Origin: Symbiodinium sp. CCMP2592
Lineage: Eukaryota > Sar > Dinophyceae > Suessiales > Symbiodiniaceae
Assembly (NCBI GenBank): GCA_905221615.1
Contig: CAJNDT010000503.1
Coordinates: 1-64,000, forward strand
DNA: 64,000 bases
Direction: 5' to 3'
The notes under the pieces are model-generated. The model had not been told where the DNA came from. It saw only the letters and a list, made by a program, of their open reading frames with translations, and did no database searches. Position 1 is the stretch's first letter; each line of letters opens with the position of its first letter. A program made the position numbers and the translations under genes. This document shows positions 1-64,000 of this stretch, piece by piece.

Positions 1-49
1 CTCAATATATATATATATAGCAGTTATCATGTCGCTGGAGGTATAAAAG

Positions 50-113
50 CTCACGAACCGGCAAAGGCAGGGGCAGCAAACCACCTAAGTACAATTGCCG
101 ACAAACCAAAGCT
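50..113 (+). repeat. Dispersed peptide-coding repeat, copy 1
   Basis: About 64 bp closely similar to 681-733 and 37288-37349. The shared part reads G-S-K-P-P-K-Y-N-C-R-Q-T-K-A on the plus strand. The three copies differ mostly at positions that keep or conservatively change the amino acid, so the repeat probably derives from one exon of an unidentified gene family rather than from non-coding DNA. Confidence 0.55.
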
Positions 114-680
114 GTATACAAGCGGGTAGAAAATAGACTGCTACTTCTTGCTCAGCTGTTGTGCGCGCGCGCGAAGAATCCGTAAATTCTGCGACAATGC
201 CACGCACGCTCGTAACACGGAATCCAACGTGCAAAACAGAGGAACCGAAGGCCGCGAAAGATTCGTTGTAGGCTTACATGGCTGGAAAAGTAAGCAGCAC
301 GTGCATGTACATTGCCATTCATTCCCGATCGAACCAAATCAAGGAAATTGGTGGTCAGACAGGCGAATAGAACAACGGTATCTATCTCGTCCAAGAAGTA
401 TTTCTACAGGCCAGAGAGGAAATGCAATGTATGCAGTCAAGTACTCCATATTTACATGCATGTAGACTCTTTTATGTAAATGTGTATATATGTATATACA
501 AATATATAGAGATGTAGATACAGATTTAGGTCTAGATACAGATGTAGATGCAGACATGCTTACGTCGCACATATGTACATTATATATATATATATATATA
601 CTTATACAAATATATACATATACATACACATATACATATAGAAAATAACTACTACATTTCACCTACTATGTCACTGGTAA

Positions 681-733
681 GCAGCAAAAGCGGCAGTAAA
701 CTACCTAAGCACAAATGCCAGCAAACCCAAGCT
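681..733 (+). repeat. Dispersed peptide-coding repeat, copy 2
   Basis: Second copy of the repeat at 50-113. In the same frame it reads G-S-K-L-P-K-H-K-C-Q-Q-T-Q-A. No splice sites or longer gene context can be assigned with confidence. Confidence 0.55.
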
Positions 734-1607
734 TGCGATTAAACTGTCAAGCGGCCTCTTGTGGCTGCATCTGTTGAACCAGTGAATTGAATCAGCTCAA
801 ACGAGTTCATGTCAACAGTCCTCCAGGAAGCCTATGTGCTACAGCATAAGTTTCATCTCGTAACACCAACACAGGCTTTTTCCAGAAATCTGAATGTCCA
901 CCCTCTCGTAGGGCCCTTGCAGTGCCAACTGTCATGTAGGGCCTAAACAAAGAATACAAAGACAGTGAGAACAGAATTTGGCTTGTAGGGGCCAAATCAA
1001 AGGGTGTTAGCATCCCTTTGCTATGCAAGGCATGCATGCTTCCCCAACTGTTGTTCAGGCTTCTGCATTTCGTTGGCGCTGCCCCGTAAGTAAGCCCTCA
1101 GCTGCGTGTACTCAGCACAGGATGGAAAAAGTCCATCTTGAGCAGACTCATTGCAGCTTTGCTGGAAACAGTGGGATTTGATTGTAAATATCCCGGCTGA
1201 GCACCAAGACCGTCTGCAGCAGGCTGTACAACTAGCGGCAGTACGAAGAAGACTCAAGGAAGGGTGGCGACCGGGTTGTTCTGCCGTCCCACCCTAAGAC
1301 ACATCTGGACGTACCCCCTCGAGAGGTCAACGCCCAGTTGGTGCTGAATGAATTCCATAGGGTAGCAAGCAAAGTCAGTCTGCCTGCTGTCAAAACTTGA
1401 CAGGTTTATGCAGGAACCTGGATGGTCAGACTCGATTACCCCCTCCCCGTAATGTCAGGCCCTTTACCCTTGGCAAGGATTTGTTTCGCGCTGCAATCCG
1501 TCGTCGCTGAACTCGTTGACGCTTCACCGGACAAGAAACTGCTGCTACAAACCCCAAGAGCTCACAGGCAGATCGTAAGTGGTTAACATAGGCGCCTTAC
1601 TAATTGG

Positions 1608-1684
1608 AATAGGGTTTTGGGGCCCATTATACTATAACTGTACTAAGGAACCACCAAAATAGTATAGGTAATTATTGAAACCCT
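1608..1684 (+). repeat. Short dispersed repeat, family 3
   Basis: About 77 bp starting aatagggttttgg and ending gtaattatt-gaaaccc. It is similar to 55353-55433 (same orientation) and to the reverse complement of 55614-55693. It looks like a small non-autonomous mobile element. It has no coding capacity. Confidence 0.5.
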
Positions 1685-1943
1685 ACCCATCTCCAGAGTC
1701 GCGACAACCCCAGTACGAAAGCTTCTCAATTTTCATACAGAAACACCAGATGGTTAGCAAACCGTGGATATGTGGAGTAGCGGAACTTCTAGATGCAACC
1801 ACCGGGTCCAGGTTTCCGAAACCTCTGTCTACAGCTGTCTTTCAGCAGCTGCTGCTGCCTTCCACAGGTCCTTGCCCGGAGACCATGCTCGCTGGCGCTT
1901 CTGTCTTGCTCGACCGTAAGCCTGCTTCTGTCCTGACGTCTCA

Positions 1944-1980
1944 GGGGCTTAGGGTTTAGGGTTTAGGGTTTTGGGTTTAG
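1944..1980 (+). repeat. Interstitial telomere-like TTTAGGG cluster
   Basis: Several consecutive, slightly degenerate TTTAGGG units, the plant/dinoflagellate-type telomere repeat. It is far too short for a chromosome end and is one of many such clusters in the window. Confidence 0.7.
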
Positions 1981-2339
1981 GGTCAGCATTGAACAATTCC
2001 GAAGCGGACATGAACAGTTGGAAAGCCGGGCGCCAAATTATTGATTGAGAGAGCCGAAGTTGGTTGTCAAAGCCCAAGTACTCTTAACAGAGCCCCGGAT
2101 GCTCGGAACCCGAACTTTTTGATACGTCGTGAAGTGGCAGCCAAGCATCAAGGCTGGCAGAACCAAGAGCAGCCCACAGGTTGCCGTGAATGCTCGGAAG
2201 AAGGTTTCAAAACCAAAAGCCTGGTCAGACAGAACTGTGGTCCCTTGAAGTGACGAGGGTTGCTATCATGTGAACGCAGCTGCATTTAAATGGAAATATA
2301 GGTGCAAGGTTTTTCTTCGATTCCCAGGTTGAACAATGA

Positions 2340-3638
2340 GCCTGAAGCACTTCGCTCATCAGGAAGGGCCCGGCACCAGAGCCTACCGTGCAGGAGATAG
2401 ACAACATTCCAGTGTGGACGTTGGTCATCTGTCCCTGATCCTTGAGCAAGCTGATTGTCATTGGCTGCGCCGGCCCAAGACCCAGCGGTATGCCAGCTAC
2501 CGCCAACAACCTGGATCACTGCGATATGAAAGCTAGAATCCACGCTTGTGGCAAGTTTATGACATTCCCTGAACTGAGCCGGTCGAGGCAGACTAAAGAA
2601 CAGCATCCAATGCAACAGTGACCCAGTGACACTGCAGGCAACCAGTCTGGCCAGAGCGTTGCTGGAACGCAACAAAGTACAGCAACAAAGGCCCCTCCCA
2701 GGATCACGGTTGTCGGTCGCGGGCGAAGGCGATGGCAAAGGTAAGGTGTGAAGACCAGACGGCTGACGGCGAAAAGCATGAAGAAGGCTACATTGCAGGC
2801 ACTAGCTGTAGCAGAGTCGAAGCCCGTCCTGAGCTGCGGTCAAGAAGCAAAGAAGAGGCGACCATAAGACAGAAGTTTCAGTAGCTACCAAGAACCATAG
2901 CATGGCAACTGAAATCAGCTTCCTTCATAGCAGCCAGCATCTGGGTCATCACTGTGATCAGCCAGAATCCTACGGCAGCCTCAAGGCCCATGGATAAGCC
3001 GTACCTGCACTTGGGGTTTGGCAGATCTTGAGGTCTCAAGTCAAGAGCTTCACCTTTTGAGTGTAGGAGTTAGGGTTTAGTATAGGGAAGATACAGTGTT
3101 GAACCAGCCTCTGCAAGTTCTAGGGTAAGTTTTCGAAACAATCCCAATCACATCCCAGGCGCAGCATGCAGCACTTCAGAACTAGACACCTTGTGGGGTG
3201 TTGCTGTCCTGCGTGGCGGGCCTCCTGCTGGGGCTTCGGTTCTCCCAGACCCATGAAGAGAAGTGCAGATAATGCGGTGGAGGCGGCTGCAGCATAGAAT
3301 GTACCTTCCGTGCCGCAAGTACTTGAAGAGAGCTTCTCCACGAGGACGATCACCACACAGCCAGCTGCAAACCCGCCTTTGTTGAAGCTCTGAGATGCAC
3401 TCCCGTGGCTTGGGTCTTCATACAGATTTGCAACCAGGAGAGATGTCATCTGTGAGATCCAGGGCCTTGGCCAGACCATGGCACCAAACGTAGCCAACAG
3501 AGTTGGAAGGGACCTGCTGGCTGTGGGCAGCAGCAGGAAGAAAACACTAAGCCACAGCAGCAGCCCAGCAAGGAGCCTAAGCGAGCTTGGAGAGCAGCAA
3601 CCTTTACCAAACATGGGTGGCATTAAAACGCTGAGCAT
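2340..3638 (-). CDS. Probable MFS-type membrane transporter, fragmentary multi-exon gene
   Basis: Several minus-strand open segments read as hydrophobic transporter exons. The first (about 3638-3220) has three to four apparent membrane spans, with a polar N-L-Y-E-D-P loop between spans and an S-F-N-K-G-G-F-A-A-G segment, as in major facilitator proteins. A second (about 2985-2865) encodes a G-L-S-M-G-L-E-A-A-V-G-F-W-L-I span. A third (about 2779-2600) has further spans, and a fourth (about 2510-2340) contains P-L-G-L-G-P-A-Q-P-M-T-I-S-L, typical of a C-terminal MFS helix region. Exon borders and the true start are not resolved, and upstream exons may lie beyond 3638. It could be a pseudogene. 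The transporter class is inferred from hydropathy and loop motifs, and the substrate is unknown. Confidence 0.4.
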
Positions 3639-3749
3639 AAGGGAAGGTGGGTCACAAAGCTATCAAGGTAATCCAACATGCTAACATCTTGCTCGAATTC
3701 AATATAGAAGGCCCTTTCATTATTATTATTATGATTATTACTTGTACTG

Positions 3750-3816
<67 letters not shown>
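3750..3816. repeat. (CTA)n trinucleotide microsatellite
   Basis: An uninterrupted run of CTA/ACT triplets of about 22 units, preceded by a TTA-rich stretch. On the minus strand it gives an artefactual poly-serine frame that should not be read as a protein. Confidence 0.9.
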
Positions 3817-5269
3817 AACTACGTAACATTGCTTTTCATCAGTCTTACCTAATTATTCTTATTCTCATTCTTAAGGCCCCTCTATTCACCCCAGGAGCCG
3901 GTGGTGGTGTTTCCTGGGAACCAGGGCCACAGATGTGGATGCCAGCCCGGAGAGGATGCAGACGAAGGTCTGCACTAACCTGGCCCACACGGCTTAGGCG
4001 CTACTTTTCAGGTTTTGGGGTTTAGAGATGTGGATTTCGCGTGCTGGGTAGGGTTTCGGGCGCTCGCACTCGGGCACTCCAGGCGAGGCATGTGGTTCGC
4101 AGGGTTGGGTTTAGGGTTTAGGGCTTGGGTTTTGGGGTTTTTGGTTTTAAGACTCAGGTCTCGGAGATGCGAGCCGCACACTCGCACACGGCAGGCAAGG
4201 CTCCCATGGGTTCGTCGCAGGGTTTAAGCTTAAGCCTGCGAATAACCCATGTTTGGGTCGGGGAGGTTGCAGGGACTGTGCCAACCAAAACCTCAAGCAA
4301 GCGTCAGATCTACTGCGAAACGGTGAGGTGCACACACACTCCCAAGATGACAGAATACCTGACCGTTAGCTTCGATGCCCCTAAACCCGAAACCCCAAGC
4401 CAGACTCAAACATCCCCAGCCCCCGATCCGCCCCACCCAACCCAAACAGTAACTAACCACCACCCCTCCCCGCTCCTTCCGAACCCCAAAGCCTCAGCCC
4501 TAAACCTTTTTAATTGCGTTGCCCCAGAAGCGGCAGGAGTCCTAAAGCTTCCGGCTGCACGGCGGCTCTGCCGGCCAGCCACGGGATGGTGGGCCCCAGG
4601 ACACTGCAGACCATGCCAAAGATCATCTTCAGGGCTCATTGGGTTTAGGGTGTAGGCTTGGGGTTTCTAAGCTTTTGGGGTATAAGGTTTACGGATTAAG
4701 GGTGTAGGTTTGAGGCTTTCGGATGTTTCGGTGGGGTGTGGAAGGGGGGGACTGAACAGTTTGCGCGTAGTATGGGGTTTGGGGCGGCTCGGGAGATACA
4801 TGTCACTTTCGTCGGCTCAATTAGACAAAGAGCTCACCATGGAAAAGGAGGCATTCTCAAAGTCTTGCTGCAAGTTGGTGGCCCTCACTACGTCACAGTT
4901 TGTGTGCAACTCTTCCCAACATCCAAAGCCCTATTTATAAAGCCAAGCGAGCAGCGTCTGTTGCGGGGCAATCGGGGACGGAAAATGCCCAAGTAGGAAT
5001 TGAACATGGTTGAAGCATCTAGCAGAGAAGGGTACCCTCACGGGCCTGGCATTGATCCTGAGAAGATTATGGGTGGCTCCCATCAAAATTGGAGGTAATT
5101 GTTTTGAGAAGCTTCCAACGGGAGGATGATCATAGGGATCCACCGCCGCCCCCTGTCTCCCTTAAGCACCAGCAGGTCTTGCCAGCGGCCTGGCAAAGAG
5201 TGTAGGCCATGAGGTGCGTGAAGGCTTGGGAGCAGCCTCCTGGTGTTTCGGGCCCTCAAAATATACTAC

Positions 5270-5340
5270 ATATATATATATATATATATACAGATACATC
5301 ATATATATATATATGTGTATATATATATATACTGTATATA
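5270..5340. repeat. (TA)n microsatellite
   Basis: Broken alternating TA/AT runs with short interruptions. There is no coding potential. Confidence 0.85.
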
Positions 5341-6968
5341 TCCTGAACCCTCAACCCTCACCTAAAACGCAGGCTGGAGGTCTGAAGGCTCAGGTGTTGG
5401 AGTGCGTGGACCTCCTGACATCGCAGAGGGTCCCACGCCTCTTGGGGCTCCAATTCGTGCTGTGGGGCATCTTTTCGGGGGTGGGGGTGTGTCTAATATT
5501 TTGGGGTTTAGGTTGAGGCTTCGGGTTTAGGGATCTCTCAACCCTCAACCCTGAACCCGATGGTTGCACAGGATTCATCCGGGACTAACGGGATCCCCTA
5601 TGCCATTCTCTTCTCAGGAAGCACGTGAATCAAACTGAAAAGGCATAACTATTTTCCAGGGATCTTGTTGAGTGATCTTGGAATACATCGCCAAATTTGA
5701 GAAACCAGTCTAAATATTCAGGCTTCTACGATTTGTGAGCCAAGCCACCTTTTGCTTGGCATAGCCACTGCGCGTGCATGGTGAGTGTGCCCTCTGGAAC
5801 GTGATGGCCCGGAACTTGTGGCAAAACGGCTGTCGACAAAGTGTCTGCGGAACACAAGCCCATCAGTGCCAGTGCATGACCGAGTCTTGTATCCAATCGG
5901 GTTCCAGCTTACGCCATCCGGGTGGGTTCCAGTCTCACCTGGCAACCAGCTGAATACCCCGGCGACGCCCCACTCAACGACTTACAGTGAGGGTGACCAT
6001 CACAAACTCCGTCTTGACAGTGACGCATTCAGGGTTCAGGAGAGGACTGACCGACACAAGCATGACTGTAAGCATCCTGTGGCTGCATGAGTGCTCTGCA
6101 TGAATCACAACTTCTGGACCTTACGAGACCCTAGTGCAGTCATGAATCTCTGCTGGCAGTGCAACTGCAATGTTGCAACGCCTGAAGGGATCTTTAGGAA
6201 GCACTTTGTTCTGTGCCTCCCCCAAACCGTGATACTTTGGAACTACTCGGAAGTCACGGATTTTGAGCAACGAATTCAGTGGTTGCCTGAACAATGTTCT
6301 CACATTGCCATGCAAGCATGTGGTCCGAGAGGCAGACCGACAGACAACGGTAGCGGATAACATAAAATTGACAAACCCTCCACATGCATAAAGGTGTTTC
6401 AGTATCCGTCTTGCCCTGCTAGATAAACTAAGTGCAGGGTCGCACAGGGGTTTTGTATAAGTTTTCATTGTATGTATTAGTGGTAGGCGGTCTGAGAGTC
6501 TAAACGGCCTGACATGCTGGGCTTTCATGATGTATAGATACACAGTGTGTCTATACACTAATGTATACATTCATACATGTCGGATTTACACACGGCTCTT
6601 GACTTTTAAACTCGGGTAGGCACAGGTAGCTGTGTGTAAGCATCTGGACCCGTGACTGGTTGACGACAGACTTGAGCCGAAACCCCAAACAGCAGAGCCG
6701 AGCTTTGAGAGATTACTGAATTATCCGTCACATCTGGAGATAACAATACCATTTGATTGACAGATGCTGCTGGAAGATTCGATGGACGAACGTGTCGCTC
6801 ATCGTCGAAGAAGGTGGTCGGTGCACGCCGTAACAACATGTCTACATGCTCATGCCTGTAGTAAACCAAATTGACTTGCACAGTAAAAAGACACATGCAT
6901 GTAAATATTTATACATGTATGTATACTGTGTATATAAGTATGTATATATATATATATATACGTGTATG

Positions 6969-6973
6969 AACAT
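6969..6973. repeat. 5-bp target-site duplication of the LTR element, left copy
   Basis: aacat lies immediately outside the 3' LTR. The identical pentamer lies immediately outside the 5' LTR at 36622-36626. Five bases is the usual duplication length for Ty1/copia integrases. It indicates that the two LTRs 29.5 kb apart belong to one integration event. Confidence 0.75.
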
Positions 6974-7138
6974 GTTTGAAGCAGGAACTGGATTAGTGAG
7001 TGTCCAACCACACAACGAGCACACTTTTTGATCTGAGCCCAAGACGTCTGTCGTACAGGGTGCATTCAGAACTGAACATGAAAACTCCGCTCGCATGAGG
7101 ACATGTCAACACGGCTCTTCAAGACAGGGAAATTTCAC
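6974..7138 (-). repeat. 3' LTR (165 bp)
   Basis: Direct repeat of 36457-36621 with a single difference (c at 7087 against a). Read on the minus strand it starts GTGAAATTTC and ends CTTCAAAC, so its termini are GT...AC rather than the usual TG...CA. It is short for an LTR. The pol frame stops 143 bp upstream of it. Confidence 0.85.
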
Positions 7139-7150
7139 ACCCGTCTTATC
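7139..7150 (-). promoter_or_regulatory. Possible polypurine tract
   Basis: Just inside the 3' LTR the minus strand reads GATAAGACGGGT, a mostly purine stretch in the place where plus-strand DNA synthesis is primed. The match is weak and rests mainly on position. Confidence 0.3.
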
Positions 7151-7280
7151 TGTAGTGTGACGTCCGAATCATGCTCGAATTTTGGTCGCTTTGGACCAAA
7201 CCTACTTCACCGGATTATACCGGGAGCTTGCACCGTCAACCGAGCCGAGTGCGGCGACTCAAGGCTCTAGGCTGAGTTCT

Positions 7281-10200
7281 TCAATCGTGAAGCGGAGTGC
7301 CTTCGGTACTCTCGGTCTTGTGTGCGGCTTGCGCGGGCACATCGAGTACCTGTACGAGATTGCGATCAATGCTGTGATTGATCAAAAGCGGTTTCATACT
7401 CTTAGTGAGACAATCCGCAAGTTGTAAGTGCGTCGGTATCCATCTCAACTCGTCGCCACAGGGATGGTACAGGACGTGCGTTAGCTCGTCCTCCTCCCAG
7501 AGTCCTTGGCGAAGTCCAGACATCTCAATGGCAAGGCGTTTATCCTCGCAGGACTTTGGAATCGACGCTGTCAAGTGATCCGAAAGGGACCTGCAGTCCG
7601 TATACTGCAGGTGGAACATCGATCTTTTGGCGACTTCTTCCCAGTTCTGTGACCGGGGCAGTTTGCCGAGTACTTCGAGTACTGCTGCTCGAATGCGATC
7701 TCCATGCTCTATGGCATGTTGCAACGAGTAAGCCTCACACTGCAGTGTGGCTCGACAAACCCGTTTCATGGTGGACGAGGAAAACGAAATGAGGTGCATC
7801 TCATGCGTTGGCGCGTTCTTGTCCACCGCCGACTGTGCGGAAGTGAGATAGTGGAAACGGCCTCTCTGCGACTTATGGTTCGCCTCTCCTGCAAAGGAGG
7901 CGTCGCAAAACGTGACGATCGCCAGATCCCCTGTACTCCAGGGTAACTTAGCGCTGTACGTGATCGGCCTATCCGCATCTCCTAACGCCAGTGCTACTAC
8001 GCTGTTTGCTTCACGGAGCGTATCCACCGTGGCTGTCGTAACACGCTGCTGCAGGGCATTCACCCTATAGGCAAGATCAGGTCTCGTGGCGCGAGCCACC
8101 CAAGCCAGCGATCCTATGACGGATCTCAGCGCTGTGCGCTGGCCATTCGAGACTGGAGTCGTGCCCTTTTCAGATTTATGTATATCGATCGGGCGAATTG
8201 CACGCGTGTTGTCCCTACAGTTTATACTGATGGTCCCATCGGCGCTTTGCACATACTCGCGTCCGCAGAAACGGAACTTCTCAGTCTCTATGCGACCGAT
8301 CTTAAACTTATCCAGCAGATTCTGGATAGCCGGCTCGCCTTCGGCGGTAGCAGCCCACAGGAAATCATCCACGTGGGTGCACAAGCAAGCACACAAACGA
8401 CCACCTTCTCCTGTAATATAGTACAGGGCTGACAGAATTTGCGAGGCATTTAAGCCAAATTCTCTACAACTCTCCTTTATACGGAGGTAAAGGTTCCGGC
8501 CCGCGTCGGTGGTGCCGTACACGGGTACTCGGGCAATCATATACCCGGCTCTCTGAATTTCTGCATCGGGCACACCCTTAGGGTGTTTGGGAACCCGAAG
8601 AATGAGGAGGCGCTCAAGGGGTTTCCCTTGGAAGTATGCGTTCGTTATATCGGCTGCTTTGAGCCGCAGGGCCAACGAAACCGCCCATGAACACAGAAGG
8701 GCTATACCTTCCGGCTCGGCCGTGGGGCTATCTGCCCTGATATCCTCCTCATTCGAGATATGCTCGAAGTTTCCACATGCGACCAAGCGTGCTTTCCACT
8801 TGGGAGTGTATGCTGCTGTCCCCTTTAGGTGTTCATTCTTATCGGTAAGAACCCATTTGGTGGGGATACACACGTGGCCAGCTTTTGTAAGCTCCTTAAA
8901 CTCCTTGTCTGTGCAAGGGACCACCGCGTTGAATTCGGTGTACTTCTGCCACTCAGTCTTCATGGCAGCATCCAGGCCCAACTGTACCTCCACAGGGGCC
9001 TTATGGTAGTCCAAGAGCGAGGCCATATAGCCAACATCGACGTTAGAGCCGAAGGCGTCTTCCCCATCAGGGGTGAGAGCAAAGGCCTTGGATTCCGCCT
9101 CGCGACCATCCGAGGGCTCAACTGCTGGCACTGTCGTGCCAATCGCAGCTGTGTGCGATGCTGCTGCCAGTCCGTCGTCCTCCTCAGGAGTGTAGTGACA
9201 CGGATGGGCTTCTGGCAGTCCGCTAGCACGTATGTGCTCCGCAAGTTTCGAATGCTCGAGCCATAGGTGCTGGGCGATATTTCGCCGATGGCATCGCCGC
9301 CAACTGGCCTCCGAACATAATAGAAGTGTTCGGTGAAAGTCATCGTGAGCCTCGCTAACTATTCTAGCGATCGTACAGAGCCCTTGGTCTGTTTGCAGGT
9401 TGGCTTCAATCCCGCCCCGGTTCCTGTTGCCTAACTCGGGGGCGTGACTATACACAACCCCTTTTGCAAAACGTGTGGCAGAAAGTTCATCACAATTGTA
9501 TTGTGGATGCCGAACGCTGTACGGGTGACTTCTGCAGTCAACGATTTCCTTAATCCCGTATTCGTGGATGCGTTCTAGGAACGTCTCGATGGGAAGATCA
9601 GAGTGACCCATGGTATATATCCCATCGCTTTTCCTGCCAAAGGTGTTGAGCGTATCCCTATATATGGGGTAGCCTAGATCCGACAAAAGCTGTATGTCAT
9701 CTTTAGACAACTTGCCGAGATCACTCACCGTGTATGCGGAGAGACTGTATCTTTCTCCTACAAACGGTGCGACCATGTGCACGTCCTTCGGGCGGAACTT
9801 AAGAACCTTGTTCTTAGTATCATGGACGGTGCCATACATTGTCGCGTTTTGAACACGCACGGGAGTTGTACCCGTGGCTTCTTCCACCCATAGACCGCCT
9901 CCACGATACTCGCCCACACCTATAGTGTAGTTATACGAGCCAGGAGTGTTCGCTAGGTCTCTATGGGCCTCTGCGCCTCTGTTGGTAAGCTGAACGCTAC
10001 TCCACTGTGGAAGATGGTGTCCGGCTTGCATACTGTGATGCAAGAGGTAGTGGTTGAGGTACATGGCGAACGACGGTCTCTCGCGCGTCGGTCCAGAGAC
10101 ACCAACAAGACCACCGTGCCGATATACTCCCACCGCGAGGGCTATGCTCCCGGGATCTCCATCATCTAGGAGCGGGCGCGTGTACGCCTCGCGTCGGTCG

Positions 10201-11646
10201 CGGTCATAAGCGCGAAGGAGGGCCAGACACTCATCTGGAGAAAAACCCTGAGCATCTATCAGGCCTTTTGCCATGATCTCTACTTGATCAAGCTCTTCCG
10301 CAACTAGTGCGTCATCACGGCCTCCTACTGGCGATCGCGACCGGGCGGTTTCGCCCGTCTTATCTTTGGCGCGAAACCTTGCAGGGGTAGATGGCGCTGG
10401 CATCGGTGTGCCGGGCATCATCGCTGGCGTCGATGGTGCTGGCATAGGCACATCGTGCGCGACTGCCGGTGTAAGCGGGGCAGCTACGGCCACTGGACGT
10501 GGCGTCGCTGGTGCTGTGACCGGGTCCGCTACGCGCTCATCCTGGAACCTTTGTTCCGGCCCATGTACGATGGCTTCCGGAAGCACTGGTTCACCTGCCA
10601 AAACGCGGTGCGCTGCAACTTCGATTTCATCAGCTGGGCGCATCTTCCTAGCGTTCACAAGTACAGGGATATTCTCGTGTAATACCCAGTACGCATTCTC
10701 TGCCTCACGTCCTATGACGCGGCTAACCGTGGACCATACGCCAGGGACGTTGTCCCGACGGTAGATAACTAAATCACCAACCTTATAATCAGTGTCTAGA
10801 GGGGCTGCATTACGCTGTAACGCTTTGGCCACCTTGCGGGAAGTCTCTAAATGAACAAAGGCCTTTTTGGCCTCCTGCCGTGCTCTGTGCCGAATGTAGT
10901 ATACGCTCGTCTCATCATACTTGGTGAACAATGTACCAAGGCTTTCGGATTCATCTAGCACGGAACCCGGTGTTCGAGGCTGCTTTCCCAACACGTGTTG
11001 TGCTGGGCTAAACCCTTGGTGCCTACTAAGCTCGTTCTTAGTAGTAACACTCTCGGTAACGACCGCCTCCATCTCCTCGATATTCGAGGGCTGAGTCTCC
11101 TGCGCGACTTTCCTAATGATGGCCTTGGCAAGTCCACCATGACGTTCGACCTTTCCAATAGTCTGCGGACTCTCGAGGGGGGCGTTCTTATGGATTATAC
11201 CATGCTGTGCCAAATACTCTGAAAATTCTCCCCTGAAGTGCGTCCCTCTGTCAGTGGTTATGACTTTGGGATGTCCAGCCCAGCTGATCCACCTGTCAAT
11301 CAGGCATTTCACACACTGGCGGGCACTTGGATTGCCACCCCCAGATTTCACGAGCACAACTTGCTGGAAACTGGTTCCCATGTCAACTATATTGACAGCA
11401 GTATAGCGATTTCCGAAGAAGTCCTTGACCTCTAGCGCATCCATTCCTATCGTATGATTGAATTCCTTTGGAAACACGCTATCCCCTGCGACAGGGTGGT
11501 GCCTGGGCACTGGAGCTGTGTCCAGGCAGACTTTACACTTGTAAAGTCCGGCAGCGGCGATGAAATCTTTGCTCGCCCGGGCCTGCTTCAGAACCTGTAT
11601 CAGGACTGCGTTTGGCAGATGGCCAAAGGATCGGTGCAGGCGCCTT
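7281..11646 (-). CDS. Copia pol: integrase, 2OG-oxygenase-like, DUF488, reverse transcriptase, RNase H
   Basis: Main pol frame, about 1,450 codons, entered by frameshift and not by its own ATG. At the start an H-H-C-C zinc finger ends in Y-K-C-K-V-C. Counting from the GTG at 11510, integrase has D24, D87 and E122. A linker with P-A-P-S-T-P-A repeats follows. Residues 455-596 resemble a 2-oxoglutarate/Fe(II) oxygenase, with H516-R-D518, distal H578 and R587. Residues 628-765 match DUF488, with G-H-S at 635-637, V-D-C-R-S at 657-661 and a C-H-R at 740-742. Reverse transcriptase of the RVT_2 type has D954 and H-V-D-D at 1046-1049. RNase H has D1203, E1259 and D1305. All expected catalytic residues are present. 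The two accessory domains between integrase and reverse transcriptase are not part of the standard copia plan. Their roles are unknown; DNA-base or protein modification is speculation. Confidence 0.85.
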
Positions 11647-11657
11647 ATAGATTATAG
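11644..11657 (-). other. 7-bp tandem duplication causing a frameshift in pol
   Basis: On the plus strand cttatag is followed by attatag, a 6-of-7 tandem duplication. Upstream of it the protein runs in the frame of the 11650-12300 segment, and downstream the H-H-C-C zinc finger and integrase run in another. Removing seven bases would make the two frames continuous, so this is most simply a disabling insertion and not a programmed frameshift. Confidence 0.7.
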
Positions 11658-12297
11658 CTACCCGGACTCGTTGCGGTAACGATCTCCACGCCGCTCGGCG
11701 CTCTGCCTCCGTGTTCGGAGTTCCTGGAAACGGGAATTGTTCCAGAATGAGGCGTTCTCTTTCCTCGGGCGTCAGTGCGCCACCGGCATTGTCCACTTCA
11801 TCATGGACACCTCGCCGAGGCATCTCAGCGTCGGGCACCAGCTCTGCTTCGCTGATGTCCTCAGGATCTGTGTCCTGGGCGTCGCCGACAAAGCAAGTCC
11901 GGCTAAATGCGTTGATATAGTACTCCTCAGAAATGGTACGACAAAGATTCCAAAAGTCAGTACTATCCGTATCAACATAGCTACGGGGTATATACCCGTA
12001 AGACTCTGACCATGCTTGGAAGGTGTCCAAAGCCTTTCCGATCTCTGGGCCTATGCCTGAAATATGCATGTCTCCTCTCAAGGTAACAGTGTCCTCAAGC
12101 ATTGGATAGCCGTTCGGGGTAACCAATATGATCGGAATGTTGAGGGTATCGGCTACACACTCAAGCTCCAAACACAACTCCTCTGTGGAAGTCTCGAACC
12201 TGGCAACCACGAGGCCCGGTGGCCCGTTCTGCCTCTCGTTGATCACGCTCGCGAGGACCTGTGCCGAGGGTTCATTCAATCTAATCAGGTGATCAGG
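11650..12297 (-). CDS. Pol segment between the RS region and the integrase zinc finger
   Basis: About 215 codons in a separate frame, with no ATG of its own. The frame is already open before the TTG at 12279. It contains an acidic D-A-Q-D-T-D-P-E-D-I-S-E stretch and, towards its end, P-G-T-P-N-T-E-A-E-R-R-A-A-W, which leads into the sequence that normally precedes the gag-pre-integrase zinc finger in dinoflagellate copia elements. It is part of the same broken polyprotein as its neighbours. I recognise no enzymatic domain in it. Confidence 0.6.
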
Positions 12298-12305
12298 CAG
12301 CGTTG
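12290..12305 (-). other. Small indel, frameshift in pol
   Basis: The frame reading out of the preceding segment ends at TGA (12295-12293). The downstream segment is open in another frame from the same point. A deletion of two or five bases, or a one-base insertion, near here would explain the shift. The exact change cannot be told without an intact copy. Confidence 0.5.
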
Positions 12306-12397
12306 TACACGATTGCCTTTAAGACTTCGTCCCCCGCTACCATTTCGGTAAGGCTTGAGGTGAGGTACTTGGACTGGGCCTTGCTAAGCTTCTTTAG

Positions 12398-12407
12398 GCT
12401 AGCTAGC
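12398..12407 (-). other. 4-bp tandem duplication (gctagctagc) ending the RS-region frame
   Basis: The frame from 14597 stops at TAG (12401-12399) inside a duplicated ctag motif. Without one of the two tetramers the reading continues for some 45 codons of plausible protein (L-K-K-L-S-K-A-Q-S-K) toward the next segment. Confidence 0.6.
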
Positions 12408-14597
12408 GGCTGAGGGCCCAGAGGCTGCGCTGCTACTGCTACTGTGGGGCAGGTCTTCGGGAGGATCAGGGCTTGGAAACGAAATCTGGCTGGCTTGTCC
12501 TACCCACTCCCCACTGCAGACGGCCATGTATGCTGCATCGCGCTCTGCTCCGTCCTCCTCCATGGGTGAAACGTCACCCTCCGGGACTGTGCCCGGGCCG
12601 GCGGAGGCAGCGATCGTCGATGCCCGCGGGTCTGTGCCCGGGATGTACACTGCACTCAAGGCATCTGTGTCCTCGATCTGATGCGGCACTGTGCTTGAGT
12701 CAAACGCCAAAGGGAAGACCCAAAGTGCCACATAGGCCCCTTCGTAGGTCGGCTCCTGTACTGGACAGGGCTGATCCGCTCCGCCAGTTTCGGCGGGCAC
12801 ACGATCCGTATCCGACCCCGGTGGGTGGCAGGTGCCTTCGTAGGTCCAGCTGGAACCGTCGGCCGGATCTGGATGCGAAAAAAGGTAACCAATGGGATCT
12901 ATGTCCCGAAGCCGCCCCGTGGGCTTGTACGAACGGCCAGTGTGGCGGGTGACCACTGTGCACTTTATGTTGTGCCGTTCGCTTAGCTCATGGTGATTTT
13001 TATCACCAGCCCAGAACCGCCTCGGTGCATATGGACCGATCCAACACGCTGGCGCCTGCTTCTCGCACATCACCTCGTATAGGGCGGTCAGCACACCATC
13101 AGGAAAGTCCTGAAACACGATGCGCCTATTCCACCCGAAACCTGTGTCGGGGCTGAGTTCTATGGCACCTACGTCAATGGCGAGGATCCTCTCGTCGATT
13201 TCGACGAGCTTGCCTTGCCCCGGGGGCTTCGGGAACTGACGACGGAATTCTGCCCATTCCGCGTCAGTCCACTCGGCCGACGGCCTATCGCCGTGGAAGT
13301 ACCACCACGACTCGTTTGGGGTCATGGGGCGATGTGGGTTGTCGCGCTCTGGGAACCTATGGTATCCAGCACTGCCTCGGAAGCGCGGTGGCTCCGGCGG
13401 TTCAGGCGGGCGCCTGCTGCCTCCAAGGCTCCTCCTGGGTCCCGGTGGATCCCAGTCACTTGCACCTGTGCCGTCGTCGTATTCGACGTCGTCGTAAACA
13501 CTGTGGGGTGCAACCTTGCCTTTGCCCTTGCCTTTATCGGGCTCATGCTCCACCTCCGGCCGTGCAGAGGGGCGAGGATTCGTGCGCTCACGCTCGGGAG
13601 CTGTGTCCCGATCTGCACGATAGCGCTCGCGCTCGGGAGCTGTGTCCCGATCTGCACGGTCGCCGCCCGGGTCAGCGCGGACGCGACCCCAACGGGAGGT
13701 GCGTTGGCGTGTCGGAGCCTCGGACCTATCCCGAGGTCTGGATTCCATCCGCCGCCTTTCTCGGGTGCGGTCACGGCGGTGGCTCCTGTCCGAGGAGGAA
13801 CTATCCCTCCGTCTGCGACGCGATCTGGAGCGTCGTGTGAGTCGCTGAAGCTCCACCTCGGCCCTATCGGCCCGGCGTTCCGCGTCTTCTGCCCTTTCAC
13901 GCATGTCCTGCAGCCTATCATACGCATTATCGCGCTGCCGCTTCACATTACTGAGGGCCTCTCTCAAGTCACTTATAGTGCTTTCTTGGCAGCGATTCGC
14001 ATCGGTGAGGTCGTGGACCTCGGCCTCGAGCTTGCGAATCCGAGCCGACGACAGTGTCGGCGTCGCTGCACGATCCTGTGCCCCACCGGACTTTGCCGGC
14101 GGCGGTGTCGGTGTGCCTTTCGGTCCCACTATGGGGGCCGCTCCGCCTTTGGCTGTCGCACCTACGCTGGAACTACCCGAAGCCGAAGAGGGGTTAGGAC
14201 CCGAGCTAAAGGTAACCGAAGGCAAGCGTCCTCCAGGGGCTGTGCCCTGTGCGCGGTTCATCGCCGCAGTAAGCGAGTTGGGGTCGAACTTGGCCACATA
14301 CGATGTATGTGTCTTGCCGACCAGCCCCATGCGAGTTGCAGCCTGGTACGCGGTTTCGCCTGCCAGGGGGGGCCTATCAAGGGGACCTACCCCCGTCACC
14401 GGTGCCGGTATACGGCCCTCTGCGAGCAGGCGTTCATGAAACCGCTCAGCATATGTAGGCTGATCGTCAGGGCGTGCACACTGCGGCTCAACGACAAGGA
14501 TGCACTCATTGTCCTCCGGTCCGTCTGTGCGGACGGCATCGACGAAGGACTTCGTGAGCTCCTCAACCTCCTGGACTACCGATAGGATCCGAAGCTA
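12399..14597 (-). CDS. Polyprotein segment: coiled coil and Arg/Ser-rich domain
   Basis: An open segment of about 730 codons that continues upstream of the first GTG to about 14597, with no ATG, as expected for the interior of a polyprotein. Numbering from the GTG at 14399, residues 118-190 are a charged heptad-type coiled coil. Residues 190-260 are an RS-type region (S-R-S-R-R-R-R-R and D-R-S-H-R-R), often linked to RNA binding or nuclear speckles. A repeated R-A-D-R-D-T-A-P-E-R-E-R unit (DNA repeat of 51 bp at about 13577-13660) and a G-K-G-K-G-K-G-K stretch follow. The C-terminal half has W-W-Y-F-H-G-D and a Cys/Trp-rich part that I do not recognise. It directly follows the 17-kb insertion in the element's sense and ends in a 4-bp duplication. 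It probably lies between the RapZ-like and integrase parts in intact relatives. Confidence 0.6.
14577..14588. repeat. Left arm of a palindrome interrupted by the 17-kb insertion
   Basis: taccgataggat here is the exact reverse complement of 31891-31902, and the similarity extends outward to cctgg on both arms. Both arms lie outside the 9-bp direct repeat, so they belong to the copia element and not to the insertion. Uninterrupted, they would form a stem of roughly 20-25 bp with the 9-bp target in the loop. Confidence 0.6.
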
Positions 14598-14601
14598 AAC
14601 A

Positions 14602-14610
14602 TAGGACATC
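14602..14610. repeat. 9-bp target-site duplication of the insertion, left copy
   Basis: taggacatc, identical to 31877-31885. It lies exactly between copia coding sequence on the left and insertion-specific repeats on the right. Nine-base duplications are typical of Mutator-like and some other DNA transposons. Confidence 0.65.
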
Positions 14611-14640
14611 GACGCATACCAACGCCAGCTGCGGGGTTAC

Positions 14641-14755
14641 GTAAGCTAACGTCGGTCTACGTCAGCTAACGTCGTTCTACGTCAGCTAACGCCGGTTTGC
14701 GTCAGCTTGCGTCAGTCTACGTAAGCCTACGTCGGCTACGTCGGCTGCGTCGGCC
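14641..14755. repeat. Subterminal 20-bp tandem repeat array of the insertion
   Basis: Six degenerate units in register: 14641-14660, 14661-14680, 14681-14700, 14701-14720, 14721-14739 and 14740-14755. The core is gt-a/c-agctaacgtcg with a tail -tctac. The array starts 30 bp inside the insertion. The motif cagcttgcgt of unit four recurs inverted at 31839-31848, near the other end, followed by the related caacttgcgt. Such arrays at transposon ends commonly bind the transposase; that role is inferred here. Confidence 0.7.
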
Positions 14756-14880
14756 ATACACAGGATCCCATGCGATTCCAAATCGATTCTGTAATCAACT
14801 AAGAAAGAAAACTAAATTGCTTGCTTATCCCATGGATTTAATATTATCATAGATGTTAATATCAGTCCTGAGCATGCATG

Positions 14881-14934
14881 CGTTCAGCGTAAGCGCTGCG
14901 CAAAGGAAGCCGCTGCGTCAACGTGCGTCAACGT
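14881..14934. repeat. 54-bp direct repeat, copy 1
   Basis: Matches 15064-15117 with a single difference. It ends in gcgtcaacg units that continue as a short 10-bp array after copy 2 (to about 15140). It lies within 550 bp of the insertion's left end and may be part of the terminal region. Confidence 0.8.
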
Positions 14935-15063
14935 ATGCTGTTGCGCTGGCATGCGTTAATTTGAAATATATACTTTTCGATATCCGTTTTGCATGGCTTG
15001 TATTTAATCTTGCTTAGATTTCAACAAATATGGGTTGAACTTTATTTAATTCTCACTGCAGTA

Positions 15064-15117
15064 CGTTCAGCGTAAACGCTGCGCAAAGGAAGCCGCTGCG
15101 TCAACGTGCGTCAACGT
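15064..15117. repeat. 54-bp direct repeat, copy 2, with 10-bp array
   Basis: Second copy of 14881-14934, followed by further gtgcgtcaac / gtgcgccaac units. The core gcgtcaacgt is related to the gtcagctaacg motif of the subterminal array. Confidence 0.75.
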
Positions 15118-15243
15118 GCGTCAACGTGCGCCAACGTGCGCCATGGGTACGTTGTATTGTGCGTCGGAGACGTGCGTCGATCTTCGACTTTATAAATCGG
15201 AAGCCAAACGTTTCACCGTGACGGCCATCTTCAGCCATCGAGG

Positions 15244-15265
15244 CTTGAGCCACTTTGAGCCAAAA
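15244..15265 (-). other. Possible relic dinoflagellate spliced leader, two tandem truncated copies
   Basis: On the minus strand TTTTGGCTCAA is followed within a few bases by TGGCTCAAG. Both match the 3' end of the dinoflagellate spliced leader. Tandem truncated leaders are known marks of mRNAs that were reverse-transcribed and reinserted. The match is short (11 and 9 bases), so chance is possible. Confidence 0.35.
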
Positions 15266-16105
15266 AAATTAGAAACATGTGCATGTATACATATTATAAC
15301 ACACACACACACACACACGCATAATACATGTGTATAGGGTCTGCTGCTCCAGCGTCTTGCAAATATAATATAGAATCGAAACGAATAACAACTTCACTAA
15401 CCCTTTTATTTAAGGTAATGATCCGAAATCACCGAAAGTCCGAAAGACAAGCCTAAAACCCTGGATCAATCTTGAGTGGGTGGTCGAAGGCTTTCGATGG
15501 TTTCGGGAATGGGACATCGTTGGACGAGTTTTTAACAGGATGGGTTTCTTGGGCTCACAGTTTGAGGTTCCCGGATTTCAAAAGGGCCCAAAGTGCCAGG
15601 TTCCAGGGTTCAAGGTACCGCATTATGGACTTTGTGGGTGTTTATACTGGAGTTGATCGGGATTGGGGATTAATCCTTGGGTCTGAACCCAAACTAATAT
15701 CACGATAAACAACTATAACACCATAACCGATATCGAAGGATTAGTCCTGTAGCAAAAGCAACCACACATTCCTGGACACCCGGAAGTTCTTGTTGGGGGC
15801 TACTTCAGTAAACGATTGCTGGTATCATGACCTTAAGAGGTGTATTCACTCAAGAGGCCTACCGTAATAGACTCCGATCCCGTCATAACTTTAAGATACT
15901 GCAGGGCACCTCAAGGCTCTATAGTGCTGTAGGGTACAGCGATTGTTTCGGGTCCCGTACCTGCTTCTGTAAACTTGGAAACCGACAACCCAAATAAGAT
16001 ACACTCCCAAATAACATTAACCTTCCATCCTTTCCTTCGGTGGCGGACGATGCACGCTCCGATCAGCCGAGCTGGCCGGGGCCCTCGGAATTCCCCAGCT
16101 TGCGA

Positions 16106-16228
16106 CCTATAGTAGAAGCCAGAAAGTTGGAACATGACTTTAGGAGGATTAGTGCTAGGATCCCTTATACTTTACCTTTAGGGTATGAGGCCAATGATGT
16201 TCCAACTTTCTGGCTTCTACTGTATAGG
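16106..16228. repeat. Foldback (MITE-like) element, family 2
   Basis: Arms of about 30 bp (16106-16135 and 16197-16228) are near-perfect inverted repeats around agtagaagccagaaagttgg. Arms and centre are similar to 60845-60967. It lies 88 bp downstream of the gene A stop codon and could fold in the 3' untranslated region. Confidence 0.75.
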
Positions 16229-16315
16229 GTTTTGGTAGTCGTAGAACCCTGGGTTCAGTGAAAATTGTATCTGGGGTACCTGGCATCTAGGGGCTAGATT
16301 ATTTAGGGCCGCTTA

Positions 16316-19160
16316 CTAGGTTCGCTGGGCAACCCGACGCGACTCTTCGAGCCTCAGGCCCATCAGCAGTAGATACCGCTGCATCAAACGTTTCATCGCA
16401 GTTGCTGCATGGCAGCGGACAGCTATCTTCTTCAAACGCCCTAAGAAAGATTCTTCCTCCCACACCGCTCCGATGCTCGGGTTGATCCGTGTTCTCAAAA
16501 TGAAATCGGAAACATGATCGAAATAATGGTGCTTTGGTTTCAGTCTCCACAGACGCCAGCCTTGCGATTGCGAGAAGGTCGACAGCCACTGCCAACAAGT
16601 GAGATGACGTCGAATATGTCGGTATGATACCTGCAGTTGATTTGAAACCAGGACAACAATTATTTTTGAAAATTCAGAAACCCGAAGGATTTTCGATTTG
16701 CCCACACATTCCCCAGTTCCCCGCCTTTGAGGTGTCCTCGTCCATAACTAATGCAGCGTGGTCCAGCTGCACAATGGCAGAATGAATCGACCAAACGCAG
16801 ACCGACACGAACTTCAGGGGCAGAACCTGGCAGGGAATTCCGTGGACTGTTGTATTCACTACCTTGAAACCCAAACCCAAACCCACGGCACACTTAAATC
16901 ATGTATGCATGCTCATGACATGCCTCCGGTTGCGCTTTCGAAATCTCTTCGGCTTTCCAAGCCAGGAACCACAGTGAAGACTTTATAGCAGCTGCCTTGA
17001 AGGTTGAACAGAGTTCAGGATCTTCGTTCATAGAACTTCCAATACCAATATTGCTCGGAGTGAAGCTGCGGACATTCATTCGTATCCTCGGGCTGTTTAC
17101 CCAAATTACAACTGCAGAAACCATTGCGCATTTAGAACTGCGATTAGACAGCACAAACTACCGAGTAGGGAACCGAAAAATCGCAACACAGGTTCGTAAT
17201 ATACAGGTGGGGTCTTAAAGAGGATTAGGGTTACCGAAACGGTGCCGCTGGTATACCCATTCTCGCGACACTTTTTCTTCATCTCGGACGACAAGCGCAA
17301 AAGTTGCTGAGCAATGGTGCCACCACCCAGAGCATTGAAGCGTATCCAGAACACGATGCACGAAGAAATCATGACCCGAAGCGTACCCAAATAAAGAATG
17401 TGCATCATATCCAATAGAACCGTGTGCAAGTTCCAGCCAGGCATGCATGCCCATGGTGACACTTCCAACGCCGTGCGCATATAAGTTGTATGACTAATAC
17501 GGGTCAGCCTGTGGGGTGCACCTTCGCTGAAGTCGGTGAAAGGGCACGTTTTCTCTGGTTTCGCCTTCTCGGCGAAGCATTGTTCACAAATCAAATCACA
17601 GTTGTAGTATCTTTCAAAGCGGTTGGCCTGCATGCGTGCTTTCATATCCGCTTTGAAGCCAGTGTATGCTAGCTTGAAACCGCCGGACAAAACCTGTCCC
17701 TTCAATCGATGCCTCCAAGCACTCTGAAAAGGTAGCCCGTCTTCGCCAACGGTGGGTCCCAAACCGGTCGCTGCACACTCCATGCTCCATGCTAGTATTT
17801 CCGCAACACGTTTGTGAACGTGCGCTGCCACGGAGTCATCCCTCATAGCCACGTGCGGGACGATGCAAAGCGGCATCTTGCAATCCCACACCTATAGCTT
17901 AAGCTAGCTATCGTATGGTCGTTCGGGGAATCTTGGGGATATTCGGGTATAGCTTGTTATAAACCACGACAATGCCGAGAAACATCAGCCTTTGCATGAA
18001 TAGAGCTCATTGACCAAACAACATATTCGTTGTTCTTGTAGAACTCTGCTCCGTCCACGTGAAAAACAACCGGCAGAACTCCTTATTTAGGCACCATGAC
18101 GGAAGCATGTAAACTTTGAACACATGAAAAAACTGGATTGTGCTTCACCAAGGAGCTTTCTAAATCATTTTTCGGATCATTGAGTACTGGATGATCTTTC
18201 CACTCAGTATGCTGCATTGCATGCATCCAGAAACTCTTCATCTCAGCACCAGTGCGCCCACCAGTCATTGAGCGGGCAAACTGCGCAAGGGCTTATAGAC
18301 TGGAAACCACAAATTAGTCAGGCCTTCTGGTAAGAACACCACGGGACTTGTTTAGTCACCCGGCCTGCTCACGGCCTGAGTTGTACAAGCAATGCAGAAT
18401 CTCGTGCGGAAGGAGGAACGGAATCTCCACTGTCTGGGGCTCGTCCTCGTGTTCAACCTCAGAGAGTTGGATAAAATCGTCAGAGGGACAAAGGTTCGAA
18501 GAGAAAGCAGAGAGAACCGAACAGGCTATACAGAGGCAGAGACAGAAAGGGCAGATAGAACGAGAGATCGAGAGAGAGAAAGCAGGGATAACACAACTAC
18601 TGAAAGGGCAAGCTGGAGCTAGTGATGAAGTTAGAAGTATAGTTGCACCCGAGAAGCATTAACATCCATCAAGACGTTGTACATCTCTAGTTCAAAACCA
18701 AACAGCCGCTTCAGCCAGTTGTGCAAGTCGCGCTCTTGATTGGAAGGATGCTTGCCCTCCCCTCCCAACGAAGCGAATGCCTTCACAGCTTCCAGCGGCA
18801 GCCCGTCCGAAACAGCAGCCCTAGCCAAATCAGCGATTTGTGCCACCGTTGCTCGTCCAGTACCCAGCATACCTCCAACATACGTATAGGAAAACTCAAA
18901 TACTATTTGTACTATACTAATAAATAAAGACATCAATCTATCGCAAAACACGAAAACTTGTAAAACAAACACACTCCCACCCACACAAACACACATTCTC
19001 TCTCCCTCCCACATAGTCTCTCACTCTCCCAATCTATCTTTTTCTCTTTCTCGAGCTCGGACTTATAGACGGTGTCATAGGACGGGACACGTATGAACTC
19101 TTCACCCACCTCGCTGTGTTGCATGTCGTCGAATTTGCGCTTGCGTAGACTCCTTAGCAT
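16316..19160 (-). CDS. Gene A: multi-exon protein with Tnp2/KDZ-like transposase motifs
   Basis: I infer about nine exons. Exon 1 has ATG at 19160 (M-L-R-S-L-R-K-R-K-F-D-D). Then come about 18885-18665 (G-R-A-T-V-A-Q-I-A-D-L, ending in G-K-H-P-S-N-Q-E-R-D-L-H), about 18480-18365 (I-P-F-L-L-P-H-E-I-L-H), about 18290-18160, about 18077-17980 (F-H-V-D-G-A-E-F-Y ... V-V-W-S), 17890 to about 17225 (a C-x2-C pair, then L-D-M-M-H-I-L-Y-L-G-T-L-R), two exons between 17170 and 16700, and a last exon from about 16600 to TAG at 16318-16316 (K-P-K-H-H-Y-F-D-H). Introns end in AG|G, as usual in dinoflagellates. I recall this as a very high-copy dinoflagellate family of unknown function. The D-G...W, D-x-M-H-x-x-x-L-G and K-x-x-H-x-x-x-H blocks resemble Tnp2/KDZ transposases; that is an inference. 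Exon borders are approximate. Confidence 0.6.
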
Positions 19161-19911
19161 GCATATAACATGTTGGGACGTAGCCTTCGCGTAAAAAGTT
19201 GCGGAGAACGATTATAACCATAATTTGTAATACTTTGGTCGAAGGGCAACTTGGTTTTCAGGGTTCGAGGCATTAGCTGAGGCTGGCCTTGAAGGTTGAT
19301 TAATGCACTCGAGCCCCACTGCTAGCTTGAATTTAGCTTAAACCCAACAAGCGACACTATCTCAAACCTTCTAAAGTAAACGGCGGCCCTCCCAGACCCT
19401 CGCGTTAGCCCGTGACCTCAAAACCCACCCTAAACCCTTTAGAACCCAAAACCCCACTTGACGAAACCTCACGAGGCTCGAAGCGGTGGAGGTGCTGGTC
19501 GCGATGCTGGATTGGCCTCGGAGGAGCAGACTGGCTAGGGTTTAGTGTTGGGGTGTGCGGGTTTACAATAGGATCTGGCACCGGCTAGTCCCAGGGTTTT
19601 TTTTACAACTTCACACCTTGGCTTTGGCAGATGAGGAGTAACGACTTGGATTTCGTGGCTAGAAACACAGGGTATGTTGTGCTGGAGCTTATACAGGGAT
19701 AGTTCAGATAATGCTTGCAAGCGTGCAGGGCTTCAAGATTCGAACTAGAGCCACTGAAATAACTGCATACATAGCTCCCCAATCATCGGTTTTGTTCGCA
19801 AAGCATGCGAGCGGTTCTCGAGTCCATGCGTGTGCATGGAAGAATCGTGGAGCTGCAAAACTGCGCTGTATCAAAAAGCACTGAATCATCGATCATCATC
19901 AAGAGGGCCTT
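19161..19911. other. Spacer between genes A and B
   Basis: No gene is recognised. It holds some telomere-like words (around 19410-19545) and AT-rich single-copy-looking sequence. It may contain the 3' untranslated region of gene B and the 5' region of gene A. Confidence 0.5.
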
Positions 19912-22847
19912 TTAGACACTCTTGGCTGGGGTGTCTTTGACACCCTTCTTGTTTTTCTTCGATTTGCTCTTCTTGAGTCCGGACTGAAGGGCTTTGGCAG
20001 ACGCCTGGCGGGATCAAAATATTATGAGTTTATGGGGACAACTACCTCTAAGATGAGAATTGTATAACTACCTGGGTATAAGGTTTGGGTTCTATACTTC
20101 GAAACTATATAACCACGATTGGGTAAGGTTTGGGCTCTTGGTAATTATATGATTTACACTGACCCGAATATCTGAATGGCCTCGGCTTTCTTGTACCACT
20201 GATTCATCGCCTCAAAGATGGAGTAGAACTTCTCAAAGCTCGCGTTGTTTTTCACCCCGCGCTTCTTCAAATCTTGGAGTTTGGCATAGATGGTCTCGAG
20301 TTTGACACTGTGCTTCTTCATCTGGGCGACCAAGTCGTCGCTGTAGTCGAGGTGGGCCAAAGAGATGCTGAACTTACGTGCTTCGCTGGCCTCTTTGAGG
20401 ATTTCGTCCATCTTGTCTTGGACCAACCTAGGATTCAGTGTTATCGACCCAAACAGAAAAACCGGGCCCAGCTATATCGTAACTATCATATGTTTAATTC
20501 GAAATCTAGTAGAGATTTTCGATAAGTCGGGATGCTCCCACGCTTCCTTCGGCTCCAACTCCTCGGTCTCCTCCTTGGCCTTCTCCATTTTTTTCGGCGG
20601 CTTGGCTTTGGTGACTTCGCCATGCAAAGCCTCGAGCACCGCCTTGCTTCCCGCTTCGCTCGCTCCAGCAACACTTGGCAGGGCACCTGCTGCCAGAGGG
20701 CCGCCCTCCAGCAGAGCCTCTCCCAACTCCTTGTCCGGGTTGTCCTTGATCTTCAGCGTCAGCTTCTCCTTGGTCTTGTCATCTCTGCGTACCGTGGTTC
20801 CTTGGCCGACAAAGTAATAGTATTCCTCGGGGTCGTCCGGGAAATCTTCGTCAATCTCGTACATTCCCTTCTTTGTCAACTTCGTGATGAGCTGGGCAGC
20901 CTTCCTTAAACCAACACTATTCAATGTGTATTATGGGATTGGCTTCGGTGCGGGTGCGGGGGTGTGGTCCTTAAGGGGTTTGTGGTGGGTCGAATAATGT
21001 AGGTCTAATTTAACACTACATTTCGGGGCAGGATATTGGGGGGTTGTTTGGGTTTGCGGGGGCGGGGGTGTGGTCCTTAAGGGGTTTGTTGTGGGTCGAA
21101 TAATGTAGTATATTTTTAACTCTACATTTCGGGGCAGGATATTGGGGGGTTGTTTGGGTTTGCGGGGGCGGGGAAGCTTTATTATTCGGCAAAGACTCTC
21201 GACGGGGTACTTCTTCTCGATTTCCCGCTTTTTCATTCCCTGGCGCTGTCGTCTGTTGAGAGTGCTCTGTTCGGTCGAACGTTCGATCTCCAACTGCACC
21301 CTTAGATGATGTGTGTTGCTAGACAAGAAGTCTGTTGTGGGTTACACTTGAATCAAGGTAGCACACACCAAACAACGTCACCAATATCGACCAGCCACTT
21401 CTCCCAATCACCACCGGCTTCTAGCCACTTACGAAAGACATCCGTCTTCCCCTTGATGATGTGTGAACTCAGAGCTTGGGGGAACGTTTTCCGGTTCTGG
21501 ATCGCCCTGTGGAAGGTGTCCCATTCTCTCTTGTGTGTGGTACCTCGGGATATATCTAGAGTACAAAATAAGGCTGCAGTACTTTACATATAGTTCGAAG
21601 ACAATCATGTAATCAGCAATAATCGATCATGGTAAGTTTCTGTTCGCAGTCGCATAGAGCTTCTTGGCTTCGGAATCGGCTGTTGCCACTGTGCTTTCCA
21701 ATCCCTCAGCCGCCTCGGGCTTCAAGGCTGCTCGGGCCGGGGGCTCCTTGGTCTCCGTCTTCTGCTTCTTATCCTTCTTCTCCTTCTTCTCCTTTTTGTT
21801 CGTTTTCTCCTTCTTTTCCTTCTTATCCTTCTTGTCCTTGTGGTTCACCGGGGTCGGCGTCGGCTCCGGATCCTTGGCCGCGCTTTTGATGGTCTCCGCC
21901 TCGGACTCATCCTTCTTGTTCTTCACGAAAGAGCTCGGCTTCAAAGCCGACTTGCGGGGCGGGGGCTTCGCCGGCTCTTCCTCCTCGGACTGCGAGTCGG
22001 GCTCCTCGGAGTCGAGGCTGTTCTCATCCTCGGACACTTCGGCCTCACTGGCCGCCTCCTCGAGATCCCCGCTGCTGACGTCGGCGGAGCTGACCCCGCT
22101 GTTCTCGGCAGCCTCGGAAGAGGTTTCGTCATCGGAGCAAGAGGAATCCACAGAGTCCTGCATATAGTTTCAATTAAATTCACTTATCCCAGAAAACTAT
22201 TTACTTAATCTATTTGTTAGAAACCAATTATATTCACTTATCCCAGAAAACTTTTAGATTAATCTATCGGTTAGAAACCAATTACATTCACTGGTCCCAG
22301 AAACTACTTATTTTATCTGTTACAAACCAATTACATCCACTTAACCCAGAAAACTATTTAATTTATCGGTGAGAAACCAAGTACATTCACTTATAGAACC
22401 CAGAAAACTATTTAGTTTATCGGTTAGAAAGCATTACAGGATTTCAGTATAGTTCTCCTCGGCTTCGGCCTCCAAGTCCTTCTTCAACGACTTGCGAGGG
22501 TGCTGGCTGAGGTAAGCCGCCACCGTTTTGCCCGCAGCCACTGCCTTCTGCTTCACGTCCATGCAGTCCGCCACACTCTTGCGTTGCGCGCTGTCGGGGG
22601 AGGTAGTCCGGCGGACCTTGCTGGAGGGGGTCTCCACGGCATCGGGCTCGGCGTCCTCCTTGGACTGCTTGTTCCTCTTGCGTTCCTTCACGGCATCACG
22701 AAGTGCCTTCTTCTTGGCAAGCTTCAAAGCTTTGGCCGCCCTGGCTCCGTTCACGGAATCAGCTGCTGCCTTCTCCTTTGTCTTGCCACGGCAAACCTTG
22801 ATAGGAGACAGCAAGTGAGCTGCCCTGCCTCCCTTGGGTTTACCCAT
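19912..22847 (-). CDS. Gene B: Lys/Glu-rich multi-exon dinoflagellate family protein
   Basis: Exons read on the minus strand: 22847 (ATG, M-G-K-P-K-G-G) to about 22440, a basic K/R/A-rich part; 22160 to about 21645, an acidic S/E/D run followed by D-K-K-D-K-K-E-K-K-E-K, low complexity and probably disordered; about 21545-21355 (T-F-H-R-A-I-Q-N, then D-V-F-R-K-W-L-E-A-G-G-D-W); about 21310-21190 (E-R-S-T-E-Q-S-T-L-N-R-R-Q-R-Q-G-M-K); 20905 to about 20525 (Y-Y-Y-F-V-G-Q-G-T, acidic end); 20425 to about 20160, helical and coiled-coil-like; and about 20008 to TAA at 19914-19912, a lysine-rich tail. Only the ordered middle (W-L-E-A-G-G-D-W region) looks like a domain. I recall related proteins as abundant, uncharacterised dinoflagellate families. 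The function is unknown. The K/E-rich composition suggests a nuclear or nucleic-acid-associated protein. Confidence 0.6.
20957..21172. repeat. Intronic tandem repeat of about 110 bp, two copies
   Basis: A G-rich unit containing ggtgtggtccttaagggg, gggtcgaataatgta and catttcggggcaggatat is present twice in tandem inside an intron of gene B. The copies differ at only a few positions, so the duplication is recent. Confidence 0.8.
22165..22430. repeat. Intronic minisatellite of about 57-60 bp, about five copies
   Basis: Repeats of a unit with ttagaaaccaattacattca and cttatcccagaaaactattt fill the gene B intron between the basic and acidic exons. The units are degenerate and AT-rich, in contrast to the GC-rich exons on either side. 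Confidence 0.85.
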
Positions 22848-25000
22848 CTCGAAGTGCTGCCGCCGATGGCCCAAAGTAGGGCAACTCGATCAAAAGCTGC
22901 GAATATGGAAGCAAGAAGTCAGCCAAGAATGGGAGCTCAGCCAAGAATGGGATTACTCAGTGGCGTCTGGTATGAAGGCAAAAATTGAGGCACTCAATGC
23001 TGAATCGTTGCGGCTACCTACATTGGCTGTCCGGAGTCACTTCGTTTCGGGAAACTTTTGGCTATCTGGGGCTCCTTAGGATCCTTCGGGTTTGCTTCGG
23101 GCTCGTTCGGGTTCGTTCTGGTTCGCTCGGGTGGGATTTTGGGGGCCATATACCATTCGTGGCTGTTCGCGCTTTTTCGCGGCTGAGTTCGCGCCCAAAC
23201 GCGGCTGAGTTTGGGGCGGTTTCGGGCCAAACCGAACCAAACCGAAAAAATCCTGCCGAAATTGAAAATTGAAAAACGAACCTAGCAACAAAGGAGCCAG
23301 AGCAGGCCACCCCTTTCCAAACGGGCCCCGTGGCTAAGACCCTCCGAAAGCCAAGAATGGGACAGCTCTCCCTCGGAGGCGCCCCGGAAACATAGCTTAG
23401 AACGAGCAATTGTTAAATTACTAATTACTATAATAAGTAAATATACCAGGTCCCCGGCTTTGTTGCCGTTGTACAGCATTCTTCAGAACGAACCGTGGCA
23501 TCCTGCGTGTTTGGGCTGCATGAACTCAGTGGGACTTACATATCGTAGCAGAGAACGGTTCTACGATAGCACGAAACAACTGCGTTTAAGGGTCGAGGGT
23601 CTCAATACAAAGTTTCCTTTGGGTCCTGGGTTCATATGGATGGATACATATCCTAAACTGGAGGTGGAAGGGAGGCATATCCTAAAGGTGGAAGGGAAGC
23701 CCGGGGCGGTGGCCTCGAACCTGAATACGATTTGGGTCTCTGTTGCTGCTTCGGGCGTCACAGCTTCAGGCCGGGATTGAATAGGAATACAGGACATATT
23801 GTTAATGTTGTTTTGAGTGAACATGTACACACGAAGATAAGGAGCAATGCTTCTTGTTTCTGGGTCATCTGTGCTGTACATAGATCGAACCTACATACTC
23901 CATTTCCCACACTTCTCAACATCCCGAGCGAGTGTGCAGATCTGCTTTGCAGAACTAATTACCATGTGTACGTGCATCAACTGGAAGGATCTCCGTGGTT
24001 GCTGCAAAGAGAAGCTGCCCGGCTCGGCCGAGCACCGAGATCACACCAGCTGAAGCAAAGGGTCCCAGGCAGATAGGAGGCAGTTGCTATTAAGGTCGAA
24101 GACGATACGTTCACTGGGTGATTTTTCTGCATCGGGCACTGCTTCCGATCATGTCTGTGCACTAGAGCATCTGGAGTTTAAAGTCCAGGGAGAGTCATGA
24201 CTTGCGACAAATTAGCAGCCACGAACCACTCTGGACTCGTGTCATCTTGCACTGCTGGAGCTTTGACTCTCTTGGCGTAGCGCAACCACCTTCTGCTATC
24301 CGCCTTAACAGCAGCCGAAACCTCAGATCGAAGATCTGCAAGAGCTCGCCCGAACCTCGCTCGGCCCAGGCCGGGCTGGACGGACACCGTGCGCAAGGGC
24401 GGCTCAGGGGGTTTCCGGGTGTTGATTAAGAAGGTCACAGGATTATGCAATGACTTTGGGCTCATATAGTTTTTAGATAGTTTCTGGGAATTCGGAATTA
24501 GATGGTTTGAAGCCAGAAAGAATAGGACACTTGCCTCAAAGGCACAGGTTGCAGGGTCTAGGGTTTCGAGGTATTTGGGAGATCGGGGTTATTGATTTAT
24601 GGGGCCGCTACTTATGATCACACCCCTTCAGGGATTCGATTGGGAACCGTATAACATACACCGAAGCTTGCCTTCGAAACAGTATATGTACCGAATTCTA
24701 AACCAAGGCTCTGCCACGGGTACGATTGGCTAAGTTTCAGGTCTTTCCCCCCTGTAACCTTGGCATTGCCATCCTGGTCGTAGGTCCGCTGAACCATTTG
24801 TTTTTCCGCCGAACATTCGGGAAGCCATCTCGGGCGATGCTTGTAGATGTCGCCGGTTTCGGGTCTATCTTAGCCAGTGGATATGGGCAAATAAACAACT
24901 AGACAATTAGCAAACCTGTAGGAACTCACATAAGATGTATATATGTCCATATATTATAATTGATTAATTTTCTTTACTTAATTTTTTTTAGTATACAAGA

Positions 25001-25031
<31 letters not shown>

Positions 25032-25078
25032 GTATACATACTTATATATGTGCAGATGCATACATACATACCTACATT
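22848..25078. other. Long spacer between genes B and C
   Basis: I recognise no confident gene. A 95-codon minus-strand segment at 24178-24465 (A-L-A-D-L-R-S-E-V-S-A-A-V-K-A-D) has a plausible protein-like composition and might be an isolated exon or a remnant. About 23080-23230 is a run of degenerate gttcgggt words. An AT dinucleotide tract lies at 25001-25028, just before the long palindrome. Confidence 0.45.
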
Positions 25079-25186
25079 ACTGTCATGCTGCAGAAGTAGG
25101 CTATGATAGCACATGCTACATATAAAGTATTATAATACTATATATGTATAATGTGCTATCATAGCCTACTTCTGCAGCATGACAGT
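25079..25186. repeat. 108-bp near-perfect palindrome
   Basis: Arms 25079-25114 and 25151-25186 are perfect 36-bp inverted repeats. The 36-bp centre is itself largely self-complementary (tacatata...tatatgta around agtattataatact), so almost the whole 108 bp can form one cruciform or hairpin. It begins 27 bp downstream of the gene C stop codon. It may be a foldback transposon or an RNA 3'-end structure. Confidence 0.9.
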
Positions 25187-25212
25187 ACGAACTCTACGAG
25201 TTTAGCGGGGCA

Positions 25213-26171
25213 CTAGAAACAAAGACTTCGGTAGATTATGGGGTATATGTTCGAGTGCCAGCGAAACATTCTGAGCAGCCGGCTGCTGTAGAGCCAGGTG
25301 GGCTTGTCCGCCCAATGACCATATGTTTTCATCTGCAGCGAAGTGCGGTAAACTGGTATCCTCTGAATCAGCCATTGGAATAACGGGTGCTCTTCCAACA
25401 AGCTTCCTCTAGGTTGCTCCAGGATCCAATAGACCCCCTTTGCCGAACAAACCAGTAGCAGGACCAGTGTTCTTACCGTCAAGAGATTGCCTTGCCACAC
25501 GGAAAGGATTTGATCATCCCCAAGTGGTCGCCCCATAGAACGACGAGTCTTTGACCGTGATCTCGGGATCACAAGCAAAATCAATGTTTGCCTTTTTCGA
25601 AACTACTTTATATTTACGATCCTTCTTTAATGACTGCTGTCCAGGAACAAGAAAACCCACGATGCACAAACCGGTGCGAAAAGAGCACCGGAACCTCTAT
25701 TCAGTCGGCAGCACTGTAGCACTGCATGCAGAAAGCCCGGTCCGGACAATAAATCTTGACCAAGAGAGTCATACCTGATGTCGAAGCAGGCAGCCGCTCG
25801 CAAATCCTGGTCCAACTTTGGGTGCATGAGTGGGCAAGGCTGCGTGGGTGCGAGGGTGCAATTAGGGGCTCTGGCAATTCGCCTATTTGGCCCTCTAGTC
25901 GTCTGTTGTTGTAGGATCCCAAAGCACACGTCTGGCACACCCAACAGAACAAGCCTATCCCCCCTCCCTCCGTCGTAAGAAAACGAAGACATGTCATGAC
26001 ATCGGCTTCACGGTCCTGTAGCTCGGCTACTGTAACCGCTGAATCGCCAGCAAAGACTTCGAAATGATCCAGAGCACCAATGCCGGCACACACCGGAAGA
26101 TCCAGGACCAAAGAAACCAACATGCCGATAACCTTGGCGATGGGGTTGGAAAATATGAAAGGTTGGACCAC
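25213..26171 (-). CDS. Gene C: methyltransferase-like dinoflagellate family protein
   Basis: I infer three exons. About 26171-25995 encodes H-F-E-V-F-A-G-D-S-A-V-T-V-A, resembling the F-x-G-x-G (motif I) end of a Rossmann methyltransferase strand. About 25797-25645 encodes G-P-G-F-L-H-A-V-L and A-L-F-A-P-V-C-A-S-W, resembling the P-C motif region of C5-cytosine methyltransferases. About 25565 to the stop at 25213 encodes R-S-K-T-R-R-S-M-G-R-P-L-G-D, a hydrophobic helix, I-L-E-Q-P-R-G-S-L-L-E-E-H-P and Y-G-H-W-A-D-K-P-T-W. I recall the E-Q-P-x-x-S-L-x-x-x-H-P family as high-copy and uncharacterised in dinoflagellates. The methyltransferase reading is an inference, and the catalytic P-C is changed to P-V-C, so activity is doubtful. 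Start and upstream exons are not resolved. The perfect palindrome lies directly downstream. Confidence 0.5.
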
Positions 26172-27583
26172 AACACTAGAAGCGTATGCAGATAGCTATG
26201 CAACTAGGCGACCATTGGGGCACCCATAGCTTTCAACCCAGACAGAATCCATCTGCGCTGTTGCTTTCGGCAGAATGTCGTTTTGACGGGCTGCCGATGC
26301 TTGGGATGGCGACTTTGATGCTTCGCCATTGCAATTGCAATACTTCAATCTACAGTTCTTTTGAAGAAGCTACTCGACACATGTTTCGCTGGCAGGATGG
26401 GCTTTATTAGTATTTGGAAGATCATATTTAATCTGTAGGAGGAACTAATTTATGGCTTCTGTTTCACGGCATAAAAGACTCCCAGGGCTCGGAAGTGTTC
26501 CCAGTTTCGGGGAGGATGGGCTTAGGTTGTGGGGTATGGAATATGATTTCGGAGGTGTTTGGTTTAGGCCCAGTTTAGGCTTTGGGGTCTCAGTTGTTGA
26601 GGCTTACAGCTCCAGGGTTTTGGGGGCTCAGGTTTTAATTCAAAGGCCTGAATATTGTTCATAGCATAGGGTAGTACTCCCTATTTCTGTCTATCTATCT
26701 AGACTCTATCGATCTGCATATATTTATATTTATATATGTACATACATATAGATTCACATACATACCCCCAAAACCCTGCTCCAAGAGTCCTCCGGTGTCT
26801 CGAGCAAGATAGTTGCACGGGTAGGTCCGTAAAACGAGGGTGTACATAGAGCCTATAAAGTGCTTCTCAAGCACTAAAACCATAGATAGATAAGGGGAAT
26901 CATATGAGTATATGCTATCCAAAGCCCGAACCCTGAGGCCTCAAACCCCTAGCCTGAAAAAACCCTCCCGAAAACCAAACCCGGGACTGAGAATACCAAA
27001 GCCCTGCATCCCTAAGCGTCCGAATCCCAACAAAAATCTAAGCCCCGAAGCCGTAAAACCTTGCAGTCTCTACAAGCGTGAATCACACCAGAAATCCCCA
27101 AACCCTACAACCCACACGCAGCTCAAGCCCGAAACCCACGCTACGGGGAAGCTTCAGAAAGGCGATTTAAGTTCTGGATACGGGTTTGAGGTCTCAAGAA
27201 CAGATATCGAAAGACCTAGAAGCAAACCAGCCCGGAGCCCATTATCTAAATCTATACGACGCTGCTCCTATTCCCTGGAGACCATGCAGAGCTCCTCGAG
27301 TGGTCACGATGTACACCAGTGGCAGGACCGAACCTGTGCCAGGAAAGCTTGACTGTGCAGGGTTCATGGAGCGGCTCCAAAGAGATTCTTTATGATCCGT
27401 GCAGTACAGCAATCGAGTGCACAAACGATTTTATCACGTGTGATCCAGCATGTCACCAGCAGCACTAGCACCGTATCGCATGAAGCCTTGAGACAAAACC
27501 TTTAGGCCACACGAACTATGTACAACCAGGTTTCACCCCTCCCAGCTGTACCATGTGTGGCTTGTGCCCGATCGATTTGTCAA
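26172..27583. other. Spacer between genes C and D
   Basis: No gene is recognised. It contains degenerate telomere-like words (gggtttagg-type around 26500-26650; ccctaaac-type around 26925-27140) and a short AT/TATC stretch near 26690-26760. The upstream exon(s) of gene C may lie in the first few hundred bases. Confidence 0.45.
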
Positions 27584-28410
27584 TCAGTTGGCGACCACAA
27601 ATCCTCCCATTCTCATGGCTTTCTGCCAAGCCTGCGCCGGGCCGCCGCTCTTCTTGAAAGCGATGGTGCCTTTGGCACCACCCGGAGCAGGCTTTTTCAC
27701 GTAGAATGCTCCTTTCTTCAAAAGCACGTCCACGGTGCCTGCTGGATTGCTGTCACCGTTCATGTAGATCTGCTTCGTGTAGCTGTAGGCGCCGTTGTGG
27801 GGCAGGGTCCAATCTGGCAGCGACTCAGTTGGAAATCCTCGCAACGAGAAGCCCTTGAACTCCGGCTCCGCATCCGCCGGCTCGGGGACCTCAAGCTCGC
27901 GCTCGTCCTCGTCATCGGAAGGGACCCTCGTTGAGGCTGCGGCCCCTGTAGAGCCACTAGACAGCCTCGCCTTCTTGCCATCGGACAAATGCATCAATCT
28001 GGCACGCTTGCTGCCACGCTTGCTGCCACGCTTGCTGCCACGCTTGAAGCTAGCACGCTTCGTCTTGATGCACTTGCCACTCTTATCAGCCCTCTTGGCC
28101 TTGATCTTCGAAGCCTTGCTCTTGGGCTTCGTGGACTTCTTCTTGGCCTCGAACTCATGAGAGAGATGTAGTACGTGCCGGGTTCATGCAACTACAGCAT
28201 ATGCCACAACTTGTACCTTGCATGCATAACAACAAACACACCATCCCCTTAAAGCACCTGGTAGATGACAGCTTGCGATGGATTTGCTTGCAACTGCTCC
28301 ATCACAGGGCCAATGTTCGAAGGCTCACTCAACAAAGCGGTTTGGCAGGAGCGGCCAAAACTAGGCAAAGCTCTGGACTCAGTCTTAGCACCAATACTCA
28401 GCATGCCCAT
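27584..28410 (-). CDS. Gene D: small basic two-exon protein with C-terminal G-G-x-x-x-A-W motif
   Basis: Exon 1 is 28410-28258: ATG, 51 codons, ending Q-A-V-I-Y-Q. It is followed by an in-phase GT donor at 28257. Exon 2 is 28153-27584, after an ATGAG acceptor. Joined, the product is about 240 residues. It has a basic stretch with a 12-bp tandem repeat (28011-28046, G-S-K-R three times), an acidic D-D-E-D-E-R-E-L-E linker and a compact C-terminal domain with S-Y-T-K, G-T-V-D-V-L-L-K-K-G-A-F-Y-V-K-K and G-G-P-A-Q-A-W-Q-K-A. I recall C-terminal domains of this kind as a large, uncharacterised dinoflagellate family. The basic N-terminal half suggests nucleic-acid binding. The phase and splice consensus make the two-exon model good. 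Confidence 0.65.
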
Positions 28411-28496
28411 GGCTTCGTGTAGCGAGGATGCCTTATATCACACGCACACAACGTAGCATGCAACACACAGAGGTGACGAGAGCTTTGGAGGTGCTG

Positions 28497-30771
28497 CTAA
28501 GGCTCAGAAATCGCAGGCTTTGATGCAGAGTCCTCGTCGTCCCTGAGAAAGCGCGGCTTGCAAAGGGGGTGTTCTTCAGGAGGTACCAGCACATGACCCT
28601 TCACGGCGACGCCATTATCATCCATCGCCACGGGCCAGCACTTGCGCGACTCATGATCGGGCATAGGCTCTTTTGGTCCCACGAAGAACTTATGCCTCTT
28701 GAGCATGGGGGGGCTGGGCTCACCATACTCAGGAACATCGTGCACCGAGCAATCATCCTCAGCCTCGTCGTGCCGGCTCGGTGACCTCCACGCTTCGTAC
28801 CAATCGGGCACGGTGTCTTCATCGTCGTCCTTGCTTTGGTCCAAAACCAGTGTCTCGGCATCGGTGAGGCCCTCCTCAAAGTCCGAATCCTGATCACCTT
28901 CGCTCGCTGCGAGGTCAGACCGGTCCTCACCGTCCGAAGCCTGGAGCTGCTTCACTTCGTCATCGATGTCGAACTGAGCCAACATTTTCTGGAGCTCGCT
29001 GCGGGTCACCTCCTTCGGCCAAGTCTCTACCGGACCCTTGATGGACTCGTCGTCGCTGCTATCCTTGCCATCACCCATGGACTCTTCGTTGTCGCTGCTC
29101 TCCTGACCATCGGCCACCTCTGTGGCAGCGACAAGGGCCATGCCGTGGCTCGCCTCGTCACCGGCAGCCTCGGCCCGATCATCGCCCATGGACTCTTCGT
29201 CGTCGCTGCTCTCCTGGTCGTTGCGAGCCTCTGTGGCAGCATCACCGGCAGCCTCGGCCCGATCATCGCCCATGGACTCTTCGTCGTCGCTGCTCTCCTG
29301 GTCGTTGCGAGCCTCTGTGGCAGCATCACCGGCAGCCTCGGCCCGATCATCGCCCATGGACTCTTCGTCGTCGCTGCTCTCCTGACCATCGGGAGCCTCT
29401 GTGGCAGCCTCGGCCCGATCATCGCCCTCTTCCTCGTCGCTGCTCTCCTGACCATCGGGAGCCTCTGTGGCAGCCTCGGCCCCATCATCGCTCATGGACT
29501 CTTCGTCACCGCTGCTCTCCTGACCATCGGCAACCTCTGTGGCAGCGACCAGGGCCATGCTGGGGCTAGCCTCATCACCGGAAGCCTCCTCCCCAGAACC
29601 ACCCTCGGACTCTTCGTCCTCGCCGCTATCCTTGTCACTCGCAGCCTCCTGCGAGCAACTCGTAGTTGGGAAAGGGTGTGTTGCAGAAAACCACAGAAGA
29701 GAGGGAGAGAGAGAGAGAGAGAGAGAGAGACACGCTAACACAAACCAAAGAGAGAGACGTGAGCTTGCAATCTACGTACATCGCATAGCTCAATCACTCG
29801 GAAAGGACCCAGAAATCTCCTCACGGGCGACCACTGCATCATCAGCTTGAGGCTGAGCGCGTCGATTGCGGTTGGCTAGGACCTGGGAGTTTGGATTCGG
29901 GGTCTTTATCATTTAAACATTCATGAAGGCTGAGGACACTGCTCGCGGGGAAGGCTTCAAGAAAGATTTCAGCTCTGTGACATATGGATCCAATGATTTC
30001 TCACCTGAGATCACACGGCTCGCAGATTAAGTAAGGTTCAGGGCTCAAGAAACCAGCTGCATCGATCTTGCATCCTATATCTAGTCAAGGTACTGTTCCT
30101 GTACAAGTAGCGCAAAGACGAGATCAGCTTTTTCAGCTTCCCAGCTTCACGACCGGCCAAGTCTTGTTTCGTCAGCAGGGCTTCCGGGGTGTCTCTCTTT
30201 GCAACCAGGAGTTTCTTGTCCAGGGTTCCATCTAGGTAAAGGAGCACGTCCGTCAAGTACAGTGCTGATGGCACCTGTAGTGAAGGGGAAATTGTCGTTC
30301 AAACAGAACTAACAGTATGAGCCACGCAGTGCTGACCTATATACCCGGCACCTTGTCCTCGAACATCTGCACTATTGGACGCAACCATACATAGTTCACC
30401 CGGATCTCCTGTTGTTTGGCAGCGGATGAAGGCGATATTATAGAAAAAAGTTCAAACTCTTGCACGACATCATCCCGATCCTTGTAGCCCGGCCGCGATA
30501 TGAGACTATCCAGAACCACGAGATCCCCTCCGCCGAATCGGCCCTGCTCGAAGATCTCTCTTGCATTCTGTGGAATGTTCGCCAGCATAGTGTTGGCTAG
30601 GTCAGCCTGAGAAGCAGTTCCAACCATAACACTACGAAAATGATGGAGAACAACCGTTTGTGCTGAGGTCTGCAATCGAGGGGCTACCTGCTTCTCTGTC
30701 CAAGCGATCTTTCCGGGTCGCACCGATTTCCACTGCGGGGCCGGGTTGGCGGCCGCAACTACTTCTGCCAT
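28497..30771 (-). CDS. Gene E: multi-exon protein with long acidic repeat region
   Basis: Exon 1 is 30771-30352 (ATG, 140 codons, M-A-E-V-V-A-A-A-N-P to M-F-E-D-K). The GT intron 30351-30275 ends CAG|G. Exon 2 is 30274 to about 30095 (V-P-S-A-L-Y-L-T-D-V, then D-L-A-G-R-E-A-G-K-L-K-K-L). A short exon lies near 29851-29785 (D-D-A-V-V-A-R-E-E-I). The last exon is about 29657 to TAG at 28499-28497. The last exon encodes about 390 residues, mostly E/D/S, including two identical 84-bp units (29181-29264 and 29265-29348) that give a 28-residue repeat, and ends in a Trp/Pro/His-containing region (D-W-Y-E-A-W-R-S, H-K-F-F-V-G-P-K). The N-terminal half looks ordered. I know no function; the family appears dinoflagellate-specific. 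A (GA)n tract at 29697-29730 lies in an intron. Confidence 0.6.
29181..29348 (-). repeat. Coding tandem repeat, 84-bp unit
   Basis: Two identical 84-bp units with diverged relatives on both sides encode E-S-M-G-D-D-R-A-E-A-A-G-D-A-A-T-E-A-R-N and the following D-Q-E-S-S-D-D-E. Unit length is a multiple of three, so copy number can change without a frameshift. Confidence 0.85.
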
Positions 30772-31716
30772 GCTAGCTTGTAGAGACGATCCTAACTCTA
30801 CTTTGCACTGCAGGGCCTGAAAGTCTCGGGAGATACAGCACGTCAGCGAAGCAGTTCAGATCCTGAAACTTCGTAATCTAGTGACACACACAACCTCAAA
30901 TAAATGTGACATATCTTACGCTTAGTTCTATATGTCTGTACAACATTCTATATATATATATATATATATGCATATATGTCTGTATTTTATGTGTTTATCT
31001 GTCTTATAGTCATGTGTTTACTTATTGATTTGATGCTATATTTGTATGCTTTCATACAGACACATGTCGGTAAGATGTACTCGTACTCGCACACGGGGCA
31101 CGATATATGGGTACACACTCTCTGCCCGTTGGAGCCTCCGCCGGTCGAAGCGAGGCTACTCGCCCCTGACCTCGGGACGTGTTTGGGTTATCATATCGGT
31201 CTAAAATTATTCAGAACTGTTTCGCCGAAGACGACTGTACTACAAATAAGATATTAGATAACCTGAGCAATAGCCTGGAGACAGATGAGGCTAGGACTTT
31301 TCTTTCCCAGCTTCAGCACGGCCAGCGTGTAGCCGGAAGCACATGGGAAGCAAGGTCCACGGTTTCAAGAAAACCCTATAGTCTGCATTCTCGGGTTACA
31401 ACATCGGTGTCTACAGCAGGAGCTGGAGCAGCATATAAGCCCGAAATCAAAAGCCCCAGACTATGCATCCTAAATTTCGCAACTCATGCGACCTTAGGGG
31501 CTCAAGGCTGGCTCAAGCAATGGGCTCTTGCCCTTTGGCCAAAAATGGCACTCAGGAACAACAGAAGCTCCGAGCATGGGGCTATATGGTAACCAGCGAG
31601 TCGAAGTGATAGGTTTTATCGGATTCCCACGGCTCATCAGCACCCGGAAAATGGGAAGGTTCTGTGTTTCCAGCGAGTAATATGCGGGGATAGGGATTAA
31701 GGCTTAGGGTCCAGGG
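30772..31716. other. Spacer upstream of gene E
   Basis: No gene is recognised. It holds a short AT microsatellite (about 30950-30970) and otherwise unremarkable sequence. The 5' untranslated region of gene E is presumably here. Confidence 0.5.
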
Positions 31717-31754
31717 TTCATGGGTGCTATGATGGGGTTCATAGCACCCATGAA
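31717..31754. repeat. Perfect 16-bp stem-loop near the right end of the insertion
   Basis: Arms 31717-31732 and 31739-31754 (ttcatgggtgctatga and its complement) enclose a 6-base loop (tggggt). It lies 122 bp inside the right end of the insertion. Confidence 0.85.
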
Positions 31755-31801
31755 TCCCGTTTTTTTTGTTTTGGCACTTGTCGCTTGGCCAAAAAGCCAC
31801 A

Positions 31802-32899
31802 TCAGCTGAGACATATCAACGCAAGTTGGCTACTACAAACGCAAGCTGCAGCTATCCTTGGTAGAACAGCTGTCCCTAGGACATCTTTCGATCCTATCGG
31901 TATGCCAGGGGCGCGGTGCAAACACGTGGGGCACTGCCCTCTGCACGCTTTGGTTCCCATGAACGGCCAACTGTTCGCTGCACTCATGTGAGTGAGGCTG
32001 ACGGAGCAATCCGGCACGAGCTCCAAAAGTGTCGCATGGGTAAGGATACCCGCCGCAACAGATCTATGTCTGTTGGCCTTGCAAACAACATGCACGGCAA
32101 TGGACCGAATCCCAGCCTCCTTGGCGTCGAGGATGTTCGCCAGGATGTGCCTAACGTGGGCAATCAAATTGGGATGGTCTGCGTGCTCCCGAATTATATC
32201 GGGGTTTGACCCAACATGCTTTGTGCGGTCGCGCTGTTCATCATTGCGCTGCTGGGCTTCTGCAGGCGTCAGATCGTCTTTGCGATCGTCTTTTAGCCAC
32301 ACCATGTCAAGCATCACCAGCATATAGCTGGTGGCAGACGCATACGTCGTGGTTGCATGCGTTTCCATCTCTTCGTGCTGTGCGAAGAGCTCGGCTGCTG
32401 TCCACTTCCCTCTGACGCGTTGCAGCCAGGCATGGTGCTCGAAGCCCCAGGTAAAAACATCAATAATGATGTCCGGGTTCGCTATGTCCCCCGCATAATA
32501 CGGCTGCAAAGCCAAATCCGGATTATACACGGATGCAGGGAGAGGCGTGTCGAGCTCCGGACCGTATGGTCCCCCACCTGGCATTATAACCAGGTTCCTG
32601 CCATGCGGATCCTTCTTCACAACCGCATCAAACTCGGCCAGCTCGCGGTGCCCTCTTGCGATTTCCTTCGGGTGCACTGTGGCACGAGCTGCAGGCGGGA
32701 TTCCTGGGCTGTCCCCAGGCCTGGCCTTCTCCGTGGGAGGAGCCTTCTTAGGCAGTGGACCTCCAGGTGGCGCCTTAGGCGGAGGCGCTGACGCCGGTGC
32801 GGCACTGTGGCCGACCGCTGGTGACTTCGCCATGGCACTGTGGCCAGGCTCCGGCGCTGCAAGAACCTTCGGTGCAGCCTTCGCCGTTGGAGGCGCCTT
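31802..32899 (-). CDS. Copia polyprotein segment with RapZ-C-like domain, truncated by the insertion
   Basis: The frame continues in phase from Gag-protease after a single TAG (32902-32900). The first ATG is at 32833, giving 343 codons. The N-terminal part is Pro/Ala/Lys-rich. Numbering from that ATG, residues 241-260 read I-A-V-H-V-V-C-K-A-N-R-H-R-S-V-A-A-G, closely like the C-terminal nucleotide-binding-like domain of RapZ (C-x3-R-H-R-S-V). Residues 297-304 are C-R-G-Q-C-P-T-C, a likely zinc site. Residues 1-319 are element sequence; residues 320-343 and the stop are read from the 17-kb insertion. In bacteria the RapZ C-terminal domain binds RNA and a sugar metabolite; its role in a retrotransposon is unknown. 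Confidence 0.65.
   Translation of the reverse strand, partial: KAPPTAKAAPKVLAAPEPGHSAMAKSPAVGHSAAPASAPPPKAPPGGPLPKKAPPTEKARPGDSPGIPPAARATVHPKEIARGHRELAEFDAVVKKDPHGRNLVIMPGGGPYGPELDTPLPASVYNPDLALQPYYAGDIANPDIIIDVFTWGFEHHAWLQRVRGKWTAAELFAQHEEMETHATTTYASATSYMLVMLDMVWLKDDRKDDLTPAEAQQRNDEQRDRTKHVGSNPDIIREHADHPNLIAHVRHILANILDAKEAGIRSIAVHVVCKANRHRSVAAGILTHATLLELVPDCSVSLTHMSAANSWPFMGTKACRGQCPTCLHRAPGIPIGSKDVLGTAVLPRIAAACVCSSQLALICLS
31839..31848. repeat. Inverted subterminal motif at the right end of the insertion
   Basis: acgcaagctg here is the reverse complement of cagcttgcgt in the left-end array (14703-14712). A related caacgcaagttg lies at about 31818-31829. Matching inverted motifs near both ends support a transposon-like structure. 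Confidence 0.45.
31877..31885. repeat. 9-bp target-site duplication of the insertion, right copy
   Basis: taggacatc, identical to 14602-14610. It marks the point where the copia RapZ-like frame runs into the insertion. Confidence 0.65.
31891..31902. repeat. Right arm of the interrupted palindrome
   Basis: atcctatcggta is complementary to 14577-14588. See the left arm. Confidence 0.6.
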
Positions 32900-35800
32900 C
32901 TAAGGCAGTTGCCCCTCTGCTGCGGCCATCGCGGTGGGCTCCGTGTCTCCTACGGACGTGCCTACCATGCAATGGTTCGGAAACGCTACGCTTATGCGTC
33001 GCTTGGTGTTGTTGCGATTCTCAGCTGACGTTGTAAAGCTGTGACCGTGGCCTACGCCTACAGTGCTATGACCATGGCCTGCACCTACAGTACTGTGACT
33101 GCGACTTGTTGCCGCTGCATCATCTGTCGCTGCTGCGTCTCGGGGCGATCCGCTCACAGATTCTGGGTGAGCTAATGCGGCAGCGGCGGCAGACCTAAAT
33201 ATAGGAACTGGCGGCGAGGGAATTTGGAAGCTCTTTATGAGACGGGGTTGTTTAACCTGGGTCAAGCCTTCTGTTATGTTTATGCATAACAGCCCTGAGT
33301 CATGTGTCCGACACAGCTTGATCCTAATGATGGTATCCTCTGAAGGAAGTCGAACACCACACACACCAAACCGTAAATCTTTGGTTTTACCAAGCTGGGC
33401 CTGCGCATAAAGGGACAAGAGGAGAGGGGCTGTACCCTTAATCTCATGCGAATCAAGGACGCCCGGAACTCTCAAGTCCTGCTCCAATCCCATTATAGAG
33501 AAAGGTATGGTCCTGCTACCCAAGGTCTCGGTAGCGCCGCTAAGACCCTTGAAGGTACGGTTGCCCTCAGGTTTAAATCTCGTGCTGTAACCGAAGTTCG
33601 CAAGTTTCCCCGCCGCGTTTGCTATCCAATCGCTACCGTGAACAGTCGAGTTGCAGCCCTCGTCTAACACGGCGTATACGTGCTTATCCTCGTAGATATT
33701 TACTACGGGCAAATCAACCAAAGCCGGATGGATATCTGTGACCCCCTCGGTAAAAGCCACGAAGGCGTGCCTCGTCGCGGAGGCCCTCGAAGAGCGCGAT
33801 CTCGCCGACGCCACTTCCCAACTGTTGTTGGTCGATGGCGCTGAGTGATCGTCTAAGGCCTCTTGCAGGTATGCGAGAAGGTCACCGCGGGATATCACGG
33901 GCTCGGTTACAAAGTGACCCTCTATGGTCTCTTGAAACTGGGCAATAGCCGGAACTACTACCTCTACGGGGAGGCTATCCCCCGTGCTGCCGACTATGCT
34001 GCGCAGAAGATCGAAGTCCAGGGTGTTGGACTCCCGCAGCACTGTGGCTGCGTCATCCCTAGCCTTTCGCTCGGTCTGCGGCTGCTCATCTAGAAGCATC
34101 CCACAAAGCTTGCACTTAATGCGGGAGGTCTTCCTGCTGCTACCCGACCTCTCGGTGGAGGTGTGGGGGCATGTGGCCTGATCTATGACAGGCTTCTCTT
34201 TCTTTGTCTTGGTGACGGTGCCGCATTTCTTACAGGTCCGCATGTCTATGTATGCGTTACTCCCCGACTTGTTGAACTCCTTGCAACCTCCCCGGCATTT
34301 CCGGGGGCCTTCGCTGGACGAAGCAGCTGACGCGGCGAGGCGAACCTCGGGCTGGAAGGGTTCAGGCGGGGGTTCCTGGCTGAGAGGGATATCCCTTCTC
34401 GTGATGCTAATGGGGTTATCATCACGCACATCAAAGTACTCCGTGACCCAATCCAAGAAATCGGCCAAATTTATGGATGGGCACTTCTGCGTGCGTCCCC
34501 AAAGAACATACCCAGGAAACGTATACAAGACACGCTCATAAGTCAGACCCTTATGCTGGCCAAAGGAGAAAACACGATCGGAACCCTCAGGCGGGCTGTC
34601 ACGCATGATCCTAGCGGCGGCTGTGCGCCGAAGCTGTGGTGAGAAGAGGGTTTCACTGCCGCGGCCTTTACCGGTGTTGGTCTTTGAGGGAGTCAGCTCA
34701 AGGTTGGCTGGGTAACCCTCGAGCCTACCAGCGCTCGCATTCGACAGATGGACACACTCTGTGTCATCCTCCTCCACTGCGGCGAAATACGCCTGAGGCT
34801 TCGGCGCCGCCGACTTTGCGGCTGCATTGGCAGTTCCCCCAGACTGTGCTGGGGTTGCAGTAACCTTGGGGCCATTGCCCTTACCGCTAAACTTGCAGGC
34901 AGCATCTCCGGCCCAATGGCCGATCACACCACACTTCAGGCACCTACTCTTTGCCTTAAGCTCTGCTAACTTGGCCTTGCGGTCAGCAATGGTCAGATTG
35001 CTACGCACGACCTTCCCTCCGGATTTTCCGGGGGACTTGCCCTTGTTCTTCCCCTTTCCTTTTCCTTTCGCCTGGGCAAATGCGGTCTGTGCCGCGTACG
35101 CAAGCTGAACTGACTCGGCGTAGGAATCATCCAAATCATCAATTTCAGCTTCATATGCCACCGCCGTATAGGCGTTGAGTTGCAATGCTAGATCCTCATC
35201 ATCAATCCATTCATCCGCATCGTCTCCCCCAGACGCTGTGGCCTGGTATGCTTCTTCGCCGTAGCCGTCACCGTAGCCTTCCGCGGATTCCTGTTGTTCC
35301 TGGTGACCATACTCTGCGGCACTACCATCATACCCCATATAGCCGAACTTAGGGTATTGGGGCTTAGCGTCGAAACGTCTCCAGGTCTTACCTGGGCCAC
35401 TAGGGTCCTTCTGGGTAAGAAGACGTTCCTTCATGTGCACCACTGAGTGATGCTGAACAAGGACGCGTGCGTACTCATCCACGCTGTGTACGCGGGCGGC
35501 GGTCTTGACCATTAGCTGCTCGGACCTTTCCAACCCTGAAAGCTCAACAAGGAGATTAGCCCTCATTGCTTCAGAAAGGCGGATATCAGGATCCAGCTCA
35601 CGCAAGGTCGACCACCACCGCTTTCGGCGGGCTATGTAAGACAACATAGGCTCGCCAGGTTGCTTTGCAAGTGGGCCCGTCAGGAGCTGTCCCTGACGGA
35701 AGAGTTCGGACGCCTCTTCGGATTGAAGAGGGAAGGCTTGCCTCCTGATTTCTTCTATCAGGTAGTCGACGCCGTCATGGCGAAGCAGACGTTCCAGGCC

Positions 35801-36337
35801 GACGTCGCGAGCGATGCAAAAGGCATCTCCTCGGAGACCCTCTAGGATCTTGCTAACGCACTCGCTCATGTCGAGCGACTCGTCCTTGACGTCTTGCAAG
35901 GTGTACACCGCCGGATCTGTGTCCGGCTCTTGCTCGTCGTCGCCCGTCACTTGACTGGGGTGCGACGGTAGCGACTCCGCATCCTCTTCTTCTGCCTCGG
36001 ACACGGGCTTAGTCCGTTTTGCGCTGGACGGACTGGCGGGTATACCGCTGCTCGCATCGCCCTCTGTGGGGGATGCACTGGTCCCTTGACTGGCCCTGCC
36101 ACGCCACTTCCTTGGTGACTCGCTCTTGGACCTTGCTGACTCGGCAAAACGCAGGTCCTTCAGAGCTTCTCGCCGCTGCTTCTCCTTATGCTGCAGCACA
36201 CGGATCTGTGTCCGGAAGCACCAATCGTGGAAGCCAGCAGCCGACCCGTCGTATATGTACGAGCCGCTTTTGGTTTCTGCAGGGCTCAAGTTCTGTGACC
36301 AGAGATTGGGCTGGTAACGCAAACCTGCCACGCTCAT
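32900..36337 (-). CDS. Copia Gag with zinc knuckle and aspartic protease
   Basis: The frame opens with ATG at 36337, 108 bp after the primer-binding site, and has 1,145 codons to TAG at 32902-32900. Residues 140-320 are the helical capsid-like part. Then comes a G-K-G-K-G-K-G-K stretch and a C-x2-C-x4-H-x6-C knuckle (C466, C469, H474, C481). F-S-F-G-Q-H-K-G-L-T-Y at 590-600 is a small domain common in dinoflagellate elements. Two zinc-ribbon-like sets follow (C681/C685/C702/C705 and C723/C742/C745). The retropepsin-type protease lies around 880-950, with active-site-like V-L-D-E-G-C-N-S-T-V (D892) and a later R-T-I-P-F-S flap-like region. The usual D-T/S-G triad is D-E-G here. A G-H-G-H-S-T-V repeat is near the C-terminus. 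The frame stays in phase with the RapZ-like segment beyond the TAG. Confidence 0.85.
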   Translation of the reverse strand: MSVAGLRYQPNLWSQNLSPAETKSGSYIYDGSAAGFHDWCFRTQIRVLQHKEKQRREALKDLRFAESARSKSESPRKWRGRASQGTSASPTEGDASSGIPASPSSAKRTKPVSEAEEEDAESLPSHPSQVTGDDEQEPDTDPAVYTLQDVKDESLDMSECVSKILEGLRGDAFCIARDVGLERLLRHDGVDYLIEEIRRQAFPLQSEEASELFRQGQLLTGPLAKQPGEPMLSYIARRKRWWSTLRELDPDIRLSEAMRANLLVELSGLERSEQLMVKTAARVHSVDEYARVLVQHHSVVHMKERLLTQKDPSGPGKTWRRFDAKPQYPKFGYMGYDGSAAEYGHQEQQESAEGYGDGYGEEAYQATASGGDDADEWIDDEDLALQLNAYTAVAYEAEIDDLDDSYAESVQLAYAAQTAFAQAKGKGKGKNKGKSPGKSGGKVVRSNLTIADRKAKLAELKAKSRCLKCGVIGHWAGDAACKFSGKGNGPKVTATPAQSGGTANAAAKSAAPKPQAYFAAVEEDDTECVHLSNASAGRLEGYPANLELTPSKTNTGKGRGSETLFSPQLRRTAAARIMRDSPPEGSDRVFSFGQHKGLTYERVLYTFPGYVLWGRTQKCPSINLADFLDWVTEYFDVRDDNPISITRRDIPLSQEPPPEPFQPEVRLAASAASSSEGPRKCRGGCKEFNKSGSNAYIDMRTCKKCGTVTKTKKEKPVIDQATCPHTSTERSGSSRKTSRIKCKLCGMLLDEQPQTERKARDDAATVLRESNTLDFDLLRSIVGSTGDSLPVEVVVPAIAQFQETIEGHFVTEPVISRGDLLAYLQEALDDHSAPSTNNSWEVASARSRSSRASATRHAFVAFTEGVTDIHPALVDLPVVNIYEDKHVYAVLDEGCNSTVHGSDWIANAAGKLANFGYSTRFKPEGNRTFKGLSGATETLGSRTIPFSIMGLEQDLRVPGVLDSHEIKGTAPLLLSLYAQAQLGKTKDLRFGVCGVRLPSEDTIIRIKLCRTHDSGLLCINITEGLTQVKQPRLIKSFQIPSPPVPIFRSAAAAALAHPESVSGSPRDAAATDDAAATSRSHSTVGAGHGHSTVGVGHGHSFTTSAENRNNTKRRISVAFPNHCMVGTSVGDTEPTAMAAAEGQLP

Positions 36338-36444
36338 GGCTTCGAGGATAGAAGGGGCCTTTGCGCCGCGACTATCACTACTCTACCCAACGGACCCCGG
36401 ACCACAGGCTCAACGGGGGTGAAACACTAGTGGTTGTCCTCACA
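36338..36444 (-). promoter_or_regulatory. Leader between primer-binding site and Gag
   Basis: 107-bp untranslated leader. No clear structure is recognised. Confidence 0.4.
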
Positions 36445-36456
36445 GCTCCGCTACCA
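36445..36456 (-). promoter_or_regulatory. Primer-binding site for initiator tRNA-Met
   Basis: Minus strand TGGTAGCGGAGC, directly abutting the 3' edge of the 5' LTR. It differs by two bases from the classic plant copia site (TGGTATCAGAGC). It ends with the complement of the universal CCA tail. This is where minus-strand DNA synthesis would be primed. Confidence 0.8.
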
Positions 36457-36621
36457 GTTTGAAGCAGGAACTGGATTAGTGAGTGTCCAACCACACAACG
36501 AGCACACTTTTTGATCTGAGCCCAAGACGTCTGTCGTACAGGGTGCATTCAGAACTGAACATGAAAACTACGCTCGCATGAGGACATGTCAACACGGCTC
36601 TTCAAGACAGGGAAATTTCAC
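36457..36621 (-). repeat. 5' LTR (165 bp)
   Basis: Direct repeat of 6974-7138 with one mismatch. It is expected to contain the promoter and the polyadenylation signals; none can be named with confidence in so short an LTR. Confidence 0.85.
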
Positions 36622-36626
36622 AACAT
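36622..36626. repeat. 5-bp target-site duplication of the LTR element, right copy
   Basis: aacat immediately outside the 5' LTR, matching 6969-6973. Confidence 0.75.
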
Positions 36627-36721
36627 GAAAATAGAAATAGGTAGCATGCAAGGATTCGTAGGCGAACGCTTAAGGACAAGATAATTCGAGGTAGTTGTTG
36701 ATTGTCAGGGGGTATACCGTG

Positions 36722-36723
36722 TT

Positions 36724-36786
<63 letters not shown>

Positions 36787-36838
36787 GGTTTACATAAACA
36801 TATAGTCCTCTCTCTCTCTCTCACTCTCTCTCGCTCTC
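36722..36838. repeat. (TA)n and (CT)n microsatellites
   Basis: Long alternating TA run with one short interruption, followed after about 30 bp by CTCTCT repeats. Confidence 0.9.
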
Positions 36839-37287
36839 TGTTGCACATGTACACACGCATGCTAGATAGATCAGAGGGTGCTCTGTGCTGCGAGAATTCC
36901 AACACACGTCCATGACATGGAAGCTGGCGCGTATAAGAAGAGCCCGAAAGATATCTGTGAAAGACTAATTTTCAGGACATCTATGCACATTAGCACGATA
37001 TGCACGGCGGAAACAGTGTGCAGCGCGTCGCTTTTATCGCTTGGCCTCCGATGTAGCAAAGGCACACGGCAGCAGTCAGAAAAGGGAAACCAAACTATCC
37101 ATAAAAAACATACTCTTGCAATGCAGAACATAGGCTGTTTACATGTAAATACGAATGGCCTTACTAATGCGTCTTGGGAAAAGCGTCACTAAGGCATCTT
37201 GTGTTTGCGTGTATGTATACTGCTCAACCATAGACATATGTGTAATCTGCAACGCCGTATCTGGTATCTGGCTAGTTACGACAAAGG

Positions 37288-37349
37288 CTCACGCGCCGGC
37301 AAAGGCGGCAGCAAGCGACCTGAGTACAAATGCCAGCAACACAAAGCTT
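37288..37349 (+). repeat. Dispersed peptide-coding repeat, copy 3
   Basis: Reads G-S-K-R-P-E-Y-K-C-Q-Q-H-K-A in the same frame as copies at 50-113 and 681-733. The open frame here extends in both directions (S-Y-D-K-G-S-R-A-G-K-G before; Y-H-G-W-L-K-Q-F-K-A-A-T after), making this the most coding-like copy. Confidence 0.55.
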
Positions 37350-38349
37350 ACCATGGATGGTTGAAGCAGTTTAAAGCGGCTACCGTTTTTGACAATGTGC
37401 ATGATTAGAATCAGTGCTTTCACCCAGCTCACAGGATTTCTTTCCTTACAACAGTGGGTTTCGATTGAAGACTGTCTGCGAAACAAGCGCTAGGTCATGT
37501 GCATGACGGATCAGACACAAGGGGAAAACCTGACTGCGTGACCTTTTCGGAACAAGAGAAGCGCTCAAGCTGCAAGCCATGAAGATGCTATCGCACACTC
37601 GCATATCTGTCGTGTGTCTGTCAGACCTGCGACTTGACTACTCGCTTCCAATCTCACTTGCAACTACACCCGTGTTTGCAGTTGGACTCGCTTCTTGAAG
37701 GTTTCTCACCGGTTCTTACAGCTTGGACTTTTAGGAATGCAAGAAGCGCGATTTTGCATACCTTCGTCTCTCCAAGAGGCTCTGGCTGAAGGGAACAGAC
37801 CATGACGAAAAGCCGGCTCCGGGTTTCCTGAGGTTTCAAAGAGCACGGCACTCACTTTCTGAGTGGTATCAGTAGTGGGTCGCGTCCAAAGCAGTTCGAC
37901 TGCTGGACTCACCCATGTGAGTTCATGGGTGAAAAGGGGTTAGTTATGCTGCAGCTCGGCCCTGATGCAGAGAGCCTAGCAGTTACTTTTTGAGTAGTGC
38001 CGTCAGTGGCCTGAGATCCAGTCCGCTCGACTGCCAGAACCAACCATGCGAGGTAAAGGGTTTGACAATGTCATGATGGAGATGGGATGTACAGTGCGGC
38101 GCTCGGCTGCAGAACCACCCATGTGAACTCGCAAGAAAGGAGGAGGCCCGGGCAAATCTGCAGCGCTACTGGCTGCAACACCCACCCAAACACACAAGAC
38201 ATAATGCCTTGTATGCGACCGCTCTCAACACAAACTTCAACGGTGAAACACTGCTAAGGTTGGGACCGAATTTGCAGAGAACTGTTGAGCAAAAACATGT
38301 CGCCCCATAAAGCCTGCTTCGTGCAGACAGGAATCTTTCCTGCATCTGC

Positions 38350-38799
38350 TCACTCACTGTCCCTCTGAACGGCGGGAGTACGTTCGCGCAGAAAGTCGTT
38401 GCGATGCTTCTCTAGCCTCTGCAACCAGCGGACTTCTCTAGTGAGTGCAGCTGCTTCCTCTTCGTCCTCTCTTGGAGTCGTGCATTGCTGTGCTTTCCTG
38501 GTAGTTTCGTCCTCCTCCGCGTGGGTCTGAGATGTGTGGCCTGCATCACATGGTGACGAGTCCTTGCGACTTTCGTGTTGGGCTTGTTCTGTGGCTGCAG
38601 CCGTCTGCTTCTCATCGGATGGCGACAAGTTGCTTGCAATTTCGCCCAAAGCTTCTTCTTTGGTCTCAGCTGTGCCGTCTGCATTTGGTTTGGAGGCCGT
38701 GATGCCGGCATCCTTTGCTGTCTCGACACACTTTAGTTCGGTCCCTTCAACAGCCTGAGCCCTCGGTTTTGATACCCAAGTAAATGGAGAGTGCGCAGT
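38350..38799 (-). CDS. Acidic, coiled-coil C-terminal exon, hypothetical
   Basis: An open minus-strand segment of about 150 codons, rich in A/E/T/K (E-T-A-K-D-A-G-I-T-A, E-E-D-E-T-T-R-K), ending in an amphipathic helix (E-V-R-W-L-Q-R-L-E-K-H-R-N-D-F-L-R-E-R) and a stop at 38350. Composition and the charged helix look like real protein. Its start is probably an intron acceptor near 38760-38800. It could be the last exon of the membrane-protein gene to the right or a separate gene. I do not recognise a family. Confidence 0.4.
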   Translation of the reverse strand, partial: TAHSPFTWVSKPRAQAVEGTELKCVETAKDAGITASKPNADGTAETKEEALGEIASNLSPSDEKQTAAATEQAQHESRKDSSPCDAGHTSQTHAEEDETTRKAQQCTTPREDEEEAAALTREVRWLQRLEKHRNDFLRERTPAVQRDSE

Positions 38800-39346
38800 G
38801 TTCAAAATGCCCAAACTCCAAAACTCCAAAAAGCTTCCAAAACCTCAGCCCTGTTGAAATCTCATAGACAGAAATCTGGAAAACCAGGTGTGGCTCAAAA
38901 ACCTTCCAGAACACACAGGTGTGTGCAGAAACTTCTTGAGACCACATGAGAGTTTCCGAAAATACCGGACCCTAACATGACATAGCACCCTAAATAGTAG
39001 GATCCTTATTGTAAGGACCCCAGGATAATGCACCCCTAATTTTCGGCGACTCCCACATCAAGGAGCACAAGTCCTACAACGACAACGGGCGTAAGCAGAC
39101 TGCCCGTACATCCAGGCGCAAATGCCACTATGACTCGTGATGTACGGCGAGCGCAACATGCTCTGGCCGTAGAGAAGCCATGTCGGCATGACGCTAGAAA
39201 GAGCGATTCACGTCGGCGCACCAATTGCTAATGATGCTGATTTTACTGGTGAAGAAGCTGATGTTGATAGCATGGGAGGACGTAGAGGACTTGAAGGATT
39301 GTGCTGCTGCTGCTGCTGCTGCTGATAATGATGGTGATGGTGGCCG

Positions 39347-41110
39347 TCATGGTGCGAAGGAGCTCATGAGTGTTAAGCAACTATTCACGATCAGGGTGTC
39401 ATGAAAAGGCATGCAAATACATCTGTGCAGCTGAGTAGCCTCGCTGACTACCTCACCCAGACCGGTGATCAAGAACTCGCCCAATTCGTCCTGTAGCCCT
39501 CGCATCCACTGTATGCTGCGGACCAAGCCGGGATGTGACGTGCAGAACTCTCGAAATCTTTCAGGCGTGCAGGCTGCCCCATCACCCTCCATGGTCGCGT
39601 ATACATGTAAGAAGTGCTTCGCCCTGTAGTAGAAGGCATAAGGTGCCAGGACAAGAATAGCGAACAGGCACACAAAGAAGTAGCAAGCTGCACGATTCTC
39701 CACCCGCCACACCTGGCCCCGCACATCTGGTAGCGCGGCCGGAGGTAGCATGAAGGCTCTGACTGGCAAGTACAAACACAAAGCGCCGAAGCTCACACAA
39801 ATGGTCCCAATTGTAGCAAACAGCATAGCACACAGCAGCTTTCCGGGACCATCAAGCTCACCGTCTCGGAACTCCTGTCGTACCTCAAGAAGAAGTTTCA
39901 AGCCAATGAAGAGGCAAGCTGCAGCAGGGAGCCAAGCAATGAGAACGGACAGGTGCACACCCCAGTCTAAGAGCCCGAAGATCCAAGGGGAATCTTCCGC
40001 CCTTAGAAAGATAGCTATGACATCTTCTACTCTCATAATCAGGCTGGGAGCCTCTGGCAAAGCAGTGTATATGGTGACGACCCACACGATGACTAAGAGG
40101 ATCATCAGCCAAAAAACCATGCAAGTCCGAGGACTCGGAGTCCAAGACGAACCATGGCCCAAAACTGGAGGCTCAAGGCCATTAAAGTCCCACTCCATTA
40201 AATTCCCACTGCGCCAGCTCCGACATTGCTTCTCAACATGGTGCGGAATTCGATGAGGCTGGAAGTACAAAGCGTTTCCGAATATGGCCTCTTCCATCCA
40301 TGTGTCAAACCTGGTCAAGGCCTGCGAAAGCACAACACCTGGGACCGACAGCGCGAGCAGCGCCTGGACTCCTTCGAGCTGGTAGTAGCATGCACAACCT
40401 CTCTGCTCATCCAAGGAAACGACGAAAACTCCCGACAAGCTTAGTGCCCAGAACGTCACCAGGATGGCCAGGAAGAAATGTAAAAAAACGAGGATTAAAC
40501 CTGCAGAACCAACACCCACAAGTGACCACTCAGACCCGGAATACAATATGCCCCAATCATGGGCCACGGTGCAAGCGCAAATAATGACAAGAACCGACGA
40601 GATCCGGGAATAATGTACCCCGTCAAATTTCTCTTTTGTCTCTACGCTTGCACACAAGGCCTGCATTTCCTCGCGGGTTGTATCAGGACAGATTGCAGGC
40701 AGTTGACGCCCTGGCACATCGGGCCACCTGATGCCTGTCAGCCATGCACGGAGCGATGAAGGGCCATCCACGAAGTCTTCTACTGTGAAGCTCTCCTCCT
40801 CGCCGTTACGAATGCTTGCAAAGTGGCCGTTCGTGGAGTTAAGAACCCCATTCCGACTTGTCTGGTATATGCAGCCCACATCCCGGTTGCATGGCTGCAA
40901 GGCTGCTGGTTCGATGTTTCCAAGAGCAGAGATAGCTGAACCTTCCAAGATCATAGAGACCACAGCTACACGGAGAGCCGTGCAGTATGGTGAGAACAGG
41001 AACCTGCGGCACCAGTTGACGATCTTCCAGAAGCAGTGCTTACTCGTTTCCCAGCAGCCAGCCTTCTCCACGCTGCCACTCGGAACCTGGCATTGAACAG
41101 TGACACGCTG
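39347..41110 (-). CDS. Multi-pass membrane protein, hypothetical
   Basis: An open segment of about 588 codons. The first codons follow a TTTGCAG acceptor-like site at 41111, so upstream exon(s) with the start codon are probably missing from the model. Hydropathy by eye gives about eight membrane spans: near residues 38-62, 168-188, 193-230 (long, perhaps two), 243-262, 330-352, 378-412, 427-458 and 477-502. Polar loops with several Cys residues (P-C-N-R-D-V-G-C and I-C-P-D-T-T-R-E-E-M-Q-A-L-C) lie between spans one and two, probably outside the membrane face. No transporter, channel or receptor signature is recognised. It is the longest gene outside the nested element and on the same strand. 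A (CTG)n tract lies just downstream at 39301-39325. Confidence 0.6.
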   Translation of the reverse strand, partial: QRVTVQCQVPSGSVEKAGCWETSKHCFWKIVNWCRRFLFSPYCTALRVAVVSMILEGSAISALGNIEPAALQPCNRDVGCIYQTSRNGVLNSTNGHFASIRNGEEESFTVEDFVDGPSSLRAWLTGIRWPDVPGRQLPAICPDTTREEMQALCASVETKEKFDGVHYSRISSVLVIICACTVAHDWGILYSGSEWSLVGVGSAGLILVFLHFFLAILVTFWALSLSGVFVVSLDEQRGCACYYQLEGVQALLALSVPGVVLSQALTRFDTWMEEAIFGNALYFQPHRIPHHVEKQCRSWRSGNLMEWDFNGLEPPVLGHGSSWTPSPRTCMVFWLMILLVIVWVVTIYTALPEAPSLIMRVEDVIAIFLRAEDSPWIFGLLDWGVHLSVLIAWLPAAACLFIGLKLLLEVRQEFRDGELDGPGKLLCAMLFATIGTICVSFGALCLYLPVRAFMLPPAALPDVRGQVWRVENRAACYFFVCLFAILVLAPYAFYYRAKHFLHVYATMEGDGAACTPERFREFCTSHPGLVRSIQWMRGLQDELGEFLITGLGEVVSEATQLHRCICMPFHDTLIVNSCLTLMSSFAP

Positions 41111-43200
41111 CAAATCATGAACAAGGCTCGATCCAAATAAGTGGCACTTTGCGACTTTTGTGGTCTTAGGCTTGCTGACTGGAAAGCAAGTAAATCCTCG
41201 GCGCGAGCGACCTGCGCTCTACAGCCCTTGACCTACTTACCCGTTCAAGTGGCTCTATCTGGGTCCTTTCAACAAGCCAGTGTAACCATGGACGGGAAAG
41301 TAAGCCAATTGGTAGCACAAGGTTGCTAGGCTTCTATGGGCAGGCTGAAGCCCGAACAGCAAAGCCAAGGAGCCTGAGCAACAACCAGGACAACGTCATC
41401 GTCAACCTGGTCCTCGCCACACGCGCTAGAGCTTGAGCCAACCCGAACTCCATAAACCTCTTCCTGACATGTACCTAATGCGAACACAAGATAAAGCATA
41501 GCAGAACCCTCGAGCAGAAGGGGATGCTGTGGGAACCCGTTTCCCGCAACGTTCCCCAAGCACATTGGCACTCCCGATAGTGAAGGTCACTGGTAACTCG
41601 TGGGAACCAAGAACCAATGATGCTTTCAGGACTTTCCTGGGGCCATCTTGGTTCCTGGTTCCCGGGGTCTCCCACTAGTGAACTTCACCAGTCGCAACCT
41701 TTTTGGTTCTGGGCTCCGGGGGCCTGTTGGACTTCAGCATTTAATCTTGACCACTGAGCACACTGTTATTAGGCTTAACAGTTTCATTCAAGCTTGCTGT
41801 TCCACCAATTCTAGAAATTCGGCCTGCGTTAGAAGCAGCCAAGGACTGTCATCAGATGCAATGTATGTGATCCTTGTGAACTGCGTGGAAATATTACATG
41901 TCCGCGTGAATTTTATACAGTTGCCAGCAATTGCAATTGTTGCTCCTGTTCCCTGTAATGCTGTATTCTCACTTATTCCTTAACCTTCCACGCTGCTCCT
42001 CCTACCGACGAAAATCTTTGTTATGTGTGCTTCACTTATGCCTAGTTTTCAAGCTTGCTAAGGTACCATGTCGCAATCTGTTAATGTTGCTAAATGCAGG
42101 ACTGTCGCTCAAAAAGCACTAACATTGCCATCTTCATCATTAGCACTGGCGCGTGTTGCGTTATTGTTAACATCTACCAACTATGTCGTTCCGTCTCTCG
42201 GTCTTAGAGTAGGTGATGCCATGAACTACCACTAGCACCAGTAGGCGAACACACAGTATTATTATCAATACTGACAACCAAGTGAACACATACTTGTTCA
42301 TGAAGAGCTGTTCCATTCGTAGATGTAAGCTATTTCATTCAATGCATGTTGTTGTGTCAGTGTCGTGGTAAATGCCATTAGCTAATCCCATACCTTTTGC
42401 GGCTTTCTGTATTGTCAAATCTAATGACATATTGGTTTTACCAGGATTGGTTTATCTTTCAGTATCGGCATTACTACCTACCATACGATTATTAACGCCG
42501 CTACATGCTCGTGCTAAGGATGTGCCTACCACACCTTCTTATGGTAACGCAACGTGCGTATGTTTGGAACTGTTGGTTAATGTTGCAAGTGTAGCATAAG
42601 CAAATAATGCTGCAATACCAATCGAATTACTTTTCTTTATGTCATGTTTATGGTAAAACCGAAATTTGGCTGTCCCGCTGTGGCATTGTACGGTGAATGT
42701 TGTGTCCTCAACCCAGCCACTAACATCTGTTCTGCTTCAGCATAATAGTAGTTTGTTATCTAGTTTTGCATTATCGTTTGAAACTATGCTGCTGAACTTA
42801 CATGTACAGCAGCAATAGCATTGTCTACTCCTGTTGTATTGCAGAAACATGTATTTGTTTGACGTGCTGTTAAGAAGCTCATTACCAAGACTACTCTTGC
42901 TGGCAGTCATTGCTAAGTCGTGCCCTGCTTTCGCGGCTGCAACTGGTGCCTGTGTGCCGTTGAGTTGCTGTTCTGTTCTTCCTGCACCTTTACATCGATG
43001 CGGTATTTGCATTATTCACTGCTACAGTCAGAAAACGATTGAAGCTAATCGTCGACTTTCAGAACAAGACCGTTTAATATCTGCTCTAGCAGTACGGCTA
43101 TGCAAGCGCTGCTTTGTAGCTGCTGTCCTGCTGGCTTCAGGCGTTTGTTATGTTTCATCTAGTGCGTGAAGGAATTAATTGTCAGGAAAAGTCAGAAGCA
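41111..43200. other. Compositionally distinct gene-free stretch
   Basis: From about 41740 to 43180 the sequence is less GC-rich than its surroundings and nearly free of the telomere-like words and AT microsatellites seen elsewhere. Words such as gttaatgttg recur. Short hydrophobic plus-strand frames (for example 42372-42599) exist, but I recognise none as a gene. Confidence 0.4.
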
Positions 43201-44420
43201 TGGGTTACCGCAGCGTCCTCCTCCCAAACCGAATACCCACAACCCACAACCCTGAACCTGTCCATACAAAAGCCACCAAACCTAAAGCTCCAACCCCTTT
43301 AAGCTAAACCCTATAAACCCTAGACCTTGCATACTCTACAAGACGACCGAACCTGGTACAATCGAAATCCGAAGCCTTTGGGGCTGAAGCCCCGACTAAT
43401 TCCGCAGAAGGCCAGCAACCCTGCGGCGAAACCCGGTTCAGTGGTTCGCTGTAGAGCATACGGTTTTAGTACGGCTTCGGATTTAGCTAGCAGCTACCTA
43501 AAGCGCAAACCTCAACCCTGAAGGTTTCAACGATCTAGTTCGCTTGTCCTGGCCCTGGCCATAAACCATGGGGCTTTCGGCACTTGGAGTCGGCAGCGCA
43601 GCCATGGCGTGGTCTCGAAAGTCCGTAGACTGGAGTGGCGGTTTGTATTAAATACCCAGGACATACACTTGTGCATACGTACGTACATTCATAAACACAT
43701 GTGGTGACATGCGTGCCTAGTGTGCATCTGTATGCAAATGTGCATACCTCTATATATATATATACATATATGTATACATATCATATCTATACTTATACTC
43801 AAATATGTTCACAGAGGTAATCATCAGTAAGTATACTTACATGAAGTCACATATTCCCCTTGCATCAAGTCATGTCTTCCACTTCCTTCCTGTGCATGCA
43901 TCTCACGCATGGCGCGAGGGCGTGTGTGCGTGTCTAGATCTCGCCACTCGAGACCTGTCTTGCAGCAGATGAAGGAGATTCACATAATACCGGGCCTTTA
44001 CCAATTAGCGTAAGGCTTTGGGTTCTCTCTTAGTATAACTGTACAGGAACCCTAAGGAGATACTGCCAATTATTCCTACATATATTTTACCCCTTTGTGC
44101 CACGTCCATTGTACCATATGTTTAGACTTCGTACAGCCGTCCGTGCCCAGCATGCGGAACATGGCACATGTATATTCATACAGAAATGAAATATTCAAAT
44201 TTGTTTCGTACACACATATGTACATAGCTATGTATATTTTTGTACTTATACACACATATATATATATACATATACATACATATGTATACACACTTCTATA
44301 CAGGTGTATATGCACATACACCCGCACATCTATATATATATATATATATATATATAGATACACACACACCTATCTACATATGTATATATGTATGCAAACA
44401 TATGTTTGTATATGTGATTA

Positions 44421-44422
<2 letters not shown>

Positions 44423-44452
<30 letters not shown>

Positions 44453-44513
44453 CGTGGTCATGTCTGCATGTATGTATGTATGTTGTATGTATGTATGTAT
44501 GTATGTATGTATG
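44423..44513. repeat. (TCTG)n followed by (TATG)n tetranucleotide microsatellites
   Basis: About seven tandem tctg units (44423-44453), then two blocks of tatg units (44467-44513). These generate spurious open frames in several phases. Confidence 0.9.
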
Positions 44514-44920
44514 TTGCTATCTATGTATTTGTTTGCTTTTGGGTGATTTGTCTTACAAAGGGTATACCCATGCAGCTATCACCACACAACTATGGCGCCC
44601 CGCTCCTTATATGGTCTCACGTTAGAGTTAGAGGCACTGCTTGCTGGGACGCCCGTCGTAGGAAGCCCTGCCGTGGTTGCTGCATCGTTGAATGAGGAGG
44701 GGAGAGTCTTGCTTCTAGTCTCTCAAGATGATGATAAGCCGGGTTGTATAGGTTCTCACAAATTTTGTGCATGGCTCGATAAGCTTTTTGTCTTTTTGCC
44801 TGCTTAACCACTTCCACCTTTCAGACTTTGCCCGAACAAATCCAAGTTTTCCGGCTGAGTTCATCACCACCGTTTAACAGCAGTTGAATTCTGGGGGTTC
44901 AGGCGTATAGGTGCAAGAAT

Positions 44921-45030
44921 AGGATCAACAGCAAGAGCAGGAGCAAGAAAAGAAGCAAGAGCAGGAGCACCAGCGGAAGCAAGAGCAACGGTAGCAGCAA
45001 GAGCAAGGGCAGGAGACGAAGCAAGCGAAT
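44921..45030. repeat. Purine-rich hexamer array
   Basis: Degenerate agcaag/agcagg hexamers, about 15-18 units, then gata/gaca units. The array is unusual because one strand is almost pyrimidine-free. Confidence 0.7.
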
Positions 45031-47445
45031 TGCAGGCTCAGGATAGATAGATAGTTAGATAGACAGACAGACAAACAACAAAGAGAAAGCGAGAGAGTTA
45101 CTGAGAAAGAGAGCCTAGCTGCTACATATGGACAGAAACTGCTGTAACACACTGAAGCGATTCGCCGGCAAGGAGCGCATCTGTCTCCCAAGTGCATCGG
45201 TCGGATGATCTGATCTACCTGTAAAATCTTTTTGAGGGATCAGGGATTATCAGGTGAACAGTTCAAGTAGCTGACAATAGCCCACAATTTGGAGTGTTAG
45301 GGTCTTGGTGTTTGTGCTTTGGACGCTAGGGAGGTCAGGGCACTGAAGACTCAGGGCCCAGGGGCTTGAGGCCCGAAACACAAACCCCGCGCCGAGGCTT
45401 TCATGAGAACTCAGCAACTTGACTAGGGTTGGACTGTACCAGTTACAGGATACAACCGGCTTGTCAACTGGCTTCAACTGAGATGCACACTCTCTGTCGC
45501 GGGATTGAGGACATGCATGGTTGAAATCAAGACAAAGTCCTGCTTTCCTGCCTGACATCAGCGCGTGCTTCTTTCGCGACGATCAGCACGAGACAGTTCA
45601 CATTCTGTCAGCTCCAACTGCAGCGAGATACTGCCTCATGCGCATGGTTCAGGACCGAGATTTGAAGTTCGGCGTTTAGGGTCGACGTCACGAAGAACAG
45701 GAGTTGGAGGGTCGAACGATCCCGGTCTTCATGACGTATGGCCTTCTCTAGTCATCATGTGAGATTGCAGCGACTGTTGAAAGGGGTTGTCTCTGAACAC
45801 TTTATCAATATACGACCGCCCACAGCAAAAACATTCTACCAATGTCGTTGGCTGTCTATCTACCTATCTGTTGGTCTAGCTGTTTAACCGATGTGTCTAT
45901 CGAGTCAGCGACCTGTCTATCTATCTCAGTTTACCGGTATCTGTGTACAGGCAAATATATACACCCATATACCTTTGTATATTGGTTCAAGCGGCTCTTT
46001 AAAAACCGGAACGATTTGCTAGCAAGGGGCGCGTCAGTCACCCGATCTGGTCCACCTGCAAAGACTGCAAGCAGGCATGAACGGCGTAGCTTCGGGGTGT
46101 GGGTGTATAAATATATATATATAGGCATACACATACACATACATATATAGTTAATAATGTTAGATGATGGTTCAATGCATTGTACTGCGTTATATGTCAT
46201 ACTTTATCGTATTGTATCAGATACTACATGTATTGGACGATGTTATATGTTTAGTATACTTTATTGAACCACATTTTACTGCATTATCTCTGTTATATTA
46301 TGTTGTATTATACTAATAGTATGTTATATTGCGTTGTAATGTATGTTAAGTTTATTCATATGTGTCTAGTAGTCCATTGTTGTCCAAGGAAAAGGCTTGG
46401 GTTTGTCGGGCTTAGGGCTATAGGGACTGAACCCAACCTAGCTCAAGTGGGTATCGGGTCTTGGGCTTTGAGCTGAACCCCCCGAAACTCCTCAAACCGA
46501 AATTCTTAACTCCTGAGCCCCACAAAGTAGCTGAGGGAGGTCCGAGAAGCTCTGGGGAAGAACCGTTCCGAATACCATGAGCTGCAACTACTACTGCAGG
46601 AGCCTTCATTAGCTTCGGCTGTTGGGTATCTTTAGTATATTGTAATTATTAATTACACCGTCAAGGAGCCAAGTACGCAGAACGGAAACCCTTGGAGGAG
46701 TCCAAACTTTTCGGAGCCGTCCAGCGAACACTACAGACAACAACCACAAGATACCCGGAAAAGGGCATGACCCTGATCCACCCTTTTCGTGCATTTCAAA
46801 TTAACAACTCATCATGAGCACTAGGCGATCTCGAGAAACCTGTAGCTCCCCAGAGCTCGAGGTGGCAGAAACAACCAGTACAGTATACGGGCCTTAATAC
46901 TTGGAGTGGGCTTTTGGAGGGTGTGTCATGCTGTAAGCATTGTCTTATAGCAACCCTGAGGATAAGAAGTCGACGCAGCGCGGTCGGACATTGGGTTAAA
47001 GTATGCATTGCACCTGGCATGCCTATTTGTGATGCACTGGTTTGGGGGGCCTGCGCTGTCGCCACGGCTTTTGCTAACTTATCCAGCCTGGGAAGCTGTA
47101 TCAGCATGCAGAAGTATGGAGACATAGTAATCTTGGGATATTCGAGCCTTGCTAGCATAGCAGGAGTTGGTGAGCAGTTTTGTTGAGCACCTAGTTGCAA
47201 CTGCAAACCTCGTTCGAATCCACCACCTCGTCGCCACTTTCCTCTCATCACCATCTTCTGCACCCGCAGTGGTCAGTAGTTTCCAGGGCAGAGTTCCAGA
47301 GAACCTTTGCGTAACATTCAGTGGGCCTAGCCACTTTACGCACTTCAACGAGGATGTCGAAAGCGTCCCGTGGGACCACCCCGTGCAGGCGAGCGCTGCT
47401 GGAAAGTCTGCAGGTCGGATATAAGGTCTTGGTGGACAGTATCTG

Positions 47446-47537
47446 TAGTCTCCATTGTAGTTCCTTTTTTTGGTTTAACCAAATATGTAATTAGGATCCT
47501 ATAGGGTAACCCCAAAAAGGAACTACAATGGAGACTA
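47446..47537. repeat. Foldback (MITE-like) element
   Basis: Inverted arms of about 25 bp (tagtctccattgtagttcc and complement) around a centre of about 40 bp. Layout and the inner ccaaaaagga motif resemble family 1 elements at 52385 and 54391, but the outer ends differ. Confidence 0.75.
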
Positions 47538-49427
47538 TAGGTATCATGGTTGGTGCATGGATGCTGCGGAGAACGGAGGTCTGGGTGGACGTTACTTAGC
47601 ATGGTTGGCCCAGAATACTCTGGGAAAGGATGCCTTTTTTTGCTTCGGGGCTCCCTCTTCTGAGTGGACATTATCATTGGCTGGCCCGTGGATGCCTGAA
47701 CAATGGATGAGGTCAGGGTGGACGTTTTCATGGTTGGCGCTTGGATGCTCATGTGGATCGGGCGAGGTCTAGGTGGACGTCCCGCGGTCGGCGCTTGGAT
47801 GCTCTTGGGAAGGGATGGTTGGACGCTGTTGGACAGCACTAGGCCTGTGGCGGTAAACCTGAGGCACTGCTGGTAGCATTTTCTACCCTTTGACGTTGCC
47901 TCCAGTTCCTCAAGCTCTCACCCGAAAGCTCAAACTCCAAAACCTTAGAACCCCAAGCCAGCAAAATCTTCAAATCTTGTGCAAAACACCATGATTCCCT
48001 CATGTCCTATGAGCCGGAACCTCCCAACACCTAAGCCCAACACGCCTAAACTGTATACAACTTGCACGTAAGCTTAGGATGTCCTTAAGGGGGGGTGGTC
48101 CAAGGGGGGTAGGTAACCTAGTAATACCCATTATTCCCCAATACTCCCTAAGCTTCCCTAAGGTTCCCCAAAGCTCCCTAGTACCCTCCCCCCTTGAACC
48201 ACCCCCCCTTAAGGATCCTATAATAAGCGCTAACTTCACCCCTACGCCCGAAACCTTGGAACTCCTGTTTTTGAGTCGCGGGCTGGGGCCGGACGTCTGA
48301 ACACGCATCATATTGGAACTCTTGAACCTGACAGCCCGGAAAAAAACACCTGTAAAACGGATGCAGGAGCTTAAAGGAACCCTGAAACCCCACAGAGCCT
48401 TATAAAGCACCATAAAACTCTGGACAAATCCTGAGAAGCCTTGACAGAACCCCTTGAAAACCCTCAATCCTGAAATCCCAAAACCCTAAAACACCTTTAA
48501 AGAACCTGTAGAAATCCCTAGAGAACCCTCCAAAACTCGAAACTTGGGAGACCTCCAAGGATTCCGAGGACGAAGACGCCGCCCGCAAGAATAACAGCCC
48601 CCAGGACGCCGAGGGTGCCGGATTCTGATTTAGGGCTTTGGGGTTTAGATTTTTAGGGTCTTATTCAGGCTTTTTGGGGTTTGCAGGTTGAAGGTCTAAT
48701 GTAGGGCTGAAGGGTTGAGGGTAGAAGGAAGACGCAGGGATTCTGAAGGGCTTTAGGTGTCAGGGTTTAGGGGAAGGCTCCATGAGCCTTTCAAGGGGTT
48801 CTAAGGCGTATAAGGGTTTCCTCAGGGCTTTGCTAGCCTGTATGACGGCTTGAGGAGGGGCTTCATAGGATTCTTCTCACGTCTTCTGTGAGGGTTTTGC
48901 CAGGCTTATTCCGAAGTTGTATGGCGACTCTCTCGACAGGTTTTATCCCTCCTACTTGGCAAGGACGCAGCCCGCAGTGCAGGGTACTTGGTTGAACAGA
49001 GGCAGGCTTGAACATTGAAGCCCACAGGTGATACTCTAGCTCGCATCAGTCCTCAGGTAGCTTGATGACGAGAGACAGGTTTTTTCAGCTCCTTTTTAAC
49101 GAGAGACAGGTTGTTTTTGCTTTAGGTTAAGTGTGTTTCAGGTTCAGGCATGAGGACTCTGGAGTTGAAAGCTATTCTCTTGGGGTTGATTTTGTTTTTA
49201 AAGCTTTTGGTATCAGGGTTGGGGGGGCTAGGATTAAGCTTTAAAGCATAGGTGCATCCCCTACAGGGTTTTGCCCTCAGAGTCTAGGATAAAGGGTTTA
49301 AGTGGGTGCACGGCTGTAAACGCCAGGCTTGAACGAGTTGGACCTTGGATTTGGACGTTGGATTCGGGGCGTCTCCTGCGTCGCGCCGGGGAGGCGAGCT
49401 GTGCCCTGCACCGGCGCGATCGCCTAC

Positions 49428-49462
<35 letters not shown>

Positions 49463-52384
49463 ATGATATTATGATATTACAATTATTATTAGTATTGTCA
49501 GTATGATTATTTTTGGCAAGCTCATTGACCTCGAGGACTTCGGGCTCGTCGCTGCCATTAGCATCGTGATGCAACACGGCGATGTACAGCCATCATGGTG
49601 GCCCGTACAGCTTGTGATGACGGCGAGGTGACCGCAAGCTCAGGGCCCGCACAGTTGTTGCACACATGTCGGACAGAATGTCCAAATTTCTGAGAAAGAT
49701 CAAGATCCGACTGGCAACTTTAATTTAGGCTTCAGGCGGTAATTAGCATAAAGGTTATCTGAACTAACAGAACTGACTCTTTTCATGTAAGCGGGGTGCA
49801 AAAAATAGAGATTGCAAACAACGGAGTCAACATGAGACCTAGGAATGTTTCGTACAAAACAAGCAAGGAGAGACGCGCTGCCCAAGGTTGAAGCAACACA
49901 GGCACTGTAATGTTTCTCATGCAATCTTTCATGGTTTAAAACAATCATCACAAGTCGGGCTATAACAACCCTGCAATGACGTCTTCGTTGGCGCTGTGCC
50001 CTCTCAGGCAGAAAGAACACCACGGAGTAAAGATCTACACACATGTGCGACTTTTGAGTTGGATGACTTGCCGAAATTGCCCAGCCAAGCAGCCAAAGAT
50101 GTTCATATCCTTCTCATCCTTTCTGCCCTCGGAACAGATCGGTGGCATGCGACATGTGAGAAGCATTGAGCAGTGCTCAAACTGCGGCAGTTTGTAGCAC
50201 AACCGATCTCAAACTTCTCAAAGAGGCAACATGTTGCATCCATACAGGGATGCCCTGCTGTTGCACAGATTGCGGCTCAGCTTCTTCCCTCTTCGACTCT
50301 GAAGAAGCCTTGCCGTGATATTAGGCGCGACAGGCACATGGGTCCAAACCCGCAGCGGTTCAGAGTGTAGGGTTCACAGTATTGTGACGAGAGCTCATGT
50401 CAAAAGGTCATCCTCGTAGTGCGAAGCAGTCATTATCATTTCAAGAACTGTGTCTCGAGTATGAAGAACTTCGGCTCAGAAACTTCACGACAGGCCAGCA
50501 ATCTGCACCACATGAGTTTACTGGCCAAAGCTCTCAAAATCCCTAAATACGGTTTACACGGCTGCGGTGGAGCCCCTGTAGCTTGAACCCGGCCCGCCTG
50601 GCCGGTCCCCTTGACCGCTGGGATCGTGCCATCACCTTGAAGGGGCCACAAACCCGAACACCCTAAAACAGCCAGTATTTCCTGAAGTCTAAATAGCGCA
50701 GCCAGTAGGACAAGCTCGCAGACAGGCGCCATATCTGGTCGGATATTGTGCAGGCAAGCCACTTTCTCCGTCCGCTTGCCTTGGCTGAAGATCTTCCACA
50801 AAATCTACATTAGGGGTTCGAGTCTACGATTTTCAAGTTGAAGGGCCCTGCATCTCGCGTCACGAAGGTGAATTGGCCCAACTCTTCTCTGCAGGCGAAA
50901 CAGCTCGAAGCTCCCCGGCCTTTAGGCCTTCCAATCTGCTGAAATGTTACACCCAGAACACTAAACCGTGCTAAACTCCCCAAGTGTCGGTGATGGTACA
51001 GCCCTGCTGAAGTCCTCTTCCCTAAAAGCCCTCAAGCATGAACCCTCTCTGAACCCAAGAGTCCCTCCGTAACCCTAGCCGGCGCTGGGTTGGAAGAAAG
51101 AAAAGGGTGGAAAGGTGGGACATGGTGGGACTTGGGGTATCTTCCCCGAAGACCTCGTCAAAGTCTCTGTCGCCAAACTTGCCAGATTGCTGTCTCGCCA
51201 GTGTTGGTGCTCTCCTGCAAATGGCCCAAGTGTGGTTTGGGAAATAAGCATCGTTCCCCTTTTTGCTGCTGTAGGGTTTTATTTTCGTGCTACAGCCACC
51301 TATATAAATCAAACAATTGCTGTCCTGAAGGACCCCACTTAAACGCTGAATTCTGAACCCTCACTCTGGCAGCTGAAACCATGGAAGTCAACGGACCCGC
51401 CTAGGGCAACATAACCGTTAAGCATACGACTTGTTCATAAAGTGTCATGTTGGCCGAATGTATTCTCTATACTCCATTATTAATAAAACGCGGGCTTCAG
51501 GAGAGTAACCGACGGTGACGTGTCGCTTTCCAGAGGACCCGAAACCAGGACCAGAACCATTGCCAGTGGTTTCATACCTTGTTCTTTTGAGGCTTCTACC
51601 TTGCTGTTAGGAGTTGCAGCGTTCGGGCATGCTGGTCTTTGGCATGAACCCCACGCACTGCCAGCTGCAACTGCATACCCGGACTTCGAAACCCTGAACC
51701 AATTAGGCTTTATATAGGGTTTAGTCCCAACCGGATAAGCGAAGCCCCTTAGACTAAACCGTCAGACCAACATCCTAAATCTGAATCTCTGCAGGAAGCA
51801 CCAGCACAAGTCACGCCCCCAATATAGGGGCCTCACTACGGGTTTTGGGGCATACTTAACTATAAAAAGGAGCGGGCAAAATAGAACAGGTAAGCATTGA
51901 GATCCGCATATTCCACCCTCTGAGAGCCTGTTCGTTGCTCCCCACGGCCCAGCAAACGTGAAGAGCAAGGGCGCCGCCAGGAAGGCCCTCAAGGAGCTGC
52001 TCAGGACAGGCACGATGTAGGATTTAGGGTTTAGGGATGTTTCGGCGCTCACACTCGGACAATCCAGACGAGGCACGTGGTTCGGAGTCTGACAAAGTGA
52101 AACACTCTAAGGGGACAGTCATATGACTTGTAGCAACAATCTACGTCAGGGATGTTTAGGGGTTAGGGTTTTGACACTCACACTCGGACAAGCCTGGCAA
52201 GGTCTGCAGAAGTAGGTTCGACTCGACTACGTGTTAAGCCCAGGAAGTAGGTTCACGGTTAGGGTTTAGGGGTTTGGAGTTGAGGGTTTCAGGATCATCT
52301 GGTTCGCTCCTGTTTGGTGTCAGCTGTCGAGCAGGGCTCTGGGGGATGAGGCGATCCGAAGCTCCAGCGTTTGGGTTATGCACA
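47538..52384. other. Gene-free stretch
   Basis: No gene is recognised. The stretch is rich in degenerate gggtttag / ccctaaac words (especially 47880-48800 and 52015-52300), with an AT tract at 49431-49457. Confidence 0.5.
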
Positions 52385-52487
52385 TGGGTGGTTGTCAAAA
52401 TCATGGTTCCTTTGTGGGTCTAATTATTATACGGCACCTATTATTTAGGGTACCCAAAAAGGGGACCATAAATTTGACAACCACCCA
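52385..52487. repeat. Foldback (MITE-like) element, family 1 copy 1
   Basis: Arms 52385-52419 and 52452-52487 share tgggtggttgtcaaa at the outer ends and acccaaaaagg inside. It is the same family as 54391-54491, with its centre in the opposite orientation. Confidence 0.8.
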
Positions 52488-54390
52488 CATGGCTCGGACT
52501 CGTGCTTCATCCCTTGCATTCAGTGCACACGCTGTCTCAGGCTCTACAAAACTTCCCGCCATGAGACCATGCCGCACCGTGCCCACCCCACAGGAAGAAT
52601 GCAAAGTGTCAGAACCCCCTTGCGGCTTCCTCACGACACCTGAGCTCACGACAGAAGGAGGGCGCCAGGACGAAAGCGCATGGCAGCAATGCCACGTCAA
52701 AGTTTAAGAGCCTAACCTTAACAACACCAGGGCTAAAGCTCATCCCTCCGTCATTCTGCCAAGTTGACCCGATTGCAAGTCGACCCTGCTGCGAGTGATC
52801 CCCCGACTCTTGGGCATGAGAAGCATTTGCAAACAGTTTTCGGGTTTGGGGGTTTAGGGTTCAGCTTTTGTGGCAGGATTCGAGGCGTGGCGGTGTGGAT
52901 GCTGCTTAGATGTTCATCGAGTGTTTTGGGGGGACATAGCTGACAAATGAAGGAGAAGCTGCCTCCATCACTCGCCTCTCTCACTCACTCGCGCATGCTT
53001 TGCAGGGAGTCCAACTTATGGTATGTCGATGCTGTCAAGGCCTCAACACATAACCTGCGGTGAGAGCTCAGAACCTCGAGGCTCCATCTGTGTGACATCG
53101 ATAGAGTCCCAGACCTAGCCCCGAACTGATAACGCTCCAACCCCGAAGTAAAAACAGATGTCTGGTTTAGGTTTCAGGGTCAAGGATCTGGGTAGGTGGT
53201 TGACAGAAAGATCCCCACACCTCGAATCTGCAGCTTGTTTCTGGTGTCACGTGTATTGTCTGGGCCGAACATTAGCCCCCGCCCTCAGGGCTTGCTGATC
53301 GCTCCAAATGTACCAGACAAGCACCAGAGAGCGCCCGTGGGGTCAAGAATCGAAAAATTAGTGTTGTCGAGGTAACTCACAAGCCCAAATTTAGCATCAG
53401 GCCCCTACCCGTACTTGAGAGTCTGGATCTTGAGCTGTTTGAGAGTTACTTACGATCAGGCCGGGCTTGCGTGGATGTCGGGCTTGAGAGACGTCCTTGG
53501 CTGGCTGACCTCTTCGAGGAAACCCGCCTATCCTGCTAGCTCGAAATTAAATGGGAGGCAGCTTTGCTGCACGTGCACTGCAAGAACAGGTCTTTGCGAC
53601 AAACGCATGACGGGATGCGAGACGCATGGTCTCGAATTAAAATGTATTACTTTAGCGAGGAACACCTTGGATGGTTTCCTGATGTCCGACGGGTACATCT
53701 ACCCAGCAAGACATCTACCTTCTGCGGTTAAGAATGCAAGGGTTTCCATCTCTAGTATGCCCAACATTGAAAGTTCAACTGAGGGTGGCTATATTCCGCA
53801 GATATCTCTGGTGCCGCGCTTCGGCACAACAGAAACGGAAATCTGGGCTGCAGACTCATCAGGGTGCATTCTGTCGGGATCGCCGGACCCGGGTACAGTC
53901 CGAAGGAACCTTCGAAAGCTAAGCGTAAGGTTTTCATCTTGGGTGCCCTTACTATTCTTTAGGGCTCAGGGCCCCACTGCGATGTTTGAGCCCAAAATCA
54001 CACTATAGTTGTTGCTACGAATGCTATTGATTTGTCTTCGGGGGGTTAGGGTTCAGGTAAGCTCAGGGTTTAATACTTTCAGAGCCCAAACCCAATTTAG
54101 AACAGACTCTGCCGATCAGCTGGGACCCCTAAAACTTGTGCCGTATACATTTGTCAAAATACCCCGAACCCTTAACCCCGTAATCAGGTGAGGTTTTATT
54201 CGCTGGGACCTGCTGTTTCGGATTAAGGCGGCGACTCGAAGATTCGCGCCCCCAAACCCTAAACCCTGCGCCCCTGCTTACTCAGAGTCTATCGGGCTTT
54301 GGGAAGGCCCCCGACCATGAGGCCCAACAAGCACTGAAGCTTCACGCCCTCGACCCTGCCTTGATGCTCGAAGCCCTTCGTGAGATATAT
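52488..54390. other. Gene-free stretch
   Basis: A 197-codon plus-strand frame (53415-54008) has no recognisable family, splice context or protein-like composition, and I do not call it. Telomere-like words occur at about 52850 and 53165. Confidence 0.5.
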
Positions 54391-54491
54391 AGGTGGTTGT
54401 CGAAATTAGGGTCCCTTTTTGGGTACCCTGAATACTAGGTGCCGTATTATAATAAGGACCCAAAAAGGGACCATAATTTTGACGAGCACCC
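54391..54491. repeat. Foldback (MITE-like) element, family 1 copy 2
   Basis: Arms 54391-54424 and 54458-54491 with aggtggttgtcgaaat at the outer end and ccctttttgggt inside. The centre ggtgccgtattat is the reverse complement of the copy 1 centre (ataatacggcacc-like). Confidence 0.8.
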
Positions 54492-55352
54492 ACGCATAAG
54501 TTGAAGCCGACCCTCATACTATGAACCCTCAGCCTTAGGACACGCTACATTACATCATCGTTGTGCGGTGTTTGCATCATGTCTCGAGGATCTGGTGGCT
54601 AGAACGAGCTCATCCAACAACAGGAGGCTCACTAGCAGGGGCTACCAGACCGAAATGATTCCAATCAGCGCAAGTCTGCAGTTACTAGCAAAGAAGACTC
54701 GCTACAAACACACGTATCCTAAACTAGCCTTGCTGCACCTGGATTGGGGCTATAAGTAATTATGACTGTAGTCACAGTTACCTTACGTACTGATAAGCCC
54801 AAATACCAATTCCCATGATCCTGTAAGTAGAGCACCACAAGCCGTTGGACCCGAACCCAAAACCGTGGAAACAAAACAAACCTCAGCAGGACAACACCGG
54901 AGCCACCGGCAAAAACCAGAGGCTTGGAGTTTCAGGACTGCGGGCTGTCAAGCACAAGCCCCAAGTACTTTCACAGTCTTGCAGTCGTGCGTGCTTGTGC
55001 AGGGTCATGACACGTTTCCTGTTTCGTCATATCTTACGGATTTGATTGTATGAAGCCGTCTTACAGGATACTCGCACGTATGTGTGTTTTTTCTGCTGCC
55101 CTACAGATGTCGCAAACCCTGGGATCGGGATCTATTTTGCTTGGTAAGACCGTCTATTTTGCCGATTAGAATCAACGATATTCAAAGCCACGGGGTGCTT
55201 GCAAGCTGCACGACAAGTTGTTACGGAATGCTGAGGAATATTGGACGGCTGGCGCAGGCTGCTTAGTCTGGCTCTTTTCTTTCGGGGGCGGATGATTTAA
55301 CAAAGTGTATCGGCCATGCTCTTGTCAAGTACACATACTATGGGGCGTTGAT

Positions 55353-55433
55353 AATAGGGTTTTGGTGCCCATCATATCATACTTATAATAAGGACCCCCA
55401 CCCAAAAAATGTGTAGGTAATTATTCAGAACCC
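55353..55433 (+). repeat. Short dispersed repeat, family 3
   Basis: Similar to 1608-1684. With 55614-55693 it forms an imperfect inverted pair separated by 180 bp. Confidence 0.55.
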
Positions 55434-55613
55434 GATATTAACAAGGCTCTAAAAGTTGATATCCACGGAACACATTCTCTTCCGCAGTGGCCGCTGGCGC
55501 TTCGGGGTTGTCTGTTTTGGAGAACTCCGACTTTTCGCTGAGCGCACCTCGGTGCGAGAATGCGATAAGTAGAACTTGCTTGAAGACTCACAAGTAGCAA
55601 CGAATACTATAAT

Positions 55614-55693
55614 GTAGGGACCTAAATGATTACCAATACTATTTGGGGGGCTCCTTGTTCTAACTATAGCATAATCAACACCAAAACCCTGTT
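55614..55693 (-). repeat. Short dispersed repeat, family 3, inverted copy
   Basis: The reverse complement starts with agggttttggtg and ends with ggtaatcattta, as in the other copies. Confidence 0.5.
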
Positions 55694-56927
55694 CTAATTG
55701 TTGACGCCCATATATAAATGAAGTTCAAGCAGGGCTGCCAATCAGGCGATCTTGCTGCTGGACAAAACCTTGCAACTTCGAATGCAGTATAATGTCCCTC
55801 CGGCCCTTGACCAGTTATATCTGTCGTTCTCCTAGGTATATAACCTTGCTTACGGATACTCTTGTGCTTCGAAAAAGGGATTCGGATGCAGGGCTTTCTT
55901 GTGCAGTCAAATAATGTCAAAGAACCTACACCCCGACACCGTAAACCCGATGTTCCAAACATCTAGCTCCAGCGTATTGTTGGCGTGGGCTGAGTTCCCC
56001 AGACTTTAGACCTTAATAAGCCACGGTTTAGGGTTTCGGCGCTCACACTCGGACAATCCAGGCGAGGCATAGGGCATAGGGTCTAGGGTTAGTAAGGTTA
56101 GTAATATCTCTTCACATCACTAACAAGTCAGTACAGTGCAGAATGTCCTCCAGCTCTTGAGCTGACGACGCAGGCAAGTCCGGCAGCATTAAAAGCAAGT
56201 CTGTCTGGTTCTTTGTCGGGAGTGGGGGAATAGATCCCTATAGTAGTCCCTGTATAAAAACCAATAATAAGTCTCCATAATCCATGCCCCCATTCCCTAC
56301 GTGGGTAAGAACCACACAGAATTTCGGTTGTCCAGACCTCCACCCTTTTCGCCTGACCATCCGCTAGGTGGCGTCGCCGGAGACGAGAGCCATGCATCCC
56401 AGTGGTTTCGTCCCAGAGAGACGGTCTGATGTGCCGAAGGGCATCTCCTCCAACACCGGGGGCCCAAAGCAATTAGTGGCAGCAAAGCCGTGAACCCCCG
56501 AATTCAATTATTTACATTGCTGTTTTGGAGCAAGTGCATTCCGGAATCACTCACTGCAGAGCCCAACTACTAGTATCTCGTTGCATAAGCACCAGAGCCA
56601 GATCCGCGCACAGGAAGTCGAAACACAAACCTGAACTCGTGCATCACAGTCCGCCCAAGTGATATCCCATGTTCCGATGTTCCGGCGTTCCGGCGTTCCG
56701 GCAGAGATCAATGCTGGAAAAGCCTTCCCTCAACTCCTGCACCCGAAGAACAGTGAAGGGCTGCTTTGATCATCCACTGTGTGGTCTAGATTCTCGACCT
56801 TGAACCAAAGTCCCTGCTAAATAGGAGCCTGAACTTTCTTGCCAACACTCGCTCTTCCGCCTCGCAAACGTCAGAACTGTTACTGAACTAAGATGAGCAA
56901 TGCATGCATACTGCCACTATAGGAACC

Positions 56928-57192
56928 TCATGGGAAGTTTACGCCGCAGGACTGCATAGCCTTAATGACATATGTTTTCATTTTACGGGTAAGCCGCGAC
57001 ATTGGCATTCCCGGAGTCAAGAATCCCCCAATAAAGCCATGCTTGGTCACAAAATCAGTTGCTAGTTCAATCCACGACATCCTGCTGTCATCATCGACGA
57101 CATTGGGCACATACCACTCCCCATCCCTAGTGAAATCAATGACGGCCGTCATAGCCGGGAGATTTTTGGGCGTAGAACCCAATTGATGTTTT
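56928..57192 (-). CDS. Isolated coding-like exon, hypothetical
   Basis: An open segment of about 88 codons with a balanced, protein-like sequence: T-R-D-G-E-W-Y-V-P, then D-S-R-M-S-W-I-E-L-A-T-D-F-V, G-F-I-G-G, P-G-M-P-M-S-R-L-T-R-K-M-K-T-Y-V. There is no ATG; it opens after a TGA at about 57195. It may be an internal or last exon of a gene whose other exons I cannot find, or a relic. I do not recognise the family. Confidence 0.35.
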
Positions 57193-59103
57193 CAAGCAGG
57201 ATGTCACGATGCTACATAGGAGCCTGAATATTTCGTCGTAGTATTCTCCTGTGGTCCGTGCATATGCACAACGGTGTAACGCACCCCAACACCCAAGTCC
57301 AATAAATACACGACGGCTAGGATGCTACGCCGGAACCTGAATGTCCGAGGCACTGTAGGCCATAGGCTTCTGCTTGGTGGGTGCGTCGCTGTGCTCTGCT
57401 GACATGCTCCTCGCGCTCGGAACTGTGCCCTTAATGAGTACTTAAACCCTTAGATCCCACGCCGAACAGCCAAAACTGTGGAAGTCCAAACCCAACTTCA
57501 GTCTCAAGCAGCCGGAACAGTAAGAACTATTCTGGGAGTTTCATGGCATGGCTGTGTTTATAAGGCACGGTCCCCTGCAACCAAAACTCAAAGACTGAAA
57601 GCACCGCAAACCCAGAGCCCAAAGACGAAATCGTTAGACTCATGCTCCTTGTCGCTCCGACACACTGACATTAAATGCCATATCTCAGGACCTGCTCCTA
57701 ATTGTTTTTCCGCCACTCGGGTGAAGCGAAACTCTTAACATTTCGACTCATGAGCCCTTGAGACATCTAAGAGACTTTGCTTCTGGGCAGCGTAGAGGCG
57801 TCAATTCATTAAATTCGGACTTTGGGGTATTATGATTATAATTACACGGAGAATATAAGGGGAGAGTATGACTAAGTTCTCCGGCCCCTATATTATTATC
57901 GGCTTCAAGACCGTTGGCTCTGTGTCAGGGGATGAAGAAGAATTGGCCCGGGCTATCGGTGCATGCAACTGCTGTCGCCCGTCCCTACGCATAGCAGCTG
58001 AAAGGGACGAACGTTAAAGATAACAGCGACCGCGTCGCGTGCACTATGACCGGAAGAAGCCAATAGGTCGCAGCGAAACTGTAATATCGGGGGCCTTCAT
58101 GAGACAACATCGTTCTGGGTATATATAACAATGCAAACGCAATTTTCTTTGACCCTGAAAACCGACCTTCACCATCCAAATAAAGAAAGGGACGAACACA
58201 TCCAAAGGCCTCGGCTTCTTTGCGCTGGAAGGAGAGCCTGTCTCCTTCACAACGCCATGGAATACGCCTTGGTGGTCAAGCCCTCAACCCTAAAGCCTAA
58301 ACCTAAAACCCGAACCTGAAACGCTCAAGTCCAAATCGGTAAACCTTAAGCTTGAATTCCCCTAGAAGGCCTTGGGGATTGAAGCGAAGTCTCACAGTTG
58401 GTTGAGATCTTCGGTTTGGGGAGCTCTACGATCCGTAAGAGCTTAAGGGGCAGGGGCCTTAAAAAGCAAGTCATGTGAGTCTCTAGGGTCATGATCGTAT
58501 ATATACATATGTATATATATATATATCATTACCCCCCAAGCCCTATTCTGTTGGTTAAAACCGCTGTACTGTAGTAAGGCCTTGTCGAACAACTCGGCAT
58601 CTTTATGCGGCTTAGGTCTGTTTCTGAGCTCCTTTTTATCGCTGCACGACCATCCGGGCTTAGGGTTTAGGGCTTAAGGTTCTTAGGGTTCTTAGGGTGC
58701 TTAGGCTTCGAGGTTTCGGGTTGAGGTTAACGGTTGAGGGCTTTAGGCGATTGAGTCCCCCTGTGCTAGAGCCTGCAGTTCGACCTCACGTCTTCGGGAT
58801 GAAGGTTTTGGGGTTTAGGGTTTTGGGTATTTGGTTTAGGGTTCTTGCACCCTGAAAAAACCTAGCCTCTGGAGCTGGAAACCGGACAAAGAATGCGGAT
58901 GCTCTCCGGAATTAACCTGAGGGCTGAAATCCTAAACCCCTACACAAAACGCTGCAGTAACGTGATAGATCCTTTTACAGGAAGCCGATCCTTTACAGGA
59001 ACCTTTCATACTAAAGGAACCCTAAAGCCCAAAGCCCTAGGACCGGAATTCTGAAACCCCTACTGTAAAGGCCGTAACCCTTAGAACAGAGCACTGGGGG
59101 TTC

Positions 59104-59137
<34 letters not shown>

Positions 59138-60844
59138 TATAGTTATGACAAGCAACCCCAAGGCCAAGATATCATAATTGGTAAAGGCGCCTTTCATCGC
59201 CTTCAGGGACTTTTCCAGCAGCTCCTCGTCAGATTGTCAGCAGGTTTGACGCGGGGCGTTACCTGGGACCTCAAAAACCTACCATTTCGAGAACTCAGAC
59301 AAAGGCAACCATGACAAGGAACGCTAAAAAGGTAAGCTTAGGCTGTTTAGGGCTCAGGTAGTTCGATCTGTAAGATTCACAGCTTATGGCTCAGTTTCGG
59401 ATTTTCGAATGGCTTGTCGATAAAGTTTGGTTGCACCGTCTCAGAATGCGCCGTACCACACGCTGCAAACAAGTCATTCTCAAGAGCGACTAGGGCAGCC
59501 TTCTGTTTGATATGCAAGCATATGTCAGACGACCCGCGGGATATGCTTGTTTCAGGCTGTGTTTCCCTAGTTTACTCGCTTAAGGTCTTGGTTTTGGCTA
59601 CGCTCCTTCCGCGCTCCACTTCGTGTACGATTGCCACTGGAGTTCTCCGTGCTGTGGCGGAAGGGTGGCTTCGTGGGCATGTTGGCATGTTGGGTCTGAC
59701 AGGTGACTTCCTTCATTCTGTGTGTTTCCCCAAACATGTCTGGAGCACGAAACCCTACAGAGTTAGAGAGGCATCACATCAATAGGGGTCGCGGCCCCTA
59801 CATGCAGTATACATACATGTTCGCATGTACTACCGACATGTTTGACGTAACCAGGCATATCGCTTCCTACAGCTGCTAGCGTGATGTCCGATGACGTCGA
59901 TGGATGATGAGTATGCTTGAACACAGTTTTTGTCAAAAAGGCATGCCGGAGATCCTGGCCTTCTTCGGACAAGGACGCCTACATGATTTTGCCAACCTGA
60001 TCCCAGAACCGGAATCGCAACAAAGAAGCCGAGAACCGTGCCAGCATCATTCCAGCATCAACGCATGCAGGATTGCAAACACTACTTTTCATATCTTTCC
60101 ATCTCATGAGGGCAGCAGCATCTCCAACCTGGAAAATCTCAGCAAAAGCAGCTCCCCGAACTGGAGGACTGCCAGACAATCTAGCAACCTGAAACGACGA
60201 CATGCAAACTGGGACAAAGACACCATGCGCCGGAACGTGGGCCAACAGATGTGGCATTACCAAGGTTCCCTTAGTCTATTTCGTTACACTCTGAACCCTA
60301 AAAACACTGAATTACCCTAGCCCCAGAACCGTAAATCCCTAAACCCTAAACTCCGAGCCGGGTGAACACGAAAGGCCGCGATGCAAGGATCTGGCTAGCC
60401 CCAAACCCTAAACTCTTAAACCCAGAACCCGAACCGTGCTATACCTTCCTTCAACCAACATCTCCCGGCTGGGCGCCTTGTTTGATGCTACGAGAAGCTT
60501 CTCGGCATCGACCAGAGCCGTCTTCAGCGCGTCCTTGAGTTTGTAGCTTAGGGATGTGGGATCTACGGCCCAGCTTCAGGGAATCCGTTGTAGTCAGCCT
60601 CATCGGATGTCTTTGTTGGACTATCATATCATATCCGTACTCAACACGTACGTTTGCAGCCTTTTCTACAATCGGAACGCTTTGTTGTCGGAGGCCTCTT
60701 CAAGCATTAAGACTTCAAGAGCTGACTAGCTCCCTGAAGCCTTCAATCCCTACACCCGATGGACATTGGTGGCCTCCGTGCTAATTAGTTGAAGGCCTGG
60801 TGGCTGCCACGAGGTTCGAACAGTTGAATATTGCAAGGTTAGGG
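57193..60844. other. Gene-free stretch
   Basis: AT microsatellites at about 58498-58527 and 59106-59136, and dense telomere-like words at 58660-58860 and 60300-60430. No gene is recognised. Confidence 0.5.
58660..58860 (+). repeat. Interstitial telomere-like words
   Basis: Many degenerate gggtttagg / cttagggtt units on the plus strand. Confidence 0.65.
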
Positions 60845-60967
60845 GCTATAGTAAACCCCATAAAGTTGGAAACCGGATTAAGGCCAAATAGTGCTGGGAT
60901 CTTCCATACATGTACTCTTAAGGGTTGAGGCTATTCGGCTTCCAACTTTTGGGCTTCTACTGTAGGG
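60845..60967. repeat. Foldback (MITE-like) element, family 2
   Basis: Arms 60845-60871 and 60940-60967 around ctatagtaaac/ttccaactttt. It is similar along its length to 16106-16228, including a central gatta-gtgctgggatc-type motif. Confidence 0.7.
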
Positions 60968-63900
60968 CAGTAGTAGGATTGATTTTCGGCCTCAAGGCCT
61001 TAGCTTCATTCGTCTGGTTCGTGGCTTCTGATAGGAAAATGTTGAAGAAATCCACTTTCCGGGGCTCCACAACCAAGCGTGTTGTTATCCCTTACCACAA
61101 GCACATGGGGGCTTTAAGATTAGCCCACTCGCCTGACAAGTTTGCGTGTCCGAGAAGTTCACAACAAGCCGAAGAAGGAAGATACATCCGAAACGCCAAA
61201 AACATGGGAAGGAGGTTCCGAGGATCGTTGGGGTGAACCCTGGACCCTGTAGTACGTGGCCTTAACATGTTCGACAGCAAAGAATAGGGATTTGATTTTT
61301 TATAGCAAACTTATGACTGATAACCCGGAGACCTAATGTCCTAAGGAATAGTACGCCAACTATTCCGGCATACATTATTTCCTTAATGCCGGCCTCCTCT
61401 GCTAGCCTGGTTGAGTTGACGATCTTGTCTGTGGGCCGTTCGACGTCCACCTGCTAGAAGGCTCAGCCCCGGACAATGAAGGTCTGCGGCTAAGCACTTG
61501 CTTTTGCTTGGTTCAGTATCCAGGATTTACGGACGCTGCAAAATATGGACATTACAGGGATCGGCTGATAGTAGCAATTATGAGACCGGAATCGTCAACC
61601 TGTATTGGTGCTCGCGAGTTGGGTTTAGATCTCGAGTTTCCGGCTCTGCACTGAGTTGCAATCAGAAACTCACGCGTCGCCTCTGGGTTTATGGTGTCAG
61701 ATCGCGGCTGGAACTGAGCTGGTCTAGTCTGGGAGCGTATTCTTGTCAGCTTGGTGGCCCAGTGCTACATGGAATCATAAAAAGCTCCCGGCATCGCTCA
61801 ATCCAAAAGCGTGCACAACCGCCGCCCCCCCTGATGCCCGGAATCCCCTCTGAACATGGATACCTGTCCGACAGGACAGCACCCCTCCAAGCATCTAAAC
61901 AGAAGGTTGCTCTTCTTTCAGCTGAAAAAGAGCCCTACACCCCAAAGACCCCAAACTCTAAACCCTAACCCCAATAAACCCTTACATACACCCTGAACTC
62001 TATCGAAACTCTGTAGTTTAGGCAGTCTAGTCTTTGAGGGGTTGCTTCGAGACTACTGCCCGAGAAACTGCATGCATAAACCCTGAACCCTAAACCCTTT
62101 TTGCATCCGGGCTTGGGAAGTCGGCCGGGGAAGGTGAAAGGCCCTAAATCCTAAAACCCCAAACCCCAAGTCCTAAAACCCTAAATCCTAAACCCTAAAC
62201 CCTAACCCCTAAACCCTGAACCCAAAGCCCAATCAGACCCAGACTCGACAAGCCTGCTCAAGCCAGTCCAGGGCAGAGCTCTTCGGCGATTCGACTTCGC
62301 CCTCAGAGGCCTGGTGTTTTTAGGTTTGCGTAGGGATTTGTTTGCAGCTAGGGGAGGTGCTATACCCTACTCAGGCCCTACTCCCCTTACTATGGAATGC
62401 AGGCAATCAAACTTACTGCTGATGGACCAACCTCCCCGAAACAAAGCAGGATGTTCGACAGCTTTAGATTAAAGAGGCAGTGGCTATGTTGTGAAAAGGG
62501 GCGGGCGGCAGGATTGTTGAGTCCAGAGCGGTTCAACTGCTGCCCAGCATCTACCAGCGCCGGAGAAGTCACCAAAGCTGCTGTGCCAGCGGTCCTTGGG
62601 GGTGCTCGGTGCAAGCCGGTCTGGGGTATCAGTGTTGGTTTCGGACCGAGAAACCGGTGTGGATTGAGGAGGCACACGTGTTAATCGTCAATGTCCCAAG
62701 AGCAAAAATCACGAGCTCTGAAGTCTTCCCCCACGCAGCCACCCTGAATCTACACGCAAACATCTCAGCCCTTCCGCCGCGGTTCAAGCCATGGCGACGG
62801 AACGGACTGCTGGCTTGAGCTGAAACGGAACTCACCACCAAAGACGAACATGATGAAACCCTAAATGTGGGCAAACCATGAGTGGCAACTCCGGCTTCAG
62901 CAACCGACTTCATGAACTGAGGAATATTATCTAGATAGGACTCTTGACAGAAGGCTTGTAATCCATCAGCCCTTAACTTAACCGGCGTTCTTTTCATGCG
63001 GATATCTGCAGATGAGCCACTGAGATCTGCGCGAGGGCGGCGGCGGGGGGATCAGTTCCCAACGCAAAGATGTCCGCATGGAGGTGCGTGGTATTCCCGT
63101 GGGTGGGGGGATCTCCTCCCAACGCTGTGAAATGCGCATGGCCGGAGCGACATATTCTTGGAGACGATCAAGCCTCGAGCTGACGTCCTGCGGATACAAA
63201 GGGGAGTTCCTTACATGTTGAGGGACCGCAACATTGAGTGGGAGCACTAGGCGTTCACAAGCTATGTGCTGGTATAGAGGTGACATGGAAGGTCGAAACG
63301 CAAACCTACTGACTGTGCGACTTGTCTGGGCATCCTGAACATTACAGCAAAGTGGTGCAAGTTGTGATACCCGATAATCCAAGCCTTAACATTTCCCAAC
63401 CCTAAACCCTAAGCGAATCATCTTTACCTGTACCCACAACCAGGGGAGCATTGGCAAAGGCCTAGGATAGTGAACCTGGCGCCATTGCCATGAGCAATGC
63501 GGCGGACAGACGTAGCACACCACACAGACAATCGCTCAAAAGGAACACTGAAAAGTGCAGTCAACAGAGGAAGGACATGGAAGAACCATTGCAATCACTA
63601 TAGTTGATTTGTACGACGAGAAACAGACATGCAACGGAATCTGCACATACAGAAGTAGAGCCGTGTTTGCGTATAGACATACCGAAAGAACAAACCGGAA
63701 CCAGCAGGGTCGGCCAACTCAGATGTGCTTAAGTTTATGTGCCCGGCAATAGCCTCGCCAAGTCTTGCTAAGGTTCTAGTCATTGTAGACTTTGGTTTTG
63801 AGAGTTCATAATCGTAGTGGCTTCAAAACCAGCCGGCAGGAGCGAACCTTCATCTCGGCGAGATAACCCTCGAGAGAGAGAGAGAGAGAGACAAAGAAAC

Positions 63901-64000
63901 AAACAAGTTCATGAGTTTTCGGAATAACCTCGTCTCTTTGTAAAAACGACAAGGCTCAGAAGGCAGGAAGCCGTCCTGCATGAAAGCCTCCTGCTGCTGC
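60968..64000. other. Gene-free right end of the window
   Basis: No firm gene. Minus-strand frames at 62629-62997 and 62978-63382 have partly protein-like sequence. The second contains two tandem copies of a segment with R-W-E-E-I-P-P-P and R-W-E-L-I-P-P-P from a DNA repeat at about 63046-63133. They may be exons of an unknown gene or relics. A (GA)n tract lies at 63869-63891, and CTG triplets start at the end of the window. Confidence 0.4.
61955..62225 (-). repeat. Interstitial telomere-like words, CCCTAAA strand
   Basis: The densest cluster in the window, with near-perfect ccctaaa units at about 62140-62220. The orientation is opposite to most clusters on the left. Confidence 0.75.

Follow-up and report, generated by a model that had tools for sequence, protein, structure and literature searches.

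The window, which is the whole stretch of 64,000 nucleotides that was analysed and is part of contig C503 of the Symbiodinium sp. CCMP2592 assembly, contains a copia-like retrotransposon whose polyprotein is interrupted by an element of 17,322 bp. An earlier, sequence-only reading had recognized the interruption but put the size of the block at 17,266 bp; it also described five multi-exon genes on one strand, and these are the genes designated T, S, M, K and D, all multi-exon and all on the minus strand. The features of the locus are the following.

7281..14578, minus strand: host copia-like retrotransposon, left part (interrupted polyprotein, from the empty-site frame)
14577..14578, no strand: left copy of the TSD, TA, identical to 31901-31902 (keeping one copy restores the frame)
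14579..31900, no strand: whole element, 17,322 bp, from end-to-end alignment with the copies in C1668 and C4940, whose flanks differ
14579..14589, plus strand: left TIR CCGATAGGATC, perfect over 11 bp
14602..14610, no strand: internal 9-bp sequence TAGGACATC, left copy, inside the element also in C1668 and C4940
14638..14746, plus strand: subterminal array, 20-bp period, 5.5 copies, its unit recurring near the right end
16316..19160, minus strand: gene T, putative transposase, nine-exon hand-made model of 608 aa
19160-19025, 18872-18664, 18457-18365, 18280-18188, 18079-17990, minus strand: T exons 1 to 5 of the hand-made model
17891-17257, 17092-16924, 16811-16725, 16630-16316, minus strand: T exons 6 to 9 of the hand-made model
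19900..22850, minus strand: gene S, encoding a protein rich in lysine and glutamate, delimited by open exon frames, ends approximate
near 22437-22889, 21630-22169, 21356-21583, 20475-20930, 20157-20471, minus strand: S open exon frames, ends approximate
24621..26175, minus strand: gene M, cytosine-C5-methyltransferase-like protein, exons approximate
27587..28437, minus strand: gene K, basic protein, exon 27587-28183 plus a possible upstream exon
28500-29771: acidic repeat region that may belong to K
29850..30768, minus strand: gene D, exons approximate
31877..31885, no strand: internal 9-bp sequence TAGGACATC, right copy, inside the element also in C1668 and C4940
31890..31900, minus strand: right TIR, complement of the left TIR CCGATAGGATC
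31901..31902, no strand: right copy of the TSD, TA, paired with 14577-14578 (from the empty-site frame)
31903..36337, minus strand: host copia-like retrotransposon, right part (interrupted polyprotein, from the empty-site frame)

The copia-like polyprotein at 7281-11510 matches Pfam RVT_2 (E 3e-12) and rve (E 7e-5, below the curated cut-off). A match to DUF488 (PF04343, E 2e-11) lies on the minus strand between its integrase and reverse transcriptase matches; DUF488 is not known as a part of copia-like elements.

A search of the assembly (1.098 Gb, 5,383 contigs) found three copies of the left end (150 bp) and four close copies of the right end (237 bp) plus one weak match of 74 bp. The four near-identical copies of the element, in C503, C1668, C4940 and C323, share 99.7-99.96% of aligned bases and have unrelated flanks. 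Only 7 substitutions and no gaps separate the copies in C503 and C1668 along their 17,322 bp (99.96%), the copy in C4940 (17,467 bp) shares 99.72% of aligned bases with that in C503, and every pair other than C503 and C1668 shows 36 to 48 substitutions together with 10 to 12 gap events. The copy in C323 is without approximately the first 700 bp and abuts other sequence at a CA repeat. The dinucleotides flanking the element on the left and right are TA and TA in C503, TG and TG in C1668, and TA and TA in C4940. Four copies with differing flanks and matched TSDs show that the element has moved in the past, and they bear out the proposal that a giant gene-carrying DNA transposon lies inside the retrotransposon; blocks with common termini, for which a search had been suggested, exist in C1668 and C4940 and, for the right terminus, in C323, at ends that differ from those first given. 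Beyond the perfect 11 bp the similarity of the TIRs is patchy for approximately 55 bp, and the first 60 bp aligned with the complement of the last 60 bp give a local score of 22, compared with a maximum of 20 in 500 shuffles. The 20-bp-period array at the left end and the related motifs at the right, both described previously, were found again: allowing at most one mismatch, there are 12 array units within the first 200 bp and 3 within the last 200 bp, compared with 0.17 per 200 bp in the middle of the element.

Two further families (C11 and C36) were examined for both ends and a third (C4323/C4552) for the left end. With the family of the window included, both ends were recovered in 10 of 16 copies examined, and the flanking dinucleotides match in all 10 (7 TA, 2 TG and 1 CA), the TSD always being 2 bp. 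TIRs lie at the exact ends, perfect over 11 bp in the window family and imperfect in two other families. In the C11 family (17,341 bp in C11; 17,204 bp in C510) the left end is CCGTAAGGATCCGAAG with an imperfect right partner, and the TSDs are TA in C11, TG in C510, and TA in both C4877 and C5140. In the C36 family they are TA in C36, TA in C3491 and CA in C307. In the third family only C4552 yielded a left end, with TA adjoining CCGAGAGGGTCC; the right ends of C4323 and C4552 lie outside the sequence examined. The six copies without both ends have TT at the right in C323, TG at the left in C1997, TA at the right in C3224 and C4923, TA at the left in C4552, and neither end in C4323; the ends sought and not found were the left ends of C4323, C323, C3224 and C4923 and the right end of C1997. 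In C247, where the left end alone was examined, TA adjoins CCGAGAGGATCCGAAG. An internal stretch of 438 bp is inverted between C11 and C510 with 99.8% identity (L024 reverse complement approximately 6028-6465, L025 6032-6469).

The terminal motif CCGNNAGGATCCGAA occurs 129 times in the genome, compared with 28 occurrences of the reversed control pattern. Among the 100 of these 129 places that were compared with the positions of T, the motif lies 2.4 to 3.1 kb beyond the 3' side of T, facing T, at 10 of the 34 best T matches, where 0.009 would be expected. Many of the same 100 places read CCGGG and are not close to T, and therefore terminal-motif places were not counted as elements. At C4434:373580 the motif is near T in the orientation opposite to that of the other ten; the many CCGGGAGGATCCGAA places not near T may belong to a different repeat or to short elements that are non-autonomous.

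In the model of T every donor is GT or GC, and all acceptors but one are AG; the acceptor of the intron at 18187-18080 and the junction at 17989-17892 are uncertain. The protein P0001 has two extra residues relative to the model, at another junction. One T exon (261 aa) has at least 147 matches in the assembly (146 of 557 candidates scored), and in a protein search the closest relative of T, with 88% identity across 71% of its length, comes from Symbiodinium necroappetens, as would fit a Symbiodinium host. Against Pfam, T matches no family at E up to 10; against PDB sequences there is no match at E up to 1; and two divergent relatives of T have only weak or low-complexity Pfam matches, all below the cut-offs. 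An alignment of T with divergent relatives, several rows of which are partial (one relative is without the second histidine and one is unaligned at the final glutamate), has conserved D186 (in HVDG), D289, C309xxC312, a DxMH-like motif, H539xxxH543 and E564. By these motifs T appears to be a transposase with a DDE pattern like that of CACTA and Transib elements. The AlphaFold model of T, made with six sequences, is poor (pLDDT 42.6), so assignment of the DDE fold rests on the motifs. Within C4323 (592682-602681), a frame of 285 aa on the other, minus strand appears by eye to encode a further divergent transposase of this general type.

An exon of S (152 aa) has 36 matches with all 52 candidates scored, and on the same strand within 25 kb there is T downstream of 33, M upstream of 30, both at 27 and neither at 0; matches within one family are not independent, and by eye the 36 fall into roughly 15 groups. 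The usual spacing is 2.2 to 4.3 kb from S to T and 4.1 to 6.1 kb from S to M. In C4939, C1398 and C1849, by contrast, T lies 15 to 17 kb from S, with identical spacing in the latter two, which suggests nested insertions. S and T are joined in one annotated gene in P0004 (Cladocopium goreaui) and P0005 (EukProt). One piece of S has four weak Pfam matches, below their cut-offs. The exon of K has 14 matches with all 50 candidates scored; among the matches listed, M lies 1.9 to 3.5 kb downstream on the same strand at 11 (the four window copies, C247, C458, C743, C4323, C4715, C4876 and C5259) and does not adjoin the other 3 of the 14 (C4936, C3201 and C591). The first exon of D matches only the four window copies, all 17 candidates having been scored, and the second has a relative near the right ends in C11 and C510 (49% over 61 aa). 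The order K-M-S-T is conserved in the lineage. The supposition that all of these gene families are high-copy is partly right: beside the numerous matches of T and of M (at least 150 matches of its exon, with 150 of 1,085 candidates scored), S has 36, K 14 and the first exon of D only 4.

The conservation of this order bears on the alternative that the element is non-autonomous and depends on a transposase from elsewhere, T being a passenger or part of a nested element. T is a putative transposase and two of its splice junctions are uncertain, as such an alternative would allow; but the position of T is constant with respect to the terminus (the 10 of 34 best T matches above) and to S (33 of 36), and the T exon used for searching has an open frame in each of the four window-family copies, which makes non-autonomy unlikely.

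M itself has no DNA_methylase match in Pfam, and its paralogues have only scattered weak Pfam matches; a profile of the paralogues compared with PDB sequences gave four matches, all at chance level (E 0.5-1). A single-frame relative of 465 aa at C1112:3399600-3401400 is one of the paralogue set without a notable Pfam match. The modelled protein was a paralogue, not the M of the window, and it has a predicted cytosine-C5-methyltransferase fold, its best Foldseek match having an E value of 1.7e-3 and a TM score of approximately 0.3. Cys 118 and Glu 172 are invariant in 11 of 11 paralogues and present in the M of the window, in the right order after FAG, when the latter is matched to a paralogue profile built without its two relatives; by their order these residues may correspond to the catalytic cysteine of motif IV and glutamate of motif VI. 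M is predicted to be a cytosine-C5-methyltransferase-like protein; the fold predicted for its paralogue is one to which sequence searches are blind.

The size of 17 kb and the presence of several genes might also indicate an integrated virus-like element of the Maverick/Polinton kind. In Pfam, however, neither T nor any of eight pieces taken from exons of S, M, K and D matches a capsid, polymerase or integrase family, and no relative of M was found in viral_contigs with one peptide pattern. The TSDs of Polintons are 5-6 bp, compared with 2 bp here. A viral origin is accordingly very unlikely.

The reconstructed insertion site agrees with the revised ends alone. When the flanks in C503 are joined with one TA, the computed empty site has an open frame of 1,036 codons that runs through the junction. 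This restored frame, together with the unrelated flanks, the TIRs and the matched dinucleotides at the exact ends in three families, leaves segmental duplication or assembly artefact in place of transposition exceedingly improbable, even though the copy in C323 is without its left end and is joined to other sequence at the CA repeat, and some related copies are close to contig ends. The 9-bp direct repeat TAGGACATC, which the sequence-only reading had taken as boundary and TSD, occurs exactly twice in the window, at 14602 and 31877; but in copies with differing flanks the common sequence reaches 23 bp to the left and 15 bp to the right of it, and the repeat is therefore internal, a part of the element ends. 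Mutator-like elements (MULEs) have TSDs of 8-11 bp, and a Mutator-like element with a 9-bp TSD, to which the presence of the repeat at both supposed edges had pointed, is refuted to the point of negligible probability by the identical sequence that differently flanked copies share outside the repeat, by the 2-bp TSD, and by the failure of a 9-bp empty site to restore the frame, in which a stop follows 331 codons, 15 codons after the junction.

The element is very probably an autonomous-looking cut-and-paste DNA transposon that belongs to a dinoflagellate lineage of giant elements with CCGNNAGG termini, 2-bp TSDs (mostly TA, also TG and CA), the DDE-motif gene T and the gene order K-M-S-T. In the proposed mechanism, T would bind the TIRs and subterminal arrays, excise the element and insert it with a 2-bp stagger, and the subterminal arrays would be read by T or S. 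En/Spm has a second protein that binds the element ends or plays an architectural part, and by analogy S, whose position between M and T is conserved, is probably such a partner. M may alter the methylation of the element or its surroundings, and the element would most likely keep M for modifying its own DNA or regulating silencing.

Among known systems, the red alga Chondrus crispus has enlarged En/Spm (CACTA) families of 16-20 kb that contain 4-5 ORFs (Kojima 2013, according to PMC6431247); these families and the DNMT-carrying Symbiodinium retrotransposons described below are the nearest precedents. As far as that account goes, the Chondrus families are like the element in size, gene number and being DNA transposons, and presumably in the related type of transposase motifs; they differ in host lineage, whereas the element here has CCG termini and TA, TG or CA TSDs. 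In the available part of PMC12730594, the CMCT clade is characterized by D, D and E with C(2)C and H(3-4)H between the second D and E, by TSDs of 2 to 5 bp, and by CA..TG termini in most members, some of which carry an epigenetic enzyme, TET/JBP. By motif T has the same D, D and E with C(2)C and H(3-4)H, the 2-bp TSD is within that range, and the methyltransferase-like M is carried where some members carry TET/JBP; in contrast, the termini are CCG..CGG and T has no Pfam match. According to the same part of that source, EnSpm/CACTA proper has CAC termini and a 3-bp TSD, neither of which the element has, and Plavaka has TGT..ACA or CATCA..TGATG termini, which differ from those of the element. 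EnSpm/CACTA proper also has a transposase match in Pfam, whereas T has none, and ESTA has a TA TSD, whereas 3 of 10 insertions of the element lineage have TG or CA. The Starships of fungi are likewise giant gene-carrying eukaryotic mobile elements, but in the descriptions available they are classified by a tyrosine recombinase, whereas the element has TIRs, a DDE motif pattern and a gene set of which part is conserved across families. With TIRs, a DDE-motif transposase and a precedent in size and number of ORFs, the element is not a wholly new class, contrary to the original suggestion. A literature search, the scope of which was reports outside Repbase, yielded none recognized as describing this element. 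We propose only tentatively, with somewhat less than even confidence, that it represents a superfamily of its own among giant DNA transposons of eukaryotes, with CCGNNAGG ends, 2-bp TA, TG or CA TSDs, a divergent DDE transposase, a constant partner gene and its own cytosine methyltransferase, and that this superfamily is the source of some high-copy dinoflagellate families.

SymbioLINE-Dnmt and SymbioDIRS-Dnmt3 are Symbiodinium retrotransposons with cytosine methyltransferases, the DNMTs having been sought by Pfam DNA_methylase (PMC5890265, in the part available). As described there, they resemble the element in being Symbiodinium mobile elements that carry cytosine methyltransferases (that of the element by prediction), but they are retrotransposons whereas the element is a DNA transposon, and M is without a DNA_methylase match. 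A DNA transposon with a predicted methyltransferase-like gene thereby joins the known methyltransferase-carrying retrotransposons of Symbiodinium, and why mobile elements keep such enzymes becomes testable here.

Dinoflagellate genomes have many predicted genes without known function. A set of these genes is here the cassette of one mobile-element lineage, with searchable ends and TSDs, and if the proposed superfamily is real, part of the high-copy gene families that lack an explanation would be accounted for. The idea that mobility explains the abundance of these families agrees with the position of every S match beside T or M, but applies to M in part: only 45 of the 150 M places listed are upstream of a listed T, so the element explains only part of the abundance of the M family, and approximately 105 of the 150 have no tie to a T among the matches listed. 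Viewed from T, 47 of the 147 T matches listed have M upstream at no more than 25 kb on the same strand (the 45 places, two being counted twice by exon), 3 have it downstream and 3 on the other strand, where approximately 1 would be expected in all. For the best 33 M matches, T lies downstream in 27.
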